NCBI RefSeq assembly: GCF_002930645.1
Contig: NZ_PSNW01000006.1
Span: 124,001-188,000 of the forward strand
Direction of reading: 5' to 3'
Length of the DNA stretch: 64,000 nt
From: Solimonas fluminis
Lineage (GTDB): Bacteria > Pseudomonadota > Gammaproteobacteria > Nevskiales > Nevskiaceae
The notes under the pieces were generated by a model, which saw nothing but the letters and a program-made list of their open reading frames with translations, had not been told where the DNA came from and made no database searches. Of the stretch, positions 1 through 64,000 are shown one piece after another (positions within the stretch are counted from its first letter, which is position 1; every line of letters begins with the position of its first letter). A program made the position numbers and the translations under genes.

Positions 1-15
1 TGAGGGGGCGTCTCT

Positions 16-43
16 TGCAGGAGCCGGCAAGCCGGCTCCTGCA
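16..43. repeat. Short inverted repeat (extragenic palindrome)
   Basis: A 13-bp perfect inverted repeat, TGCAGGAGCCGGC and its complement, separated by AA. It lies just past the stop codon of the minus-strand TonB receptor, so its transcript could act as a terminator hairpin, although no T-run follows. The same GGAGCCGGC core recurs at 40667-40726, so this is a dispersed family rather than a unique terminator. Confidence 0.75.
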
Positions 44-62
44 GAAAGCCGCGCGTGACTCT

Positions 63-2174
63 CTACGGCGTGAAATTCATCTCCACGCCCGCGAACCAGC
101 TGCGGTCCGGTGCCGGCTCGAAGAAGCGGTTGTTGCCCTCGTTGACGATCACCGAACCGGCGTAGGTCTTGTCCAGCAGGTTGTCCACGCGTACGAAGGT
201 GCCGAAGCTGCCGCGGCCGTGGGGCCGCATCCAGGCCAGGCGTGCATTGACCACGCGATAGGACTCGGTCTGGTCGTCATTGCGGTCATTGACCGCAATG
301 CTGCCGGCATGGCGGACGTCCACCGCGGCCGACCAGCCGGGCAGGGCGCGGCGCCAGGCCAGTTCGGCCCAGGCGTTGTGGCGTGCGATGCCGGGCACGC
401 GGTTGCCCTTGCTCACCGGGTTCGTCGCCCCTCCTGCGAAGTACTCGAAGTCCTCGTCGAACTCGGCATCGATGTAGTCGGCCGCCAGCTGCAGCGACCA
501 GTCGCCGGCGAGCTTCAGCGCCAGCCCGGCCTCGGCGCCGCGCCGCTGCGTATCCGCGTTCTGGAAGCTGGCGCGTCCGCCGCTGTTGCGTGCCGGCACG
601 ATGTCGTCCTCGGCGCCGGTGTCGAACAGCGCCAGCGTGAACAGGCCGCCGCGCGGCAGGGCGCGTTTCCAGCCCAGCTCGAAGGTCTGGCTGCGGGCGG
701 CACGCAGGCCGAGATTGAGGCCGCTGCTGCCGTCCGGCTTGTAGGACAGTTCGGTGAAGGTCGGCGTCTCGAAGCCGCGGCCCCAGCTGCCGTAGACGCT
801 GCTGGCCGCACTCCAGGCGTAGCGTAGCGCCAGCGCCGGCGTGGTGGCGCTGTAGCGCTTGTCGCCGCTGTCGTCGATGTTGGCGCCGACGACGTAATGG
901 TCGTCCGACTCGAACGCCACCTCGCTGCGGCGCAGCGCGCCCAGTACGCTCCATCGTTCCGACAGGGCCCAGTCCGCGGACAGGAACTGGTCGAAGCTGT
1001 CGACCTGGTTGTCCTCGTCGCGGCGCAGCGCGCCGAGCACGCCGGTGGTGGCGCCGACGAAGTTCTCGTAGCCCTTGCGGTTCTCCTTCAGCGACTGGAA
1101 TTGCAGGCCGGCGCTGAGCGTGCCGTGCGGCAGCTTCCAGTTGTAGCGGCCGTCGCCGCCATAGCCCTCGCGCTCCAGGTCGATCACGCCGCCGGAGTTC
1201 TGCGGCTGCGTCTGCTGCACGCTGACCGGGATCGACTGGAACTGCTGCACGGCGCGCGAGCTGCCGTAGGCCACCAGTTCCAGGCTGTCGCCGCCGGCCA
1301 GCTGCTGCTCGTAGCGCAGGCCGCCGATGCGGTCGTTGAGGCTCTTGCGCGTATTGAAGGTGGTCGCCGCCGCATCCGCCTGGCGCGGGTCGGCTTCGTA
1401 CTGCGCCCGGGTGAGGCCCAGCGGGTCCTGCGCGTCGGGCTGCGACAGGCTGTTGAACACCAGGCCCAGGCGCCTGGTTTCGTCGATCTGCCAGCTGGCG
1501 GTCGCCGCCACCTGGTCGCGCCTGGCTGCGCTGTGCTCGCGGTAGCCGTCGGTCATGAAGCGCAGGCCCTCGATGCGGTAGCCCAGCTTGCCGTCCAGAG
1601 CCTGCCCGGCCGCCGAGGCCGAGGCGCGCCAGGTTTCGTCGCTGCCCATCACCAGCCGGCTGCCGAAGCTCAGCGCGGCCGGCGGCGGTGCCGAGAAGGC
1701 GGCGATCACGCCGCCCGAGGCGTTGCCGTAGGGGTAGGCCAGGGGGCCGCGCAGCACCTCCACGTGATCCAGCGAGGTTACCGACAGGCTGGAGGGCTGG
1801 CCCTGGCCATCCGGCGCCGTCAGCGGGATGCCGTCCAGCCGCAGCTGGATGCCGCGCACGCCGAAGCTGGAGCGCGCGCCGAAGCCGCGGCTCTGGATCT
1901 GCAGGTCCTGCGCATAGTTCTGGCGGTTGCGCACGGTCAGGCCCGGCACGCGCACCAGGCTTTCGGAAAGTCCGATGCCGGGCTGCGTCCAGGCCAGGTC
2001 CTCGGCATCGACGCGGCCGATCGCGGCGGGCGCCTCCAGTTCGGGACGCGGCGAGGGCAGGCCGCTGACCACCACCGGCGGCAGGGGCACCGCTGCTTCT
2101 TCGGCGAGGGCGGAGGACAGGGGCAGGGGCAGCAGGCCGAGGGCCAGCAGGGGGCGCAGGGAACGGTAGTGCAT
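63..2174 (-). CDS. pqqU: TonB-dependent outer-membrane receptor, PqqU/YncD type
   Basis: Outer-membrane TonB-dependent transporter of 703 aa with a signal peptide (about residues 1-24, ending ALAEE), a plug domain and a C-terminal beta-barrel ending in an aromatic-rich strand. The plug carries NRQNYAQDLQ, SRGFGARSSFGVRG, DGIPLTAPDGQGQ and YGNASGGV, which follow E. coli YncD (PqqU) almost segment by segment from memory. PqqU imports pyrroloquinoline quinone across the outer membrane with TonB-ExbBD energy. PQQ as the ligand is therefore an inference from family membership; a related chelate or cofactor is possible. An AGGA box precedes the ATG. A small secreted protein gene lies 50 bp upstream on the same strand and may be co-transcribed. 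No PQQ biosynthesis gene is in the window. Confidence 0.85.
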   Translation of the reverse strand: MHYRSLRPLLALGLLPLPLSSALAEEAAVPLPPVVVSGLPSPRPELEAPAAIGRVDAEDLAWTQPGIGLSESLVRVPGLTVRNRQNYAQDLQIQSRGFGARSSFGVRGIQLRLDGIPLTAPDGQGQPSSLSVTSLDHVEVLRGPLAYPYGNASGGVIAAFSAPPPAALSFGSRLVMGSDETWRASASAAGQALDGKLGYRIEGLRFMTDGYREHSAARRDQVAATASWQIDETRRLGLVFNSLSQPDAQDPLGLTRAQYEADPRQADAAATTFNTRKSLNDRIGGLRYEQQLAGGDSLELVAYGSSRAVQQFQSIPVSVQQTQPQNSGGVIDLEREGYGGDGRYNWKLPHGTLSAGLQFQSLKENRKGYENFVGATTGVLGALRRDEDNQVDSFDQFLSADWALSERWSVLGALRRSEVAFESDDHYVVGANIDDSGDKRYSATTPALALRYAWSAASSVYGSWGRGFETPTFTELSYKPDGSSGLNLGLRAARSQTFELGWKRALPRGGLFTLALFDTGAEDDIVPARNSGGRASFQNADTQRRGAEAGLALKLAGDWSLQLAADYIDAEFDEDFEYFAGGATNPVSKGNRVPGIARHNAWAELAWRRALPGWSAAVDVRHAGSIAVNDRNDDQTESYRVVNARLAWMRPHGRGSFGTFVRVDNLLDKTYAGSVIVNEGNNRFFEPAPDRSWFAGVEMNFTP

Positions 2175-2224
2175 GCCGAATCCTAACCCGCGTCCGCCGG
2201 CCGGGTTCTACCCTGAAGGCAGTA

Positions 2225-2593
2225 TCACTGTGCTGGTGCGGCGGGTCCGCAATGCCTCTCCGGCAGCGCGCAGCGGATATCGCCCGAGCAGTACCAGCGT
2301 TCGCGGCGTTCCAGTACCAGCGGCTTGCCACCCTCGGCGGACACCACGGCCTGCTCGCGCGGCGCGTCATGGCCGCAGCGGATGTCCGTGATCGCGGGGT
2401 CGCCCAGGTCGCGGCAGTAGCGCCCGGCCTCCGTCTCCAGCAACTCGCGGGCATGTGCCTCGGACCTGAAGCTGATGAAGCCGCCGGAGCGGCCCTGCTT
2501 GACGGTCTCGGTGCAGTTCGCAGGCGTGGCCGCCAGCGCCGGCAGGCAGGCCAGGCCGAGCAGCAGCGTCAGGGCGCGGAGAGGGACGGGCAT
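2225..2593 (-). CDS. Small secreted cysteine-rich hypothetical protein
   Basis: Predicted 122-aa secreted protein. Residues 1-21 form a typical signal peptide (MPVPLRALTLLLGL..ALA). The mature part has six cysteines (in ANC, RYC, IRC, WYC, IRC, RHC contexts), which could make three disulphides in the periplasm. I chose the ATG at 2593 rather than an upstream start because it places the signal peptide at the N-terminus and has a GGAG box about 9 bases before it. I do not recognise the family. It lies directly upstream of the PqqU-type receptor on the same strand and may be its operon partner. Confidence 0.6.
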   Translation of the reverse strand: MPVPLRALTLLLGLACLPALAATPANCTETVKQGRSGGFISFRSEAHARELLETEAGRYCRDLGDPAITDIRCGHDAPREQAVVSAEGGKPLVLERRERWYCSGDIRCALPERHCGPAAPAQ

Positions 2594-2699
2594 GGGGGAA
2601 CTCCGGAGGGCGCGACAAGCCAATCTAAGGCCTGCCGCCGGTCATTTCTACCGCAGTCGGGGGATGAACCGGGCGGGGTGCCGGGCCCATGCTTCAAAA

Positions 2700-2717
2700 A
2701 CATTGTTATAGAAATGT
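2700..2717. promoter_or_regulatory. Candidate operator ACATTG-N6-AAATGT upstream of the Rieske/CPI1 operon
   Basis: AT-rich imperfect palindrome in a GC-rich intergenic region, 69 bp before the Rieske oxygenase ATG. It reads ACATTG TTATAG AAATGT, within a longer AAACATT/AATGTTT inverted repeat at 2698-2719. The same 18-bp layout, ACATTG-N6-CAATGT, occurs at 31072-31089 between the LuxR regulator and a DUF1329 gene. A TATAG element inside it could be a -10 box, which would make it an operator overlapping a promoter. The protein that binds it is not known from the sequence. Confidence 0.5.
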
Positions 2718-2785
2718 TTCTGTACAAGAATCGCATCCATGAGAGAGCCGCCGGCCGCGGCGCACCGAGAGAGGGGACAAGACAG

Positions 2786-3952
2786 ATGGATACCGACAAC
2801 CGGAAGGGCGGAGACCTGAATGCCAAGGCCGAGACCCTGCGGCGCAGTTCCGCCGCCACGGCGCAGCGCAACCTCCTGACCATCCCGCGCCATGCGGACG
2901 GCTCGCCGCGCTACGCGCGCGGCTGGCACATGGTCGGCTGGAGCGACGAGTTCCCCCAGGGGGAGCCGGTGCCCCGCGACTACTTCGGCATGCGCCTGGC
3001 CTTCTTCCGCGGCGAGGACGGCAAGGTCCGCTGCCTGGACGCCTTCTGCCCTCACCTGGGCGCCGACCTCTCCGCCGGCAAGGTCCTGGGCAACGAGCTG
3101 CAGTGCCCGTTCCACAACTGGCAGTACCACGGCGACACCGGCAAGTGCGTGAAGATCCCGTACTGCGCCAGCATCCCGGCCCGCGCCAAGACCCGTGCCT
3201 TCAGGACGCTGGAGATCAACGACACCGTGCTGATCTGGTTCGATCCCGAGGGCGGCGAGCCGGACTACGACATCCTGCCGCTGGAGGACTACCGCGCCAA
3301 GGGCTGGACCCAAGGCTGGCGCCGCTTCCAGATCACCATCAAGACGCATCCGCGCGAGGTGATCGAAAACACCGTCGACAAGGGCCACCTGCTGCCGATC
3401 CACGGCTACGACGTGGACACCTGGCTGCCGGTCTGGGACGGCCACATGACCGGCGAGCTGATGTGGGGCAAGCACACGCGCCTGGCGGCTGACGCGCAGG
3501 ACGACAAGCTCTATGTGCGCTCGCTGACCTTCGGGCCGGCCTACCAGTACACCTGGCAGACGCAGGATTCCAAGATGTTCGACTCCGCGATCCTCACCGC
3601 CTGGTGTCCGATCGACGAATACACCATCGAGTACTGGTTCGGCGTGATCGTGAAGGCCAACTCCAACCAGTTCCCGCCCGAGCACCTGGAAGCCGCCGCC
3701 CAGGGCTATTGCGAGGCCTCGTACCAGGCCTTCATGGAGGACGTCTACATCTGGGAGCGCAAGCTGTTCCGCCCGGAGCCGACGCTCTGCGCATCCGACG
3801 GACCGATCGCCAAGCTGCGCCGCTGGTACTCGCAGTTCTACACCGACCGCGCCGAGGTCGACACCCGCCTGTTCCACAACAGCAACCGGAAGTGGACCGT
3901 GCACGACCTGCGCGACAACATGCAGGCCGTGCTCGCCGAACAGGAAACCTGA
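2786..3952 (+). CDS. Rieske non-heme iron oxygenase, alpha subunit, KshA-related
   Basis: Terminal oxygenase component of 388 aa that would hydroxylate a ring substrate using O2 and electrons from a separate reductase. The Rieske [2Fe-2S] ligands are C88-x-H90 and C107-x2-H110. The mononuclear iron site is D198-x2-H201-x4-H206 with a later Asp in the MEDVYIW segment, the layout of 3-ketosteroid 9alpha-hydroxylase oxygenase (KshA) and related single-subunit oxygenases. The segment around the iron (DKGHLLPIH) departs from the usual DMAHF of KshA, so the substrate may differ. The ATG follows a GAGAGGGGA box. It is the first gene of an operon with a CMD-family protein and a cycloeucalenol isomerase-like membrane protein. 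No ferredoxin reductase is adjacent, so electrons must come from a partner encoded elsewhere. Confidence 0.85.
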   Translation: MDTDNRKGGDLNAKAETLRRSSAATAQRNLLTIPRHADGSPRYARGWHMVGWSDEFPQGEPVPRDYFGMRLAFFRGEDGKVRCLDAFCPHLGADLSAGKVLGNELQCPFHNWQYHGDTGKCVKIPYCASIPARAKTRAFRTLEINDTVLIWFDPEGGEPDYDILPLEDYRAKGWTQGWRRFQITIKTHPREVIENTVDKGHLLPIHGYDVDTWLPVWDGHMTGELMWGKHTRLAADAQDDKLYVRSLTFGPAYQYTWQTQDSKMFDSAILTAWCPIDEYTIEYWFGVIVKANSNQFPPEHLEAAAQGYCEASYQAFMEDVYIWERKLFRPEPTLCASDGPIAKLRRWYSQFYTDRAEVDTRLFHNSNRKWTVHDLRDNMQAVLAEQET

Positions 3953-3977
3953 GGGGCGCCGGCCGGAGGAGAAAACC

Positions 3978-4361
3978 ATGAGTCGCTACGACCGCAAGAA
4001 GGGTGTGGAGCTGTTCAACGAGGTCTACTGCGGCAAGGTGCCGCTGCCGGCCGGGGAGGGCCAGAGTCCGTTCATCGACTACATGCTGGAAACCCTGTTC
4101 GGCACGCTCTGGGCCGACGGCACCCTGTCCATCCGCGACCGGCGCCTGCTGCTGATCGGCGCCATCGCCGCGCAGGGCGAGGCCAGCACACTGGCGATCC
4201 AGTTGCGCTCCGCGCTGCTGCGCGGCGAACTGACGCCGGAACAGCTCGATGCCGTCGCGGTGTTCCTGACGCAGTACGTCGGTTATCCCAAGGGTTCGCA
4301 GCTGTTCCAGGTCTGCAATGGCGTCAAGGCCGAAGCGCAACAGAAGCAAGGGACCCCATGA
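3978..4361 (+). CDS. Carboxymuconolactone decarboxylase (CMD)-family protein
   Basis: All-alpha protein of 127 aa. The segment RDRRLLLIGAIAAQGEASTL followed by LRSALLRGELTPEQLDAVAVFLTQY resembles the CMD/AhpD fold used by gamma-carboxymuconolactone decarboxylases and relatives. The CxxC pair of the AhpD peroxidase branch is absent, so a peroxidase role is unlikely. A GGAGGAG box lies 7 bases before the ATG. Its stop codon overlaps the start of the next gene (ATGA), which implies translational coupling with the cycloisomerase-like protein. A lyase or isomerase step on the product of the upstream Rieske oxygenase is a plausible role but is inferred only from context. Confidence 0.75.
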   Translation: MSRYDRKKGVELFNEVYCGKVPLPAGEGQSPFIDYMLETLFGTLWADGTLSIRDRRLLLIGAIAAQGEASTLAIQLRSALLRGELTPEQLDAVAVFLTQYVGYPKGSQLFQVCNGVKAEAQQKQGTP

Positions 4362-5227
4362 CCACCGCTACCGCTTCCGCGGCTTCTTCCGGGCGCATTC
4401 CCGGCTACTGGTTCTCGCAGAACCCCGACAAGGCCTGGGGCGAGAAGTTCTTCCTGAGCTTCCTGCCGGTGTTCCTGGTGTTCAACGGCGTGGTGCAACA
4501 GATGGGCTGGCTCGACACCGGCAACTTCTGGAACATCACGCAGAACTTCCTGATGTGGGTGCCCTACTGCCTGCTGCTGCCCTGGTGGCTGCGCCGCAAC
4601 AGCGGCGTCCCGGCCACGCAGAGCTATTGGTTCAAGTTCAACGTCTACATGGCGGTCTACGTGTTCTGGTGCACGTACTTCCATACCGAATACTTCTTCT
4701 CGGTGCTGGGCATCCGCTATCGCTTCCCCGAGGTGACGCTGTACTTCGATTCCGCCCTGCTGGGGCCGGCCGAAGCGACGGCGCGCGAGACCTTCCAGAA
4801 GGTCCCGCCGAGCATGTACCTCAATGCCATCGCCTTCTTCGTGGTCTATCACACCTGCTCGGTGGTGATCATGCGCCGCGTGCGCAGCCTCACGCCGAAT
4901 GCCTCGCCGCTGCTGCGCAAGCTGCTGTGGTGCCTGACGGTGGCCGTCACCGCCTTCTTCTTCGCCTGGGCCGAGACCTTCTTCTACGTCACCGAGGGCA
5001 TCAAGCAGCATGTCTGGTACGTGGACATGACGCGCATGCTCAGCATCGGCTCGGTCTGCTACATGCTCTATTTCCTCGTGAGCTTCCCCAATGTCTACCG
5101 CCTGGACGAGGAGGCGGGCGGCGAGCGCTGGAGCGTCTACCGCGCCGCCATGGAGGCCTCGGCCGTCAGCATGGTGATCCTGTTCCTGCTGGACCTGTTC
5201 GCCTGGGTCTACGGACCCATCGTCTAA
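4358..5227 (+). CDS. Cycloeucalenol cycloisomerase (CPI1)-like membrane protein
   Basis: Polytopic membrane protein of 289 aa with about seven hydrophobic segments. It follows plant cycloeucalenol cycloisomerase along nearly its whole length, from memory of that family: NPDKAWGEKFFL near the N-terminus, YWFKFN, FHTEYFFSVLG-x-R-YRFP, a RRVRSL loop, FAWAET, YFLVSFPNVYRLDEE and a C-terminal LDLF...GPIV. The plant enzyme opens the 9beta,19-cyclopropane ring of cycloeucalenol to give obtusifoliol. The gene overlaps the CMD-like gene by four bases and is the last of a three-gene operon that starts with a Rieske oxygenase; a strong terminator follows. No squalene epoxidase or oxidosqualene cyclase is in the window. 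The setting therefore points to use of external cyclopropyl sterols or a repurposed sterol/terpenoid isomerase rather than sterol synthesis. Family assignment is firm; the substrate is open. Confidence 0.82.
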   Translation: MTTATASAASSGRIPGYWFSQNPDKAWGEKFFLSFLPVFLVFNGVVQQMGWLDTGNFWNITQNFLMWVPYCLLLPWWLRRNSGVPATQSYWFKFNVYMAVYVFWCTYFHTEYFFSVLGIRYRFPEVTLYFDSALLGPAEATARETFQKVPPSMYLNAIAFFVVYHTCSVVIMRRVRSLTPNASPLLRKLLWCLTVAVTAFFFAWAETFFYVTEGIKQHVWYVDMTRMLSIGSVCYMLYFLVSFPNVYRLDEEAGGERWSVYRAAMEASAVSMVILFLLDLFAWVYGPIV

Positions 5228-5248
5228 GCCGATGATTCAATGGGAGAG

Positions 5249-5280
5249 CAGGGCCGGGGAAACCCGGCCCTGTTGTTTTT
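5249..5280 (+). terminator. Rho-independent terminator of the Rieske-CMD-CPI1 operon
   Basis: Ten-bp perfect stem CAGGGCCGGG / CCCGGCCCTG with a GAAA loop, followed by TTGTTTTT. It lies 22 bp after the stop codon of the cycloisomerase-like gene and separates that operon from the TetR gene. Confidence 0.9.
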
Positions 5281-5289
5281 GGCTAATTT

Positions 5290-5317
5290 CGAGAATATAT
5301 TCGCAAAACAGTTCTCG
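5290..5317. promoter_or_regulatory. Candidate TetR operator / promoter region
   Basis: AT-rich stretch just upstream of the TetR gene. It holds the inverted repeat CGAGAA-N16-TTCTCG (5290-5317) and a perfect 10-bp palindrome GAATATATTC (5293-5302). TetR regulators commonly bind such palindromes in front of their own gene, so autoregulation is likely, but this is inferred from position and symmetry only. Confidence 0.5.
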
Positions 5318-5338
5318 TATTGAGGCGAAACCCGGGAC

Positions 5339-6100
5339 ATGAGCGGCGCAGCGATCAAGGCGGGCAGGGGACAGGCAGCGGCGCCGCGCGTCGGCCGGCC
5401 GCCCAGCGTCACCGTGCCCCAGATCGTGGCCGTGGCGCTGGAATTGGGCCTGGACAACCTGTCGCTCAAGCAGCTGGCGGACCGGCTCGGCATCGGGCTG
5501 GCGACGCTATACCGCCACGTCGGCACGCGCGACGAACTGTTGCGCCTGGCCAGCTTCGAGCTGATGCTGCGCCGCCAGGCGCCGGCGGCGGAGTCCGCCC
5601 ACTGGTCCGAGGTGGCGCTGCAGTACGCCGAAACCCTGCTGCAATCCTTCATCGCCGAGCCGCAGCTGATCACCGAACTGCAGCGCGGCCGCCTCGGCCC
5701 GCATGTCGAGGTGGACCTGCTGGAGAAGTTCCTGGGCGTCATCACGCGGCATGGCTTCAGCATCGACGAGGGCGTGCGCCTGTTCCACGCCATCGGCACC
5801 GTGGTGGTGGGCACCGCCACCGGCATGACCGGCAACCGCGCCGCCGAGGCGGCCGGGGAATCCTGGAAACTGGAGACGCGCCGCGTGCTCGGCGCGCGCG
5901 ACGACGACGAGCTGCCCCTGGTGCGCCGCGCCTATCCGCAGTTCATCGACCCGGGCACCGCGCAATGGCAGTTCACCATCCGCAGCCTGCTGGCCGGCGT
6001 GGCCGCCGGGCGCGGCGAGGTGCTGCCGGCAGACCTGCTTTCGACACCAACGGCCGACAGAGCCGTGTCCATCACGCGCAAGGGCAGCGGCAAGCCCTGA
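5339..6100 (+). CDS. TetR/AcrR-family transcriptional regulator
   Basis: Regulator of 253 aa. After a basic N-terminal tail, residues of about 20-65 form the TetR helix-turn-helix (LSLKQLADRLGIGLATLYRHVGTRDELL). The rest is the helical ligand-binding and dimerisation domain. It lies 111 bp downstream of the Rieske-CMD-CPI1 operon and 19 bp upstream of the P450 gene, so it probably controls the P450/rubredoxin unit, itself, or the preceding operon. The ligand may be a steroid or terpenoid, by context. Palindromes at 5290-5317 are candidate binding sites. Confidence 0.88.
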   Translation: MSGAAIKAGRGQAAAPRVGRPPSVTVPQIVAVALELGLDNLSLKQLADRLGIGLATLYRHVGTRDELLRLASFELMLRRQAPAAESAHWSEVALQYAETLLQSFIAEPQLITELQRGRLGPHVEVDLLEKFLGVITRHGFSIDEGVRLFHAIGTVVVGTATGMTGNRAAEAAGESWKLETRRVLGARDDDELPLVRRAYPQFIDPGTAQWQFTIRSLLAGVAAGRGEVLPADLLSTPTADRAVSITRKGSGKP

Positions 6101-6119
6101 TCACACGAGGAGATTCGAC

Positions 6120-7400
6120 ATGAGCGCCAGCAACACGCCAGCCCGCATCGAGATCGACGGCAAGATCTTCAACCCCTATTCCCGCGACTTCATCCGCTCG
6201 CCCTGGGCCACCTGGGACCGGCTGGTGAAGGAATTCCCGGTGGCCTGGCACAAGGACCTCAGCATGTGGGTCGTCAGCAGCCACGATGCGCTGATGGACA
6301 TGCTCAAGGACAACCGCTTCTCCACCAACTACAAGCACTGGGAATTCGCGCCGCCGCCCAAGCCGGTGGAGCAGCAGAACCACTTCGAGCGCGCCATCGA
6401 CGCCGGCCTGTTCGCGGTGGACCCGCTGCAGCACCTGCGCCTGCGCAAGCTCACCATGCCGGCTTTCTCCAAGCCGGTGATGGGCAAGATCGACGCCAAG
6501 ATCCGCGACCTGATCACGCAGTGCTTCGACGAGATCGGCACCCCCGACCAGTTCGACGCCTTCAGCATGATCGCGGAGAAGCTGCCGGTGCGCTCCATCG
6601 CGCGCATGGTCGGCGTGCCGACCAACATGGAAAGCTTCTTCCATGACTTTGCCGTCAATGTGGTCAAGTCCACCCGCATCAACCTGCCGCTCAAGGAGCG
6701 CGAGAAGGCGATGCAGGACACCCTGCCGGGCTTCCAGTACTTCCTGGACCTGATCAAGGAACGCCGCGCGCTGCCGCACCCGGGCGAGGATTTCGTCGGC
6801 CAGCTGGTGGCGGCCTCCGACAACGGCGATTCGCTCAACGACTACCAGATCGTCTCGGTGATCCAGGCCGTGATCGTGGCCGGCTCCGACACCGCCACCG
6901 ACCTGCACACCTATGCCATCCAGGGCCTGCTGTCGAATCCCGACCAGTACCAGCTGCTGCGGCAGAAGCCGGAGCTGATGGAGAACGCCATCATCGAGTT
7001 GCTGCGCTACGGCGCCTTCGGCAAGACCCCGCAGTTCCGCTTCGTCTCCGAAGACCTGGAGTGGCGCGGCCAGCAGTTCAAGAAGGGCCAGTCGGTGCTG
7101 ATCAACCTCACGGCCGCCTGGATGGACGATTCCAAGTGGGAGAACCCGCGCAAGCTCGACATCCAGCGCCGCCTCGACGGCAATCTGGTGTTCGGTGCCG
7201 GCGCCCACTTCTGCATCGGCACCTACCTGGTGCGAGTGCAGGGCGGCCTGATGATCCAGGAGCTGATGAAGCGCTTCCCCAACGCCGAACTGGTCAACGG
7301 CAACGGCGACGTGGAGTACGACTACAACCACCACAACGCGCGGCGCATCAACCGCCTGCTGGTGAAGACCAACGTCGAAGCGGCACGCAAGGCGGCCTGA
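6120..7400 (+). CDS. Cytochrome P450 monooxygenase
   Basis: Soluble bacterial-type P450 of 426 aa. The heme-binding loop FGAGAHFCIG gives the thiolate ligand C365. The I-helix oxygen-binding motif is AGSDT (254-258) and the K-helix ExxR is E293-x2-R296. There is no membrane anchor. It would insert oxygen into a C-H bond with electrons from a ferredoxin-type partner. An AGGAG box lies 8 bases before the ATG, 19 bp after the TetR stop, so the two genes are probably co-transcribed. A rubredoxin gene follows 153 bp later. The neighbourhood suggests a steroid or terpenoid substrate; the sequence alone does not identify the CYP family. Confidence 0.92.
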   Translation: MSASNTPARIEIDGKIFNPYSRDFIRSPWATWDRLVKEFPVAWHKDLSMWVVSSHDALMDMLKDNRFSTNYKHWEFAPPPKPVEQQNHFERAIDAGLFAVDPLQHLRLRKLTMPAFSKPVMGKIDAKIRDLITQCFDEIGTPDQFDAFSMIAEKLPVRSIARMVGVPTNMESFFHDFAVNVVKSTRINLPLKEREKAMQDTLPGFQYFLDLIKERRALPHPGEDFVGQLVAASDNGDSLNDYQIVSVIQAVIVAGSDTATDLHTYAIQGLLSNPDQYQLLRQKPELMENAIIELLRYGAFGKTPQFRFVSEDLEWRGQQFKKGQSVLINLTAAWMDDSKWENPRKLDIQRRLDGNLVFGAGAHFCIGTYLVRVQGGLMIQELMKRFPNAELVNGNGDVEYDYNHHNARRINRLLVKTNVEAARKAA

Positions 7401-7427
7401 TCCCGCACGGAAAAGTGGGTGAGGCCT

Positions 7428-7458
7428 CGCAGGCGATGACTAAATGTCATCGCCTGCG
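7428..7458 (+). other. Stable hairpin between P450 and rubredoxin genes
   Basis: Perfect 13-bp inverted repeat CGCAGGCGATGAC / GTCATCGCCTGCG around a TAAAT loop, 27 bp after the P450 stop codon. No T-run follows, so it is not a classical Rho-independent terminator. It may stabilise the 3' end of the P450 mRNA or separate P450 and rubredoxin expression. Confidence 0.6.
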
Positions 7459-7553
7459 GGGCCGAATGCCAGGCCCTGGATGGCCGGGCAGGGGCTTATT
7501 CAGATGGCCACGGTCGCGCCTTGGACGGCGTCACCATTTTTTGAAGGCATCGC

Positions 7554-7718
7554 ATGGAAAAGTGGATCTGCGTGATTTGCGGCTACATCTATGACCCGGC
7601 GGTCGGCATGCCCGATGCCGGCATCGCGGCAGGTACCCGCTTCGAGGATCTGCCGGAGGACTGGATGTGTCCGGAGTGCGGTTCGCCGAAGTCGGCGTTC
7701 GAGGTGTATGTCGGCTGA
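7554..7718 (+). CDS. Rubredoxin
   Basis: Small electron carrier of 54 aa. The iron site is formed by C6-x2-C9 ([10 protein letters not shown]) and C39-x2-C42 ([10 protein letters not shown]), the exact rubredoxin spacing, and the length is typical. Rubredoxins pass single electrons, for example to AlkB-type hydroxylases or to oxygen-detoxifying enzymes. No alkane hydroxylase or rubredoxin reductase is nearby; the closest oxidase is the P450 upstream. Use as a P450 redox partner would be unusual and is only a positional guess. An AAGG box precedes the ATG, and an AT-rich stretch at 7533-7545 could be part of its own promoter. Confidence 0.93.
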
Positions 7719-7880
7719 TAACAGCCGCCAACAATAGTCAGCCCTTGGGGACGGTGCCTGCGGGTCGCCGTCCCTTCTTTTTGCCCGAAGGAAACGAAAG
7801 CAGCCCATGCGGGAGCGGGCTCCCGCGATCTTCGGCTTGCAGCGGCAAAGGATTGCGAGACCGCTCCCGCGGGCAATGCG

Positions 7881-8429
7881 CTAGCCGTCTTTCTTCTGCA
7901 GGACTTCGCGGACCGCCTGGAACAGCTCGCGGTAGTACGGGCCCTTGCTGCCGCCGCGGCCATGCTCCTCGTCGTCCGCCAGTTCATGGCGCGCGCGTTC
8001 GACCAGCTTGCGGAAGGCCGGCGTGTCGCTGGCAGGGTAGGCTTCCAGCCAGGCCGCCAGGCCCTTGTCGTCGGCCAGCAGGCGCTGGCGCCAGCGCTCC
8101 AGTTCCTGCAGGGTCTGCACCGCACGCGTCTGGCCCTGCTTGTAGTCGGCCAGCGCACGCTGGAAGGGCTCGGGATCCTCGTCGCGCAGCAGCTTGCCGA
8201 TGAACTGCATGTGGCGCCGGCGCGCCTCGCCGTTCTTCAGGCGCTTGAGTTCGACGAAGGCCTCGCGCAGGCGCTCGTCCATCTCCAGCGCGTCGAGTCG
8301 CTCCTGCGGCAACTCGCCCAGCGCGGTGCCCATCTCCTGCAGGCCCAGCATGTCGCGCTTCACCTGCGACTTGCTGGGGCCGGCGTAGAACTCGTCGGGA
8401 TTGAAATCGGGGTCTTTGCGGCGGCGCAT
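7881..8429 (-). CDS. darP: Ribosome biogenesis factor DarP (YjgA family)
   Basis: Protein of 182 aa involved in late 50S subunit maturation. The family hallmarks are visible: an N-terminal KSQVKRDMLGLQEMGTALGE segment, then RRRHMQFIGKLLRDED, and a C-terminal YYRELFQAVREVL. It is charged and helical with no membrane segment, as expected of a cytoplasmic ribosome-binding factor. I chose the ATG at 8429; an in-frame TTG seven codons upstream is less likely. It is transcribed alone, opposite to the following lipoprotein gene. Confidence 0.87.
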   Translation of the reverse strand: MRRRKDPDFNPDEFYAGPSKSQVKRDMLGLQEMGTALGELPQERLDALEMDERLREAFVELKRLKNGEARRRHMQFIGKLLRDEDPEPFQRALADYKQGQTRAVQTLQELERWRQRLLADDKGLAAWLEAYPASDTPAFRKLVERARHELADDEEHGRGGSKGPYYRELFQAVREVLQKKDG

Positions 8430-8522
8430 GATCGGACGGAAGGAAAGCAATGGGTCATTTTAGCCGGGTGCGGCCGGCTCCCGCTTGTGGGAGGCTTTGC
8501 GCCCCATGAGGAGAGAGCGGAC

Positions 8523-9707
8523 ATGAAGCGGATCGCGGCACTGCTGCTGGCCCTGTGGCTGGCCGCCTGCGGCGGCGGCAGCCAGGCCCCCGGCGGGGCC
8601 GGGGTGCTGCCCAAGGCCTGGCCGGCCTCCGGCCCCGGCGAGGATCCGCCGCCGGCGCCGCCCGTGGTCGAGGCCCTGATGGGCCGCCTGGACCTGCTGC
8701 CGGCCCTGCTGCCGCCGGCCGTGGCCACCACGCTGTTCGATCCGCTGATCACCGGCGTCACGGTGCGCGACCTGACCGACCCGGCCCTGGTCGCCTTCAC
8801 CGTGCGGGCCACCCTGGCCCAGCTGCTGGGCCCCAAGCCGGCCGAGATCTTCCACTGGTACGGCCACCCGGACTACAACCACGCCGTGGCCCAGGTCCCC
8901 GTGCATTTCCAGAACCGCCACGGCACGAGCCTGTACGGCGAGATCGTGCTGCCGCGGCGGGGCCAGGTTCCCCCCTCCGACGGTCCGTTCCCGGCGATCC
9001 TGGTGCTGGAAGGGCAGAACACCAACCTGGCGATGTACCGCTGGTGGCACCAGCTCTATGCCGATGCCGGCTATCTCGTGTTCGCCTTCGACTTCAGCGG
9101 GCAGGGGCACTCGGAGGACGAGGCCGAGGGCGACCCCGGCGACAACGTGCACGACGCCCAGGATGCGCTGGACTACCTGCTGGAGCGCTCTCCGGTGGCC
9201 GGCGCGGTGGACCGCCGCCGCATCGGCGTGGTCGGTCACAGCATGGGCGCCATCGCCAGCCTCGGCCTGCAGGCGGTGGAGCCGCGCATCCACGCCGCGG
9301 TGGCGGCGGCACCGATCAGCGAATCCTCGGCCCCCTTCGACGCCAACCCGGTGCCGGTGATGATCCAGACCGGCGACCACGACGGGCCGGTGGCGCCGAT
9401 CCCGGTGGTCAACCCGGCGGTGGTGAGGCCGGTCTACGACAAGCTGCAGGGCGACCGCGCCTTCATCGTCGCCGATGCCTCCACCCATGCCCAGCACACC
9501 AACTACGCCCTGCTGCCGACCGCGAGCTGGGGGCTGGAACTGGCCGGGCGCTATTCCCTGGCCTGGATGGACTGGCATCTGCGGCGTGACCCGGCGGCCC
9601 TGGAAATCCTGCGCAGCCCGCATCCGCACCTCTCCTGGCTGTGGGACAGCGAGGTCCGGATTGGACCTGATTCAGTCGTCATGCGCGGTGCCGGGCCATT
9701 GCCCTAG
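8523..9707 (+). CDS. Lipoprotein alpha/beta hydrolase (dienelactone-hydrolase-like)
   Basis: Hydrolase of 394 aa exported as a lipoprotein: the signal peptide ends in the lipobox LAAC with C16 lipidated, followed by a Gly/Pro-rich linker to about residue 50. The alpha/beta-hydrolase core has the nucleophile elbow GHSMG (S240), an acid at D285 or D287 in QTGDHDG and a His in the STHAQHTNY segment (H322/H325). The DFSGQGHS loop before the elbow fits esterases and acyl-peptidase-like enzymes of this fold. It probably cleaves an ester at the cell envelope; the substrate is unknown. It is a stand-alone gene, with GAGGAGAG just before the ATG. Confidence 0.82.
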   Translation: MKRIAALLLALWLAACGGGSQAPGGAGVLPKAWPASGPGEDPPPAPPVVEALMGRLDLLPALLPPAVATTLFDPLITGVTVRDLTDPALVAFTVRATLAQLLGPKPAEIFHWYGHPDYNHAVAQVPVHFQNRHGTSLYGEIVLPRRGQVPPSDGPFPAILVLEGQNTNLAMYRWWHQLYADAGYLVFAFDFSGQGHSEDEAEGDPGDNVHDAQDALDYLLERSPVAGAVDRRRIGVVGHSMGAIASLGLQAVEPRIHAAVAAAPISESSAPFDANPVPVMIQTGDHDGPVAPIPVVNPAVVRPVYDKLQGDRAFIVADASTHAQHTNYALLPTASWGLELAGRYSLAWMDWHLRRDPAALEILRSPHPHLSWLWDSEVRIGPDSVVMRGAGPLP

Positions 9708-9990
9708 CCACGGCTCCCCCCGGGCGCGGAATTACTACCGTGCGATTCGCGCAAACCCTTGAGAGGCCGTTGATATTCCTCCTCGCGCTGTACTACTCTT
9801 CCGGCAGTATTCCAGCGCCGTTTCTGCGTCCGTCTCCATGAGCGGCGCCGCTTCCGGCGACCGGGATGATCAAGTGCGGACCCTGGCGGGTCCGTCATAT
9901 CAACGGGGTGAGGTGGTGGGCCAGCGGGACAGACCCGCGGTACCGCAAACCGGCGGCCATGCCGCGCAACAGGATTCGGGGAGTCATCTG

Positions 9991-12627
9991 ATGGACAAGC
10001 GTGCCGCGACCGGTTTCGGCCTTCGGGCTCTCATCATCAGCATGCTGCTGGCGCTGGTCACGGCCTGCGGCGGCGGTGGCGGCGGCTCCGCGGCGGTGGT
10101 GCGCCTCCAGCTCGGCCCGGCTTCGCCGACGGTCGCCAAGGGCCTGACCGTGGACCTCACGGCGACGGCCATTCGCGACAACAGCCGCACCGACGATGTC
10201 ACCGCTGAAGCGACCTGGACCTCGCTGACGCCGGGCGTGGCCAGCGTCTTCAAGGGCAAGGTGACCGGCCTGGCGGTCGGCACCGCCGAAATCCGCGCCA
10301 GCTTCGACGGTGTGCAGCAGTCCATCCAGGTTTCGGTGACGGCTGCCCGCATCGTCAGCCTGGCGGTGACGCCGAGCAACGCCAAGGTCGGCCTGGGCGC
10401 GACGCAGAAGTTCACCGCGACAGCCACGATGACCGACGGCAGCACTCCGGACGTCAGCGGCCTGGCCACCTGGAGCGTGCTCAATGAAGCAGGCACCGCG
10501 GCCAGCGACGTCGTGACCATCACCGGCAACGGCCAGGGCACGACCAACCGCATCGGCAAGGCCAAGATCCAAGCAGTCGTCGCCGCCGCCACCGCTCCGC
10601 TGGTGGACTTCGAGGTCATCTCGGCCCAGTTCAAGGAAATCCAGGTGGAGCCGGCCGCGCCGTCGATCCCCAAGGGCCTCACGCAGCAGCTGTCGGCCAC
10701 CGAACTGCTGACCAACGGTACCCCGACGGTCGTCACCAACACCGCCACCTGGACCACGTCCAACGCGGCGATCGCCACGGTGGACAGCGAGGGCGCCGAG
10801 CGCGGCCTGGTGACGGGTCTGGAGCCGGGCACGGCCACCATCACCGCCACCACCGCCAAGGGCAGCCGCTCCGTGGTCGTGACCGTGGTCGATGCCACCC
10901 TGCAGTCGATCCAGGTGGAAACGGTGCCTGCCGGAAGCGGCCAGTTGCCCAAGGGCGGCTTCGAGCGCAAGTTCATCGCCACCGGCATCTTCAGCGACAC
11001 CACCACCCGCGACCTGACCAGCCAGGCGCTGTGGACCTCGTCCGACGAAAGCATCGCCACCATCAGCAACGCCGACGCCACCAAGGGCATTGCCACCAGC
11101 ACGGCGAATGCGGGCGACACCAACATCACCGCCAAGGTGGGCACGGTGACCAGCGCGGACTTCGCCCTGGAAGTCACCGACGACACCCTGGAGAGCATCG
11201 AGGTGACGCCGGCCAGCGCCGAGGTGGGCCTGGGCCAGACCCAGCAGTTCACCGCCACCGGCATCTTCGGCGGCGGGCTGCCCTCGCAGGATCTCACCAA
11301 GAAGGTGACCTGGAGCTCCGACGCCGAGGCCATCGCCACCATCAGCAACGCTGCCGACAGCAAGGGCCTGGCGATGACGCAGAGCATCAGCGACACGCCG
11401 GCCACCATCACCGCGAAGTTCGGCGACGTGGAGGGCAGCACCGACCTCACCGTCACCGATGCGGCGCTGCTGTCCATCGTGATCAGCCCGGATGACTCGG
11501 TCCTGCCCAAGACCTTTACGCGTGCCCTGAAGGCCACCGGCAGCTACAGCGACGGCAGCGTCAAGGACGTCACCGGCGAGGTGACCTGGAGCTCCTCCAG
11601 CTCCAGCATCGCCACCATCAGCAATGTCACGACCACCAAGGGCGTGGTCCGCGGCGGCTCGGCCGGCCAGGCCACCATCACGGCCACCAAGCGCCTGCCC
11701 AACGACGTGGTGGTCAGCGACACGACGCGTGTCATCGTGACCGATGCCGTGCTCGAGTCCATCTCGGTGACGCCGGCGACGCTGACCCTGCCGCTGGGCC
11801 TGGGCCAGGCCTTCGTGGCCACCGGCAGCTTCAGCGACGACTCGACCATGGACATCACGGAGCAGGTCACCTGGACCTCCGCCGATACCAACGTGCTGAG
11901 CATCAGCAACGCGGGCGGCACCAAGGGCCAGGCCGTGGCCAAGGCGCTCAGCACCTCCGTGGTGGTGACCGCGCAGAAGGACAGCCTGTCCGACACCGCG
12001 ACGGTCCAGGTGACCAACCCGGCGGTCGAGACCCTGATCGTCAGGCCCGATACCCAGAGCTGCGCGTCGCCGGCCCCGGGCGAGGACGATTCGATCGACC
12101 TGCCGCTGCCGTTCAGCACCGGCCTGATCGCCTGCGCGAGCTACTCCGACGGCGTGGTGCGCAACGTGACCACGGAGGTCACCTGGAGCTCCACCGACAG
12201 CTCGGTGGTCACCGTCAGCAATGACTCGCCCACCAAGGGCGTCATCACCGCGGCGCGAGACACCATTGCCGCGGTGGCGGCGTCCCTGGGCGGCAAGACC
12301 GACTCCATCCAGGTCAAGGTGGTCGCTGCGACGCTCACGGCGATCACGGTGACGCCGGCGGACGTGGTGATCGTCAATGCCAGCGCGCCGGTCCAGTTCG
12401 TGGCCACCGGCAGCTTCACGGGCGACATCACGCTGAACATCACCCGCAACGTGACCTGGACGGTCTCGAGCAACACGGTGACGGTCAGCAATGAAGCCGG
12501 CAAGAACGGCCAGGTCAGCCCGGCCCGTTCGCCGACCTTCGCCCAGGATGTCACGGTCACCGCCACGCGCGGCACGATCAAGGGCGAGCAGACCTTCGAG
12601 CGTCGCGCCAATCCCGCGGCGGAATAA
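9991..12627 (+). CDS. Lipoprotein with nine tandem BIG2-type Ig-like domains
   Basis: Surface or periplasmic lipoprotein of 878 aa. The signal peptide ends in the lipobox VTAC (C26) and a Gly run. The rest is nine repeats of about 90-100 aa, each starting near L/ESIxVTPA and passing through a D(V/I)T..VTW(S/T)S strand, xxIATISN and a closing ATITA segment. This is the bacterial Ig-like BIG2 (invasin/intimin-type) domain. Repeats 4-6 are most alike; repeat 8 has an insertion with two extra Cys. There is no enzymatic domain and no beta-barrel or LPXTG anchor. Such proteins act as adhesins or spacers, but no partner domain shows which. A GGGGAG box precedes the chosen ATG; upstream in-frame codons lack a signal peptide. 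Confidence 0.85.
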   Translation: MDKRAATGFGLRALIISMLLALVTACGGGGGGSAAVVRLQLGPASPTVAKGLTVDLTATAIRDNSRTDDVTAEATWTSLTPGVASVFKGKVTGLAVGTAEIRASFDGVQQSIQVSVTAARIVSLAVTPSNAKVGLGATQKFTATATMTDGSTPDVSGLATWSVLNEAGTAASDVVTITGNGQGTTNRIGKAKIQAVVAAATAPLVDFEVISAQFKEIQVEPAAPSIPKGLTQQLSATELLTNGTPTVVTNTATWTTSNAAIATVDSEGAERGLVTGLEPGTATITATTAKGSRSVVVTVVDATLQSIQVETVPAGSGQLPKGGFERKFIATGIFSDTTTRDLTSQALWTSSDESIATISNADATKGIATSTANAGDTNITAKVGTVTSADFALEVTDDTLESIEVTPASAEVGLGQTQQFTATGIFGGGLPSQDLTKKVTWSSDAEAIATISNAADSKGLAMTQSISDTPATITAKFGDVEGSTDLTVTDAALLSIVISPDDSVLPKTFTRALKATGSYSDGSVKDVTGEVTWSSSSSSIATISNVTTTKGVVRGGSAGQATITATKRLPNDVVVSDTTRVIVTDAVLESISVTPATLTLPLGLGQAFVATGSFSDDSTMDITEQVTWTSADTNVLSISNAGGTKGQAVAKALSTSVVVTAQKDSLSDTATVQVTNPAVETLIVRPDTQSCASPAPGEDDSIDLPLPFSTGLIACASYSDGVVRNVTTEVTWSSTDSSVVTVSNDSPTKGVITAARDTIAAVAASLGGKTDSIQVKVVAATLTAITVTPADVVIVNASAPVQFVATGSFTGDITLNITRNVTWTVSSNTVTVSNEAGKNGQVSPARSPTFAQDVTVTATRGTIKGEQTFERRANPAAE

Positions 12628-12642
12628 GCCACAGGCAGGAAC

Positions 12643-12674
12643 AAAAGGCGGCCGCGTCAGCGGCCGCCTTTTTT
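12643..12674 (+). terminator. Rho-independent terminator of the BIG2 lipoprotein gene
   Basis: Nine-bp GC stem GGCGGCCGC / GCGGCCGCC with a GTCA loop, extended by four A-T pairs and ending in TTTTTT. It lies 16 bp after the stop codon and, with A-runs on the other side, may also serve the convergent SDR gene. Confidence 0.92.
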
Positions 12675-12731
12675 CGTGGCCCCGGCCGTCTGGCGGCGGC
12701 TTTCGGGCAACGGCGGGGTCACGGCGGGTCT

Positions 12732-13535
12732 TCAGTCCCTCTCGAGCTTCTTCTTCAGCTGCCGGTCCATCTGACGGAACAGCGGCTGGCTCAGGCGCGT
12801 GACCACGCCCGGCAGCGCTGCCATCGCCAGTCCGCCGAGCGTGCCCAACGGGCTGCTGACGCGGGCCGGGCGCTTCGCCGCGGCTTCCACGATCCAGCCG
12901 GCCGCCTTCGCGCTGTCCATCATCGGCATGTGCTTGTAGATCGCCGTCTTCGAGGACATGGGCGTGCGCACCATCGGGAAATACACCACCGTGCAGCTCA
13001 CGCCCTTGTGCGCCAGCTCGGCATTGAGCGAGCGAGAGAAGGACTCCAGCGCGCTCTTGCTGGCGAGGTAGGCGGAAAACAGCGGGATCGGCACCTGCGA
13101 GGACATCGTGGAGATGTTCACCACATGCCCGGCGCCCTGCTCCAGGAAGCGCGGCAGCAGCCGCAGCGTCAGGCGCAGGGCGCCGAAGTAGTTGAGCTGC
13201 ATGGTGCGCTCGTAGTCGTGCACACGGTCCAGCGCCTCGCGGATCGGCCGTCGGATCGAGCGCGCCGCGTTGTTCACCAGCACGTCGATGCGCGGGTTCT
13301 CCGCCAGCAGGCGGTCGGCGCAGCGGTCCAGGTCCGCCGGGTCCGAGAGGTCGCAGGCGTAGCTTCGCGCCCAGCCGCCTCCGGCTTCGATGGCCTGCTG
13401 CACGCGCTGCAGTTCCTCCTCGCGCCGCGCCACCAGGCAGAGCCGGGCACCGGCCTGCGCCAGCTGTCGGGCGGCTTCCTCGCCGATGCCGCCGGACGCG
13501 CCGGTCAGCACGATGGTCTTGCCCCGAAGGTCCAT
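12732..13535 (-). CDS. Short-chain dehydrogenase/reductase (SDR)
   Basis: Classical SDR of 267 aa. The nucleotide-binding motif TGASGGIG is near the N-terminus, NNAA follows in the middle, and the catalytic set is the Ser of NISTMSS with YLASK (Tyr-x3-Lys). An acidic end to the second strand is absent (VARREEE), so NADP(H) is more likely than NAD. The C-terminal part, with a hydrophobic stretch and a basic tail, resembles membrane-associated lipid-active SDRs. I start at the ATG of MDLRGK because GGAGGAG lies just before it; an ATG four codons upstream is possible. The gene is monocistronic and its substrate is not evident. Confidence 0.85.
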
Positions 13536-13657
13536 GGTCTCCTCCATGAGTGTTTTCCCCGAGTATCGGCCAAGGCGTCCGGGGCGGCATTGACCGCAGA
13601 AACAAGCCCGCCCACGCGCGCGGCAGAACCCGGCTGCCTGACCGCGGTCTACCGGGT

Positions 13658-14281
13658 ATGAACGTGACGAGGATCTTCCTGCTGGTGGCCGGCCTCTTGG
13701 CGGCCGGCCTGAGGCCGTCTGCGGTACCGGCGGCGGACTGGGGCTTCGAGCTCGATCCGGAGGCGCTGGGGCGGTTCCGCCAGCAGGCGGAGGCCTATGC
13801 CGCGCCCCTGCTGCGCGACGCCATCCTGCGCTCGCGCCAGGAGGCCCTGTCGGCGGGGACGCAGCCGATTCCTCCGGCCATGCGCGAGCGGCTGCGCGGC
13901 TACTACCGCGACGATCTGCTGGACCGCGTGCGCTGGCGCAGCGGCGGCGGCAGCGAGATTTCCCTGCAGCTCCATGCGATCCAGTACGGCGACCGTGCCG
14001 CGATCACGCTGAACGAGGTGGTGGTGTTCGCGCGCGAGCCGGATGCCCTCGGCGATGCCGCCCTGTGGGCGCACGAGCTCTGGCATGTGGAGCAGTTCGG
14101 GCGCTGGGGCGTCGGCGGCTTCGCCGAGCGCTATGTCCGCGACTACCGCGCCGTGGAAGCCGAGGCCGAGCAGGCCGCCGCAGGCTACCTGAGCTGGCTG
14201 ACCCGCCGACCGGTTCACAGCCGCGCCGCCGCAGCTTCGGGCAAGATCGCCGCGTCGATCCCGCCTCCGGAGCCGCCATGA
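13658..14281 (+). CDS. DUF4157-type putative zinc metallopeptidase, secreted
   Basis: Secreted protein of 207 aa with a signal peptide (about residues 1-26, ending VPAAD). The central segment [15 protein letters not shown] carries the HExxH zinc-binding motif in the form typical of DUF4157 proteins, and an acidic helix [14 protein letters not shown] follows that could supply the third ligand. The catalytic function of the family is mostly uncharacterised. Its stop codon overlaps the next start (ATGA), so it is coupled with the secretin-N-domain protein. An in-frame start at 13550 would lack the signal peptide at the N-terminus. Confidence 0.7.
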
Positions 14282-15087
14282 TCCCGCGTGTCCTGCTGTT
14301 GCTGTCCGCCCTGCTGCCGGCTGCCGCGCTGGCCCAGGTGGCCACCGAAGTGATCGAGCCGCGCCACCGGGCCGCGCTGGAACTGGTGCCACTGCTCGAG
14401 TCCGTCGGAGGACCTGGCAGCGTGAATGTCTACGACAACAAGCTGATCGTGCGCGCCACGCCTTCGCAGCTGGCCGAGATGCGCCAGCTGCTGGACCAGC
14501 TCGACCGTGCGGCGCGGCAGCTGATGATCTCGGTACGCCAGGGCGGCGTCGCGGAGCGTCGCGACCAGGGCGTGGGCTTCGCGGGCGTCTATCGTCGCGG
14601 CGACGGCAGCATCGTCGTGCCGGGCCCGGACGGGCGCGTACCGCGCGACGTCGAGCTGCAGGCCGGCGAGCGCCAGCGGCGCGACGACAGCGGCATCCGC
14701 CAGCAGGTTCGCGTGGAGGAGGGGCGCGAGGCGCGCATCTTCCTGGGCAGTTCCACGCCCCACGTGGTGCGCGAGCGTCTGCCCCACGGTGCGGTCGTGC
14801 AGCGCAGCGAGTACGTCGACAGCGGTTCCGGCTTCACCGTGCTGCCGCGCGTGCAGGGCGATCGCGTGCAGCTGGAAATCCAGGCGCAGCAGCAAATGCC
14901 GGGGCGCGGCGGGACCGTCGACTCGCGCAGCGCCGGCAGTGTCGTCAGCGGCCCGCTGGGCGAGTGGTTCGAGATCGGTGGCGCGGTCCAGCAATCCTCG
15001 TATGCCGGCAGCAGCCTGCTGGGGCGGGGCGAGGGCAGCCGCAGCAGCCAGAACAGCATCCAGGTCCGCGTCGACCTGCTGGACTGA
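14278..15087 (+). CDS. Periplasmic protein with a secretin N-type domain
   Basis: Exported protein of 269 aa with signal peptide [20 protein letters not shown]. Residues of about 25-85 (VEVIEPRHRA..., VNVYDNKLIVRATPSQLAEM, LLDQLDRAARQLMI) match the short N-domain of type II/III secretins, where it forms the periplasmic vestibule. The channel-forming secretin domain is missing, so this is not a pore. The remainder repeats strand-rich segments (VVPGPDGR, RVQLEIQAQQQ, IQVRVDLLD) that look like a modified beta-domain. The function is unknown; it overlaps the DUF4157 gene and is probably co-translated with it. Confidence 0.65.
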   Translation: MIPRVLLLLSALLPAAALAQVATEVIEPRHRAALELVPLLESVGGPGSVNVYDNKLIVRATPSQLAEMRQLLDQLDRAARQLMISVRQGGVAERRDQGVGFAGVYRRGDGSIVVPGPDGRVPRDVELQAGERQRRDDSGIRQQVRVEEGREARIFLGSSTPHVVRERLPHGAVVQRSEYVDSGSGFTVLPRVQGDRVQLEIQAQQQMPGRGGTVDSRSAGSVVSGPLGEWFEIGGAVQQSSYAGSSLLGRGEGSRSSQNSIQVRVDLLD

Positions 15088-15140
15088 GGCGGGACATCGC
15101 CGGTCGCGCTGCCGGAGCCCTGGCCCCGCTTTCCGTTGAC

Positions 15141-15156
15141 GAGAACGATTCGCATC
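15141..15156. promoter_or_regulatory. Fur-like box upstream of haem-type TonB receptor
   Basis: GAGAACGATTCGCATC resembles the GATAATGATTCGCATT-type iron box seen before many proteobacterial siderophore and haem receptors. It lies 85 bp before the receptor start, near a second symmetric site at 15171-15193. Confidence 0.55.
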
Positions 15157-15170
15157 CCGCAAACTCTCAT

Positions 15171-15193
15171 TTGAGAATGCTTCGCATTTTCAA
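15171..15193. promoter_or_regulatory. Second Fur-like inverted repeat
   Basis: TTGAGAATGC-TTC-GCATTTTCAA is a 10-bp inverted repeat with one mismatch, AT-rich in a GC-rich background and 48 bp upstream of the receptor start. The GAATGC/GCATTTTC pattern is consistent with a Fur site. With the box at 15141 it implies iron-repressed expression of the receptor and the HmuY-like gene behind it. Confidence 0.6.
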
Positions 15194-15240
15194 TCTTTGG
15201 GCGAGATCGGGCCTTTCCGGCCACGCCGCGGGAGTTTCGG

Positions 15241-17253
15241 GTGACCAGCAACGACAAGTACGCGCGCCGCCTCCGGCCGGCCGCGATGGGGATGTTCCTG
15301 GCCTTCGGGCCTTGGATGGCATCGGCGCAGGAGCCGGCGGCCCCGGCTCCGGATACCCCGACCATTGCCTTGCCGGACGCGCCGGCGCCGGTGCCCGTGC
15401 TGGCTCCCGCCACGCCCAGGGCCGTGAGGCTGCAGCCGGTGGTCGTCACCGGCACCCGCACGGCCCACAGCCTCGACGAAAGCCCGGTGGAAGTGCAGCT
15501 GATCGATGCCGAGGACATCCGCCGCAGCGGCGCCCGCGATGTCGCCGAGCTGCTGGAGCGCGAGGGCGGCGTCTATGCCAGCCGCTCCGCCGGCCGCGGC
15601 AGCCGCATCGAGCTGCAGGGCCTGTCGTCCGAGCACGTGCTGGTGCTGGTGGACGGCCGCCGCCTGATCGGCCGCATCAACGGCGCCATCGACCTGTCGC
15701 GCCTGCCGACCGGCGACGTCGAGCGCATCGAGATCGTCAAGGGACCCAGTTCGGCGCTCTACGGTGCCGACGCGCTCGGCGGCGTGATCAACATCATCAC
15801 CCGCCGCGGCGGCCGCGACAGCGGCGGCGCCGTCACCGCGCGCATCGACGAGGACCGGAACCTCGACCTGCACGGCCATGCCGGCTGGGCGCTGGGGCCG
15901 GTACAGGGCAGCAGCGCCTCCGGCCTCTCGCGGCTGGAGTCCTATGACCTGGATGCCGGCACGCCGTCCAACGATGGCGGCGACGGCGACAGCCGGTTCC
16001 TCTCCACCAACGCCGACTGGCAGATCGACGAGCACGCCAGCCTCGGCCTGTCCGGCTCCTACACGCTGGACGACGGCAAACGCATCGACGGCGGCAGCGC
16101 CAACCGCTACTTCGACACCCACAAGCGCGTCGAGGAAGTGCGCGTCGGCGCGGCGCCGCGCTACGCGCTGGATGCCAGCACCGGCATCAGCGGCGACCTC
16201 TACTACAACCGCTACTTCGACCAGTTCCTGCAGACCAGCCGCGCCGACGGCAGCGTCTCGCTGGACGAGGAGACCGTGGACGAGATCGCCGTGGGCACCG
16301 TGCAACTGGAGCACCGCCGCGGTGAGCACCGCCTGATCGGTGGCCTGGAGGCGCAGTTCGAGCGCCTGGAAGCGGACCGCCTCGACCATACCGGCGAGCG
16401 TGACCGCCAGGCGGTCTACGCCCAGGACGAGTGGGTGCCGGAATGGCGCGAGGGCCGGCTCACCGTCGTGCCGGGCCTGCGCTATGACCGCGACTCGCAG
16501 TTCGGCGACCAGTTCTCGCCCAAGCTGGCGCTGCGCTACGCGCTGTCGGACGCCTGGGTGCTGCGCGCCGGCTATGGCCGCGGCTACCGCGCGCCGGACT
16601 TCAAGCAGTTGCTGCTGCTGTTCGAGAACCCGGGCGTCGGCTACCGCGTGGAAGGCAACCCGGATCTCAAGCCCGAGCGCAGCACCGGCGTCAACCTCGG
16701 CGCCACCTGGCTGGCCGGCGACCGTGCCAGCCTGTCCTTCGGCGCCTACCACAACCGCGTCCGCGACCTGATCGACGTGATCCAGACCGAGGCCGGTCCG
16801 CCGATCGTCTTCTCCTACCGCAACGTGGCCTCGGCCACGCTCACCGGCCTGGACGCACAGGCGCGCCTGCGGCCCTGGCAGCCGCTGGAGCTGCAACTCG
16901 GCTATGGCTGGCTGCGCAGCCGCGACGACGATACCGGCGATCAGCTCAGCGGCCGTCCGGAGCACCGCGCCAATGCCGCGCTGCGCTACGAGCAGAACGA
17001 CTGCGCACTGCAGCTGCGCGGCGTCTGGATCGGCTCGCGCCGCTTCGCGGTGGACCTGGACACCGGCGGCACGCCGACGCCGGCCGGAAAGGCCGGGTCC
17101 TATGCCCTGTTCGACCTGCGTGCCGAATGGCTGCGCTGGGAGCAGCTGGATCTGGCCATCGGCATGGACAACCTGCTCGACGAGGGCGATCCGCAGTACC
17201 TGCCGATCGCGCCTCGCGCCGCTTACCTGGAGCTGACATGGAACTTCCGCTGA
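15241..17253 (+). CDS. TonB-dependent receptor, probable haem or iron-chelate uptake
   Basis: Outer-membrane receptor of 670 aa with signal peptide (about 1-30, ending SAQEP), a proline-rich linker, a TonB-box-like VVVTGTR, a plug (residues of about 65-185, with VLVLVDGRRLIGR and IEIVKGPSSALYGADALGGV) and a barrel that ends LELTWNFR. The start is GTG, with GGGAG before it. The next gene encodes a HmuY-type haem-binding lipoprotein that overlaps its 3' end, and two Fur-like boxes precede it. Together they make haem uptake the best reading; the substrate is not proven by the sequence, because the plug also resembles BtuB and siderophore receptors. Confidence 0.85.
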   Translation: MTSNDKYARRLRPAAMGMFLAFGPWMASAQEPAAPAPDTPTIALPDAPAPVPVLAPATPRAVRLQPVVVTGTRTAHSLDESPVEVQLIDAEDIRRSGARDVAELLEREGGVYASRSAGRGSRIELQGLSSEHVLVLVDGRRLIGRINGAIDLSRLPTGDVERIEIVKGPSSALYGADALGGVINIITRRGGRDSGGAVTARIDEDRNLDLHGHAGWALGPVQGSSASGLSRLESYDLDAGTPSNDGGDGDSRFLSTNADWQIDEHASLGLSGSYTLDDGKRIDGGSANRYFDTHKRVEEVRVGAAPRYALDASTGISGDLYYNRYFDQFLQTSRADGSVSLDEETVDEIAVGTVQLEHRRGEHRLIGGLEAQFERLEADRLDHTGERDRQAVYAQDEWVPEWREGRLTVVPGLRYDRDSQFGDQFSPKLALRYALSDAWVLRAGYGRGYRAPDFKQLLLLFENPGVGYRVEGNPDLKPERSTGVNLGATWLAGDRASLSFGAYHNRVRDLIDVIQTEAGPPIVFSYRNVASATLTGLDAQARLRPWQPLELQLGYGWLRSRDDDTGDQLSGRPEHRANAALRYEQNDCALQLRGVWIGSRRFAVDLDTGGTPTPAGKAGSYALFDLRAEWLRWEQLDLAIGMDNLLDEGDPQYLPIAPRAAYLELTWNFR

Positions 17254-18488
17254 TGCGCGCCGCGCTGGCGGCCGTCGTATTGCTGCTCGCCGGCTGCACC
17301 GGCGACATCTCGCCCTCCAACCCCGACGGCGACGCTGAACTGCCGGGGCCGGGCGGAGCGCAGGCCTCCTTCAGCCGGCACTCCGCCGGCTACTACCAGG
17401 CCAGCATCGACGCCAGCGGCGACGACTGGGTCTACATCGACCTCGAGACGCAGGCGCAGGTGACGCCCGCCGATCCCTCCGCCAGCGATGCCTGGGACAT
17501 CGCCTTCAAGGCCCAGGACATCAAGCTCAACGGCGGCGTCTCCGGCACGCCGCCGGGCGGCGATCCGGTGAGCGCCTACGGCGAGAAGGTGGAGGAGGGC
17601 ACGACCTGGCCCTTCGAGCCCGTCACCAGCGCACCGCCGCGCAATGCCGTGGCCTACGTCAGCGACGAGTCCGGCTTCCTGGGCGGCCCGAAGCTGGCCA
17701 TGACCAGCACGCCGGCCGCCGACCGGGCCCTGCTCGACCATGGCTGGTACCGCCGCTCCGCCGGCGTGACCACCGCCCGGTCCAATGTCGGCTATGTCAT
17801 CAGCACGGTGGAGTGCCGCTACTACAAGCTGCGCATGACCGGCTATGGCGATCGCCGTCCCAGCTTCGACGTCCAGCGCATCACTGCCGCGGGCAACTGC
17901 TCCGGCGGCGGGTCGGCGCCGGTGGCGCCGCTGGGCCGCGCCACGTTCACCGCCGGCAGCGGCGGCAGCAGCATCGCCAGGGTCGATGCCAGCGACGAGG
18001 AAGCCTGGGTGCATATCCAGTTCTCCGGCAGGCAGCAGGTGGTCCCGGTGGACCCGTCCAACGACGCCGGGGGCTGGGACATCGCCCTGCGCCGTTCCGA
18101 CATCAAGGTGAATGGCGGCAGCTCCGGGGCCGGCATCGTCGAGATCCACGGCATCCTGCGCGACGACTGGGATTCCCGCACCAGCGTGCCCCTGGCGGCG
18201 GACTTCCACACCGACACCGCCAGCGCGCTGGCCTTCACCACCTACCCGCTGTCGGAAACGCCGTCGCGGCCGGCCTGCGGCGGCATCAACGGCGACCATG
18301 GCTGGTACTACTATTCCGGCTTCTGCGACGACGGCGAAGGCATCCACCACATCTCGCCGCGCGACGTGGTCTACATCGTCGTGGCTGCCAACGGCGCGCG
18401 CTGGAAGCTGCGCATGCTGGGCTACTACAGCGAGTCCGGCGCCACCGCCAACCCATCCTTCGAGTTCGCGCCGCTGTCGGGTCTCTAG
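17238..18488 (+). CDS. Tandem HmuY-like haem-binding lipoprotein
   Basis: Lipoprotein of 416 aa with signal peptide and lipobox LLAGC (C20). It contains two copies of a domain of about 190 aa. Each runs from a VDASxxDxWVxI(D/Q) strand through WDIAFK..DIK(L/V)NGG.SG (copy 1) or WDIALR..DIKVNGG.SG (copy 2) to a closing YYKLRMTGY or WKLRMLGYYS. This is the HmuY fold, known in Porphyromonas as a secreted haem-scavenging protein. The start ATG at 17238 has GGAG five bases upstream and overlaps the receptor gene by 16 bp; an ATG at 17253 overlapping the receptor stop is an alternative. Two haem-binding domains in one chain would be unusual. Confidence 0.8.
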   Translation: MELPLMRAALAAVVLLLAGCTGDISPSNPDGDAELPGPGGAQASFSRHSAGYYQASIDASGDDWVYIDLETQAQVTPADPSASDAWDIAFKAQDIKLNGGVSGTPPGGDPVSAYGEKVEEGTTWPFEPVTSAPPRNAVAYVSDESGFLGGPKLAMTSTPAADRALLDHGWYRRSAGVTTARSNVGYVISTVECRYYKLRMTGYGDRRPSFDVQRITAAGNCSGGGSAPVAPLGRATFTAGSGGSSIARVDASDEEAWVHIQFSGRQQVVPVDPSNDAGGWDIALRRSDIKVNGGSSGAGIVEIHGILRDDWDSRTSVPLAADFHTDTASALAFTTYPLSETPSRPACGGINGDHGWYYYSGFCDDGEGIHHISPRDVVYIVVAANGARWKLRMLGYYSESGATANPSFEFAPLSGL

Positions 18489-18517
18489 AGCCTTCTCGAG
18501 ACCAGCGGAAACACGAA

Positions 18518-18549
18518 CCCGTCATGCCGGCGAAAGCCGGCATGACGGG
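18518..18549. repeat. REP-like palindrome
   Basis: Perfect 14-bp inverted repeat CCCGTCATGCCGGC / GCCGGCATGACGGG with a GAAA loop, between convergent genes. The core GTCATxCCGGC recurs twice at 44409-44491, so it belongs to a dispersed repeat family. It may also act as a bidirectional transcription stop. Confidence 0.85.
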
Positions 18550-18585
18550 GATTCGATTCCGTGTTCCCCTGTCCTCCCGGGGGAG

Positions 18586-19413
18586 CTAGAAGCGCGGCAG
18601 CACCGGGTTGCGCCGCGCCAGCACGTCCGCGGCCTTCTGGCGGAACAGTTCGTCGAAGGCCTCGGGCTGCGGGATCAGCCAGAACTGGCGCTGGCGCAGG
18701 CCGTCGAACACGCGCCGGGCGAAGGCCTCCGGCGTCAGGCCGTTCTGCTGCAGCATGCTGCGCATCAGCTCCACGAACTGCTGCACCGCCGGCTCCTGCT
18801 GCGCCTGCGGACCGAAGGGATCGTCGAAGATGCCGCTGATCACCGGCCCTGGCGCCAGCAGCGAAACGCCCACCGGGCTGCCCAGCATCTCCAGTTCGCC
18901 GCGCAGCGCCTCGGTCAGCGCCACCACCGCGAACTTGGTGGCGGAGTAGGGTGACATCAGCGGGCTGGCCAGGAAGCCGCCGACCGAGGCGGTGTTGACG
19001 ATCTGCGCCGGGCGTCCCTGCTCCAGCAGGCGCGGCACGAAGGCGCGCAGAGCGTGGTGGATGCCATGCACGTTGACCTCGAAGCTGCGGCGCCAGCGTG
19101 CCGGCTCCACCTGCCAGGAGAAGCCGGTGGCCATGATGCCGGCATTGTTGAACAGCAGGTCCACGCCGCCGTAGGCCTGCCAGGCGCGCCGCGCCAGCGC
19201 TTCCACCGACTCCGGGTCGCTGACGTCGGTCGGCACCGCCAGCACCTCGCCGGACAGTGTCGCCGTGAACTCCCGCAGGCGCTCGGCCTGCACGTCGGCC
19301 GCCACCACGCGCATGCCCTCCGCGAGGGCCTGGCGCACCAGCCCGCTGCCGATGCCGCTGGCCGCACCCGTGATCACGGCCACGCCGCCCTGGAATTTCA
19401 GCATTTCGTTCAT
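18586..19413 (-). CDS. Short-chain dehydrogenase/reductase (SDR)
   Basis: Classical SDR of 275 aa. TGAASGIG binds the nucleotide, D41 at the end of the second strand (AADVQAE) favours NAD(H), NNAG is present and the catalytic set is Ser of NTASVGG with YSATK (Tyr-x3-Lys). The long C-terminal segment (MRSMLQQNGLTPEAFARRVFDGL) is typical of SDRs acting on bulky hydrophobic alcohols or ketones. It starts 3 bp after the stop of the flavin reductase gene and is the last gene of a VOC - flavin reductase - SDR operon. A hydroxysteroid or terpenoid alcohol is a reasonable guess from the setting. Confidence 0.85.
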   Translation of the reverse strand: MNEMLKFQGGVAVITGAASGIGSGLVRQALAEGMRVVAADVQAERLREFTATLSGEVLAVPTDVSDPESVEALARRAWQAYGGVDLLFNNAGIMATGFSWQVEPARWRRSFEVNVHGIHHALRAFVPRLLEQGRPAQIVNTASVGGFLASPLMSPYSATKFAVVALTEALRGELEMLGSPVGVSLLAPGPVISGIFDDPFGPQAQQEPAVQQFVELMRSMLQQNGLTPEAFARRVFDGLRQRQFWLIPQPEAFDELFRQKAADVLARRNPVLPRF

Positions 19414-19416
19414 CGT

Positions 19417-20412
19417 TCAGGCTCCGGCAGTCGCGGATCGGGGAGAGGACGGATTCCACAGGTCAGGCAGCCCGGGGTCGGTGCTCAGCACCAGTTGCTT
19501 CAGCAGGTTCTTCAGCGCCACGGCATCCCACTCGCCCAGGACGTCCAGCACCGAGGATTCGATATCCTTGGCGGCGGCGATCAGGTGCAGCGTGCGGCGG
19601 CGTCCCTCGTCGCTGAGGAACCAGCGCAGGTCGCCCGGGCCATCCTCGCCTCGCAGCAGGCCGCGCTGGCGCAGGCCGGCCAGCACCGGGAAGCCGCAGT
19701 TGCAGCCGGCATGCGACAGGCCAGCCTCGATCTCGCCCTGGGTCAGGCCGTCACGCACCGCCAGCGTGCTGAGGATGAAGTACTCGTCGTCGTTGAGGCC
19801 GTCGGCCCGCACCTGCTCGCGGATGCGGAAGTACACCTGGAAGTAGGCCCGTCCCAGCAGGTAGGGCAGGTGATCCTCGCTCCAGTTCGCGTCGAGCCCG
19901 CCGGCCGGTGCCAGCGCCGTGACCTTGCGCGTGGCCACGGCGTACTTGCCGGCCTGGAACACCAGCGGCGGCAGGCCGCTGCGGTCGAAGGCCACCACCT
20001 CGCCGACGAAGATCAGGTGATCGCCGCCCTCGTAGACGAAGGACGTGCGGCATTGCAGGCGCGCGCTGCAGTGCGGCAGCAGCGGCGCGCCGCCGGCGGC
20101 CTCGCCGACATCGACACCGCTGAACTTGTCCGCGCCGCTCCTGGCGAAGCGGTTCGAGAGTTCCTCCTGGCCGGCGGCCAGGATATGCACGGCGAAGTGG
20201 CCGGACTGCTGGAAGGCCTCCAGGCTGCGCGAGCTCTTCGCCAGGCTCCACAGCACCATCGGCGGATCCAGCGAAACCGAATTGAAGCTGTTGGCGGTGA
20301 CACCCACGGGCTGCCTGTCGGCACCGCGCGCGGTGATGATGGTGACGCCGGTGGTGAAGGTGCCCAGCGTGGCGCGGAATTCGCGTGGGTCGAAGGCGGT
20401 GGTCTGGTTCAT
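19417..20412 (-). CDS. Flavin reductase fused to a MarR-type domain (HpaH C1-like reductase)
   Basis: Reductase component of a two-protein flavin monooxygenase, 331 aa. Residues of about 5-165 are the FMN-binding split barrel: FTTGVTIIT, GVTANSFNSVSLDPPMVLWSL and FAVHILA are characteristic. Residues of about 180-310 form a MarR-like winged helix (EYFILSTLAVRDGLTQGEIEAGL, VLAGLRQRGLLR, WFLSDEGRRR). The same architecture occurs in the Acinetobacter p-hydroxyphenylacetate hydroxylase reductase C1, where the MarR domain senses the substrate and controls flavin reduction rather than DNA. It would reduce FMN or FAD with NADH for a partner oxygenase, but no partner is adjacent; a steroid-ring hydroxylase such as an HsaA-type enzyme encoded elsewhere would fit. 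A GAGGAG box precedes the ATG. Confidence 0.85.
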   Translation of the reverse strand: MNQTTAFDPREFRATLGTFTTGVTIITARGADRQPVGVTANSFNSVSLDPPMVLWSLAKSSRSLEAFQQSGHFAVHILAAGQEELSNRFARSGADKFSGVDVGEAAGGAPLLPHCSARLQCRTSFVYEGGDHLIFVGEVVAFDRSGLPPLVFQAGKYAVATRKVTALAPAGGLDANWSEDHLPYLLGRAYFQVYFRIREQVRADGLNDDEYFILSTLAVRDGLTQGEIEAGLSHAGCNCGFPVLAGLRQRGLLRGEDGPGDLRWFLSDEGRRRTLHLIAAAKDIESSVLDVLGEWDAVALKNLLKQLVLSTDPGLPDLWNPSSPRSATAGA

Positions 20413-20422
20413 GCCGGTCTCC

Positions 20423-20758
20423 TCAACGCTTTGCGCTCAGCACCAGCGGCTGCCCGCCGGGTGCCTGCAGCACGGCGCGGGTTTCGTGCGGGCCTTCCTC
20501 GGCGGGCCGGAGCAGGCTGGCGCCGGCCGCGAGCAGGCCTTCCAGGGCGCCCTCGAGATCGTCCACGCGCAGGGCCAGCGCCGGTCGGTCGACGATGCGC
20601 TCCTCGCCGGCCGCCAGGCCCAGCGTCAGGCTGCCGGCATCCAGCGCGGCATAGCGCTCGCCGTCGCGGAACTTCAGCGGCAGGCCCAGCGTATCCCGGA
20701 AGAAGGCGATCGCCGGCTCGAGCCGGTCGACCGGGTACAGCAGCGTGTGAATCTTCAT
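20423..20758 (-). CDS. VOC-family (glyoxalase-like) protein
   Basis: Single-module vicinal-oxygen-chelate protein of 111 aa: two beta-alpha-beta-beta-beta halves, from HTLLYPVDRLEPAIAFFRDTLGLPL to ALRVDDLEGALEGLLAAGA. Only part of the usual metal ligands is clear (H4 and a possible C-terminal acid are weak or missing), so a binding or resistance-type role is as likely as catalysis. It is the first gene of the operon with the flavin reductase and SDR, 10 bp from the reductase start. Confidence 0.8.
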   Translation of the reverse strand: MKIHTLLYPVDRLEPAIAFFRDTLGLPLKFRDGERYAALDAGSLTLGLAAGEERIVDRPALALRVDDLEGALEGLLAAGASLLRPAEEGPHETRAVLQAPGGQPLVLSAKR

Positions 20759-20822
20759 CTCGCACCTCGCAGTGATCCTGTCATGCGATCCAGCCTAGGA
20801 CGGCCCCGGGCGGCCTTCTTCG

Positions 20823-20836
20823 TCCGGGTTGATGTA
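20823..20836. promoter_or_regulatory. TCCGNNTTGATGTA element, copy 1
   Basis: The 14-mer TCCGGGTTGATGTA lies in the divergent region between the two VOC genes. A near copy, TCCGTTTTGATGTA, lies at 21515-21528 upstream of the DUF1302 gene. Twelve of 14 positions agree. A shared operator or promoter element is possible. Confidence 0.3.
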
Positions 20837-20911
20837 GTGGCGGGGACTAGCCCGGGTCACGCTGCCTGTACGAGACTGGCTCGTGAAGACACCCTGAGGA
20901 GAGCGCGACAG

Positions 20912-21466
20912 ATGCAGACCAAACAGGCACAGCCGGGCAGTTTCGGCCCGGTGCGGCAGCTGGGCTACGTGGTGGAAGACCTCGACGCGGCGGTCGACGC
21001 CTGGACCCGCCAGCTGGGCGTCGGTCCCTGGCTGCTGATCCGCAACATTCCCCTGCACAGCGTCTACCTCGGCCAGCCCAGCACGCCGCTGATCGACATC
21101 GCGCTGTCCTATCGCGGCGACCTGCAGATCGAGCTGATCCAGCAGCGCAACGACGCGGCCTCGCCCTACCGCGATGCCGCGCACCCCGGCCTGCACCACA
21201 TGGCCTTCGTCTGCGACGACATCGAGGCCGACCTGCGCAAGGCGCAAGCGCAGGGGCTGCGGGTGGTCTGCGACATCCGCATGCCGGCCGGCGGCCGCTA
21301 CGTCTACCTGCAGTCGCCGGAACTGGGCCCGCAGGTCTACGTCGAATTCCTCGAGAACACGGCCCAGATGCGGGACATGATCGCGCAGGGGGTCGCCGCG
21401 TCGGCCGCCTGGGACGGCGGCGGCGAGCCCGCGGTGATCGACTTCGCCGCCATGGCCGGAGGCTGA
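20912..21466 (+). CDS. VOC-family protein, methylmalonyl-CoA epimerase-like
   Basis: VOC protein of 184 aa with a glyoxalase-4 module: VRQLGYVVEDLDAAVDAW, LQIELIQQRND and PGLHHMAFVCDDIEADLRK, then VYVEFLEN. The His of LGYVVED is replaced, whereas the HH of GLHH and the E of VEFLE are kept, so metal binding may be partial. Methylmalonyl-CoA epimerases share this arrangement, but the enzyme function is not fixed by the sequence. A GAGGAGAG box precedes the ATG. It opens a plus-strand series with the DUF1302 and DUF1329 genes and diverges from the VOC-reductase-SDR operon. Confidence 0.78.
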   Translation: MQTKQAQPGSFGPVRQLGYVVEDLDAAVDAWTRQLGVGPWLLIRNIPLHSVYLGQPSTPLIDIALSYRGDLQIELIQQRNDAASPYRDAAHPGLHHMAFVCDDIEADLRKAQAQGLRVVCDIRMPAGGRYVYLQSPELGPQVYVEFLENTAQMRDMIAQGVAASAAWDGGGEPAVIDFAAMAGG

Positions 21467-21514
21467 GGAGCCCGGCGTTTCTCCTGCGAGACAGCGCCTT
21501 CCCGCCGGACCTAG

Positions 21515-21528
21515 TCCGTTTTGATGTA
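21515..21528. promoter_or_regulatory. TCCGNNTTGATGTA element, copy 2
   Basis: TCCGTTTTGATGTA, 68 bp upstream of the DUF1302 start, matches the element at 20823-20836. It overlaps a short palindrome GGAC-CTA-GTCC at 21507-21517. Confidence 0.3.
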
Positions 21529-21595
21529 ACCAAAGCGTGGAAGGCGGAGCCTCCTGACGGGGGTAGGGTGCGTCATCCGTCAAGGAGGAGAAAAC

Positions 21596-23182
21596 ATGAG
21601 AAGCAAAGGTAAGGTCCGCCGGCTCGCCGTACGCCGCGGTGTTCTGGGTGCCGCGCTGATCGGCGCGGCGGGAGCGCAGGGAACGGCCGTCGCCGGCTCG
21701 CTGGATGTCGGCGGCGGTTTCGATGCGAAGTACAACCTGACGCTGGGCTATGCCGCCGCCATGCGTACGGAAAGTCCCGACAGCGCGCTGACCGGCCCGG
21801 CGGCGGTCAACGCCGACGACGGCGACCGGAACTTCGATTCCGGCAGCCTGATCAACAACCGCGCCAGCCTGCTCGCGGAATTCTATCTCTCGCGCGGCGG
21901 CTACGGCGCGGTGCTGCGCGGCGACGCCTTCTACGACGACGTCTACCACCGCCGCAACGACAACGACTCGCCCGGCACGGTCAACAAGGCCGGCGACAAC
22001 GATGAGTTCACCGACGACGCCCGCAAGTACAGCGGCGGCCGCGCCCGCGTGCTCGACGCCTATGTCTATGGCGACTGGTCGCTGTCGGACAGCGTGCAGC
22101 TGAACCTGCGCGGTGGCCGACAGGTGGTGGCCTGGGGCGAAAGCCTGTTCTTCTCCGGCATCGCCGGCGCCCAGGGCCCCGCCGACGCCACCAAGGCCAA
22201 CGTGCCGGGCGCCGAGATCAAGAACATCCTGCTGCCGGTGGCGCAGGTCTCCGGCCAGCTCGACATCGGCTCGCGCACCAGCCTGATGGCCTACTATCAC
22301 CTGGAGTACAAGCCCACCGAGCTGGACCCGGTCGGTAGCTACTTCTCGATCTCCGACGTGACCGGCCCGGGCCGCGAGTTCCTGACGCTGGGCCCTGGCT
22401 TCGCCGCGCCCTACGCCGGAGACATCGAGCCCAGCGACAACGGCCAGTACGGCGTCGGCGTCAAGGTGCAGGTCAGCGGCTCGACCAATGTCGGCCTCTA
22501 CCGCCTGCGCTACCACGACACCAATCCGGCCTTGTCGCTGAACATCGCCGAGGTCGCGCCCGGCGTCTTCGCCCCGGTGTCCTACAACATCGGCTACTTC
22601 GATGGCATCGACATGACGGCGCTGAGCTTCTCCACGCGCCTGGGTCCGGCCAACGTCGCGGGCGAGGTGAGCTACCGCGAGGGCATCAACGTGCTGGTCG
22701 ACGGCCCGCTGGGCCCCACGTCCAGCCGCGGCGACCTGGCGCAGGTCCTGCTGTCCTCGCTGTACACCGTGCCGCCCAACTTCCTGTCGCAGGAGATCGG
22801 CCTGGTGGGCGAGGCCGGCTACATCCATGTCGAGGACTTCGACAAGGTCGCCGGCGGGCCGGGCACGCTGACCAACGACAAGATGGCCTGGGGCTACTCG
22901 CTGATCGCCACCCTGAACTACCGCAACGTGTTCCAGGGCTGGGACCTGGCGGTGCCGATCACCTGGGCGCACCTGCCCGAGGGCAACCCGGCCATGGCCG
23001 GCTCCTTCGGCAGCCTCTACGGCCAGGGCGACCGCCGCCTCAGCGTCGCCGGCAACTTCACCTACCTGCAGAACCTGCAGGTGGGCGTCAGCTACAACGC
23101 CTACCTGGGCTCGGCCACGCTGGCCGAACGCCCCTACGCGGACCGCGACTACGTCGCGTTCAACGTCAAGTACGCCTATTGA
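21596..23182 (+). CDS. DUF1302-family outer-membrane beta-barrel protein
   Basis: Outer-membrane protein of 528 aa. After a basic, alanine-rich signal peptide (about 1-34) the protein is strand-rich with alternating polar and hydrophobic residues and ends in an aromatic FNVKYAY, as expected for a porin-like barrel. LNLRGGRQVVAWGESLFF and the SLINNRASL segment are typical of DUF1302. Genes of this family sit next to DUF1329 genes in Gammaproteobacteria that degrade steroids or other hydrophobic compounds, and uptake across the outer membrane is the usual proposal. Here a DUF1329 gene follows 17 bp later, so the two are in one operon. A strong AGGAGGAG box precedes the ATG. Confidence 0.85.
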   Translation: MRSKGKVRRLAVRRGVLGAALIGAAGAQGTAVAGSLDVGGGFDAKYNLTLGYAAAMRTESPDSALTGPAAVNADDGDRNFDSGSLINNRASLLAEFYLSRGGYGAVLRGDAFYDDVYHRRNDNDSPGTVNKAGDNDEFTDDARKYSGGRARVLDAYVYGDWSLSDSVQLNLRGGRQVVAWGESLFFSGIAGAQGPADATKANVPGAEIKNILLPVAQVSGQLDIGSRTSLMAYYHLEYKPTELDPVGSYFSISDVTGPGREFLTLGPGFAAPYAGDIEPSDNGQYGVGVKVQVSGSTNVGLYRLRYHDTNPALSLNIAEVAPGVFAPVSYNIGYFDGIDMTALSFSTRLGPANVAGEVSYREGINVLVDGPLGPTSSRGDLAQVLLSSLYTVPPNFLSQEIGLVGEAGYIHVEDFDKVAGGPGTLTNDKMAWGYSLIATLNYRNVFQGWDLAVPITWAHLPEGNPAMAGSFGSLYGQGDRRLSVAGNFTYLQNLQVGVSYNAYLGSATLAERPYADRDYVAFNVKYAY

Positions 23183-23199
23183 TTGCGAGGAGATTCCAG

Positions 23200-24579
23200 A
23201 TGGATCACATCAAGATGAATCGGACCCTGTCCCGATTCCTGGCGGCCGGCCTGATCGCCACCGCCCTTCCCATGGCCCATGCCAAGGGCACCCCCGAGGA
23301 GATCGCCGCCCTCGGCGGCAAGCTCACCTGCGTCGGCGCCGAGCGCGCCGGCAATGCCGACGGCTCCGTCGCCGCCTGGACCGGCAAGTGGAGCGACAGC
23401 TATCCCGGCTACAACGGCCCCGGCAAGTACAGCCCCGGCCCCTACGCCGACGAGAAGCCGCTGTTCACCATCACCGCGCAGAACGCCGCGCAGTACGAGG
23501 CGAAGCTGACGGCGGGGCAGAAGGAACTGCTCAAGCGCTACCCGCAGTCCTTCCGCATGCCGGTGTATCCGAGCCACCGCGACTTCGCCTACTCGGCCAA
23601 GGTCTGCGAGGCGCTCAGGAAGAACGCCGCCAGCGGCGAAGTGGTGAACGACGGCATGGGCGTGCAGGCGGTCAGCGGCGCGCCGGCCATCCCGTTCCCC
23701 AAGAGCGGCATCGAGGCGCACTGGAGCATGGTGACGCCGCACCGCGCCTGGACCGAGCTGGTGGTGTCGGACTCCGCCGTGGTCTACCCCAACGGCAACA
23801 AGTCCTGGGGCCGGGTCGACTACAAGATCCTGTCGCTGAGCAACGACCCCAAGCAGACGCGCAGCTCGCAGGACCAGATCGACTCCTACTTCAAGGTGCG
23901 CACCCTGTTGCCGGAACGCCAGAACGGCGAACTGTTCATCGGCTGGAACCCGAACGACTACCACAACGACGATCGCCAGACCTACTTCTACAGCCCGGGC
24001 ACCCGCCGCGTGCGCCAGGCGCCGGAGTTCGGCTTCGACACGCCGCAGGGCGCGGGCGGCTTCCGCACCGTGGATGACGACCGCCTGTTCAACGGCTCGC
24101 CGGAGCGCTACGACTGGAAGCTGGTCGGCAAGAAGGAGATCTACGTTCCGTACAACGCCTTCCGCCAGAACGACACCTCCGTCAGCTACGACACGCTGCT
24201 GACCCCCAACACGCTGAACCCCGACTACCAGCGCTACGAGCTGCACCGCGTCTGGGTGCTGGAGGCCACGGTGAAGTCCGGCTACCGCCACGCCTATGCC
24301 CGCCGCACGTTCTACATCGACGAGGACAGCTGGCATGCCCTCTGGGTGGACAACTATGACGGCCGCGGCAACCTCTGGCGTGCCAGCATGGTGAACTACT
24401 TCTGGGCGCCGGAGATCGGCGGCTTCCAGGCCGGCGTCGCGGTCTACCACGACCTCACCGCGGGAGCCTATTTCGCGGATCGCCTGGTCAACCAGTCCAA
24501 GCAGTGGTGGCTGCTGAACCAGGGCGGCCTGACGCCGGAGATGTTCTCCGAGTCGGCGGCCAAGCGCTCGGGTCACTGA
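23200..24579 (+). CDS. DUF1329-family periplasmic/outer-membrane-associated protein
   Basis: Exported protein of 459 aa with signal peptide ending PMAHA. It has the DUF1329 hallmarks: NADGSVAAWTGKW near the start, PYADEKPLFTITAQNAAQYEAKLT, FYSPGTRRVRQAPEFGFD, FNGSPERYDWKLVGKKEIY and YRHAYARRTFYIDEDSWHAL. The fold is related to lipoprotein-carrier proteins (LolA/LolB-like), which suggests binding of a hydrophobic ligand. It pairs with the DUF1302 barrel upstream; a shuttle between barrel and inner membrane is the favoured idea, not proven. The start is set by GAGGAG eight bases before the ATG. A second DUF1329 protein is encoded at 31250-32626. Confidence 0.87.
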   Translation: MDHIKMNRTLSRFLAAGLIATALPMAHAKGTPEEIAALGGKLTCVGAERAGNADGSVAAWTGKWSDSYPGYNGPGKYSPGPYADEKPLFTITAQNAAQYEAKLTAGQKELLKRYPQSFRMPVYPSHRDFAYSAKVCEALRKNAASGEVVNDGMGVQAVSGAPAIPFPKSGIEAHWSMVTPHRAWTELVVSDSAVVYPNGNKSWGRVDYKILSLSNDPKQTRSSQDQIDSYFKVRTLLPERQNGELFIGWNPNDYHNDDRQTYFYSPGTRRVRQAPEFGFDTPQGAGGFRTVDDDRLFNGSPERYDWKLVGKKEIYVPYNAFRQNDTSVSYDTLLTPNTLNPDYQRYELHRVWVLEATVKSGYRHAYARRTFYIDEDSWHALWVDNYDGRGNLWRASMVNYFWAPEIGGFQAGVAVYHDLTAGAYFADRLVNQSKQWWLLNQGGLTPEMFSESAAKRSGH

Positions 24580-24595
24580 CCTCCGGCGCTGCAAC

Positions 24596-24630
24596 GAAGA
24601 AGGGGCGGCCCAGGAGGCCGCCCCTTCTTC
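24596..24630. terminator. Bidirectional terminator hairpin
   Basis: Fifteen-bp perfect stem starting GAAGAAGGGG, with a CAGGA loop, between the convergent DUF1329 and thioesterase genes. No long T-run follows on either strand beyond the CTTCTTC tail, but length, symmetry and position support a stop for both. Confidence 0.8.
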
Positions 24631-24644
24631 GTCCGCATCCGCAA

Positions 24645-25100
24645 TCAGAGCCGCTGCAGCGAGCGAATCTGGTAGATGCCGTGGCTGATCGCCACCACGG
24701 TGCCATCGGCGGTCTTGATCTCGCCGTCCAGCGTGAATTCGGCCTTGCCCTTGGCATCGGCCTCGCCGCTGATCGCCGCGATCTGCTCCTCGCTCAGGCC
24801 GATCTCGATGGTCACGTCGCCCTTGGCGGGCTTGAGGAAGCGCAGGTTCATTTCCTTGACGATGGGCGCATAGCGCGTCATGTCGAAGGACGACAGGAAC
24901 AGCGCGCCACCCGGGATCTCGGCCACGGTGAACAGCGCCCCCGCGTACATCGTGCCGATATGGTTGCCGTTGCCGGCGAAAGGCACCGAGCACTTGACGT
25001 AGCCGCGGCGCAGTTCCACGACCTTCAGGCCGCAGTTGGCGACGAACTTGATGCCGGTTTCCAGGGCTTTCTTGGCGACTTCCAGGTCCATTGAGGGCAT
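24645..25100 (-). CDS. Hotdog-fold protein, DUF4442/PaaI-like thioesterase
   Basis: Single hotdog domain of 151 aa. The HIGTMYAGALFTVAEIPGG segment is the central helix with the active-site region of the PaaI/YiiD-C/DUF4442 group, and RFLKPAKGDVTIEIGLS follows as the beta-hairpin. It probably hydrolyses an acyl-CoA, which suits a catabolic island that handles CoA intermediates, but the substrate is unknown. Start uncertain: ATG at 25100 or 25091; neither has a strong ribosome-binding box. Confidence 0.75.
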   Translation of the reverse strand: MPSMDLEVAKKALETGIKFVANCGLKVVELRRGYVKCSVPFAGNGNHIGTMYAGALFTVAEIPGGALFLSSFDMTRYAPIVKEMNLRFLKPAKGDVTIEIGLSEEQIAAISGEADAKGKAEFTLDGEIKTADGTVVAISHGIYQIRSLQRL

Positions 25101-25277
25101 TCCACAGGGTAAGGAGGATGGGCCGAGGATAGCGGATCGGGCCGCGGACGGGATCGTTCGGGACGGCCGGTTAAGGCCGAACCTGCAGGCGCTTTCGTCC
25201 TAATGGGTGAAGCCCGGCCGCCCCGGCCGTTCCGATACTGGGATTCGAAGAATTCCATTCATCACGAGGAGAACGCC

Positions 25278-25760
25278 ATGGCCTTGCCGCTGGAAGACCT
25301 GGAGCTGATCAAGCGCCTGAAGTACGCCTACTGCCGCTGCATCGACACGGCCAATCTCGCCGAGCTCAAGACGCTCTTCACCGAGGATGCCAGCGTCCGC
25401 TACGAGGGCGGCAGCTACCTGTTCGAGGCCCAGGGCCGCGACAAGATCCTGGAAGCCATCGGCTACGCCTTCCACGCCGATGCCATCGCCCTGCACCACG
25501 TCAACCATCCGGAGATCGACTTCCAGTCGCCCACCGAGGCCACCGGCACCTGGTACCTCAAGGACTGGTTCTGCGACCTGAAGAACAAGATCTATACCGA
25601 CGGCTCCTCGTTGTACCGCGACACCTACGTCAAGGTGGACGGCAAGTGGCTGATCAAGCGCGCCACCTACTCGCGCATCTTCGAGATCGTCACGCCCTTC
25701 ACCGAGCCGCCCAACATCACCGCCCACTACCTGGCCAAGCATGGCGTGAAGCATCCCTGA
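25278..25760 (+). CDS. NTF2/SnoaL-fold protein (possible isomerase or dehydratase)
   Basis: Cone-shaped alpha+beta protein of 160 aa of the SnoaL_4/ketosteroid-isomerase superfamily: helices LELIKRLKYAYCRCIDTAN and AELKTLFTEDASV, then strands ending GTWYLKDWFCDLK and DGKWLIKRATYSRIF. Tyr and Asp residues are in the places where ketosteroid isomerase has its catalytic pair (Y around 16, D around 23-38), but the match is only fold-level. The gene ends on the first base of the next start codon, so translation with the 3beta-HSD-like dehydrogenase is coupled. A dehydrogenase plus isomerase pair for a 3-hydroxysteroid would be consistent. A GAGGAG box precedes the ATG. Confidence 0.75.
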   Translation: MALPLEDLELIKRLKYAYCRCIDTANLAELKTLFTEDASVRYEGGSYLFEAQGRDKILEAIGYAFHADAIALHHVNHPEIDFQSPTEATGTWYLKDWFCDLKNKIYTDGSSLYRDTYVKVDGKWLIKRATYSRIFEIVTPFTEPPNITAHYLAKHGVKHP

Positions 25761-26758
25761 TGAAGGCCGCCGTCACCGGCGGAGGCGGGCGGCTGGGCTG
25801 CGCCCTGGTGCGCGTGCTGCTGGCCCAGGGCCACGCCGTGCGCGTGCTGGAGCCGCCGGGGCGCGGCATGCCGCGCTCCCTGCAGGGGCTGGACGTGGAG
25901 ATGGTCCATGGCTCGGTGCTGTCGGCCGGGGATGTGGCGCGCCTGCTGGAGGGCGTGGACTGCGTGTTCCACCTGGCCGCCAAGGTCAGCATCGAGCCCG
26001 ACCGCGACGGCAGCATGCAGCGGGTCAACGTCGAGGGCACGCGCATCGTGGCGGAGGCCTGCGCGGCGCGAGGTGTCCGCCTGGTGCACTGCTCCTCGCA
26101 TTCCGCGCTGGAGCACCGCCCCCTGGCGCTGCCGCTGGACGAAACGCGGCCGCTGAACATGAAGGGCCGTTCCGACTACTCGCGCACCAAGGCGCAGGGC
26201 GAGACCCTGGTCCAGCGCCTGGTGCAGGAGCGCGGGCTCGACGCCGTGGTCTGCATGCCCGGCAACATGATCGGCCCCGAGGACTACGAGCCCTCGATCT
26301 TCGGGCGCGCGCTGCTGGATCTCTACCACCGCCGCATCCCGGTGATGATGGAAGTGATCAGCGACTACGTCGACGCGCGCGACGTGGCCGCCGGCTTCGC
26401 GGCTGCCGCCACCCGCGGACGCCGCGGCGAGCGCTACCTGCTGACCGGCGAGGTGCTGGACATGCGCCAGTTCCTGGCCGTGTGGGAAGAGGTCAGCGGC
26501 GTGCCGATGCCGCGCACCGTGCTGCCGCTGTGGGTCGGCTGGGCTTCCTTGCCCCTGGCCCTGGCCGCCGCCCGCCTCAGCGGCCAGCCGCCCAAGTTCA
26601 ACGCGGGCGTGCTGCGCCAGGCCGTGCTGAACCGCGTGGTCAGCCACGACAAGGCCCGCCGGGAGCTGGGCTTCGATCCGCGCCCGCCGCGCGAATCGCT
26701 GCGCGATGCGCTGGAGTTCCTGCGCGCGGAAGGCTGGCTGGAAGCGAAGGCGGCCTAG
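25760..26758 (+). CDS. Extended SDR / NAD-dependent epimerase, 3beta-HSD-like
   Basis: Extended SDR of 332 aa: TGGGGRLG nucleotide-binding loop at the N-terminus, VFHLAAKVS, and the catalytic YSRTK (Tyr-x3-Lys) preceded by SSHSALEHRP. The pattern ISDYVDARDVAAGFAAAATRGRRGERYLLTGE is typical of 3beta-hydroxysteroid dehydrogenase/isomerase-like and dihydroflavonol-reductase-like proteins. It overlaps the NTF2-fold gene at ATGA. In a steroid setting it would oxidise a 3beta-alcohol with NAD, but sugar or plant-alcohol substrates cannot be excluded. Confidence 0.8.
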   Translation: MKAAVTGGGGRLGCALVRVLLAQGHAVRVLEPPGRGMPRSLQGLDVEMVHGSVLSAGDVARLLEGVDCVFHLAAKVSIEPDRDGSMQRVNVEGTRIVAEACAARGVRLVHCSSHSALEHRPLALPLDETRPLNMKGRSDYSRTKAQGETLVQRLVQERGLDAVVCMPGNMIGPEDYEPSIFGRALLDLYHRRIPVMMEVISDYVDARDVAAGFAAAATRGRRGERYLLTGEVLDMRQFLAVWEEVSGVPMPRTVLPLWVGWASLPLALAAARLSGQPPKFNAGVLRQAVLNRVVSHDKARRELGFDPRPPRESLRDALEFLRAEGWLEAKAA

Positions 26759-26774
26759 GAGCAGGCCTGCCGTT

Positions 26775-26845
26775 GTAGGAGCGGCCGTTGGCCGCGACGG
26801 GTCCGGTCATCGACCGAACCTGTCGCGGCCAACGGCCGCCCCTAC
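26775..26845. repeat. Long inverted repeat between convergent genes
   Basis: Arms of about 28 bp (from GTAGGAGCGGCCGTTGGCCG to its complement ending CGCCCCTAC), loop of about 15 nt. It sits between the convergent epimerase and glycosidase genes. The GTAGGAGC ends recur at 40667-40726, so it is a family of extragenic palindromes of the kind found in Pseudomonas and Xanthomonadales. Confidence 0.85.
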
Positions 26846-26862
26846 GATGTTTCCGCCGCCTC

Positions 26863-28380
26863 TCAGCGCTTCGCGATCCTCACCACCACCTCGGCCGCCC
26901 CCGCCAGGTTCTCCAGCCTCAGCAGCCCGGCATTGGCCGGCGACAGGCTGCGCGCACCGGTCACTTCCAGCGTATAGCCCGAGGGATAGTGCATGGCCAG
27001 GGGCACGTAGATCTCGGTGGGGCCGCGCGCCGCGCGGGGCGTGTAGCGGTACTCGAAGGCGGCGGTGTCCGGGTCGAAGGACAGGGACTGCGGGATGCCG
27101 GCGGTGGCCTGCGGATAGGTCCGCACCAGCACCTTCAGCTTGGCGGTCTTGGCCGTGGACAGGTCGGCGTCGTCGGTGAACAGGCTCTGGTCGCCGCTGC
27201 CCTGGGACTCGGTGGTCGGGTCGCGCCAGTTCTTGTACTGCCAGTATTGCCAGCCCACCAGGCGCTCGTCGGCGTCCGAGGTCACGTCCAGCAGCACCTG
27301 CATGTCCTCGGTGGCGCCGAACTCGGTCAGCAGCTCCACCGCATCCATGCGGTCCGCCTGGGCCCGGGCCTGGTCGAAGACCCGGGGGCCGAAGGCCTGG
27401 CAGGTATCGTCCAGGCCCACCGGCAGGGCGTCCAGGATGCCCAGCTGCAGGGCGTTGCCGAGGGTGTTGAGCGGACAGTAGTAGTGGAAAGAGAAGCCCA
27501 GCTGTTCCTCGCCCGGGATCGCGGTGAAGCCGGTGGGTGCGCCGGTGCTGGTCAGGGGCTGCGACTGGAACCAGACGATGTTGTGCGGGTCCTCGGCGCG
27601 GATCGCCCGGCGGGCGTGGTCGAAGAAGGGCTGCAGCGAGCCGCTGTCATGCCAGGGGCAGCCGGTCAGGGGAATCAGGCAGGTCGGGTAGTCCAGGCCG
27701 GCCCAGGGTTCGTTCATCAGGTCGTAGCCCATGGAGTAGGGCTGGTTCTTCCAGCGCCGCGCCACCGCCGCCCAGGCCTCGGCGAAGCCGTCGCGGATGT
27801 CCTCGCTGGCCCAGAAGCGGTCGAAGGCCTCCGACAGCTGCGGCATGAAGTAGTTGAAGGGGAATCCGAAGGACGGGGCGCCCAGCAGGGTGGTCAGCGG
27901 CCCCTTGGCCTCTTCCACCGCCCAGTCCGGCACGCCTTCGCCCTGGTAGGCCGGCCCCAGCAGGTCCTGGTGGAAATCGAACAGCATCCAGATCCTGCGC
28001 GAGGCCAGCAGCTGGATCGTGCGATCCCACTGCGCCAGGTAGTCCTGGTCCACCGTGCCCCGCTCCGGCGCCACGCCGACCCACAGCGTCCCGATGCGGG
28101 CGTTGTTGAAACCGTGCCGGGCCAGCCAGTCGGCATCCTGGGCCAGGAAACCCTCGGCCGTGGCCGGCGGGTAGAAGGGGGCCTCCTTCCAGACCATGTT
28201 GACGCCGTGCAGCAGCACCACGCGCCCCTCCGGGTCCACCAGCCAGCGACCCTCGCGACGCAGCTGCGGCGCCTCGCTGCCGCCGGGAGGCGGGCTGCCG
28301 GCCGAGGGGGTGGATGACTGGCAGCCGGCCAGGGCCAGGGCCAGGGCGGCAAGCGCCCCACGAATCAGGGTATTACGCAC
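26863..28380 (-). CDS. GH5-family endoglycoceramidase-like lipoprotein
   Basis: Glycoside hydrolase of 505 aa exported as a lipoprotein: lipobox ALAGC (C20) then a Ser/Pro-rich linker. The (beta/alpha)8 core starts at LLHGVNMVWK and contains DFHQDLLG (about 135-142), acid/base E224 in YDLMNEPWAG and nucleophile E353 in LLTEFGA. This is the endoglycosylceramidase branch of GH5, which cleaves the sugar-ceramide bond; related GH5 enzymes in fungi act on steryl glucosides. A C-terminal beta-domain follows (about 400-505). GTG start with GGAGGAG five bases before it; upstream ATG codons would bury the signal peptide. It converges with the epimerase gene and diverges from the Rieske oxygenase. Confidence 0.82.
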   Translation of the reverse strand: MRNTLIRGALAALALALAGCQSSTPSAGSPPPGGSEAPQLRREGRWLVDPEGRVVLLHGVNMVWKEAPFYPPATAEGFLAQDADWLARHGFNNARIGTLWVGVAPERGTVDQDYLAQWDRTIQLLASRRIWMLFDFHQDLLGPAYQGEGVPDWAVEEAKGPLTTLLGAPSFGFPFNYFMPQLSEAFDRFWASEDIRDGFAEAWAAVARRWKNQPYSMGYDLMNEPWAGLDYPTCLIPLTGCPWHDSGSLQPFFDHARRAIRAEDPHNIVWFQSQPLTSTGAPTGFTAIPGEEQLGFSFHYYCPLNTLGNALQLGILDALPVGLDDTCQAFGPRVFDQARAQADRMDAVELLTEFGATEDMQVLLDVTSDADERLVGWQYWQYKNWRDPTTESQGSGDQSLFTDDADLSTAKTAKLKVLVRTYPQATAGIPQSLSFDPDTAAFEYRYTPRAARGPTEIYVPLAMHYPSGYTLEVTGARSLSPANAGLLRLENLAGAAEVVVRIAKR

Positions 28381-28543
28381 GGCTTCTCCTCCGGACCGGC
28401 GGCGGTGCCCGGATGGCCCGCCGCTCGTGTGGTGTGCGTCTATGAAACGATGCAAGGCTGCACGGGGGATTCACTCAAATGGATGATGCGGCACCCCGGT
28501 ACCACGGAGACACTGCGCCCATTAGCCCCTAGGAGCAAACCCC

Positions 28544-29641
28544 ATGGCTGCCGTTATCAAGACGCCGATGCACAAGATCGAGGCCGAGGCCCCGCCCGAC
28601 CGCTATGCGCGCGGCTGGCACTGCCTGGGCCTGGCAGAACAGTACAAGGACGGCAAGCCGCACGGCATCAACATCTTCGGCACCCGCCTGGTGATCTTCA
28701 AGGGCGAGAGCGGCAAGCTCAGCGTGATCGACGCCTGGTGCCCGCACATGGGCGCGGACCTCGCCATCGGCTGCGTCAAGGGCGAGTCCGTGGTCTGCAA
28801 GTTCCACGGCTGGGCCTGGGGCGGCGACGGCGTGTGCACCGAGATTCCCTATGCCAAGCGCATCCCGCCCAAGGCCCGCGTGAAGTCCTGGCCGACCTGC
28901 GAAGAGAACAAGATGCTCTTCGTCTGGAACGACCCGGAAGGCAACGGCCCGACGCCGGACGTGGCGATCCCGCGCATCGACCCGGTGTTCTCCGAGGAGT
29001 GGTCCGACTGGTCCATCGTGCAGTGGACCATCAAGGTCAACTGCCGCGAGCTGGTCGACAACATCGCCGACATGGCCCATTTCGTGTCCGTGCACGGCTC
29101 CGACAACGTCGTCTACTTCGCCAACCTGTTCGAGAACCACAAGGCCACGCAGGTCATGGTGGGCCTCAACCGCAAGCTCGGCGGCGCCGACGAGTACCTG
29201 ACGACCATCGCCAGCTACTACGGCCCGGCCTACCAGATCACCCACATGTTCGGCTCCATGGGCGGCTACCCGGTGGAGTCGATCCTGCTGAACTCGCACA
29301 CCCCGATCGACCAGCACAGCTTCGAGCTGCGCTTCGGCGTGCTGGTGAAGAAGTTCCCGGGCATGACCCAGGAGGCCTGCGACGCCATGGTCAAGCAGTA
29401 CGTCGACCTGACCAACAAGGCCTTCGGCGAGGACGTCGAGATCTGGCACAACAAGATCCGCATCGACAACCCGCTGCTTTGCGACGGCGACGGTCCGGTC
29501 TACCAGAACCGCCAGTGGTACGATCAGTTCTACATGGACGCCGCCACCGTGCCGGCCGAGCTGCGCAACAAGCGCCTGATCGAGATCGACAAGGGCCTGG
29601 AGAAGAAGCCGGAGCTGAAGCACGCGTTCGATAACGTGTAA
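28544..29641 (+). CDS. Rieske oxygenase, 3-ketosteroid 9alpha-hydroxylase (KshA)-like
   Basis: Terminal oxygenase of 365 aa. Rieske ligands are C66-x-H68 and C85-x2-H88; the iron site is D176-x2-H179-x4-H184 in NIADMAHFVSVH, with GEDVEIW carrying the late Asp region. This closely matches KshA, which 9alpha-hydroxylates androstenedione-type steroids and, with ketosteroid dehydrogenase, opens ring B. It is a better KshA candidate than the related oxygenase at 2786. No KshB reductase or ketosteroid dehydrogenase is in the window. It is monocistronic, with its own terminator after the stop; AGGAG precedes the ATG. Confidence 0.85.
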   Translation: MAAVIKTPMHKIEAEAPPDRYARGWHCLGLAEQYKDGKPHGINIFGTRLVIFKGESGKLSVIDAWCPHMGADLAIGCVKGESVVCKFHGWAWGGDGVCTEIPYAKRIPPKARVKSWPTCEENKMLFVWNDPEGNGPTPDVAIPRIDPVFSEEWSDWSIVQWTIKVNCRELVDNIADMAHFVSVHGSDNVVYFANLFENHKATQVMVGLNRKLGGADEYLTTIASYYGPAYQITHMFGSMGGYPVESILLNSHTPIDQHSFELRFGVLVKKFPGMTQEACDAMVKQYVDLTNKAFGEDVEIWHNKIRIDNPLLCDGDGPVYQNRQWYDQFYMDAATVPAELRNKRLIEIDKGLEKKPELKHAFDNV

Positions 29642-29660
29642 GCTTGGTTGCTTCAACCAA

Positions 29661-29688
29661 AAAAAGCCCCGCGAATGCGGGGCTTTTT
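29661..29688 (+). terminator. Rho-independent terminator after the KshA-like gene
   Basis: Eight-bp stem AGCCCCGC / GCGGGGCT with GAAT loop, flanked by A-run and ending TTTTT, 20 bp after the stop codon. It works on both strands in principle. Confidence 0.93.
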
Positions 29689-29717
29689 GGTTTCCTGGAA
29701 GATTCAGTCCGTTCGTG

Positions 29718-29794
29718 CTGAGCCTGTCGAAGCAGGGGCGGACCGTTGGCCACGGCCGACGGCCGTTCACCCTTCGATCCTTCGACAGGCTCAG
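29718..29794. repeat. Inverted repeat CTGAGCCTGTCGAAG, dispersed family
   Basis: Two perfect 15-bp arms (29718-29732 and 29780-29794) separated by 47 nt, with further pairing of GTTCG and CGAAC outside. A further copy of the arm sequence lies at 34355-34383. It is the type of extragenic repeat widespread in Gammaproteobacteria. Confidence 0.85.
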
Positions 29795-29827
29795 GACTTC
29801 AGGGCGAACGGCTTCCAGCAGTGTGTT

Positions 29828-31021
29828 TCATCCGAGACTGAAGACACTCCTCAGCAACAGCCTCACCAGCATCGTCTGCCGCGTGACCCCCGTCTTGCAG
29901 AAGATCGAGCGCAGGTGGGTGCGCGCCGTGTTGCGGCGGATGTTCATCATCTCCGCCGCCTCGTCCAGCGTGTAGCCCTCGGTCAGCAGCAGGGCCATGC
30001 GCGATTCCACGCGCGTCAGGCCCAGCAGGCGCCGCACCAGGTCCAGCGAGGGCGGGGCGGTGTTGCAGTCCGGATCGCGCAGGAAGATCACCGCCGCCGG
30101 GCGCTTGCGCGTATCGCACCAGTCTCCGGCCGGCACCGCCTTGACCACCACCGACAGCCGCGCGCGGCCCGAGGGCCGCGAGATCGGCATGGCCTCCACC
30201 ATTCCGCCGCCGGCGTTGCCGCTGCCATGGCCCAGCGCACGCTGGACCAGGCGCTGCAGTTCGCGCTTGTCATCCGGGTTGTCGGCCTGCAGCCCGTTGG
30301 GCCCGCGCCAGATGCCGTCGCGCTCCGCCAGGATGCGCCGCGCCTCGTCGTTGATCTCCAGGATCTCGCCGCCTTGCGCCAGCGAGATCACCCCCAGCAG
30401 CATGCGGTTGACCGTGCCGGCCAGCATCTGCCGTTCGCACTCCAGGGAGTCGATGCGCGACTGGATCTGGATGGAGCGCTTCAGGTGCGGCAGCACGAAG
30501 CGGAACAGCGCCTTGTCGGTCTCGCCGAAAGGCATCGAGTCATGGCGGCGCGTGGCGCGCAGGCGGCATTCCACCCCGTCGGCGGTGTAGACGTCCGCGC
30601 CCAGCACGTAGCGCACATCCTGCGGGCGCAGGTATTCCTGGTACATGGGGCCGTCCAGCCACTGCTGGCCGATCAGTTCCTCCGGCGTCATGACCTCGCC
30701 TTCCTTGAGGCTGACGAAGGGGTCCACGGCGAAGTACTGCTTCTCGTAGGACAGCCGGGCGTCGTGGTTCTCGCCCACGTTGATCATCACGCCGGCATTC
30801 TCGGCGGTGGGCGGGCGCAGGATCAGCGACACGTGAGCCGCCTGCAGGCGCTGCTGCAGCAGGCGCAGCGCGTGGTGCCAGGGCGGCTGTTCCAGTGCAC
30901 CTTCGTAGAGGGCTCCCAGCAGGTCGCCCACCTGGCGCGGCTCGGCGTCCATGGGGGTGCGGGGCGGGGCGCGGCGCGGCAGGCCTGCGGCGGCGCGGAC
31001 ACGGGGTTCGGTGGCTAGCAT
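29828..31021 (-). CDS. LuxR-family transcriptional regulator, TeiR-like architecture
   Basis: Regulator of 397 aa. The N-terminal two thirds hold a sensor region, including a PAS-like part around LGVISLAQGGEILEINDEARRIL. The C-terminal LuxR helix-turn-helix is LTRVESRMALLLTEGYTLDEAAEMMNIRRNTARTHL. Length and layout resemble TeiR, the LuxR-type activator of testosterone degradation in Comamonas; this is similarity of architecture, not a sequence search. It diverges from a DUF1329 gene, with a palindrome at 31072-31089 between them. Strong AGGAGGAGG before the ATG at 31021. Confidence 0.8.
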   Translation of the reverse strand: MLATEPRVRAAAGLPRRAPPRTPMDAEPRQVGDLLGALYEGALEQPPWHHALRLLQQRLQAAHVSLILRPPTAENAGVMINVGENHDARLSYEKQYFAVDPFVSLKEGEVMTPEELIGQQWLDGPMYQEYLRPQDVRYVLGADVYTADGVECRLRATRRHDSMPFGETDKALFRFVLPHLKRSIQIQSRIDSLECERQMLAGTVNRMLLGVISLAQGGEILEINDEARRILAERDGIWRGPNGLQADNPDDKRELQRLVQRALGHGSGNAGGGMVEAMPISRPSGRARLSVVVKAVPAGDWCDTRKRPAAVIFLRDPDCNTAPPSLDLVRRLLGLTRVESRMALLLTEGYTLDEAAEMMNIRRNTARTHLRSIFCKTGVTRQTMLVRLLLRSVFSLG

Positions 31022-31071
31022 GCTTCCTCCTCCTGCGGCGGCGGGACATGGCCGCCGCTTGTGTCAAAAAA

Positions 31072-31089
31072 ACATTGCAACTGCAATGT
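31072..31089. promoter_or_regulatory. Perfect operator-like palindrome ACATTGCA-AC-TGCAATGT
   Basis: Perfect 8-bp inverted repeat with a 2-nt spacer in the divergent region between the LuxR-type gene and a DUF1329 gene, 51 bp from the LuxR start. It shares the ACATTG-N6-[AC]AATGT layout with the site at 2700-2717. A binding site for the LuxR regulator or another dimeric regulator is the simplest reading. Confidence 0.6.
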
Positions 31090-31249
31090 AACATGCCGCA
31101 AGCGAATTGCGAAGTGCCCGCCAAGCGGGCAGAAAATGTACTGTTTTTGGGTGAGGCGGCCGCTTTGGCCGCTCGCCGACACTGCAATCCACTCGCAAGA
31201 CCCGAAGAGGGCGCGGGGGCAGGGCAACCATCAGTCGGAGGAGACAGTG

Positions 31250-32626
31250 ATGCGTTCCAGGATTTGCACGGCATTCTTCAGCGCGACGGTCGTTCTGGCC
31301 CTCGCTCCTGCCACGGCCAGCGCCAAGCTCACGCCCGCGGAAGCGGCGAAGCTCGACGGTCCTGAGCTGAACTGCATGGGCGGCACGCGCGCCGGCAACA
31401 GCGACGGCAGCATTCCCAAGTGGGGCGGCCAGTGGGTCGGCAAGTGGCCCGGCATGAAGAACCCCCACGGCTACGAGCCCGGTCCCTACGCAGCGGAGAA
31501 GCCGCTGTTCACGATCACCGCGCAGAACCACGGCAAGTACGCCGCCAAGCTGACCGCGGGGCAGAAGGAACTGTTCAAGAAGTATCCCGAGAACTACAGC
31601 ATGATCGTCTACCCGACGCATCGTGACTTCGGCAATCCGCAGTGGGCCTGCGACGTCACCAAGAAGAACGCCCTGGAGTCGGAGATGACCGACGGCGGCA
31701 AGGGCGTGACCGGCACCGGCGGCGGGCCGGCCTTCCCGATTCCCAAGAGCGGCCTCGAGGCGATCTGGTCGGTGAAGACGGCCTTCCGCGCCTGGACCGA
31801 GAAGGGCGTGCTCGACATCGCCAACGTCTACGGCAACGGCACCATCGGCTGGGGCCGCAACAAGTTCTTCACCATGAACGTGATGAACGACCCCAAGACG
31901 CGCCGGCCGCTGACCGAGCGCATCAACAGCTACTTCTACACCGGCTACCTGCTGCCCGAGCGCGACAAGGGCCTGGTCGCGGTGGGCTTCCAGCCCAACA
32001 ACTACAGCAAGGACGCCACGCAAGCCTGGCAGTACCTGCCCGGCACGCGCCGCGTGCGCCAGGCCCCGGAAGTCGGCTACGACTACCCGGTGCCGCCGGC
32101 CGGCCTGCACACCACCGACGAGGACTACGGCTTCAACGGCTCGCCGGAGCGCTACAACTGGAAGCTGCTGGGCAAGCAGGAGATCTACCTGCCGTTCCAC
32201 AACTTCCGGATCAACGACCCGGCGATCAAGTACAAGGAACTGATCACCCCCAACACCATCAATCCCAAGTACGTCCGCTACGAACTGCGCCGCGTCTGGG
32301 TGATCGAGGCCAACCTGATCGAGGGCCTGCGCCACCAGTACAAGACGCGCCGCATCTATGTCGACGAGGACAGCTGGCAGGTGCTCTGGGCCGACCACTA
32401 CGACGGCCGCGACCAACTCTGGCGCATCGCCGTGATCCTGTACTTCTACTCGCAGGAATCCTCGGCCCACCACCGCGGCGTGCAGCTGTTCCACGACCTG
32501 ACGGCCGGCGTCTACGAGGCCACCAACCTGCTCAACGAGCGCAAGCCCGAGGACTGGTGGCGCGTCAATACCCCCATGACCCCGGGCATGTTCACCCCCG
32601 AGGCCGCCGCCAGAGCGGGGCACTGA
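31250..32626 (+). CDS. DUF1329-family exported protein, second copy
   Basis: Exported protein of 458 aa, signal peptide ending TASAK, with the same block order as the protein at 23200: NSDGSIPKWGGQW, PYAAEKPLFTITAQNHGKYAAKLTAGQ, YLPGTRRVRQAPEVGYD, FNGSPERYNWKLLGKQEIY, YKTRRIYVDEDSWQVLW. The two are clear paralogues but not close duplicates. No DUF1302 partner is adjacent; this copy stands alone between the LuxR gene and a terminator, and is probably under that regulator. A GGAGGAG box lies 6 bases before the ATG. Binding or transfer of a hydrophobic substrate is the assumed role. Confidence 0.87.
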   Translation: MRSRICTAFFSATVVLALAPATASAKLTPAEAAKLDGPELNCMGGTRAGNSDGSIPKWGGQWVGKWPGMKNPHGYEPGPYAAEKPLFTITAQNHGKYAAKLTAGQKELFKKYPENYSMIVYPTHRDFGNPQWACDVTKKNALESEMTDGGKGVTGTGGGPAFPIPKSGLEAIWSVKTAFRAWTEKGVLDIANVYGNGTIGWGRNKFFTMNVMNDPKTRRPLTERINSYFYTGYLLPERDKGLVAVGFQPNNYSKDATQAWQYLPGTRRVRQAPEVGYDYPVPPAGLHTTDEDYGFNGSPERYNWKLLGKQEIYLPFHNFRINDPAIKYKELITPNTINPKYVRYELRRVWVIEANLIEGLRHQYKTRRIYVDEDSWQVLWADHYDGRDQLWRIAVILYFYSQESSAHHRGVQLFHDLTAGVYEATNLLNERKPEDWWRVNTPMTPGMFTPEAAARAGH

Positions 32627-32651
32627 GCGGCATCTAGCCCATCCGGACGAC

Positions 32652-32686
32652 CACAATGACCGCCAAAGCGGTCATTGTGCGTTTTT
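32652..32686 (+). terminator. Rho-independent terminator after the second DUF1329 gene
   Basis: Twelve-bp stem CACAATGACCGC / GCGGTCATTGTG with a CAAA loop followed by CGTTTTTC, 25 bp after the stop codon. Confidence 0.93.
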
Positions 32687-32744
32687 CGGGGGCCTTTTCC
32701 CCCTTGGCATCCCGCACCCCTATTCCTCGAATCGAGACACCGCC

Positions 32745-34253
32745 ATGAGTTCTGTCGTCGACATCCGCTCCGGCCAGGCCGCCCACGTCCGCCCCCTCTT
32801 CGACCGCCTCGCCGCCAAGGCGCCGGACTACAACCTCACGACCGCCGCCCAGCGCATCGAGAAGATCAGGCGCCTCATGGCTACGGTGCTGAAGTACCGC
32901 CAGGAAATCTACGAAACCGGCAAGCTCGAGCGCGGCCTGACGCCGCCGGACATGGACGGCGAGCTGGTCATGCTCAAGTTCGAAGCCGAGTTCATCGAGC
33001 GCAACCTCGCCAAGTGGATGGAGCCCAAGCCGGCCGAAGGCCCCTCGCTGATGACCCTGGGCAAGAAGTGCTACATGCACTACGAGGCCAAGGGCATGGC
33101 CCTGGTGCTGCCGAGCTGGAACGCGCCCTACGTCATCGGCCTGCTGCCGACCCTGGGCGCCCTGGGCGCCGGCAATGCCGTGATGCTCAAGCCCTCCGAA
33201 CTGGCCCCGCATTCCTCGGCCCTGATCGCCAAGATCGTCAAGGAGGCCTTCCCGGACGGCGACGTCACCGTCGTAGAGGGCGGCGTCGAGGTCTCACAGG
33301 CCCTGCTGGCCTGTCCGTTCAACCATATCTTCTACATCGGCAACAACACCGTCGGCCGCATCGTCATGAAGGCCGCCGCCGACCACTTCGCCTCGGTCAC
33401 GCTGGAGATGGGCGGCAAGAATCCGTCGATCGTCGATGCCAGCGCCGACGTCGAGGACGCCGCCCTGAAGACTTCCTGGGGCCGCATGTGCAACGCCGGC
33501 CAGGCCTGCATCGCGCCGGACTACATCCTGGCGCACGAGTCCGTCATCGAGCGCTTCACCGGTGCCCTGGTGAAGGAAATCACCGCCATGTACAACCCGG
33601 ACGGCAAGGGCTTCGACAAGAATCCCGAGTTCCCGCGCATCATCAATGCCCGCCATTTCGAGCGCATCAAGGCCCTGGTGGAGGACGCCAAGGCCAAGGG
33701 CGCCAAGATCGTCATGGGCGGCGAGTACCGCGCCGAGGACCGCTACATCGCCCCCACCGTGGTGATGAACGTGACCGAGGACATGAAGATCATGCAGGAA
33801 GAGATCTTCGGCCCCGTGATCGTGGTCAAGCCCTGGAAGAACCGCGACGAGGTCATCAAGGAGATCCGCGGCCGCGACAAGCCGCTGGCGCTCTACGTCT
33901 TCGCCAAGGACAAGGCCGCCTGGGAGTTCTTCCGCAACAACACCACTTCGGGCAGCACGGTGCTGAACCACAACGTGGTGCAGTCCGGCACCAACCCCTA
34001 CATCTCCTTCGGCGGCGTCAACAGCAGCGGCATCGGCCGCATGGTCGGCCACGCCACCTTCCTGGAGTGTTCCAACCAGCGTGCCGTGATGGAAGAGGGC
34101 CCGGCCCTGATGGACCCGCGCGACGTGTTCCCGCCGCTGACGGACAAGTACAAGAAGCAGCTCACCCAGCTGATCGAAGGCAAGCCGGTCCCGCCGGCCA
34201 TGGTCAAGCTGATCAGCGGCGTGGTGAATGTGGTGGGCAAGTTCAAGAAGTAA
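32745..34253 (+). CDS. Aldehyde dehydrogenase (class 3 / coniferyl-aldehyde type)
   Basis: NAD(P)-dependent aldehyde dehydrogenase of 502 aa. N126 in PSWNAPY, E221 in LEMGGKNP and C255 in NAGQACIAPDY are the catalytic set. The NAGQACIAPDYI form and the short C-terminal basic tail resemble class 3 and coniferyl-aldehyde dehydrogenases, which act on bulky aromatic or long-chain aldehydes. It may oxidise an aldehyde from side-chain degradation. It is monocistronic between two terminators. A C-terminal segment GVVNVVGKFKK could associate with membrane. Confidence 0.9.
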   Translation: MSSVVDIRSGQAAHVRPLFDRLAAKAPDYNLTTAAQRIEKIRRLMATVLKYRQEIYETGKLERGLTPPDMDGELVMLKFEAEFIERNLAKWMEPKPAEGPSLMTLGKKCYMHYEAKGMALVLPSWNAPYVIGLLPTLGALGAGNAVMLKPSELAPHSSALIAKIVKEAFPDGDVTVVEGGVEVSQALLACPFNHIFYIGNNTVGRIVMKAAADHFASVTLEMGGKNPSIVDASADVEDAALKTSWGRMCNAGQACIAPDYILAHESVIERFTGALVKEITAMYNPDGKGFDKNPEFPRIINARHFERIKALVEDAKAKGAKIVMGGEYRAEDRYIAPTVVMNVTEDMKIMQEEIFGPVIVVKPWKNRDEVIKEIRGRDKPLALYVFAKDKAAWEFFRNNTTSGSTVLNHNVVQSGTNPYISFGGVNSSGIGRMVGHATFLECSNQRAVMEEGPALMDPRDVFPPLTDKYKKQLTQLIEGKPVPPAMVKLISGVVNVVGKFKK

Positions 34254-34265
34254 GCGGTTTCAAGG

Positions 34266-34294
34266 AAAAAGCCCCGGCATGCCGGGGCTTTTTT
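34266..34294 (+). terminator. Rho-independent terminator after the aldehyde dehydrogenase gene
   Basis: Thirteen-bp nearly closed palindrome from AAAAAGCCCCGGC with the complementary arm ending TTTTTT, 12 bp after the stop codon. Confidence 0.93.
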
Positions 34295-34354
34295 GTTCTC
34301 CCCGCATCAAGCCCTCGCCGGAAAAATGAGGAGCGTGAAGCGGCTGACCCGACC

Positions 34355-34383
34355 GTTCGCCCTGAGCCTGTCGAAGGGTGAAC
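34355..34383. repeat. Copy of the CTGAGCCTGTCGAAG repeat
   Basis: GTTCGCCCTGAGCCTGTCGAAG, then GGTGAAC, matches the arm sequence of the repeat at 29718-29794. It lies in the intergenic region behind the aldehyde dehydrogenase terminator. Confidence 0.7.
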
Positions 34384-34502
34384 GCCCTCGGGAGGACATC
34401 CAGGACACGAAGCGCCCCGCTCAGCGGGCCGAGCGATCCAGCGCCCAAACAAAAACCCCTCCGCCGTCTCCAGCGAAGGGGTCTCGATCCATCCCGAAAG
34501 AC

Positions 34503-35465
34503 TCAGCTGCCCAGCCGCCGCACCCAGCTCCGCAGCGACTTCACGCGGTCCAGCAGGCCCGTGCCGCCGGCGGCGACCGGCGGCGGGGCGGCGGGCGCCT
34601 CCACCTCGTAGCGCTGGTGCAGCGTCGGGCTGGCGGCCAGGCGCTGGTGCTGGCGCACGGCGGAGTTCACCGCGATCTTGCACTGGCTGTCGTGGATCGG
34701 CTTGGTGATGAAACGGTAGATCTGGCCCTGGTTGATCAGCTCGATGGCGCTGCCGGCGTCGGCGCGGTCGGTGAGGATCACCGATACCAGTTCCGGGTGG
34801 TGCTGCTTGAGCGTGCCGATCAGGCTCACCACCGGGTGGTCCTGCACGCGGGTGTCGGAGATCACCACGCCGATCTGGTTCTTTTCCAGCTGCTCAACCG
34901 CCTCGTTCATCGAGCTGGCGCCGTAGACCTTGAAACTGGGGCCCAGGATGGTCTGGATCTGCGGCGGCACGCGGGGGTCGTCGTCCATCACCAGCACGCC
35001 GGCGGCACCGGCCACGGGCTGCACGGCGGGGCTGTCGGCGGTCTCGGCGGGGGCGGCGGCCGCGGCGGCCATGCTGGCCTTGGCGGCGGCCACGGCGCGG
35101 GCCACCGTGGTGCTGAGGTCATCGTTCATCCACGGCTTGTTGACGAAGCGGAAGATCTCGCCTTCGTTGATCGAGCCGATGATGGCGTTGAGGTCGGAGT
35201 AGCCGGTCAGCAGGATGCGCATCGCGTTGGGGTTCAGGTCCCGCGCCGCGCGCAGCATCTCGATGCCGGTCATGCCCGGCATGCGCTGGTCGCTGACGAT
35301 CACATCCACCGGCTGGGTCTTGAGCAGGTCCAGGGCCGCCTGGCCGCTTTCCGCGAAGAACACCTCGTAGCGGCTGCGGAACAGCATCCGCATGGTCGTC
35401 AGGACGCGGGGTTCGTCGTCCACGAACAGCACGCGGGCTTTCTGGGTCGGGGCTACATCATCCAT
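34503..35465 (-). CDS. Response regulator with two receiver domains, no output domain
   Basis: Two-component receiver protein of 320 aa. REC 1 (about 10-125): acidic D16-D17, phospho-acceptor D59 (VSDQRM), Thr in LLTGY and Lys in VNKPW. REC 2 (about 155-280): MDDDPR, D204 (ISDTRV), ILTDRAD and ITKPI. An alanine-rich linker joins them. No DNA-binding or enzymatic output domain is present, so it probably passes the signal by protein contact. It starts 47 bp downstream of the histidine kinase and is likely its cognate regulator. The C-terminal 40 residues are basic (VKSLRSWVRRLG). Confidence 0.88.
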   Translation of the reverse strand: MDDVAPTQKARVLFVDDEPRVLTTMRMLFRSRYEVFFAESGQAALDLLKTQPVDVIVSDQRMPGMTGIEMLRAARDLNPNAMRILLTGYSDLNAIIGSINEGEIFRFVNKPWMNDDLSTTVARAVAAAKASMAAAAAAPAETADSPAVQPVAGAAGVLVMDDDPRVPPQIQTILGPSFKVYGASSMNEAVEQLEKNQIGVVISDTRVQDHPVVSLIGTLKQHHPELVSVILTDRADAGSAIELINQGQIYRFITKPIHDSQCKIAVNSAVRQHQRLAASPTLHQRYEVEAPAAPPPVAAGGTGLLDRVKSLRSWVRRLGS

Positions 35466-35512
35466 CGAAAACTGACTCCTCGGACTGCTTCAGGCCAGGT
35501 CCCTGGCTCGAT

Positions 35513-37402
35513 TCATGCGGCGGCGAGTTCCGGTGCCGCGCTCACCGCAGTGTCGCCGCTCTGGCGCTTCTGCTTCAATGGCAAACGGATTACAAATTCA
35601 CTGCCCTTGCCCACGGTGGAACGCACGTCGATGCGGCCGCCGTGCTCCTCGATGATGCGGAAGACGATGGACAGGCCCAGGCCCGTGCCCTTGCCGACCG
35701 CCTTGGTGGTGAAGAACGGCTCGAAGATGCGGGCGCGCACCTCCTCGGTCATGCCGCAGCCGGTGTCCAGGATGCGGACGATGACGCCCTCGGCCTCCGC
35801 GCTGGTGTGGATGTAGATCTTGCCTTCGCCCTCGATGGCCTGGGCGGCATTGGTGAACAGGTTCAGGAATACCTGGTTCAGCTGAGAGGGCGAGCACTCG
35901 ACTTGCGGCAGCGGGCCGAACTGCCGCACCACCTCGATGCGGGTCTTCAGCAGGTTGTTGGCGATCTTCAGCGCCGAGTCGATGCCGGAGTTGATGTCGA
36001 ACAGGTCGGTGCGCGAGCGGTCCACGCGCGAGAAGTCCTTCAGCGAGGACACCAGGTCGGCGATCTGCACCAGGCCGAAGTCGGTGTCCTTCAGCAGGTT
36101 GCCCAGGTCCTCCATGGTCTCGGCGGGGTTCAGGGTGGCGCGCAGGCCCTCGGCCTCGGTCAGGGCGGTGGCCACTTCCTCGTCGGAGGCGTTCTGCGCC
36201 GTCATCAGCGTCAGCGCGCGATCCTGGGCGGTGATCAGCCCGCGCAGGTCGTCCAGCGAGTTGCGCACGATCTCGGTGTTGCTGCGGGCATAGCCCAGCG
36301 GCGTGTTGATCTCGTGGGCGACGCCGGCCACCATCGTACCCAGCGAGGCCATCTTCTCCGACTGCACCAGCTGCGCCTGCGAGGCGCGCAGGTCCTGCAG
36401 CGCGGTGCTGAGGTCCTTGGTGCGGGCGGTCACCTGTTCTTCCAGGTGTTCGTTGGCATGCGACAGTTCGGCATTGGCGCGGTCGATCTCGCGGAAGGAG
36501 CGGGCCAGCCTGAAACCGAGGAAGGCCAGCACCAGCAGCAGCGCCGCGGCATAGGCGGCGAGGTAGGTCCGGTACTGGTTGGCGACGGCGACCTGGCCTT
36601 CATGCCAGCTCATGTAGGCCTGTTCCAGGGCCTGCAGCTGCGGGCCGGTGGGGCGGTCGAGGAAGTCGCGCAGCTTGGCCACCAGCTCGGTCTTGTCGGC
36701 GATCACTTCCTCGGAGCGGTCGCGCAGGCCCTTCACGGCCTTGGTGAAGGGCGGGTCTTCCGGTTCGAACTGCGGCTCGCCCTCGGCCACCGGTGCCGGC
36801 GGCGGGGTGGGCGGGGCCATCGCCTGCAGTTGCTCCAGCAGCGCGCGGATGTTGCCGGCGGCGGCCGCCGGCGGCGTCGGCGTCACGCCGAAGTTCACGA
36901 TCTCGGTCTTGACCTGCATCGTCAGGTTGCGGACCTCCTCGCGCTGCGCATCGGTCGCCGCGGCGGTCACGGCGTCGGCGTAGGTCGGCACGGCGTCCAT
37001 GCTGTTGATCAGGCGCTGCGTCAGCAGGGTGTTGCGCGCCTCGGAGTCGAAGGCCAGCTCGAACTTGCTTTCGATGGTATCCAGGAAGGTGTCCAGGGCC
37101 TTGTCGATCTCGGGCGTCAGGCCGCGCAGGGCGCCGGCGTCCTTGTCCAGCGCGTTCAGCGCGGTGTCGAGCTGGCCGGTGGTGCCGGAGCGGTCGGTGA
37201 CGGAATCGGCCAGCGAGGACACGCGCGAGCCGGTGAACTGGCGGTTGAGCAGCACGTCGAGGTTGCCGACCACCTGGATGCGTTCCAGGCGCGCGCGGTG
37301 CAGGTCCGCGTCCACGCTCTGCGTCATGCGCAGCAGGAAGACCAGCACGCCGATGGCCGCCACGGCGAGCAGTGCAAAGAACACTTGCCTGAGCTTCTTC
37401 AT
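35513..37402 (-). CDS. Sensor histidine kinase with periplasmic helical domain
   Basis: Membrane kinase of 629 aa. TM1 is about residues 7-25 and TM2 about 278-298; between them is a helix-rich periplasmic region with a Pro-rich loop (198-220), of the DAHL type. A coiled coil follows (305-350), then the H-box GVAHEINTPL (H363), N-box QVFLNLFTNAAQAI, DTGCGM (G1), FEPFFTTK and GKGTGLGLSI (G2). It autophosphorylates H363 on an unknown signal and should phosphorylate the two-REC protein next to it. No ligand is evident. Confidence 0.9.
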   Translation of the reverse strand: MKKLRQVFFALLAVAAIGVLVFLLRMTQSVDADLHRARLERIQVVGNLDVLLNRQFTGSRVSSLADSVTDRSGTTGQLDTALNALDKDAGALRGLTPEIDKALDTFLDTIESKFELAFDSEARNTLLTQRLINSMDAVPTYADAVTAAATDAQREEVRNLTMQVKTEIVNFGVTPTPPAAAAGNIRALLEQLQAMAPPTPPPAPVAEGEPQFEPEDPPFTKAVKGLRDRSEEVIADKTELVAKLRDFLDRPTGPQLQALEQAYMSWHEGQVAVANQYRTYLAAYAAALLLVLAFLGFRLARSFREIDRANAELSHANEHLEEQVTARTKDLSTALQDLRASQAQLVQSEKMASLGTMVAGVAHEINTPLGYARSNTEIVRNSLDDLRGLITAQDRALTLMTAQNASDEEVATALTEAEGLRATLNPAETMEDLGNLLKDTDFGLVQIADLVSSLKDFSRVDRSRTDLFDINSGIDSALKIANNLLKTRIEVVRQFGPLPQVECSPSQLNQVFLNLFTNAAQAIEGEGKIYIHTSAEAEGVIVRILDTGCGMTEEVRARIFEPFFTTKAVGKGTGLGLSIVFRIIEEHGGRIDVRSTVGKGSEFVIRLPLKQKRQSGDTAVSAAPELAAA

Positions 37403-37746
37403 CCCGTCTCCCCCACATCAGACTGGGTGCCGCCTGCCTCCGCCCTCCGGACATGGCGCCGGTTTGTAGCGGGGTGCGGCCGTTTGTTCCGCCCTTCCTG
37501 CGGCCTTCCGGCAATGCCGGGGGCCGCCCCATCACGGAACTTTGGCTGGAACACTAGAGGTTCGTCCATCGGGGGGGCTTCCCCTGTTCGGACTAGAGCC
37601 CGGCTGCCCAAGGGAACTCCAGGTTGCCGAGCGGTTCCTATCCTGCAGGGGAGATCGCCCGCCGCCGTCCTGGCGGCGGGGCCGTTCATGGACGGCATCC
37701 TGGTCGGGGGCAGGGAAGTGCCGACCGCCAACCGGAGCAGAAGACC
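37403..37746. other. 344-bp intergenic region with one hairpin
   Basis: Divergent region between the kinase (minus) and CBS (plus) genes. It holds an imperfect GC hairpin at 37500-37527 (GCGGCC..CCGGC / GCCGG..GGCCGC). I see no open frame with a ribosome-binding site, no tRNA and no convincing -35/-10 pair. It presumably carries both promoters. Confidence 0.5.
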
Positions 37747-38196
37747 ATGAAAGTGAGCCAATGCATGAGCCCCGATGTCTGCGTGGCCATGCCCGACATG
37801 AGCCTGCGGGATGCCGCGACCCTGATGGCCGACATCGATGCAGGAGCCCTGCCGGTGCGCCAGGGTGACCGACTGGTCGGCATGATCACCGACCGCGACA
37901 TTGCAATACGCGGGATCGCCGCCGGGCTGGGGCCGGACGCACGTGTCAACCAGGCGATGAGCACCGAGGTGAAATACTGCTACGAGGACGAGGATGCCGA
38001 GCATGTGGCGCGCAACATGGGCGATATCCAGGTGCGCCGCCTGCCGGTCCTCAACCGCGACAAGCGCCTGGTCGGCATCGTCGCCCTGGCCGACCTGGCC
38101 TGCTCCGCCACGGACCGCGAGAACCTCGGCTGCGCGCTGGGCGACATCTCCCGCGACAGCAGCCTGCATTCGCAGACCCTGCCGAGAACCCACTGA
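37747..38196 (+). CDS. Stand-alone CBS-pair domain protein
   Basis: Cytoplasmic protein of 149 aa made of two CBS motifs: MSPDVCVAMPDMSLRDAATLM..LPVRQGDRLVGMITDRDIAIR (about 7-55) and MSTEVKYCYEDEDAEHVARNM..RRLPVLNRDKRLVGIVALADLA (about 70-118). CBS pairs bind adenosine nucleotides such as AMP or ATP and regulate a partner. No other domain is present. It is transcribed away from the sensor kinase, and the gene that it regulates is unknown. Confidence 0.9.
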   Translation: MKVSQCMSPDVCVAMPDMSLRDAATLMADIDAGALPVRQGDRLVGMITDRDIAIRGIAAGLGPDARVNQAMSTEVKYCYEDEDAEHVARNMGDIQVRRLPVLNRDKRLVGIVALADLACSATDRENLGCALGDISRDSSLHSQTLPRTH

Positions 38197-38479
38197 GAAA
38201 AGTCGAAAGCCCGGGTTCGTCCACGACGGTGCGGACGGATTCGGGCAGGCCGGGGGATGCCGTCCATGGCGAAACCTCGTTCCTGGAGCGGGCTCCCGCC
38301 GGTGTTTCGACGTGGGGCGTGGCATGAGTCAGGCCCGGCGGCAGGGCAAACGCTCCATGGCCGGGCCTTCGGACGGGTGGATGTCGATCGGACATCCACC
38401 TGCCCCTCGGCCAAACGGAGGATTCGCCCGCGCGGGGACTGCGATGAACTGCGGCGCATTCACCGCACCAGGAGCAGTC

Positions 38480-38983
38480 ATGGATACCCAGGCCCTCGAA
38501 CGCCGCCTGCAGAAGCTGGAAGATGCCGAAGCGATCCGCACGCTGAAGGCGCGCTACCTGTTCGCCTGCGACCGCAAGGACACCGCGGCGATGCGGGCCT
38601 GCTTCGTCGACGGCAAGGTCCACATCGACTACGGCGTGGTCGGTACCTTCGACAATGCCGACGCCCTGGTGCAACTGTTCAAGGATGTCGGCTGCCATCC
38701 CCACATGGTCGAGATGCACCACGGCGCCAACCCGCAGGTCGAGGTGCTGGACGCCGCGCGTGCCCGCGGCACCTGGAGCCTGCACTACTTCCTGGTCAAC
38801 ACCCAGGCCAAGAGCCTGACCCAGCTCGCCGGCTACTACGAGGATGAATACCGCAAGGAAGGCGGCGTCTGGAAGATCGGCAGCACGAAGTTCATCGCCA
38901 CCTCGACCCTGGCCCTGGACTACACCGACGGCGCCCTCAAGGCGCTGTTCGCCGGCGCTCCGCCGCCCGCCGCCGCGGCCTGA
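38480..38983 (+). CDS. NTF2/SnoaL-fold protein, second copy
   Basis: SnoaL_4-type protein of 167 aa: LEDAEAIRTLKARYLFACDRKDTAAMRACFVDGKVHIDYGVVG is the helix-helix-strand opening, followed by LVQLFKDV and the strands ending YEDEYRKEGGVWKIGSTKF. A His-His (MHHGANP) sits inside the cavity region. Members act as polyketide cyclases, dehydratases or binding proteins; the function is not fixed here. The paralogous fold at 25278 is only distantly similar. AGGAGC box before the ATG; no operon partner. Confidence 0.75.
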   Translation: MDTQALERRLQKLEDAEAIRTLKARYLFACDRKDTAAMRACFVDGKVHIDYGVVGTFDNADALVQLFKDVGCHPHMVEMHHGANPQVEVLDAARARGTWSLHYFLVNTQAKSLTQLAGYYEDEYRKEGGVWKIGSTKFIATSTLALDYTDGALKALFAGAPPPAAAA

Positions 38984-39225
38984 TACACCTGGGTTGGCGG
39001 CCGTGGGCCGCGACGAGCCGGTGACTACGCCGCGGAGTTGCCGCGGCCGGCCCGCCCCTGCGGCTGGGTTCGTCCACTACCTGCGGGGGGCGGGTTGTTG
39101 CGGGCTGATATCGGGTCGTCGCTCGGCGCCCGCCGCCGCGGTGATCCTTGCATGCGGAAGATCGCGGCCCAGGCCGCTCCCAGCGGTTGGAAATCCCGCT
39201 GGACCTTGCCGTTCTGCCCTTTTGA

Positions 39226-39239
39226 TGATAGTAATATCA
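39226..39239. promoter_or_regulatory. Candidate operator TGATA-GTAA-TATCA
   Basis: AT-rich inverted repeat 25 bp before the start of the alpha/beta hydrolase-TetR operon, followed by CTAATAGTAAT. In this GC-rich genome it stands out as a promoter/operator, and the TetR encoded in the operon is the natural candidate to bind it. Confidence 0.5.
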
Positions 39240-39264
39240 CTAATAGTAATGGCCCGGAGCCCCG

Positions 39265-40065
39265 ATGAAGCAAGTCCAGACCCGCGTCGGCCCTCTGGCC
39301 TATGCCGAGCAGGGCAGCGGCCTGCCGCTGGTGCTGCTGCATTCGGCGGGACACGACCACCATGACTTCGACGCCATCCTGCCGTCGCTGGCCGAACGCC
39401 ATCGCGTCATCGCGCTGGATTGGCCAGGCTTCGGCGAGTCCCCCGCGCCGCAGCCGCCGGCCTCCCTCAGCGCCAGCCTGGTGGGCGAGGTGCTGGAGGA
39501 CGCGGTGGCCGCCCTGGGGCTTGAGCGGGCCGTGTTCCTGGGCAACAGCGTCGGCGGCATGGCGGCGGCGAGGCTGGCGGCCCGGCAGCCGCAGCGCGTG
39601 CGCGGCCTGGTGCTGGTATCGTCCGGCGGCTTCACGCCGATGAACGCGGTGACCCGCGCCTTCTGCCGGGTGCAGGGGCGCGAGTGGGTGCGCCGGCATA
39701 CCGGCCGCTGGTTCGCACGCGCCTACCTGCGGCGCCGCAACAGCCACACCGCGGCGATCCTGCAGCGCTTCGACGCCACGCACGCGCGTCCGGCGACGCT
39801 GGCCGCCCACGCGGCGCTGTGGCGCAGCTTCGCCGAGGACGCCAGCAGCGTCATCGAGCAGGCGCGCGGCATCCGCTGCCCGACCTTGCTGGCCTGGGGG
39901 CGGCACGATCCGGTCTCGCGCCGCGGCGTGGAGGGGCGCTGCGCCCGCGAGGCCATCGCCGGCGCGCGCTACGTCGAGTTCGACACCGGCCACATGCCCT
40001 TTGCCGAGGACCCGCCGGCCTTCCTGCGCGAGCTGCTGCCCTTCCTCGAGGGCCTGCCGGCATGA
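39265..40065 (+). CDS. Alpha/beta hydrolase
   Basis: Soluble hydrolase of 266 aa: oxyanion region LLHSAGHD, nucleophile elbow GNSVGG (S95), acid in AWGRHDPVS and catalytic His in FDTGHMPFAEDP. The GNSxGG elbow is frequent in C-C hydrolases of the meta-cleavage (MhpC/HsaD) group and in haloalkane-like esterases, but the lid does not identify a substrate. No signal peptide. Its stop overlaps the TetR start (ATGA), so hydrolase and regulator are co-expressed, perhaps with the substrate or product as the TetR ligand. Confidence 0.83.
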   Translation: MKQVQTRVGPLAYAEQGSGLPLVLLHSAGHDHHDFDAILPSLAERHRVIALDWPGFGESPAPQPPASLSASLVGEVLEDAVAALGLERAVFLGNSVGGMAAARLAARQPQRVRGLVLVSSGGFTPMNAVTRAFCRVQGREWVRRHTGRWFARAYLRRRNSHTAAILQRFDATHARPATLAAHAALWRSFAEDASSVIEQARGIRCPTLLAWGRHDPVSRRGVEGRCAREAIAGARYVEFDTGHMPFAEDPPAFLRELLPFLEGLPA

Positions 40066-40670
40066 GTGCTGCCGCCCGCCGGCCGAAGCAGGAGGCGCGG
40101 CCGCGACGCGGCGCGCCGGAGGAGACGCGCCGCCGCCTGGTGGCGGCCGCGGCGGAAGAGTTCAATCGCCTGGGCTACGAGGGCACCGATTCCAACCGCC
40201 TGGCCCGCGCGGCGGGCTATGCCCCGGGCACCTTCTACAAGCACTTCCGCGACAAGCGCGAGATCTTCCTGGCGGCCTATGCCGAATGGGTGGACCGCGA
40301 GTGGGAAGAGGTCAGTGCGGCGCTGGACCTGGGTGGCGAGGTGACCCGGCGCGCCGGGTGCATCGTCGACCTGCTGCTGGCCCATCACCGACGCTGGAGC
40401 GGCCTGCGCGCCAGCCTGCGCATGCTGACCGCGGCCGATCCGGTGGTCCGCGAGTTCTACCGCGGGCAGCGCCGCCGCCAGTTCGAGCTGCTGGCGCGGC
40501 TGCGCGCCGCGGCCGGTGATCCGCCGCGGCCGCGCGAGCAGGACGCCCTGCTGCTGTTCACGCTGGAGCGCAGCGCCGACGCGATGGCGGAGGACGAGGC
40601 CGAGGCGCTGGGACTGGACCCGGCGGCGATGCGGGCGCTGCTGGTGGAACGGGTGACGGCTGCCCTGTAG
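40062..40670 (+). CDS. TetR-family transcriptional regulator
   Basis: Regulator of 202 aa. After a basic tail, residues of about 20-65 form the helix-turn-helix (LVAAAAEEFNRLGYEGTDSNRLARAAGYAPGTFYKHFRDKREIF). The C-terminal domain is helical and carries ETFxL-like hydrophobic faces for the ligand. It overlaps the alpha/beta hydrolase gene, and the palindrome at 39226-39239 in front of that operon may be its site. Confidence 0.9.
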   Translation: MSAAARRPKQEARPRRGAPEETRRRLVAAAAEEFNRLGYEGTDSNRLARAAGYAPGTFYKHFRDKREIFLAAYAEWVDREWEEVSAALDLGGEVTRRAGCIVDLLLAHHRRWSGLRASLRMLTAADPVVREFYRGQRRRQFELLARLRAAAGDPPRPREQDALLLFTLERSADAMAEDEAEALGLDPAAMRALLVERVTAAL

Positions 40671-40726
40671 GAGCCGGCTTGCCGGGGACTTCCGGGCGGA
40701 TGGGTCGCCGGCAAGCCGGCTCCTAC
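40667..40726. repeat. Extragenic palindrome GTAGGAGCCGGCTTGCCGG
   Basis: Arms of 19 bp with a loop of about 22 nt, overlapping the stop codon of the TetR gene and reaching into the 3' end of the convergent dioxygenase gene. It shares its core with 16-43 and its GTAGGAGC ends with 26775-26845, so these form one family. It may double as a terminator for the convergent pair. Confidence 0.85.
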
Positions 40727-41490
40727 GAGGCAGCCGCTTCGCTCCTGAAGGTCAGCACCAGCACGTCGCGATAGGCCGGCTGCGCCGGATCCAGCGGCTG
40801 CACGGCGGTGACGCCGTGGTACACGCGGCTGTCGTCGATCAGCGTGGCATCGCAGGGAGCGGTCAGCGTGAAGCTGCCCAGCGGGCTGCCGTCCGGGCGA
40901 TGGATCGTGGTGACGCCGCTGGCGATGTTCTGTCGGCGGACCAGCAGCACCAGCACCCAGTCCACGCCGTCGCGGTGCACGCCTTCCGGGGTCGGCTGCC
41001 CGGCCTCGCCGGCCCGCGCCTCGATGCGGAACTGGTGCGCCTCGATGTGCCAGTTCGCCACCTGCGGCGAGAGGCGGCCGAACAGGCCGCGGCAGAAGCG
41101 CAGCAGCGTGTCCAGGCTGGCGCCGCTACCGATTTCCGGCAGGATCGGCTCGAACCAGCGCGCCACGCCGCCGTTGAGGCGGTTGTAGTCCCGGCTCTGG
41201 TAATGCGGCTGGTGCGGCTGGCGCTCGACCGGGCCGTCGCGCCCTGCGGCATAGACCGCGTGCCGGCGCCGGCGATAGCGGCCGCCATCCGCCATGTGGC
41301 GGTCCAGCTCCAGGCCGTTCCAGCTCGCGGCAAAGCTGTCCCAGTCCGACAGGCTGCCGGCAGCTTCCAGCAGCGCGCGCATCGGCTCGCCCTGCAGGAA
41401 GACATGGCCTTCGCGGGCGAGCGGGGTTTCCAGGGCCGGCAGGCCGGGGGAAGCAGGCGGTGACACGGAGCGGTCCATCGGGGCGCGCAT
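40723..41490 (-). CDS. 2OG-Fe(II) oxygenase-like protein (PF10014 type)
   Basis: Oxygenase of 255 aa with a double-stranded beta-helix: iron ligands H172 and D174 in VHRDGVD, distal H225 in SRVYHGVT and R241 for 2-oxoglutarate in YRDVLVLTF. The block order matches the 2OG-Fe_Oxy_2 family, whose characterised members hydroxylate free amino acids. I start at the ATG at 41490; upstream codons give a low-complexity Cys/Thr-rich extension that is not plausible. The gene is transcribed toward the TetR gene. Substrate unknown. Confidence 0.8.
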   Translation of the reverse strand: MRAPMDRSVSPPASPGLPALETPLAREGHVFLQGEPMRALLEAAGSLSDWDSFAASWNGLELDRHMADGGRYRRRRHAVYAAGRDGPVERQPHQPHYQSRDYNRLNGGVARWFEPILPEIGSGASLDTLLRFCRGLFGRLSPQVANWHIEAHQFRIEARAGEAGQPTPEGVHRDGVDWVLVLLVRRQNIASGVTTIHRPDGSPLGSFTLTAPCDATLIDDSRVYHGVTAVQPLDPAQPAYRDVLVLTFRSEAAAS

Positions 41491-41527
41491 TGTAGACCCT
41501 CCGGCCGCCGGCGGAGACCCGGGGGCA

Positions 41528-41995
41528 CTACTGCGGGCGTACTTCCAGCGCCGCCAACTCCAGGTGGTGATGATGCAGTTCCAGCTCGAAGCGGCCGCTG
41601 TGGCCGGCGCGGAAGCGCAGGCTGCCGGTCTGCCCGGCCCGCAGCGGCATCGACAGGTCATAGCCGTGCAGGTGCAGCTCGTCGTCATGGTCGCTGGTCA
41701 CGCGCAGTTCCACCTCGTCCCCGGCCTGCAGCACCACCACGGCGGGGCCCGACTCGCGCCGCCCTTGGCGCACCACCCATTCCGCCGTCATGGCCGGCGC
41801 GTCGGGCAGGGGCTCCGAGCCCGGCGGTACCGGGCCGGGCTCGCCGGGGAGGGCACCCGGCGGGGGCTTGATGGCGGCCTCCGGCGGCGCGGCGGGCGCC
41901 GCGCCGGGGGGCCCGGCTTCAGGGCGCAGCAGCAGGAAGAGGCCGGCCAGGACGGCAATGCCGAGGGCGATGAAGACGAGGGCTGAGCGGTTCAT
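41528..41995 (-). CDS. Membrane-anchored cupredoxin-like domain protein
   Basis: Protein of 155 aa: an N-terminal signal anchor (MNRSALVFIALGIAVLAGLF), a Pro/Ala/Gly-rich linker (about 28-70), then a beta-sandwich with VVVLQAGDEVELRVTSDHDDELHLHGYDL and the His-rich FELELHHHHLELAALEV. This resembles the cupredoxin_1 fold, with H residues that could bind copper, but the Cys of blue-copper sites is missing. The ATG at 41995 puts the anchor at the N-terminus. It shares the strand with the dioxygenase gene, 37 bp upstream. Confidence 0.65.
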   Translation of the reverse strand: MNRSALVFIALGIAVLAGLFLLLRPEAGPPGAAPAAPPEAAIKPPPGALPGEPGPVPPGSEPLPDAPAMTAEWVVRQGRRESGPAVVVLQAGDEVELRVTSDHDDELHLHGYDLSMPLRAGQTGSLRFRAGHSGRFELELHHHHLELAALEVRPQ

Positions 41996-42119
41996 GCCGT
42001 CCAGCATAGCCGGCGATGGTGCCGGCCGGCACGGGCCATTTTTACTACAGGCCCGGCGTCACAGAGGGCTCCGGTTTGGTTAGCTTCGCGCGTTCGACAA
42101 TAACGACAGGGAGAGGGGC

Positions 42120-44300
42120 ATGCGGCAGCGCATTCTCGGAGTCATGGCGCTGGCGGCCATGCTGGGGCTGACAGCCTGCGGATCGAGCAAGCCGGTGGAT
42201 GGCGGGTCCGCCACGCCGCGCGGGGCGCCGGTGACGCGCTATGACATGGCCAACGCCTGCTACGTCCTCAAGGCGGTGGAAACCGGGCGCCATGCGCTGC
42301 GCGACGGCGACGGCCGCTACGCCGCCACCGCGGGCGCCGCCGAGGCCACGCCCTTCTTCATGAAGCCCACCGCCCTGGGCAAGTACCTGTTCTTCGCCGA
42401 GGACGAATCGATGATGGCGGCCGCCGGCGGGGCTGTCGGCAGCGTCGCGCAGCCCGGCGAGAGCGCGGACTGGACCATCGACACCGACTCGGCCGGCGAT
42501 TTCACCGTGTACTCCTCCAGTGCCGAACGCTTCCTGGCCCTGGACACCGCCAGCGGCGCGCTCACGCTGGCCTCGGCGCCTGCGAAGTTCGACTTCGTGC
42601 CGGCCCGCGGCTGCAAACCCTTCCCGGAAATCCGCACCGACGCCGAGGGCGCCACCTTCAAGGGCCAGGGCGTCGACAAGCCGGTGCTGGGCTTCGCCGA
42701 GGTGCATGCGCACGTCAGTGCCACGCATTTCCTCGGCGGCGGCCATTACGGCCGTCCGTTCCACCGCTTCGGCGTCACCCAGGCCCTGGGCAACTGCGCG
42801 ACGCAGCACGGTCCCAACGGTGCGCTGGACCTGGTCGGCAACCTGATGGGGGGCGCCGGCAGTCCGCTCGCCACGCATGACACGCAGGGTTGGCCGACCT
42901 TCATCGACTGGCCGGCGCGCGATTCGCTGATGCACGAGGCGATGTACTACAAGTGGATCGAGCGCGCCTGGCTGGCCGGCATGCGCATCATGGTCAACGA
43001 CCTGGTCGAGAACGAGGTGCTGTGCCGCCTGCAATCGCTGGTGAACACCGCCAACGTGCTGAACCTGGATATCGGCGACCTGGTGCAGGAGGTCAGCGAG
43101 ATTCCCTCTCCGCAGTACTGCAACGAGATGGAAAGCGCGGTGAAGCAGGTGCAGTTCATGCGGGACCTGCAGGACTACATCGACGCCCAGGAAGGCGGGC
43201 CCGGCAAGGGCTGGTTCCGCATCGTCACCTCGCCGCAGGAAGCCCGCCAGGTGATCAACGACGGCAAGCTGGCGGTGGTGCTCGGCATCGAGATCTCTCA
43301 CCTGTTCAACTGCAAGGTCCTGCAGCCCGGCGGGCTGTTCGAGGTCGCCAGCTGCGACAACGAGGAGATCGACACCCAGCTCAACCGCCTGACGGACCTG
43401 GGCGTGCGCCAGATGTTCCCGCTCCACGAATTCGACAACGGCCTGGGCGGCAACGGCATCTTCGACGGTCTGATCCTGAACCTGGGCAACTTCCTGGACA
43501 CCGGCAGCTTCTGGGCCACCTACGATTGCCCCGAAGACGAGTACTTCTACGGTGCCGGCGCGCACATGACCACCTCGCTGCCGGCACCGCTGGATCCGCT
43601 GAGCAACCTGCTGCACAACCTCACGCAGGGACTGCTGCCGCTGTATCCGTCCAAGCCGCAATGCAATGCGCGCAGCATGACCGAGCTGGGCCACTACGCC
43701 TTCGAGCGCATGATGGACAAGAAGGTCATCATCGAGGTGGATCACCTCGAGCTGAAGATGAAGAGCGAGCTGCTGGACATGGCCGACGAACGCTCGCCGG
43801 TCTACCCGCTGGTGTCCACCCACGGCGGCCACGGCGGCATCAGCATGACCCAGGCACACCGCCTGCTGAAGGGCGGCGGCCTGCTGTATCCCTCCAAGGG
43901 CAACGGCCGGCAGTATGTCAGCCAGCTCGACAAGCTGCGCCCGCTGAAGGACGACCGCTACCTGTTCGCGATGGGCTACGGTGCCGACACCAACGGGCTG
44001 GCGGCGCAGTCGAGCCCGCGTGGCGCCGACGCCGAGCCGGTGCGCTATCCCTTCACGCTGTTCCGCGGTCCGGGCTGGGGCCCGCAGTTCGCGCGCGTAC
44101 AGCCGGTGGTGTTCGACCAGTCGAAGGTGCCCGAGGGCAACCGCAGCTTCGACATCAACGCCGAGGGCCTGGCGCAGTACGGCATGATCGCCGACTGGGT
44201 CGAGGAAGTGCGGCTGGAGGGAGGCCAGCAGGCGGTGACGGACCTGTACAACTCCGCCGAGGCCTACCTGCAGACCTGGGAGCGGACGGTGAACCGCTAG
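42120..44300 (+). CDS. Lipoprotein with beta-trefoil-like N-domain and M19-dipeptidase-like barrel
   Basis: Exported lipoprotein of 726 aa, lipobox LTAC (C20). Residues of about 40-175 are repeats such as YLFFAEDES, WTIDTDSAGDFTVYS and RFLALDTASGALTLA, which look like a beta-trefoil. The larger C-terminal part follows the amidohydrolase barrel of M19 membrane dipeptidases: FAEVHAHVS near the start, VVLGIEISH, MFPLHEFDN, IIEVDHL, VSTHGGHGG and MGYGADTNGL. Metal ligands are not fully conserved as HxD (HAH in place of HxD), so the activity may be altered. The substrate is unknown. Terminator follows. Confidence 0.72.
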   Translation: MRQRILGVMALAAMLGLTACGSSKPVDGGSATPRGAPVTRYDMANACYVLKAVETGRHALRDGDGRYAATAGAAEATPFFMKPTALGKYLFFAEDESMMAAAGGAVGSVAQPGESADWTIDTDSAGDFTVYSSSAERFLALDTASGALTLASAPAKFDFVPARGCKPFPEIRTDAEGATFKGQGVDKPVLGFAEVHAHVSATHFLGGGHYGRPFHRFGVTQALGNCATQHGPNGALDLVGNLMGGAGSPLATHDTQGWPTFIDWPARDSLMHEAMYYKWIERAWLAGMRIMVNDLVENEVLCRLQSLVNTANVLNLDIGDLVQEVSEIPSPQYCNEMESAVKQVQFMRDLQDYIDAQEGGPGKGWFRIVTSPQEARQVINDGKLAVVLGIEISHLFNCKVLQPGGLFEVASCDNEEIDTQLNRLTDLGVRQMFPLHEFDNGLGGNGIFDGLILNLGNFLDTGSFWATYDCPEDEYFYGAGAHMTTSLPAPLDPLSNLLHNLTQGLLPLYPSKPQCNARSMTELGHYAFERMMDKKVIIEVDHLELKMKSELLDMADERSPVYPLVSTHGGHGGISMTQAHRLLKGGGLLYPSKGNGRQYVSQLDKLRPLKDDRYLFAMGYGADTNGLAAQSSPRGADAEPVRYPFTLFRGPGWGPQFARVQPVVFDQSKVPEGNRSFDINAEGLAQYGMIADWVEEVRLEGGQQAVTDLYNSAEAYLQTWERTVNR

Positions 44301-44320
44301 ACGGGCGACTGACCCCAACC

Positions 44321-44348
44321 AGAAAGGCCGGCGATCGCCGGCCTTTCT
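44321..44348 (+). terminator. Terminator hairpin of the M19-like gene
   Basis: Perfect palindrome with arms AGAAAGGCCGGCGA / TCGCCGGCCTTTCT, 20 bp after the stop codon. It ends in a short T-rich tail (TTTCTGGTTTC). Confidence 0.8.
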
Positions 44349-44408
44349 GGTTTCGAACCGCCATGCTCACCCGCGGGGGGGCAGCAGCAAAGGTGGTTTC
44401 ATCACGAC

Positions 44409-44491
44409 CGTCATACCGGCGAAGGCCGGTATCCAGTCGATCAATGATCACTCCCGTCGGCGACTGGATGCCGGCTCGCGCCGGCATGACG
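44409..44491. repeat. Pair of REP-like palindromes
   Basis: Two units sharing GTCATxCCGGC..GCCGGxAT, one at 44409-44435 and the other at 44462-44491, in head-to-head arrangement. They share the core of the palindrome at 18518-18549. The rest of the intergenic stretch 44301-44591 has no gene that I can support. Confidence 0.75.
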
Positions 44492-44541
44492 GATTGCTTC
44501 ACCTGGCGGGATTGCAGAGCGCCGGGTGATTGTTCCGCCTG

Positions 44542-44577
44542 AACGGAAGAGGCCGGCATTCGCCGGCCTTTTCCGTT
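44542..44577 (-). terminator. Hairpin behind ferrochelatase
   Basis: Arms AACGGAAGAGGCCGGC-like / complement around ATTC, 15 bp past the stop of hemH on the minus strand. Tail is AAACGG on the other side; the minus-strand side ends TTCCGTT. It probably ends hemH transcription. Confidence 0.6.
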
Positions 44578-44591
44578 TGCGCCTCCGCGTT

Positions 44592-45662
44592 TCAGTCCAG
44601 GGGGCCGATCCGCTCGGCGCGCTCCACCCGAGCCTGCCGCTCCGCTGCGCCTTCGGCGGGGTAGTCCCAGCCCTGCAGCTCGCGGCGCACCAGGGCCTCC
44701 AGGGCGGCGATGTGGGCCGGCTCGTCGTTCAGGGCGGGGATGTAGCGCAGGGCTTCGCCGCCGGCCTGGCGGAAGCTCTGGCCGTAGCGCAGCGCGATCT
44801 CCTCCAGGGTTTCCAGGCAGTCCGCCGAGAAGCCGGGACAGATCACGTCGAGCTTGCGCAGGCCCTGCCTCGCCATCGCCTGCACCTGGGGCTCGGTATA
44901 GGGCTGCAGCCAGGGCGTGCGGCCCAGGCGGCTCTGGAAGCTCACCGACCACTGGCCCTGCGCCAGGCCCAGGCGCCCGGCCAGCAGGCGTGCCGTCTTG
45001 TGGCAATGGCAGAAGTAGGGATCGCCGGCCTGGAAATAGGCCAGCGGGATCGAGTGGAAGGACATCAGCAGGTGCTCGCCGCGGCCCTGCGCCTGCCAGT
45101 GCGCCTCCACGCTGCGGGCCAGCGCATCGATGTAGCCGGCGTCGTCGTGGTACTGGTTGACGGTGCGCAGCTCCGGCAGCCAGCGCCAGCGGCGCAGCAG
45201 CCCGAACAGCTGGTCCAGCACCGTGGCGGTGGTGGTGGCGGAGTACTGCGGGTACAGCGGCAGCACCACGAGGCGGCGCACGTCCTGGCGCCCCAGCTCG
45301 TCCAGCGCATCGGCGATCGAGGGATTGCCATAGCGCATCGCCAGGGCCACCGGTACCTCCGGGCCCAGCGCCGCCTGCAGGGCCGCCCGCTGGCGCTTGG
45401 AGATCGCCAGCAGCGGCGAGCCCTGCGGCGTCCAGACCGACTCGTAGGCGTGCTTCAGCTTCAGCGGCCGGAAGGGCAGGATGAACAGGTGCAGCACCGG
45501 CAGCCAGAACAAGCGGCTGAACTCCACCACGCGCCGGTCGCTGAGGAATTCGCGCAGGTAGCGGCGGATGGCCGGCGCCGTGGGCGCGTCGGGCGTGCCG
45601 AGGTTCACCAGCAGAACGCCGCGCCGCGGCGAGCGGCTATGGATGTGTTCCGGCAGGCTCAT
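44592..45662 (-). CDS. hemH: Ferrochelatase
   Basis: Inserts Fe2+ into protoporphyrin IX in the last step of haem synthesis. The 356-aa chain has the family blocks GVLLVNLGTPDAP, YRPLYPQYSATTTA-like VVLPLYPQYSATTTATV, catalytic His in LLMSFHSIPLAYF and the Glu of DCLETLEEI that lines the metal path. Length is normal. Membrane-associated in the cytoplasm. It is 1 bp from the APC permease gene upstream on the same strand (45664), so the two share a transcript. The ATG at 45662 fits the usual N-terminus. Confidence 0.96.
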   Translation of the reverse strand: MSLPEHIHSRSPRRGVLLVNLGTPDAPTAPAIRRYLREFLSDRRVVEFSRLFWLPVLHLFILPFRPLKLKHAYESVWTPQGSPLLAISKRQRAALQAALGPEVPVALAMRYGNPSIADALDELGRQDVRRLVVLPLYPQYSATTTATVLDQLFGLLRRWRWLPELRTVNQYHDDAGYIDALARSVEAHWQAQGRGEHLLMSFHSIPLAYFQAGDPYFCHCHKTARLLAGRLGLAQGQWSVSFQSRLGRTPWLQPYTEPQVQAMARQGLRKLDVICPGFSADCLETLEEIALRYGQSFRQAGGEALRYIPALNDEPAHIAALEALVRRELQGWDYPAEGAAERQARVERAERIGPLD

Positions 45663-45663
45663 C

Positions 45664-47034
45664 TCAGGCCGTGCGGGCGAGGTGGCTGTGGCGGCGCGAA
45701 TAGAGGAAGTAGACCGCGATGCCCACCAGCAGCCAGCTGCCGAAGCGGACCCAGGTCACCGCCGGCAGGCTCAGCATCAGGTAGATGCAGAACACGATGC
45801 CCAGCACCGGGATGACCGGGCCGAACGGCACCTTGAAGGGGCGCGGCAGGTCCGGCAGGCGCTTGCGCAGCACGATCACGCCGGCGCAGACCAGCACGAA
45901 GGCGCCCAGCGTGCCGATGTTGACCAGTTCCGCCAGCTCGTTGATCGGGGTGAAGCCGGCGGTCAGGGCGATCAGCACGCCGCTGATCATGATGATGCGC
46001 ACCGGGGTCTGGGTCTTGGCGTTGACGGTGGAGAACACCGGCGGCAGCAGGCCGTCGCGCGACATGGCCAGGAACACGCGGGTCAGGCCGAAGTACAGCA
46101 CCAGCATCACCGTGGTGAGGCCGGCGATGGCGCCGGCGGTGACCAGCTTCAGGCCCCAGCCGATGCCGTGGGCGCGCAGGGCGTCGGCCATCGGCGAGGC
46201 GGTGTTGAGGCTGGCGTAGGGGACGATGCCGGTCAGCAGCGCCGCGACGATGATGTACAGCACGGTGCAGATCGCCAGGCTGCCGAGGATGCCGATGGGG
46301 ATGTCGCGCTGCGGGTTGCGCGCCTCCTCGGCGGCCGTGGAGACCGCGTCGAAGCCGATGTAGGCGAAGAAGATCACGGCGGCGCCGGTCATCACGCCGT
46401 TCCAGCCGAAAGGCATGAAGGGCGTCCAGTTGGCGGTGTCGACCTTGCCTGCCGCCACCACGATGAACACCAGCAGGGTGAACAGCTTCAGGAACACGAT
46501 GCCGGAATTGAAGCGGGCGCTTTCCTTGACGCCTACCGCCAGCAGGATCGACAGCACCATCACGATCAGCACCGCCGGCAGGTTCACCAAGCCGCCGTCG
46601 GCCGGGGCCTTCATCAGGGTCTCGGGCAGGTTGATGCCGACGATCTCCATGCCGCGGCCGAAGTAGCGCGACCAGCCCACCGCGACGGTGGCGGTGGCCA
46701 GGGCGTATTCCAGCACCAGGTCCCAGCCGATGATCCAGGCGATGAACTCGCCCAGCGAGGCGTAGGCGTAGCCGTAGGCGCTGCCGCAGCCGCCGTAGCT
46801 GGCGGCCAGCTCGGAGTAGGACAGGGCGGCGAAGGCGCAGGCCAGGCCCGAGACGATGAAGGACAGGATGATCGCCGGGCCGCTGGTGGTGGCGGCGGTG
46901 ATGCCGGTCAGCACGAAGATGCCGGTGCCGATGATGCAGCCGATGCCCAGCAGCATCAGGTCGGTGGCGCTGAGGCAGCGCTTCAGGCCGGTATCGGCGG
47001 TGGGAACGATGTGCTTGGTTCTGAACAGACTCAT
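45664..47034 (-). CDS. APC-superfamily amino-acid permease
   Basis: Inner-membrane transporter of 456 aa with about 12 transmembrane segments. GIGCIIGTGIFVLTG at TM1 is the APC substrate-binding signature, and FFAYIGFDAVSTAAEEARNPQRDIPIGI marks TM6 of the cationic-amino-acid/YfnA group. It takes up an amino acid by proton or exchange coupling; specificity is not visible. The ATG at 47034 is preferred over an upstream in-frame TTG. It is followed immediately by hemH. Confidence 0.9.
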   Translation of the reverse strand: MSLFRTKHIVPTADTGLKRCLSATDLMLLGIGCIIGTGIFVLTGITAATTSGPAIILSFIVSGLACAFAALSYSELAASYGGCGSAYGYAYASLGEFIAWIIGWDLVLEYALATATVAVGWSRYFGRGMEIVGINLPETLMKAPADGGLVNLPAVLIVMVLSILLAVGVKESARFNSGIVFLKLFTLLVFIVVAAGKVDTANWTPFMPFGWNGVMTGAAVIFFAYIGFDAVSTAAEEARNPQRDIPIGILGSLAICTVLYIIVAALLTGIVPYASLNTASPMADALRAHGIGWGLKLVTAGAIAGLTTVMLVLYFGLTRVFLAMSRDGLLPPVFSTVNAKTQTPVRIIMISGVLIALTAGFTPINELAELVNIGTLGAFVLVCAGVIVLRKRLPDLPRPFKVPFGPVIPVLGIVFCIYLMLSLPAVTWVRFGSWLLVGIAVYFLYSRRHSHLARTA

Positions 47035-47137
47035 GGAGTTTCCCAACGCAAGTTCCGGGCCGGCGGCCCGCTGATGATCAGGGGCCAGCCGGCTCGGGAA
47101 TGAGCTTCGGGCAGGAGGTACGCATGCGCGAACGCTA

Positions 47138-48574
47138 CTACGGACGGGCCAGCAGGAACAGCGGCTCCGGGTAGACGCCCATGGCCAGCATCAGCAGCAT
47201 CGACAGCAGCAGCATGACGCCGCCGGCCGACTGGGCCCAGCTCATGGACTCGCTGACGCGCTCGTAGCCGGGCATCGGCACGAACAGGGCGCTGATGACG
47301 CGCAGGTAGTAGTAGATGCCAATGGCGCTGCCCAGCACGATGCCGCTGACCAGCAGCCAGAGGTCGGACTCGACACCCACGGCGATGGCCGCGAACTTGC
47401 CGATGAAGCCGGCCGTCAGCGGGATGCCGGCCAGCGACAGCATCATGGCGGTGAAGATCGACACCACGTAGGGGCGCTGCCAGAACAGGCCCTGGTACTC
47501 GGAGAGCTTCTCGCGGTCGCGCTCGCCGGCCGGGCTGGACACCAGCGCGATCACGCCGAACACGCCCAGGGAGGTGATCAGGTAGGTGGCCATGTAGACG
47601 CCCGCCGTCTCCAGGGAGCGGCTGCCCGGGGCCACCAGCACGATCAGCAGGAAGCCGAAGTGGGCGATGGACGAGTAGGCCAGCAGACGCTTGAGGTTGT
47701 CCTGGCGCAGGGCCAGCAGGCTGCCGACGATCATCGAGGCCAGGGCCAGGATGGTCAGCGCCTTGACCACCAGCGGCGAGGGCGGGGCGCCCGCGGCGTG
47801 GAACAGGCGCAGGGCGGCGGCCAGCACGCCGGCCTTGACCACGGTGGCCAGGTAGGCCGTCACCGGGGCCGGGGCGGCCTCGTAGACGTCCGGCGTCCAC
47901 TGGTGGAAGGGCACGATGGACAGCTTGAAGGCCAGGCCGGCCAGCACCATCGCCGCGCCCGCCAGCACCAGCGGCTGGCCGAGGTTGGCGTTGACCAGGA
48001 TGGCGGCCAGGGCCTTCAGGTCCAGGGCGCCGGTGGCGGCATAGATCAGGGCCAGGCCGAACAGCAGGGTGGCGGAGGCGCCGGCCGACAGCACCAGGTA
48101 CTTGGCGCCGCCCTCGACCGCGCGGCGGTCGGAGGTGGCGTAGGCCACGCCGGCCACCATCGGCAGGCTCAGCAGTTCCAGGCCGATCAGCAGTGTGGCG
48201 GCATGGTTGGCGCAGGCCAGGGTCAGGCCGCCGAGCGCGCCGAGCAGGATCAGCAGGTAGATTTCCTCGCGGTCGCTCCTGTAGCCCTCGAAATAGGCGT
48301 GGCACAGCGTCATCACGCCCAGCGTCGCGACCAGCACCAGCGCCATGTAGAAGCTGGCCAGCCCGTCCACCACCATCAGCGGCGTCACCTGCACCGGGCC
48401 GGTACCGGCCAGCCAGGTCGGCAGCAGCGACAGCAGGGTCAGGTTGAGGCCGACCACCGACAGGAAGGCGGTCAGGCGGTGATGGCGGCGGACCGAGATC
48501 GCCAGCATGACCGCCACGATGGTGGCGGAGATGACGAAGAAGGGCAGCAGCGCGGTGAGTTGTTGTGCGGTCAT
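47138..48574 (-). CDS. nuoN: NADH-quinone oxidoreductase subunit N
   Basis: Membrane subunit of 478 aa, antiporter-like, with about 14 TM segments. LVLAGLAFKLSIVPFHQWTPDVYEAAPAPVTAYLATVVKAG carries the Lys/Pro motif of the MrpA/D-type proton channel. It overlaps nuoM by four bases (ATGA) and is the last gene of the operon. Proton pumping arm of complex I. Confidence 0.96.
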   Translation of the reverse strand: MTAQQLTALLPFFVISATIVAVMLAISVRRHHRLTAFLSVVGLNLTLLSLLPTWLAGTGPVQVTPLMVVDGLASFYMALVLVATLGVMTLCHAYFEGYRSDREEIYLLILLGALGGLTLACANHAATLLIGLELLSLPMVAGVAYATSDRRAVEGGAKYLVLSAGASATLLFGLALIYAATGALDLKALAAILVNANLGQPLVLAGAAMVLAGLAFKLSIVPFHQWTPDVYEAAPAPVTAYLATVVKAGVLAAALRLFHAAGAPPSPLVVKALTILALASMIVGSLLALRQDNLKRLLAYSSIAHFGFLLIVLVAPGSRSLETAGVYMATYLITSLGVFGVIALVSSPAGERDREKLSEYQGLFWQRPYVVSIFTAMMLSLAGIPLTAGFIGKFAAIAVGVESDLWLLVSGIVLGSAIGIYYYLRVISALFVPMPGYERVSESMSWAQSAGGVMLLLSMLLMLAMGVYPEPLFLLARP

Positions 48575-50115
48575 GGCGTGGTCGCTCCGCTGGCGGCGGC
48601 GCCGGAGTAGATGTGGTGCAGGGCCTGGATCGGGGCATGCGCGGCGTCGATCACCGGCTGCGGGTAGAGGCCCAGGCCCAACATCAGCAGCATCAGGACC
48701 AGCATCATCGCCAGCTCACGGTGATTGAGGTCTTCCAGCATGCCTTCCTCTCGCGGTGCGCCGTGGAAGGCCTTCTGCACCACGATCAGCGAGTACACCG
48801 CCGCCAGGATCAGTCCCGATGACGCCAGGATGGTGACCAGCGGGGCGACCGGGAAGCTGCCGACCAGGATCAGGAACTCGCCCACGAAGTTGCCCAGGCC
48901 CGGCAGGCCCAGCGAGGCGGCCGAGAAGAACAGCATGATCGGCGGCAGGTAGGGGAAGCGGGCCCACAGGCCGCCCATCTGGCGCAGGTCGCGGGTGTGC
49001 AGGCGCTCGTACAACTCGCCGCAGAGGATGAACAGCGCGCCCGCCGACAGGCCGTGCGCGATCATCTGCACCACCACGCCCTGCAGGGCCTGCTCGGTGC
49101 CGGCGTAGATGCCGATGATCACGAAGCCCATGTGCGAGACGCTGGTGTAGGCGATCAGGCGCTTGATGTCGGTCTGCGAGAAGGCCACCACCGCGCCATA
49201 GACCACGGTGAACACGCCCAGCCACATCGCGATCGGGGCGAACTCGCGCGAGGCTTCGGGGAAGAAGGGGATGCCGAAGCGCAGCAGGCCGTAGGCCGCC
49301 GTCTTCAGCAGGATGCCCGCCAGGTCCACCGAGCCGGCCGTGGGAGCCTGCGAGTGCGCGTCCGGCAGCCAGGTGTGCAGCGGTACCAGCGGGGTCTTCA
49401 CGGCGAAGGCGACGAAGAAGCCGAGCATCAGCAGCCAGGCGATCTCCTTGCTCATCGGCGTGTTGAGCAGGTCGTGGTAGTCGAAGCTGATCACGCCGGT
49501 GGCCTTGTGGTGCAGGAACACCATCGCCAGGATCGCCAGCAGCATCAGGAAGCCGGAAGCCTGGGTGAAGATGAAGAACTTCACCGCCGCGTAGACCCGA
49601 CCCTTGCCGCCGGGGATGTTGTGTCCCCAGAGCGCGATCAGGAAGAACATCGGCACCAGCATCATTTCCCAGAAGAAGAAGAACAGGAACATGTCCAGCG
49701 CCAGGAACACGCCGACCACGCCGCCCAGGTTCCACAGCAGGTTGAGATGGAAGAAGCCGACGTATTTGTCGATTTCACGCCAGGAGCAGATCACCGCCAT
49801 CAGGCCCAGCAGGTTGGTCAGCACCACCAGCAGCAGCGACAGGCCGTCCAGGCCCAGGTGCAGGCTGATGCCGAGGCTGGGAATCCACGCGGCGCGGAAT
49901 TCCACGGCCCATTGCGGTGCGGCGCCGGCCGCGGCCTGGAAGCCGGTGCCGGTGACGGAGTAGTCGCCGGTGGCCCACAGCCACAGCGAGATCACCAGCG
50001 AGAGCAGCATCGTGAAGAAGGCGATCCAGCGCGGGACGCCGAGCGACCAGCGCTCGGACTGCCAGCTCAGCAGGCCGCCGATGAAGGGGATCAGGATCAG
50101 CCAGACCAGAACCAT
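48571..50115 (-). CDS. nuoM: NADH-quinone oxidoreductase subunit M
   Basis: Antiporter-like membrane subunit of 514 aa. Blocks [57 protein letters not shown] and the late [11 protein letters not shown] match NuoM. Part of the proton-pumping membrane arm. Overlaps nuoN by four bases at its 3' end. Confidence 0.97.
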
Positions 50116-50138
50116 TGTGGTCGTTCCCTATGTTCGGA

Positions 50139-51995
<1,857 letters not shown>

Positions 51996-51999
51996 CCTT

Positions 52000-52314
52000 T
52001 CATCCCTTCATCTGGCTGGCGGCGTCGATGTCCAGCGTGCCGAAGCGCTTGTACAGCTGGATCACCAGGGCCAGGCCCACGCAGGCCTCGGCGGCGGCCA
52101 GCGTCAGCACGAAGATGAACATCACCTGGCCGTCGGCCTGCAGCCAGCGGCTGCCGGCGGTGACGAAGGCCAGGCCGGTGGCGTTCATCATCACTTCGAT
52201 CGACATCAGCATGAAGATGATGTTGCGGCGCAGGACCAGGCCGCAGAGGCCCATCGCGAACAGGATCGCGGCGAGCAGGAGCGCATGCTCCATGGGGATG
52301 GCGTGGGGCGTCAT
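52000..52314 (-). CDS. nuoK: NADH-quinone oxidoreductase subunit K
   Basis: Small membrane subunit of 104 aa with three TM helices. [21 protein letters not shown] and [23 protein letters not shown] include the two conserved Glu that are needed for proton transfer. Its ATG overlaps the nuoJ stop (ATGA), which supports the start at 52314 over the internal MEHALLL start. Confidence 0.95.
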
Positions 52315-52805
52315 TGTTCGGACTTGCCCAGGTGGTAGGCCGCGACCAGGCCGGCGAGCAGCAGCATCGAGGCCAGTTCGACGGCGAGCAGGTAGGGGCC
52401 GTAGAGGATGATGCCGACGTCCTTGGCGGTGATGGTCTTGAGGCCGGCGGCGGTCAGGGTGGTGTCCGGCATGATCACGCGTCCGAGCATGAACAGCAGC
52501 ACGGTGGCCAGGATCGCGGGGCCGGCGGCGGCCACGGGCGACAGCCAGATGCGCTCCTGCTCGGTGGTACGGCGCCCGAGGTTGAGCATCATCACCACGA
52601 ACACGAACAGCACCAGGATGGCGCCGGCATAGACGATCACCTGCAGCACGCCGGCAAACGGCGCGCCCAGCGTGAAGAAGGTGGTGGCCACCGCCAGCAG
52701 CGACAGCACCAGGTAGAGCAGGGCGTGCACCGGGTTCGGGCTGGTCACGACCAGTGCGGTCGAAAGCAGGGCGATGGCGGCGGCGACGTAGAACAGGAGT
52801 TCCAT
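52311..52805 (-). CDS. nuoJ: NADH-quinone oxidoreductase subunit J
   Basis: Membrane subunit of 164 aa with five TM helices. [55 protein letters not shown] is the conserved NuoJ core (residues of about 23-77), including the pi-bulge helix. Slightly shorter than the E. coli protein at the C-terminus. Confidence 0.95.
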
Positions 52806-52818
52806 GGTCTCGGGTCCT

Positions 52819-53364
52819 TTAGGGCAGCAGGCTCTTGATGTCGACCGGGGCTTCCTCGTTGAGAGCCTCGCCCTTGTCCTTGCCCTTGATGGCCATGCCG
52901 GCCACCCGGTAGAAGTTGTAGTCCGGGTACTTGCCGGGACCGCTGATCAGCAGGTGCTCCTTCTCGTACACCAGGTTCTGGCGGTTGTACTCGCCCATCT
53001 CGTAGTCCGGCGTCAGCTGGATCGCGTTGGTCGGGCAGGCCTCCTCACAGAGGCCGCAGAAGATGCAGCGCGAGAAGTTGATGCGGAAGAACTCCGGGTA
53101 CCAGCGGCCATCTTCCTTCTCGCCCTTCTGCAGCGAGATGCAGCCCACCGGGCAGGCTACCGCGCAGAGGTTGCAGGCGACGCAGCGCTCCTCGCCGTCC
53201 GGGTCGCGGGTCAGCACGATGCGGCCGCGGTAGCGCGGCGGCACGTAGGGCTTCACCTCAGGGTAGCTGATGGTATCGCGCGGACGCCAGCTGTGGGAGA
53301 AGATCATCCCGATGCTGCGCAGCTGGGTGTAGATGCCGTGCATCACGGCCTTGAACTGGCTCAT
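52819..53364 (-). CDS. nuoI: NADH-quinone oxidoreductase subunit I
   Basis: Peripheral-arm iron-sulphur subunit of 181 aa. Two [4Fe-4S] motifs: [12 protein letters not shown] and [12 protein letters not shown] (clusters N6a and N6b). It conducts electrons from NuoG to the N2 cluster in NuoB. The gene follows nuoH by 1 bp. Confidence 0.97.
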
Positions 53365-53365
53365 G

Positions 53366-54373
53366 TCAGGCTCCGTGGTTCCACAGCACGATCGCGCCGG
53401 TGACGAGGAGGTTGATCAGCGACAAGGGCAGGCAGACCTTCCAGGCCGCGGACATCATGTGGTCGTAGCGCGGGCGCGGCAGCGCGGCGCGCAGCAGGAT
53501 GAAGCTGGACATGAAGAACAGGCACTTGATCGCGAACCAGACGAAGGGAATCTTCTCGGTCCAGAAGGGGCCCTCCCAGCCGCCGAAGAACAGCGCCACC
53601 GTCAGGCCCGAGACCATGACGATGCCGACGTACTCGCCGACGAAGAACATGCCGAACTTCATGCCCGAGTATTCGGTGTGGTAGCCGGCCGCCAGCTCCG
53701 ACTCCGCTTCCGGCAGGTCGAAGGGCGTGCGGTGCGTCACCGCCACCGCGGCCAGCGACCAGACGCAGAAGCCGATGAACTGCGGGACGATGAACCAGAC
53801 GTTCTGCTGCTGGTACTCGACGATCTCGCGCAGGTTGAACGTGCCGGCCTGCATCACCACGCCCATCAGCGACAGGCCCATGAACACTTCATAGGAGATG
53901 GTCTGCGCGGTGGAGCGCAGGCCGCCCAGCAGCGAGTACTTGCTGTTGGAGGCCCAGCCGCCGAGCATCACCGCGTACACGGCCAGGCCGCCGATGGCGA
54001 AGAAGAACAGCATGCCGAGATCGGCCGACGAGACGCCCCAGGTCGGCGTGATCGGCACGAACAGGAAGCCCAGCATCATCATGCTCATCGCGATCAGGGG
54101 CGCCAGGATGAAGGTGGCCTTGTCGACGAAGGGCGGCGTCCAGTCTTCCTTGAAGAAGATCTTGATCATGTCCGCGATCACCTGGCCGAGGCCGAAGGGA
54201 CCGATGCGGTTGGGGCCGTAGCGGTCCTGCCACAGCGCCAGCAGGCGGCGTTCCAGCCAGATCATCCAGGCGGCCGACAGCACCAGGCCCAGCAGGATGA
54301 TCACGGCCTTGACCATCGCCCAGATCGCGGCGAGGACCACCGGCGAGCTCAGCCAATCCACGAAGGCGGACAT
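53366..54373 (-). CDS. nuoH: NADH-quinone oxidoreductase subunit H
   Basis: Membrane subunit of 335 aa with eight TM segments. [24 protein letters not shown] and [28 protein letters not shown] are the quinone-chamber and E-channel signatures of NuoH. It links the peripheral arm to the proton-pumping arm. Confidence 0.97.
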
Positions 54374-54377
54374 GCGC

Positions 54378-57086
54378 TCAGGCTCCCTTGGCGACGGTGG
54401 CGGCGCTGCCGGCCTTGAGGGGCGGGACGCCGGCCAGGCCCACGGGCAGGCCCAGCACGCCGGCCGGCAGGTCCGGGCGGACGCGGGCGGGCAGGCTGAA
54501 GGTCTGGCCGTCGAGCGTGATGCTGATGCGCTCGGCGTGGTTCACGCCCAGGCGCGCGGCGTCGCCGACGCTGAGGGCGGCATAGCTGGCCGGGATGCGC
54601 TGCTGGATCGGGGCCGCCAGCGACGACAGCTCCTCGCTGCCGAAATGCTGGTACAGCGGCTCCACGCGCAGGGCGCCGTTGGGCTTGAGGGCCGCGGGCA
54701 CCGCCGAGTAGTAGGCGGGGCGCGAGGCGGCGGCCTTCACCAGGTGCACGCCGGGGTCGCCGCCGCGCAGCGCGCCGCCGACCTCGGCCTGGAACTTGTT
54801 CCAGGCCTGCGGGCTGTTCCAGCCCGGCGCCCAGGCGAAAGGCAGCAGCTCCGGCGGGCGGTCGACGCCGGAGGCGCCGTTGACGCCTTCCATCGAGAAG
54901 GCCAGGGCGGAGTCGGCGTCCTGCGTGGAGCGCGGCTCGTGCACGAAGATGTTGGCGCGGGCTGCGGTGCGGCCGGACTGGCGCTGCGGCGCGCGCGCGA
55001 TCTTCATGCCCTTGATGCGGAAGCTGGCATTGGGGGCGGCGGCGGCGATGCCCTTGAGCGCGGGCAGGGCGGCCTCGGCCTGGGCCAGGACCTCGTCCAG
55101 GTTCTCCCGGGCCGCATCGCCGTTCTGGAGGCGGTCGAGCCAGCGCCAGGATTCGGCGACGGCGACCGAGCGGTCGTAGTAGGCGGGGTCGAAGTTCTGG
55201 AAGTAGCGCTGGGCGCGGCCTTCGTAGTTGATCAGCGTGCCGTCACCCTCGGCGAAGCTTGCCGCCGGCAGCAGGGCCTGGGCGCGCTGCGCGGTGCGGG
55301 TGTCCTGGTGATCCAGCACGATCAGCGTGGAGCGGGCCAGGGCGGCGTCGACCTGGGCGGCCGGCAGGCGCGCATAGAGGTCATTCTCCACCACCACCAG
55401 CACGCTGGGCTGGGCGGCCGCGCGGGCCAGCGCGGCTTCCAGGTCCACGGCCTCGAACAGGGCCAGGCCGATGCTGTTGGACTCGGGCACCGCCAGGCAG
55501 ATTTCGGCGGCCGGGTGGCTGGCCTGCAGGGCCCAGGCGATGTTGGCGGCGGCCTGGATCACGGCGGCATCGCCGCAGCCGGTGCCGGAGATCACCAGCG
55601 GCCGCTTGGCGGCCTTGAGCGCGGCGGCGATGCGCTGCGCCAGCTCGGCGGTCTTCGTGTCGAGACCTTCGACCGCCGGGCTGGACGCATCCAGCGCGTG
55701 GGCGATGGCATAGCCCAGGCGGGCCAGGTCCGGCGCGGCCGCGCGGTGCGTGGCCGCGGCGATGTCATCGAAGCGGGTGGCCGCCGGGGTGGCGACGAAT
55801 ACCGGGTTCAGCAGGCGCTGCGCGATGTCCTTGGCCGAAGCGGCCTGCCAGTCCGGCACCTTCTTCTCGGCGCACATCGTGTCGGCCTTGCCCTTGGCGG
55901 CTTGGCGCAGGGCCAGGGCGATGCGCGGCGCGGTCGCCAGCACGTCCTCGCCCAGCACCAGCACGGCGTCGGCGTCCTCGATCGAGGACGGAGTGGCGCA
56001 CTTGGCCGGCCCCTGGCGCAGCACGTCCAGGCAGAGGCGGGTCAGGGCGGCATCCAGTGCGGTCTGGCCGTTGCTGAAGTGGGCGGTGCCGACCAGCTCG
56101 CGCAGGGCGTAGTTGGATTCGATCGAGGCGCGGGGCGAACCGATGCCCAGCACCGGCTTGCCGGCCTGGAGCTGTTGGCGGATGAAGTCCAGCGTATCGC
56201 CGGCATCCATCGCCTCGCGGCGGCCGTCCTTGCTCACCAGCAGCTGGCGCGGGCGGTCCTTGCGGTTGACGTGGCCGTAGCCGAAGCGGCCGCGGTCGCA
56301 GAGGAAGTAGCCGTTGAGCTCGCCGTGGTAGCGGTTTTCGATGCGGCGCACCTCGCCATAGCGTTCGCCCGGGGAGATGTTGCAGCCCACCGAGCAGCTG
56401 GCGCAGATGCTGGGCGAGAACTGCATGTCCCACTTGCGCGTGTAGCGCTCGGAGTGGGTCTTGTCGGTGAAAACGCCGGTGGGGCAGACCTCGGTGAGGT
56501 TGCCGGAGAACTCGCTCTCCAGCGTGCCGTCCTTCTCGCGGCCGAAGTAGACGTTGGCGGCGGAGCCGTAGACGCCCAGGTCGGTGCCGCCGGCGTAGTC
56601 GTTGTAGAAGCGCACGCAGCGGTAGCAGGAGATGCAGCGGTTCATCTCGTGCGCGATGAACGGGCCCAGCTCCTGGTTGCGGTGGGTGCGCTTGGTGAAG
56701 CGGTACTCGCGGTTGTGATGACCCGTCATCACCGTCATGTCCTGCAGATGACAGTGGCCGCCTTCCTCGCAGACCGGGCAGTCGTGCGGGTGGTTGGTCA
56801 TCAGGAAGGAGATGATGGTCTCGCGGAACTCCTTGGATTCCTCGTCGTCGATCGAGATCCAGGTGTTGTCCGTGGTCGGCGTCATGCAGGACATGACGAT
56901 GCGGCCCTGCTTGTCGTCGCCGTCCTTGTACTGCTTGACGGCGCATTGGCGGCAGGCGCCGACGGAATCCAGCGCCGGGTGCCAGCAGAAGTAGGGAATG
57001 TCCAGGCCCAGCGAGAGGCAGGTCTGCAGCAGGTTCTCGCCGCCCTTGACCTCGTACTGCTTGCCGTCAACGTGAATGATTGCCAT
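54378..57086 (-). CDS. nuoG: NADH-quinone oxidoreductase subunit G
   Basis: Largest peripheral subunit, 902 aa. An N-terminal ferredoxin domain ([17 protein letters not shown]), the His-Cys [4Fe-4S] motif [17 protein letters not shown] and CISCYRC precede a molybdopterin-oxidoreductase-like domain. The N7 cluster ligands are present as C-x2-C-x3-C-x27-C (CASCSVGC to YFLC), which is characteristic of E. coli-type NuoG. The C-terminal half is degenerate and binds no molybdopterin in complex I. It sits 4 bp from nuoF. Confidence 0.96.
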
Positions 57087-57089
57087 GAA

Positions 57090-58472
57090 TCAGCTCGCTT
57101 TCTTCTGGGCGAGGTCGCGGTCCGTCGTGATGTCCGGCAGACCCGCGGGAAGGATGCAGACGTCGGGCTTGGCCGAGTCGATGTCGCAGACGATGCCGAT
57201 CTCGAATTCGTCGCGGAAATACTTGATCGCCGACTGCAGCGGCTCCATCGCACCCGGCGCGTGGGCGCAGAAGGTGCGGCCCGGGCCGAGCCAGCGCGTC
57301 ATCTTGGAGAGCTGCTCGATGTCGCCGGTCTTGCCCTGGCCGTTCTCGATGGCGCGCAGGATCTTGACCGTCCAGGGCAGGCCGTCGCGGCAGGGCGTGC
57401 ACCAGCCGCAGGACTCGCGGGCGAAGAACTCTTCCAGGTTGCGCACCGCCGAGACGATGCTCTGGTCCTCGGCCACGACCGTGATCAGGCCGGTGCCCAT
57501 GCGCGAACCGGCGCGGGCGATGGTGTCGAAGTCCATCGGCAGGTCCAGGTGCTCGGGCAGCAGGAAGTCGGTGGACGCGCCGCCCGGCAGCCAGGCCTTG
57601 AGCTTCTTGCCGCCGCGCATGCCGCCGGCATGCACTTCCAGCAGCTCGCGGGCGGTGGTGCCCATCGGCAGCTCCCAGCAGCCCGGCTGGTTGGCCCGGC
57701 CCGAGACGCCGTACATCTTGGTGCCGGCGTCGCTGGTCTTGCCCTGGTTCAGCTCCTTGAACCAGGTGGGGCCGTTGAGCAGGATGTGCGGTACGTTGGA
57801 CAGCGTCTCGACGTTGTTGACGATCGTCGGACGGCCCCAGAGGCCGGCGATCTGCGGGAAGGGCGGCTTGGCGCGCGGGTTGGCGCGGCGTCCTTCCAGC
57901 GAGTTGATCAGCGCGGTTTCCTCGCCGCAGATGTAGCGGCCGGCGCCGGTGTGCACGTAGAGCTCGAAGCTCCAAGGACCGCCGAGGATGTTCTGGCCCA
58001 GCAGGCCCGCGGCGCGGGCCTCGGCGATGGCCTTGTTCAGGCGCTCGGCGGCGACGACGTACTCGCCGCGCAGGAAGATGTAGCCGGTCTGAGCCTGGAT
58101 GGCGTAGGCCGCCACCGCCATGGCTTCCACCAGCTGGTGCGGGGCCTGCTCCATCAGCAGGCGGTCCTTGAAGGTGCCGGGCTCCATCTCGTCGGCATTG
58201 CAGACGAGGTACTTGGCGCCGGCATCCGGCCCCATGGGAATCAGCGACCACTTGATGCCGGTGGGGAAGCCGGCGCCGCCGCGGCCGCGCAGGTTGGCTT
58301 CCTTGACCTTGGCCTGCACGTCCTGCGGCTTGAGGTCCTTGATCGCCTTGCGCAGGGCGGCATAGCCGCCCTCCGCCTCGTGGCCCTTCAGGTCCAGGGG
58401 ACCGGCGGCCGTGTCGATCAGGCGCGTCAGCGGCTTCTGGTAGTTCGGGTCCTTCGCGCTGCGCAGGCTCAC
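57090..58472 (-). CDS. nuoF: NADH-quinone oxidoreductase subunit F
   Basis: NADH dehydrogenase subunit of 460 aa. [13 protein letters not shown] binds FMN and [17 protein letters not shown] also contacts FMN, and [10 protein letters not shown] with a later Cys ([11 protein letters not shown]) holds the N3 [4Fe-4S] cluster. It oxidises NADH in the cytoplasm. It overlaps nuoE by 4 bp. Confidence 0.97.
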
Positions 58473-58984
58473 TGATAACCCCCCAGGATCGCGGCGACGT
58501 CCTTGGGCTCCACCGGCCCGTGCAGGTCGTCGTCGATCATCATCGTGGCGCCGCGGTCGCAGGCGCCCAGGCAGCAGATCGGCAGCAGCGTATAGCGGCC
58601 GTCCTTGGTGGTCTGGCCATAGCGGATGCCGAGCTGCTTCTCCAGCTCGTCGCGCAGCTCGTCGTAGCCGGTGAGATGGCAGGAGATGCTGTCGCAGACC
58701 TTGATCACGTGGCGGCCCACCGGGCGGCGGAAGATCAGGCTGTAGAAGGTGGCCACGCCCTCGAGGTCGGCGGCGCTGATGCCGATGGCGGCGGCGATCA
58801 CCGGGATCGCGTCGTCCGGCACCCAGCCGCGGTGCTTCTGCACCGCCTTGAGCGCGTCGATGCTGGCCGCGCGGCCGTCGGGGTAGTGGGTCAGGGCGTG
58901 CTCGATCTCGTGGCGCTCCTCGTCGCTGAGGACGAAGGAGGGCTTGTTGAGGTCGGCGAGTTTGACGACTTTATCTGTCGACAT
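58469..58984 (-). CDS. nuoE: NADH-quinone oxidoreductase subunit E
   Basis: Subunit of 171 aa with a thioredoxin-like [2Fe-2S] domain: CDSISC and CCLGAC supply the N1a cluster ligands. It pairs with NuoF. Its start lies 14 bp inside the nuoCD 3' end, so the two genes are translationally coupled. Confidence 0.95.
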
Positions 58985-60752
58985 CGGCCATCACGAAGTC
59001 AATGCTGGCGATATAGGCGATCAGGTCGGGCACCATCTGCCCGTTGATCGCCGCCGGAATCTGCTGCAGGTGCGCGAAGCTCGGCGTGCGGATGCGCGTG
59101 CGGTAGCTCATCGTGCTCGCGTCGCTGGTGAGGTAGTAGCTGTTGATGCCCTTGGTCGCCTCGATCAGCTGGCTGGTCTCGCCGGCCGGCATCACCGGCC
59201 CCCAGGACACGTCGAGGAAGTGCGTGATCAGCGTTTCGATGTCGCGCAGCGTGCGCTCCTTCGGCGGCGGGCAGGTCAGCGGGTGATCCGCCTTGTACGG
59301 GCCGGAAGGCATGTTGTTGAGGCACTGCTCGATGATGCGCAGCGACTGGCGGATCTCTTCTTCGCGCGCCAGGGTGCGGTCGTAGCAGTCGCCCTTGTGG
59401 AACACCGGCACCTCGAAGTCGAAGTTCTCGTAGCCGGAGTAGGGGCGGACCTTGCGCAGGTCGTAGTTGCAGCCGGTGGCGCGCAGGCCGGGGCCGGTGA
59501 CGCCCCATTCCAGCGCGCAGGCGGTGTCGTAGGCGGCCACGTCGCGCGAACGCGACTTGAAGATGGCGTTCTCGACCGCGGCCTTCTTGTACTCGTCGAG
59601 GCGCTTGGGCATCCAGTCCAGGAACTCGCGGACCTTCTTGTCCCAGCCCTGCGGCAGGTCATGCGCCACGCCGCCGATGCGAAACCAGGCCGGGTGCATG
59701 CGGAAGCCGGTCACCGCCTCGATCACGTCGTAGGCCTTCTGGCGGTCCACGAACATGAAGAACACCGGCGACATGGCGCCGACGTCCTGGGCGTAGGTGC
59801 CGTAGAACAGCAGGTGCGAGGTGATGCGGAAGAACTCCGCCATCATCACGCGGATGGTCTGGACGCGCTCCGGCACCTTGATGCCGGCGAGCTTTTCCAG
59901 CGCCAGCACGTAGGGCAGGTTGTTCATCACGCCGCCGAGGTAGTCGATGCGGTCGGTGTACGGGATGTAGCTGTGCCAGGACTGGCGCTCGCCCATCTTC
60001 TCGGCGCCGCGGTGGTGGTAGCCGATGTCCGGCACGCAATCCACGACTTCCTCGCCGTCGAGCTGCAGCACCACGCGGAAGGCGCCATGCGCCGCCGGGT
60101 GGTTGGGGCCGAAGTTGAGGTACATGAAGTCGTGGTCGGCGGTGCCACGCTTCATGCCCCAATCCTCGGGGACGAAGCGCAGCGCCTCCTGCTCCATGTC
60201 CTGCTTCAGGGAGTCCAGGTAGAAGGGATCGAACTCGGTGGCGCGCGCCGGGTAGTCCTTGCGCAGCGGGTGGCCGGTCCAGGTCGGCGGCAGCAGGATG
60301 CGCCGCAGTCCCGGATGGCCCTCGAAGACGATGCCGAACATGTCCCAGGCCTCACGCTCGTACCAGTTGGCGTTGAGGTAGACATTGGTGATGGTCGGCA
60401 GGGAGGGGCTCTCGCCCTGCAGCGCCACCTTCAGGCGCACGTCACCCTTGCCGCGGGTGGCGATGTCGCGGTCGATCGACAGCAGGTGGTAGATCACCGT
60501 GAAGTCGGCTGCCGGCAGGCCGTGGCGGTGCTTGCGCAGCCGCTCGTCCATCGCCGTCAGGTCGTACAGCATCTTGTAGGGCTTGGGCGCCTCGTTCTTG
60601 AGGTAGCGCAGCACCTCGTGCAGGCGGTTGGCGGGCAACCACAGGGTGGGCACCTGGTCGACCGTGGCCTGCAGCGTGAAGAGGTTCTCGCCGAAGCGCG
60701 CGTACAGTTCGCGGACGACTTCGGGCAGGGCGGGGGCTCCGTCGGCGGCCAT
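58971..60752 (-). CDS. nuoCD: NADH-quinone oxidoreductase fused subunit C/D
   Basis: Fusion of NuoC and NuoD in one 593-aa chain, as in E. coli and other Gammaproteobacteria. NuoC part (about 1-190): [24 protein letters not shown]. NuoD part (about 200-593): [35 protein letters not shown], and the C-terminal [13 protein letters not shown] of the quinone-binding core. I start at ATG 60752; a frame open further upstream runs through the 263-bp repeat element and has no NuoC-like sequence. GGGA precedes the ATG, and the ribosome-binding site lies within the right inverted-repeat arm of that element. Confidence 0.95.
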
Positions 60753-60755
60753 TAG

Positions 60756-61018
60756 AGCTTTCCCATGAGCAATACGCGCACGCGACGGAGGTCGTTTTGG
60801 CGTTCCGCTAACCCTATCGACCCGCGGTGTACACGAGTACATAAGGGGCGATACGGGCCGCGGGGCGCGAAAACGGCCCCGTCCCTCCGGGTTGCGCCGG
60901 AAATCGCGCCATGCTGCGCCGGCCACTGCTTATTTGGAACCACCAAACCGCGCATCGACCGACTTGCCGGGCGCGATTTCTGGCAGCAACGCGTGTGCGT
61001 ATTGCTCATGGGGAGGCT
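60756..61018. repeat. 263-bp element with 29-bp terminal inverted repeats in the nuo operon
   Basis: The stretch between nuoB and nuoCD starts and ends with near-perfect inverted repeats, 60756-60784 and 60990-61018 (AGCTTTCCCATGAGCAATAC against its complement, 3 mismatches in 29 positions). Inside is a second inverted repeat, GAAATCGCGCC (60900-60910) and its complement (60970-60980). Other nuo genes of this operon are spaced by at most a few dozen bases, so this is an exception. It could be a MITE-like insertion or a structured RNA; I see no gene or transposase in it. The right arm carries the nuoCD ribosome-binding site. Confidence 0.75.
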
Positions 61019-61020
61019 CT

Positions 61021-61683
61021 CTACACCGAGTCCGGCGTGCGGAGGATGGTCTGCGCGCGGCGCTCCTCGGCCTTGAGGTCGCGCTGCGACGGCATCTTGG
61101 CCTTGTAGATGCCCTGGTCGCCCACGACCCAGGACAGCGGGCGCTGCTCCTTGCCGATGGAGTCCTGCAGCATCATCAGGCCCTGCAGGAAGGCCTCGGG
61201 GCGGGGCGGGCAGCCCGGCACGTAGAGGTCCACCGGCAGGAACTTGTCCACGCCCTGCACCACGGAATAGATGTCGTACATGCCGCCGGAGTTGGCGCAG
61301 GAGCCCATGCTGATGACCCACTTGGGCTCCAGCAACTGCTCGTACAGGCGCTGGACCACCGGCGCCATCTTGATGAAGCAGGTGCCGGCGATGACCATGA
61401 GGTCCGCCTGGCGCGGCGAGGCGCGGATGACCTCGGCGCCGAAGCGGGCCAGGTCATGGGTCGGCGTGAAGGCCGTGGCCATTTCCACGTAGCAGCAGGA
61501 CAGGCCGAAGTTGTACGGCCAGATCGAGTGCTTGCGGCCCCACTGGACCAGGTCCGAGAGCTTGGCCGTCAGCACGTTGCGGCGGACCTGCTCCTCGGTG
61601 AACGTCTCTTCCGCCGGCTTGGCGAAGGGCGACACGCCGGTCGGACGGTTCGGGTCGATTCGGGTAAGGGTGTATTGAGGCAT
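61021..61683 (-). CDS. nuoB: NADH-quinone oxidoreductase subunit B
   Basis: Subunit of 220 aa that carries cluster N2, the last [4Fe-4S] before quinone. Ligands: [10 protein letters not shown] (two adjacent Cys), [11 protein letters not shown] and [14 protein letters not shown]. The C-terminal extension after [10 protein letters not shown] is longer than in E. coli. Transcribed with nuoA 34 bp upstream. Confidence 0.96.
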
Positions 61684-61717
61684 GGGGGCTGGCTCGCGCT
61701 TGCCGGGGGAGGGCCGA

Positions 61718-62143
61718 TCAGGTCTGCTTTTCTTCGCGCTGGCGGCGCGCCTTGCGCGCCTGCGGCGACCAGTCGAGGGCGCCGACGCGGACGAGGTAGA
61801 CCAGGCTGGCGCCCAGGATGGAGATGAAGATGAAGGCCTCGATGAAGCCCATCCAGCCGGCTTCCCGCAGCGACACGGCCCAGGCGTAGAGGAACAGGGC
61901 CTCCACGTCGAAGATCACGAAGAACACGGCCACCAGGTAGAACTTGGCGGAGAGGCGCAGCTTTTCGGGGGAGCCGGACACCACGCCCGACTCGAAGGGT
62001 TCGTTGCGGGCGCGGGCGGCGGAACGGCCGCCGAGCAGCCAGGAGAGGACCAGCATCAGGGCACAGAGGCCGAACACGCCGACGATGTAGAGGGCGGTAC
62101 CCCAGAACTCGGGCGATTCCGGAACACTGGCGAAATCGGTCAT
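61718..62143 (-). CDS. nuoA: NADH-quinone oxidoreductase subunit A
   Basis: First gene of the operon, 141 aa with three TM helices. [42 protein letters not shown] is the NuoA signature with the Asp-Glu of the TM helix. ATG at 62143 gives the usual short N-terminus; the open frame extends further upstream only through the promoter region. Confidence 0.95.
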
Positions 62144-62278
62144 TCGTGGCCTCGTACGGTCGCTCGTCTGTCTTGTCGTGGGCAGGGCACCATGGGCGGC
62201 CGCAACGGACATGCCTGAAGTCCGGGCGACGTGGCTAAAACTTCCCCAGGGGTGGCGGCCTGCATGCCGTCCGAACGG

Positions 62279-62284
62279 ATTATA
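62279..62284 (-). promoter_or_regulatory. Candidate -10 box of the nuo operon promoter
   Basis: On the minus strand a perfect TATAAT (preceded by TC) lies 136 bp before the nuoA start, between the fpr terminator and nuoA. No good -35 TTGACA sits at 16-18 bp, so the promoter may need an activator. An AT-rich GACAAAAAATTC stretch lies farther upstream. Confidence 0.5.
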
Positions 62285-62344
62285 GACCGGCGAGGTGGCA
62301 AAGCGCTGAATTTTTTGTCGGAAGTTGCAGGGGTGTTGACAGCA

Positions 62345-62368
62345 GAAGGCCCGCATGTGCGGGCCTTC
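62345..62368 (-). terminator. Terminator hairpin downstream of fpr
   Basis: Ten-bp perfect stem GAAGGCCCGC / GCGGGCCTTC, ATGT loop, 32 bp past the fpr stop codon on the minus strand. It separates fpr from the nuo promoter. No T-run follows on the minus strand (CTGCTGTC), so the call rests on the stem and position. Confidence 0.6.
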
Positions 62369-62399
62369 GGTGTGCAACTCCGGTGTACAGCCGTGACGC

Positions 62400-63173
62400 T
62401 TACTTCTCCACGAAGGCGCGCTCGATGACGTAGTCGCCCGGGGTGCCGATGTGCGGGGAGATCTGGAAGCCGCGGCTGTCGAGGATCTCGCAGGAGTCCT
62501 TCAGCATCTGCGGGCTGCCGCAGATCATCACGCGGTCGGTCACCGGGTTCAGGTCCGGCAGGCCGATGTCGGCGGCCAGCTTGCCGCTGCGGATCACGTC
62601 GGTCAGGCGGCCCTGGTTGCGGAAGGGCTCGCGGGTGACCAGCGGGTAGTAGATCAGCTTGTCACGCACCAGCTCGCCCAGGATCTCGTCCTGGGGCAGG
62701 CCTTCCAGGTAGTCCTTGTAGGCCAGGTCGTTGACATTGCGCACGCCATGGATCAGCACGATCTTCTCGAAGCGCTCGTAGGCCTCGGGGTCCTTGACCA
62801 GGCACATGAAGGGGGCCAGTCCGGTGCCGGTGCTGAAGTAGTACAGGTTCTTGCCCGGGTTCAGGTCGTCCAGCACCAGGGTGCCGGTCGGCTTGGTGCT
62901 GACCAGCAGCTCGTCGCCTTCCTTCAGGTGCTGCAGCCGCGAGGTCAGGGGGCCGTTCTGCACCTTGATGCTGAAGAACTCGAGATGTTCCTCGTAGTTG
63001 GCGCTGGCGATGGAATAGGCGCGCATCAGCGGGCGGCCGTTGACCTCCAGGCCAATCATGACGAACTGGCCGTTGCGGAAGCGCAGGCCCGGACCGCGGG
63101 TCGTCTTGAAACTGAACAGCGAGTCGTTCCAGTGGTGAACGCTCAGGACACGCTCGGGGGCGAACTTGGCCAT
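62400..63173 (-). CDS. fpr: Ferredoxin-NADP reductase
   Basis: FAD-containing reductase of 257 aa. RAYSIAS binds [13 protein letters not shown] binds the nicotinamide nucleotide and the chain ends VIERAFVEK, a C-terminus typical of bacterial Fpr with an exposed residue over the FAD. It moves electrons between NADPH and ferredoxin or flavodoxin and helps in redox-stress response. It might serve as the reductase for Rieske or P450 oxygenases in the window, but nothing in the sequence links them. It precedes nuoA on the same strand. Confidence 0.93.
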
Positions 63174-63346
63174 TTCAATCCATGGTGCAGTGCAAAATGG
63201 GGCGCAATCTTAAGACAAAATCCTGCCGGCGGTGGCGGCCCGGCTTCCAATCGTCTGAAAAAAGTGCGTCCGGGAATAAAAAACCGGGCGGAATTGTCAG
63301 GTTAAGCTTGATGCGGCGCCTCACCCGCAGGGACTACCGCCGGTAT

Positions 63347-63673
63347 TTATGGCCGCTGCCAGCCGGCCGCGATGATGGCCATGCCCGCCAGGGCGATCCC
63401 GGCGCCGGCCCAGTCCCAGGGGCTCAGCCGCACCCCGTCCACCAGCCGCAGCCAGACCAGGGCGGTGGCCACGTAGACCCCGCCATAGGCGGCGTAGACC
63501 CGGCCGCTGGCGGCGGGGTGCAGGGTCAGCAGCCAGACGAAGAGAGCCAGGCTGGCCGCCGCGGGCAGCAGCAGCCAGGCGGACCGGCCCTGGCGCAGCC
63601 AGAGCCAGGGCAGGTAGCAGCCGATGATCTCGGCCAGGGCGGTGGCGAAGAACAGCAGGGTGGTCTTGAGCAT
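63347..63673 (-). CDS. YnfA/UPF0060-family small membrane protein
   Basis: Four-TM protein of 108 aa. [21 protein letters not shown] and [42 protein letters not shown] match the UPF0060 family; E. coli YnfA is related to SMR transporters. It may export a small cationic compound; the substrate is unknown. Monocistronic by appearance. Confidence 0.88.
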
Positions 63674-63805
63674 GGTCTGGCCATGCTAGAGCAGTTCGAG
63701 GGTGAAACGCGGGCCCTTGCCAGGATGAAGGGCAGTGAACGGCGCCTCTTCATCGGCTGGTGATCTTGGGGCCTCAGACTGCCGCTTTTCCGAGGGGAGT
63801 CCCCG

Positions 63806-64000
63806 ATGATGCGGCGTCGCAGGTTCCTGCAGGGTCTGGGTGGCTTGTCCGGGGCGGCCCTGTTGCCGGGCTGCGGTAGCAGCGATCCGGTGGAGGACGC
63901 GGCGGGCAAGGTCCGCTTCGATCATGGCGTGGCCAGCGGCGACCCGCTGCAGGACCGGGTGATCCTGTGGACCCGTGTGACGCCGGAGCGCGATGGACCG
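63806..64000 (+). CDS. phoD: PhoD-type alkaline phosphatase, N-terminal part (cut by window edge)
   Basis: Only the first 65 codons are in the window. [13 protein letters not shown] is a twin-arginine signal, followed by LLPGC (possible lipobox) and [23 protein letters not shown], the opening block of PhoD phosphatases/phosphodiesterases, where the Asp and Asn of the active site follow later. A GAGGGGAG box precedes two adjacent ATG codons. Expected role: release of phosphate from organic esters in the periplasm or outside the cell. The rest lies past the edge. Confidence 0.85.

Follow-up and report, generated by a model that had tools for sequence, protein, structure and literature searches.

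What use would a bacterium have for a homolog of the plant enzyme by which the cyclopropane ring of sterols is opened? The question is raised by a stretch of 64,000 nucleotides (the window), in which a preliminary description, made from the letters alone, had matched a 289-aa membrane protein to plant CPI1 and placed it in an oxygenase operon within a steroid-catabolism island. Plants and many algae enter sterol synthesis through cycloartenol. Because of the cyclopropane in this compound, C9 does not carry the hydrogen at which 9,10-seco degradation begins its attack: KshA requires a hydrogen on C9, and C9 is quaternary in 9,19-cyclopropyl sterols. Our analysis suggests that the gene probably encodes a bacterial cyclopropyl-sterol isomerase (CPI) that serves breakdown and not synthesis, in the pathway set out below. 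Related bacteria keep the gene next to sterol-demethylating genes, yet they do not seem to make sterols, which hints that plant-type sterols are used as food by a route not yet described. The claim rests on operon evidence in two bacterial classes.

To our knowledge the CPI family had been recognized in eukaryotes only. Among titles and abstract openings of the open-licence literature we found neither a bacterial CPI nor any gene for the breakdown of cycloartenol or lanosterol; the passage of PMC10714780 that names the enzyme does so within a list of predicted fungal functions. The chemistry proposed here has been reported for a bacterium, namely a Mycobacterium sp. that converts cycloartenol and lanosterol to C19 steroids (Lee 1991 and Wang 1995, as cited in a passage of PMC13277303). 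However, Mycobacterium belongs to another phylum and no ring-opening gene is named in that citing passage. The window locus proposes a gene for this step together with an operon that can be tested.

The Rieske, CMD-family, CPI-like, TetR and P450 genes are consecutive on the plus strand of the window (Table 1), so that the CPI-like gene does lie behind a Rieske oxygenase, as had been described. Third-position GC in the CPI-like reading frame is 0.93. The CMD stop and the CPI start overlap by 4 bases (ATGA), and the same overlap was found in L002, L003 and L037 (ATGA) and in L038 (GTGA); the two genes of L036 are separated by a short gap instead. A CMD gene lies no more than 3 kb from CPI in 10/10 other close-clade loci read. 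The TetR and P450 genes, in contrast, stand beside CPI in the genus only, where L002, L003 and L036 carry them at 88-92% and 93-97% identity, respectively.

Table 1. Positions of the genes discussed; coordinates are those of the window unless a contig is named.
Feature	Position	Strand	Evidence or remark
Rieske oxygenase, KshA-like subtype	2786..3952	+	PF19298 3e-54, PF00355; best PDB match KshA 4qdc 2e-60
CMD-family protein, 127 aa	3978..4361	+	PF02627, 9e-9
CPI-like membrane protein, 289 aa, proposed cyclopropyl-sterol isomerase	4358..5227	+	ATG start
TetR-family regulator	5339..6100	+	PF02909 9e-7
Cytochrome P450, not CYP51	6120..7400	+	PF00067 9e-22; best PDB match EpoK 1q5d 5e-49
DUF1302 and DUF1329 genes	21596..24579	+	same pair in several CPI-CYP51 loci
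Second, more typical KshA-like Rieske oxygenase of the island	28544..29641	+	PF19298 3e-74; 251.9 bits
Aldehyde dehydrogenase of the island	32745..34253	+	PF00171 1e-87
EXPERA-like gene of the same genome	contig C29: 66604-67113	-	similarity to L036, 6.8e-21

We then asked how closely the 289-aa protein resembles CPI1. The Arabidopsis CPI1 reference is provisional, a sequence typed without a database copy, and all comparisons with CPI1 in this work depend on it. By BLASTP the two proteins are 30% identical over 280 aa, end to end (E 9e-31). An hhalign comparison of a 26-row bacterial profile with the provisional CPI1 gave 100% and E 2.2e-44, and hmmsearch gave 2.1e-58, against 0.019 for the best of 2000 shuffled CPI1 sequences. 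The alignment (A1) leaves out L009, which has stops in the chosen frame, and G023, whose CPI is in three pieces and which was counted as a carrier; L017-L032 were replaced by longer loci from the same genomes. Across the 26 rows 42 columns are invariant, and 31/42 hold the same residue in the provisional CPI1. The invariant sites that differ there are S20, D24, A26, E111, M153, Y154, Y221 and S232 (among them, written from bacterial to CPI1 residue, E111H, S20A, D24S and A26R), and the invariant D131, L134 and G136 are missing from it. The replacement of E111, invariant in all 26 rows, by H and the loss of the loop at 131-136 count against the CPI reading.

The protein has five or more hydrophobic stretches, as expected of a polytopic membrane protein, and its AlphaFold2 model is confident and helical, with seven long helices (pLDDT 86.5, pTM 0.86). 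The CPI1-like motifs that had been quoted are present in the translation. We found no match to Pfam or NCBIfam at E<=1, PF05241 (EXPERA) included, and none by PDB sequence search at E<=10; a fold search of PDB and BFVD with the model also gave no match. Since the fold searches gave no match, CPI membership rests on comparison of sequences with the provisional CPI1, and by this measure the protein appears, as far as testable, to belong with CPI1 and not with an unrelated membrane family. It shares with plant and Dictyostelium CPI1 whole-chain similarity, the 31 common sites, a membrane location and, in the window copy, the C-terminal GPIV. It differs from them in being only about 30% identical, in E111 and the extra loop near 131-136, and in its setting: a bacterial copy linked to steroid-catabolism genes, in hosts where no oxidosqualene cyclase was found. 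If the provisional reference were wrong, the likeness could be spurious and the protein a member of another membrane family, and the blank fold searches would fit this. We consider it very improbable, because the sterol operons described next were found with the bacterial sequence alone and indicate the same kind of substrate, and because the first reading of the sequence had named CPI independently.

The strongest support for a catabolic role lies outside the window, in the CYP51 and 8,14-sterol-reductase operons of its relatives. CPI was found no more than 2 kb from the sterol 14-demethylase gene CYP51 in 14 loci from two proteobacterial classes (L041-L046, L081, L106-L109, L007, L013 and L014), with gaps of 63 to 1960 bases. 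The CYP51s of L046, L014 and L013 were identified by PDB match (3.7e-187, 8e-113 and 1.3e-131), and the remaining ones were named by similarity to these three P450s. At E<=1e-60, CYP51 is present in 6/85 genomes of the order, which are exactly the six distant-clade CPI carriers, and in 6/11 other carriers. It also lies beside CPI in G493-G496, and L008 has a copy on the contig of CPI about 20 kb away; no CYP51 was found in G484, G485 and G487, which are MAGs of unstated completeness.

An NTF2-type gene resembling the 8,14-sterol reductase 8,14-Bsr is part of 11/14 of these loci. The six published active-site residues of 8,14-Bsr stand at the published gaps in 10/11, and in L013 one gap is off by 1 (6/34/2/53/3). 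This spacing pattern occurs in 0/380 other called genes of the loci, and the SnoaL_4 protein of the window does not have it. Ten of the 14 loci (L041-L044, L046, L081 and L106-L109) share one gene order, CPI, 8,14-Bsr-like, SdmB-like SDR, CYP51; L013 has all four in a different order, and the stretch read of L045, L007 and L014 contains no Bsr-like gene. Genes resembling sterol oxidase, 3beta-HSD, SdmB and ALDH often flank the CPI-CYP51 loci, and L044, L046, L081, L107 and L108 each have all four of GMC oxidoreductase, ALDH, FA_hydroxylase and 3beta-HSD. We take the FA_hydroxylase Pfam family to include the sterol methyl oxidases as well. DUF1302/DUF1329 genes occur in several of the loci; because no open-licence paper was found that joins DUF1302, DUF1329 and the word steroid, their tie to steroids is an association seen here only.

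Loci that join CYP51, a ferredoxin and 8,14-Bsr are described in PMC13277303 for methanotrophs, Mycobacteriales and Myxococcota, and that paper reports tests of 8,14-Bsr homologs from Methylococcus, M. tuberculosis and Sandaracinus and proposes protonation at C9. The distant-clade CPI loci share CYP51, in part with the ferredoxin, and their Bsr-like gene has equal active-site spacing. They differ by the addition of CPI, and lanosterol is produced by the methanotrophs themselves; the word cyclopropyl is absent from the main text of PMC13277303. Bacterial CYP51 and 8,14-Bsr, where they stand beside CPI, look like food-processing rather than sterol-making genes.

We found CPI in 18/85 genomes of the order and in 2/398 sampled Pseudomonadota (the genome of the window being one of the two). 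G116 represents a different class of this phylum, and 5/7 genomes in its family carry the gene, the G496 copy with an internal TGA. A genome scan gave 15 CPI loci, of which ten were further records (L007-L016) and L002-L006 appear to come from genomes already counted. The total of carrier genomes seen is 33. No copy was found on plasmids, none in IMG/VR with either the bacterial profile or the provisional CPI1, and none in phage records with the provisional CPI1. In a tree with the provisional CPI1 as a long outgroup, the CYP51-linked CPIs fall in three places: the distant clade, L013 beside L010-L012, and L007 and L014, with L008, as sisters of the clade of the window. Most simply read, CPI and CYP51 have long been linked and the clade of the window has lost this linkage; the position of CPI1 itself in this tree is unsafe. 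These carriers add bacteria to the history of the CPI family.

A gene of this kind could also be a leftover of de novo synthesis in an organism that makes cycloartenol and then processes it, and a passage of PMC8172173 reports a myxobacterium that makes sterols via cycloartenol. We searched for cyclases at the cut-off of TIGR01787 in 29 of the 33 carriers (18 of the order and 11 further ones). No oxidosqualene cyclase was found in the 29, and 26/29 are without any cyclase over the cut-off, the genome of the window among them. The exceptions are G023, G024 and G026, 3/18 carriers in the order, and each of their cyclases has the DLDDTA motif of the squalene-hopene type; the motif of oxidosqualene cyclases is DCTAE. 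Cyclases with DLDDTA were found in 18/18 genomes of the genus of these three (g6), the motif having been read in L056-L059, L096 and L097. G050 has only a cyclase fragment of 22.6 bits, and 0 of the 11 further carriers passed the cut-off, although four of them gave weak, fragmentary matches that did not exceed 38.5 bits. Sterol synthesis by the carriers is by these results already nearly refuted, and we regard it as extremely improbable; the carriers searched do not resemble sterol makers.

Steroid-catabolism markers, on the other hand, accompany the gene throughout the order. KshA_C oxygenases are present in 18/18 carriers of the order versus 31/67 non-carriers (Fisher p 1.7e-5, with common descent ignored), and the genome of the window has 4 KshA_C matches. 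An HsaC-like dioxygenase is present in 18/18 carriers versus 33/67 non-carriers (p 2.6e-5, again ignoring common descent); its match to TIGR03213 is 3e-84 in the window's genome and E<=1e-30 in all 18, in each case below the curated cut-off. A KstD-like FAD protein is encoded near CPI in L004, L006 and L040, and CoA-ligase, CoA-transferase and luciferase-like genes surround CPI in L010. The steroid-catabolism setting claimed for the locus holds for the carriers of the order through KshA_C and HsaC-like genes. The gene set of the window is only partly conserved, its TetR and P450 genes being confined to the genus.

These markers also bear on whether imported sterols might be trimmed and kept for membranes or signals instead of being burnt. 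The CYP51, 8,14-Bsr and C-4 genes are of the kinds used by sterol-making methanotrophs, according to passages of PMC13277303, and would suit such remodelling. The KshA_C and HsaC-like genes of all 18 order carriers, however, and the DUF1302/DUF1329, KstD-like, CoA-ligase and CoA-transferase genes around CPI loci argue for degradation, and we think salvage improbable. Compared with 9,10-seco steroid degradation by KshA, KstD and HsaC, of which the order carriers share the KshA_C and HsaC-like genes, the CPI, CYP51, Bsr and C-4 genes would form an upstream module for substrates with a cyclopropane and extra methyl groups. Together with the CYP51 and 8,14-sterol-reductase operons, this supports the catabolic direction first proposed from the window, with reaction and substrate as we infer them below. 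The two outcomes named beforehand as refuting that direction were placement in an unrelated membrane family and sterol-making carriers that lack steroid catabolism; neither was observed, the former as judged by sequence and profile.

In the window's own clade the gene set is different. CYP51 is absent in 12/12 window-clade genomes of the order, which counts against a cycloartane substrate. The P450 of the window was considered as the missing enzyme and rejected: CYP51 is absent among the best 60 of its 276 PDB matches, and the genome gave no match at 1e-60 to a CYP51 query. Whether this P450 belongs to the proposed pathway is uncertain. The 12/12 close-clade carriers each have a Rieske gene with a KshA_C score of 174-188 bits, and this score band occurs in no other genome of the order; the subtype is defined by the band and backed by 7 loci whose genes are 75-96% identical to that of the window. 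We propose that this Rieske protein may be a methyl oxidase or a dedicated steroid hydroxylase. A precedent in other bacteria is the Rieske oxygenase SdmA, which according to a passage of PMC10202945 starts C-4 demethylation, the window protein itself being closer to KshA. Because it scores 48.3 bits against NCBIfam NF052579, where the cut-off is 600, and KshA is far closer, we do not claim it as SdmA.

All 12 window-clade genomes of the order also have an EXPERA-like protein. In L004, L006 and L040, Rieske, FAD_binding_2/KstD-like and EXPERA-like genes lie within about 10 kb of CPI, and the CMD-CPI pair of L036 is preceded by an EXPERA protein together with two genes each for Rieske proteins and DAP_DH_C dehydrogenases. 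With the L036 protein as query, EXPERA-like genes were found in 13/18 carriers versus 2/67 non-carriers of the order (G010 is such a non-carrier). The L036 protein passes PF05241 (28.2 bits, cut-off 25.7), the G045 copy falls below the cut-off at 21.6 bits, and the copies of L004, L037, L040 and the window's genome have no Pfam hit. The only PDB match of the EXPERA-like profile is EBP (E 0.011), which the PDB names as 3-beta-hydroxysteroid-Delta(8),Delta(7)-isomerase. The EXPERA assignment of the close-clade proteins is therefore weak, and they are candidate isomerases as judged from sequence. A motif had suggested a TMEM97-like sterol binder instead; the profile's only PDB match, itself weak, is EBP, so that an isomerase function is tentative. 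As putative relatives of the EBP/EXPERA sterol delta-8,delta-7 isomerases these proteins would be candidates for the step after CPI, and the CPI-like protein itself has no match to PF05241.

Counting 8,14-Bsr-like and EXPERA-like proteins together, 18/18 carriers of the order have a delta-8 candidate. Five have a Bsr-like gene (G001, G003, G057, G058 and G067), whereas the EXPERA-like protein was found in G001 and in every one of the 12 genomes of the close clade. G045, which is without a Bsr-like gene, has its EXPERA-like gene just downstream of CPI, in the usual place of Bsr. This swap of delta-8 enzymes next to CPI gives the best indication that the product of CPI is a delta-8 sterol, and it speaks against a plain double-bond isomerase.

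Such an enzyme is nevertheless the main alternative to consider for the window protein, and repurposing for another ring had been raised in the preliminary description: an isomerase using the CPI fold and its proton chemistry on another steroid or triterpenoid bond, for example to shift a ring double bond of ordinary sterols, with no cyclopropane involved. The bacterial invariants that differ from the provisional CPI1 (E111H, S20A, D24S, A26R and the 131-136 loop) would suit a changed substrate. So would the lack of CYP51 in the window clade, since all natural 9,19-cyclo sterols known to us carry a 14-methyl. In the Chloroflexi, moreover, CPI stands outside any sterol context, among biotin-carboxylase, transporter and regulator genes (L015 and L016), and neither genome has a CYP51 or a cyclase over the cut-off. 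However, a plain double-bond isomerase would be redundant because all 18 order carriers already have a Bsr-like or EXPERA-like candidate, and 31/42 invariant sites are shared with the provisional CPI1. On balance we consider repurposing unlikely.

For ring opening in the service of breakdown, our preferred reading, the following sequence of steps may be envisaged. The cell would import cycloartane-type sterols or triterpenoids of plants, algae or amoebae. By analogy with the plant enzyme, CPI would protonate C19 and open the 9beta,19-cyclopropane, so that the product would be a delta-8 sterol whose C19 methyl is normal. According to a passage of PMC12667688, the plant enzyme opens the cycloeucalenol ring and yields obtusifoliol. 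Obtusifoliol is a delta-8 sterol. A second enzyme would then shift the delta-8 double bond and place a hydrogen on C9. In relatives of the CYP51 type the 8,14-sterol reductase could do this once CYP51 has acted, and in the window's clade the EXPERA-like protein could do it. With the ring opened and the C9 hydrogen restored, C9 would be open to hydroxylation by KshA, and degradation could continue along the usual 9,10-seco route. To remove the C-4 methyls, one clade would use its FA_hydroxylase, 3beta-HSD, ALDH and SdmB-like genes, and the other its Rieske oxygenase together with ALDH and SDRs. Plant CPIs are poor on 4,4-dimethyl substrates, as PMC12667688 also states, which would fit the presence of C-4 demethylation genes in the CPI operon.

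The CPI-like protein would in that case represent a known family of enzymes in a variant that serves catabolism, and a bacterial enzyme would be on offer for phytosterol biotechnology. A wider proposal, to which we give about an even chance, is that bacteria which do not synthesize sterols have full front ends with which they mineralize cyclopropyl phytosterols and algal or amoebal triterpenoids, and that an old CPI family shared by bacteria and eukaryotes has a catabolic branch. The front ends would come in variants, CPI followed either by CYP51 and 8,14-Bsr or by the Rieske and EXPERA-like set, each stripping methyls and rebuilding the C9 hydrogen, after which KshA could cut ring B. In the genome of the window the EXPERA-like gene lies apart from CPI, in a second cluster on contig C29 together with ALDH, SDR and KstD-like genes, and an HsaC-like gene is found about 31 kb beyond this cluster.

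When bacterial CPI homologues were compared with the plant cycloeucalenol cycloisomerase CPI1, the lone homologues of two groundwater Chloroflexi MAGs (L015 and L016) were 35-37% identical to it. Together with the protein of locus L042 these gave the highest identities of all rows. At L015 and L016 no sterol genes surround CPI.

Some copies are interrupted. The CPI match of genome G023 (L033-L035, L048; G023:C144:1889-2259) is split into three pieces in differing frames, and the G496 copy (L102; G496:C129) contains a single in-frame TGA, reflecting either gene decay or assembly error. The CPI-adjacent CYP51 of L043 (G067:C43:54781-56137) consists of two overlapping pieces in different frames, through a frameshift or a sequencing error.

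We found that a DAP_DH_C - EXPERA - DAP_DH_C trio is kept across three loci, and in L036 and L085 a short KshA-like Rieske gene adjoins it. The trio and its Rieske neighbour look like a steroid-modifying set, undescribed so far.

Within the window's steroid island, the glycoside hydrolase is of the GH5_C type, which suggests a lipid-linked sugar as substrate; steryl glycosides are one possible guess. The two-component pair at the island edge may sense island substrates. A Pfam search with the 726-aa frame, which has a strong coding signal, gave no match at E<=1e-5. The minus-strand block following it looks like a complex I operon, with two members identified by Pfam and the others guessed from size and order.

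Features and their coordinates
Feature	Location	Strand	Basis or setting
Lone CPI homologue	L015 10001-10819		Groundwater Chloroflexi MAG
Lone CPI homologue	L016 10001-10786		Groundwater Chloroflexi MAG
DAP_DH_C dehydrogenase - EXPERA protein - DAP_DH_C dehydrogenase	L036 6668-9329; L085 6392-9094; L084 8577-11075		
Family 5 glycoside hydrolase	window 26863-28455	-	PF00150, PF18564
Response regulator and adjacent DAHL-domain histidine kinase	window 34503-37402	-	
726-aa open frame	window 42120-44300	+	
Putative complex I operon	window about 44.6-61.7 kb	-	
Complex I chain 5	window 50139-51995	-	Pfam
Fused 30/49-kDa complex I subunit	window 58971-60926	-	Pfam
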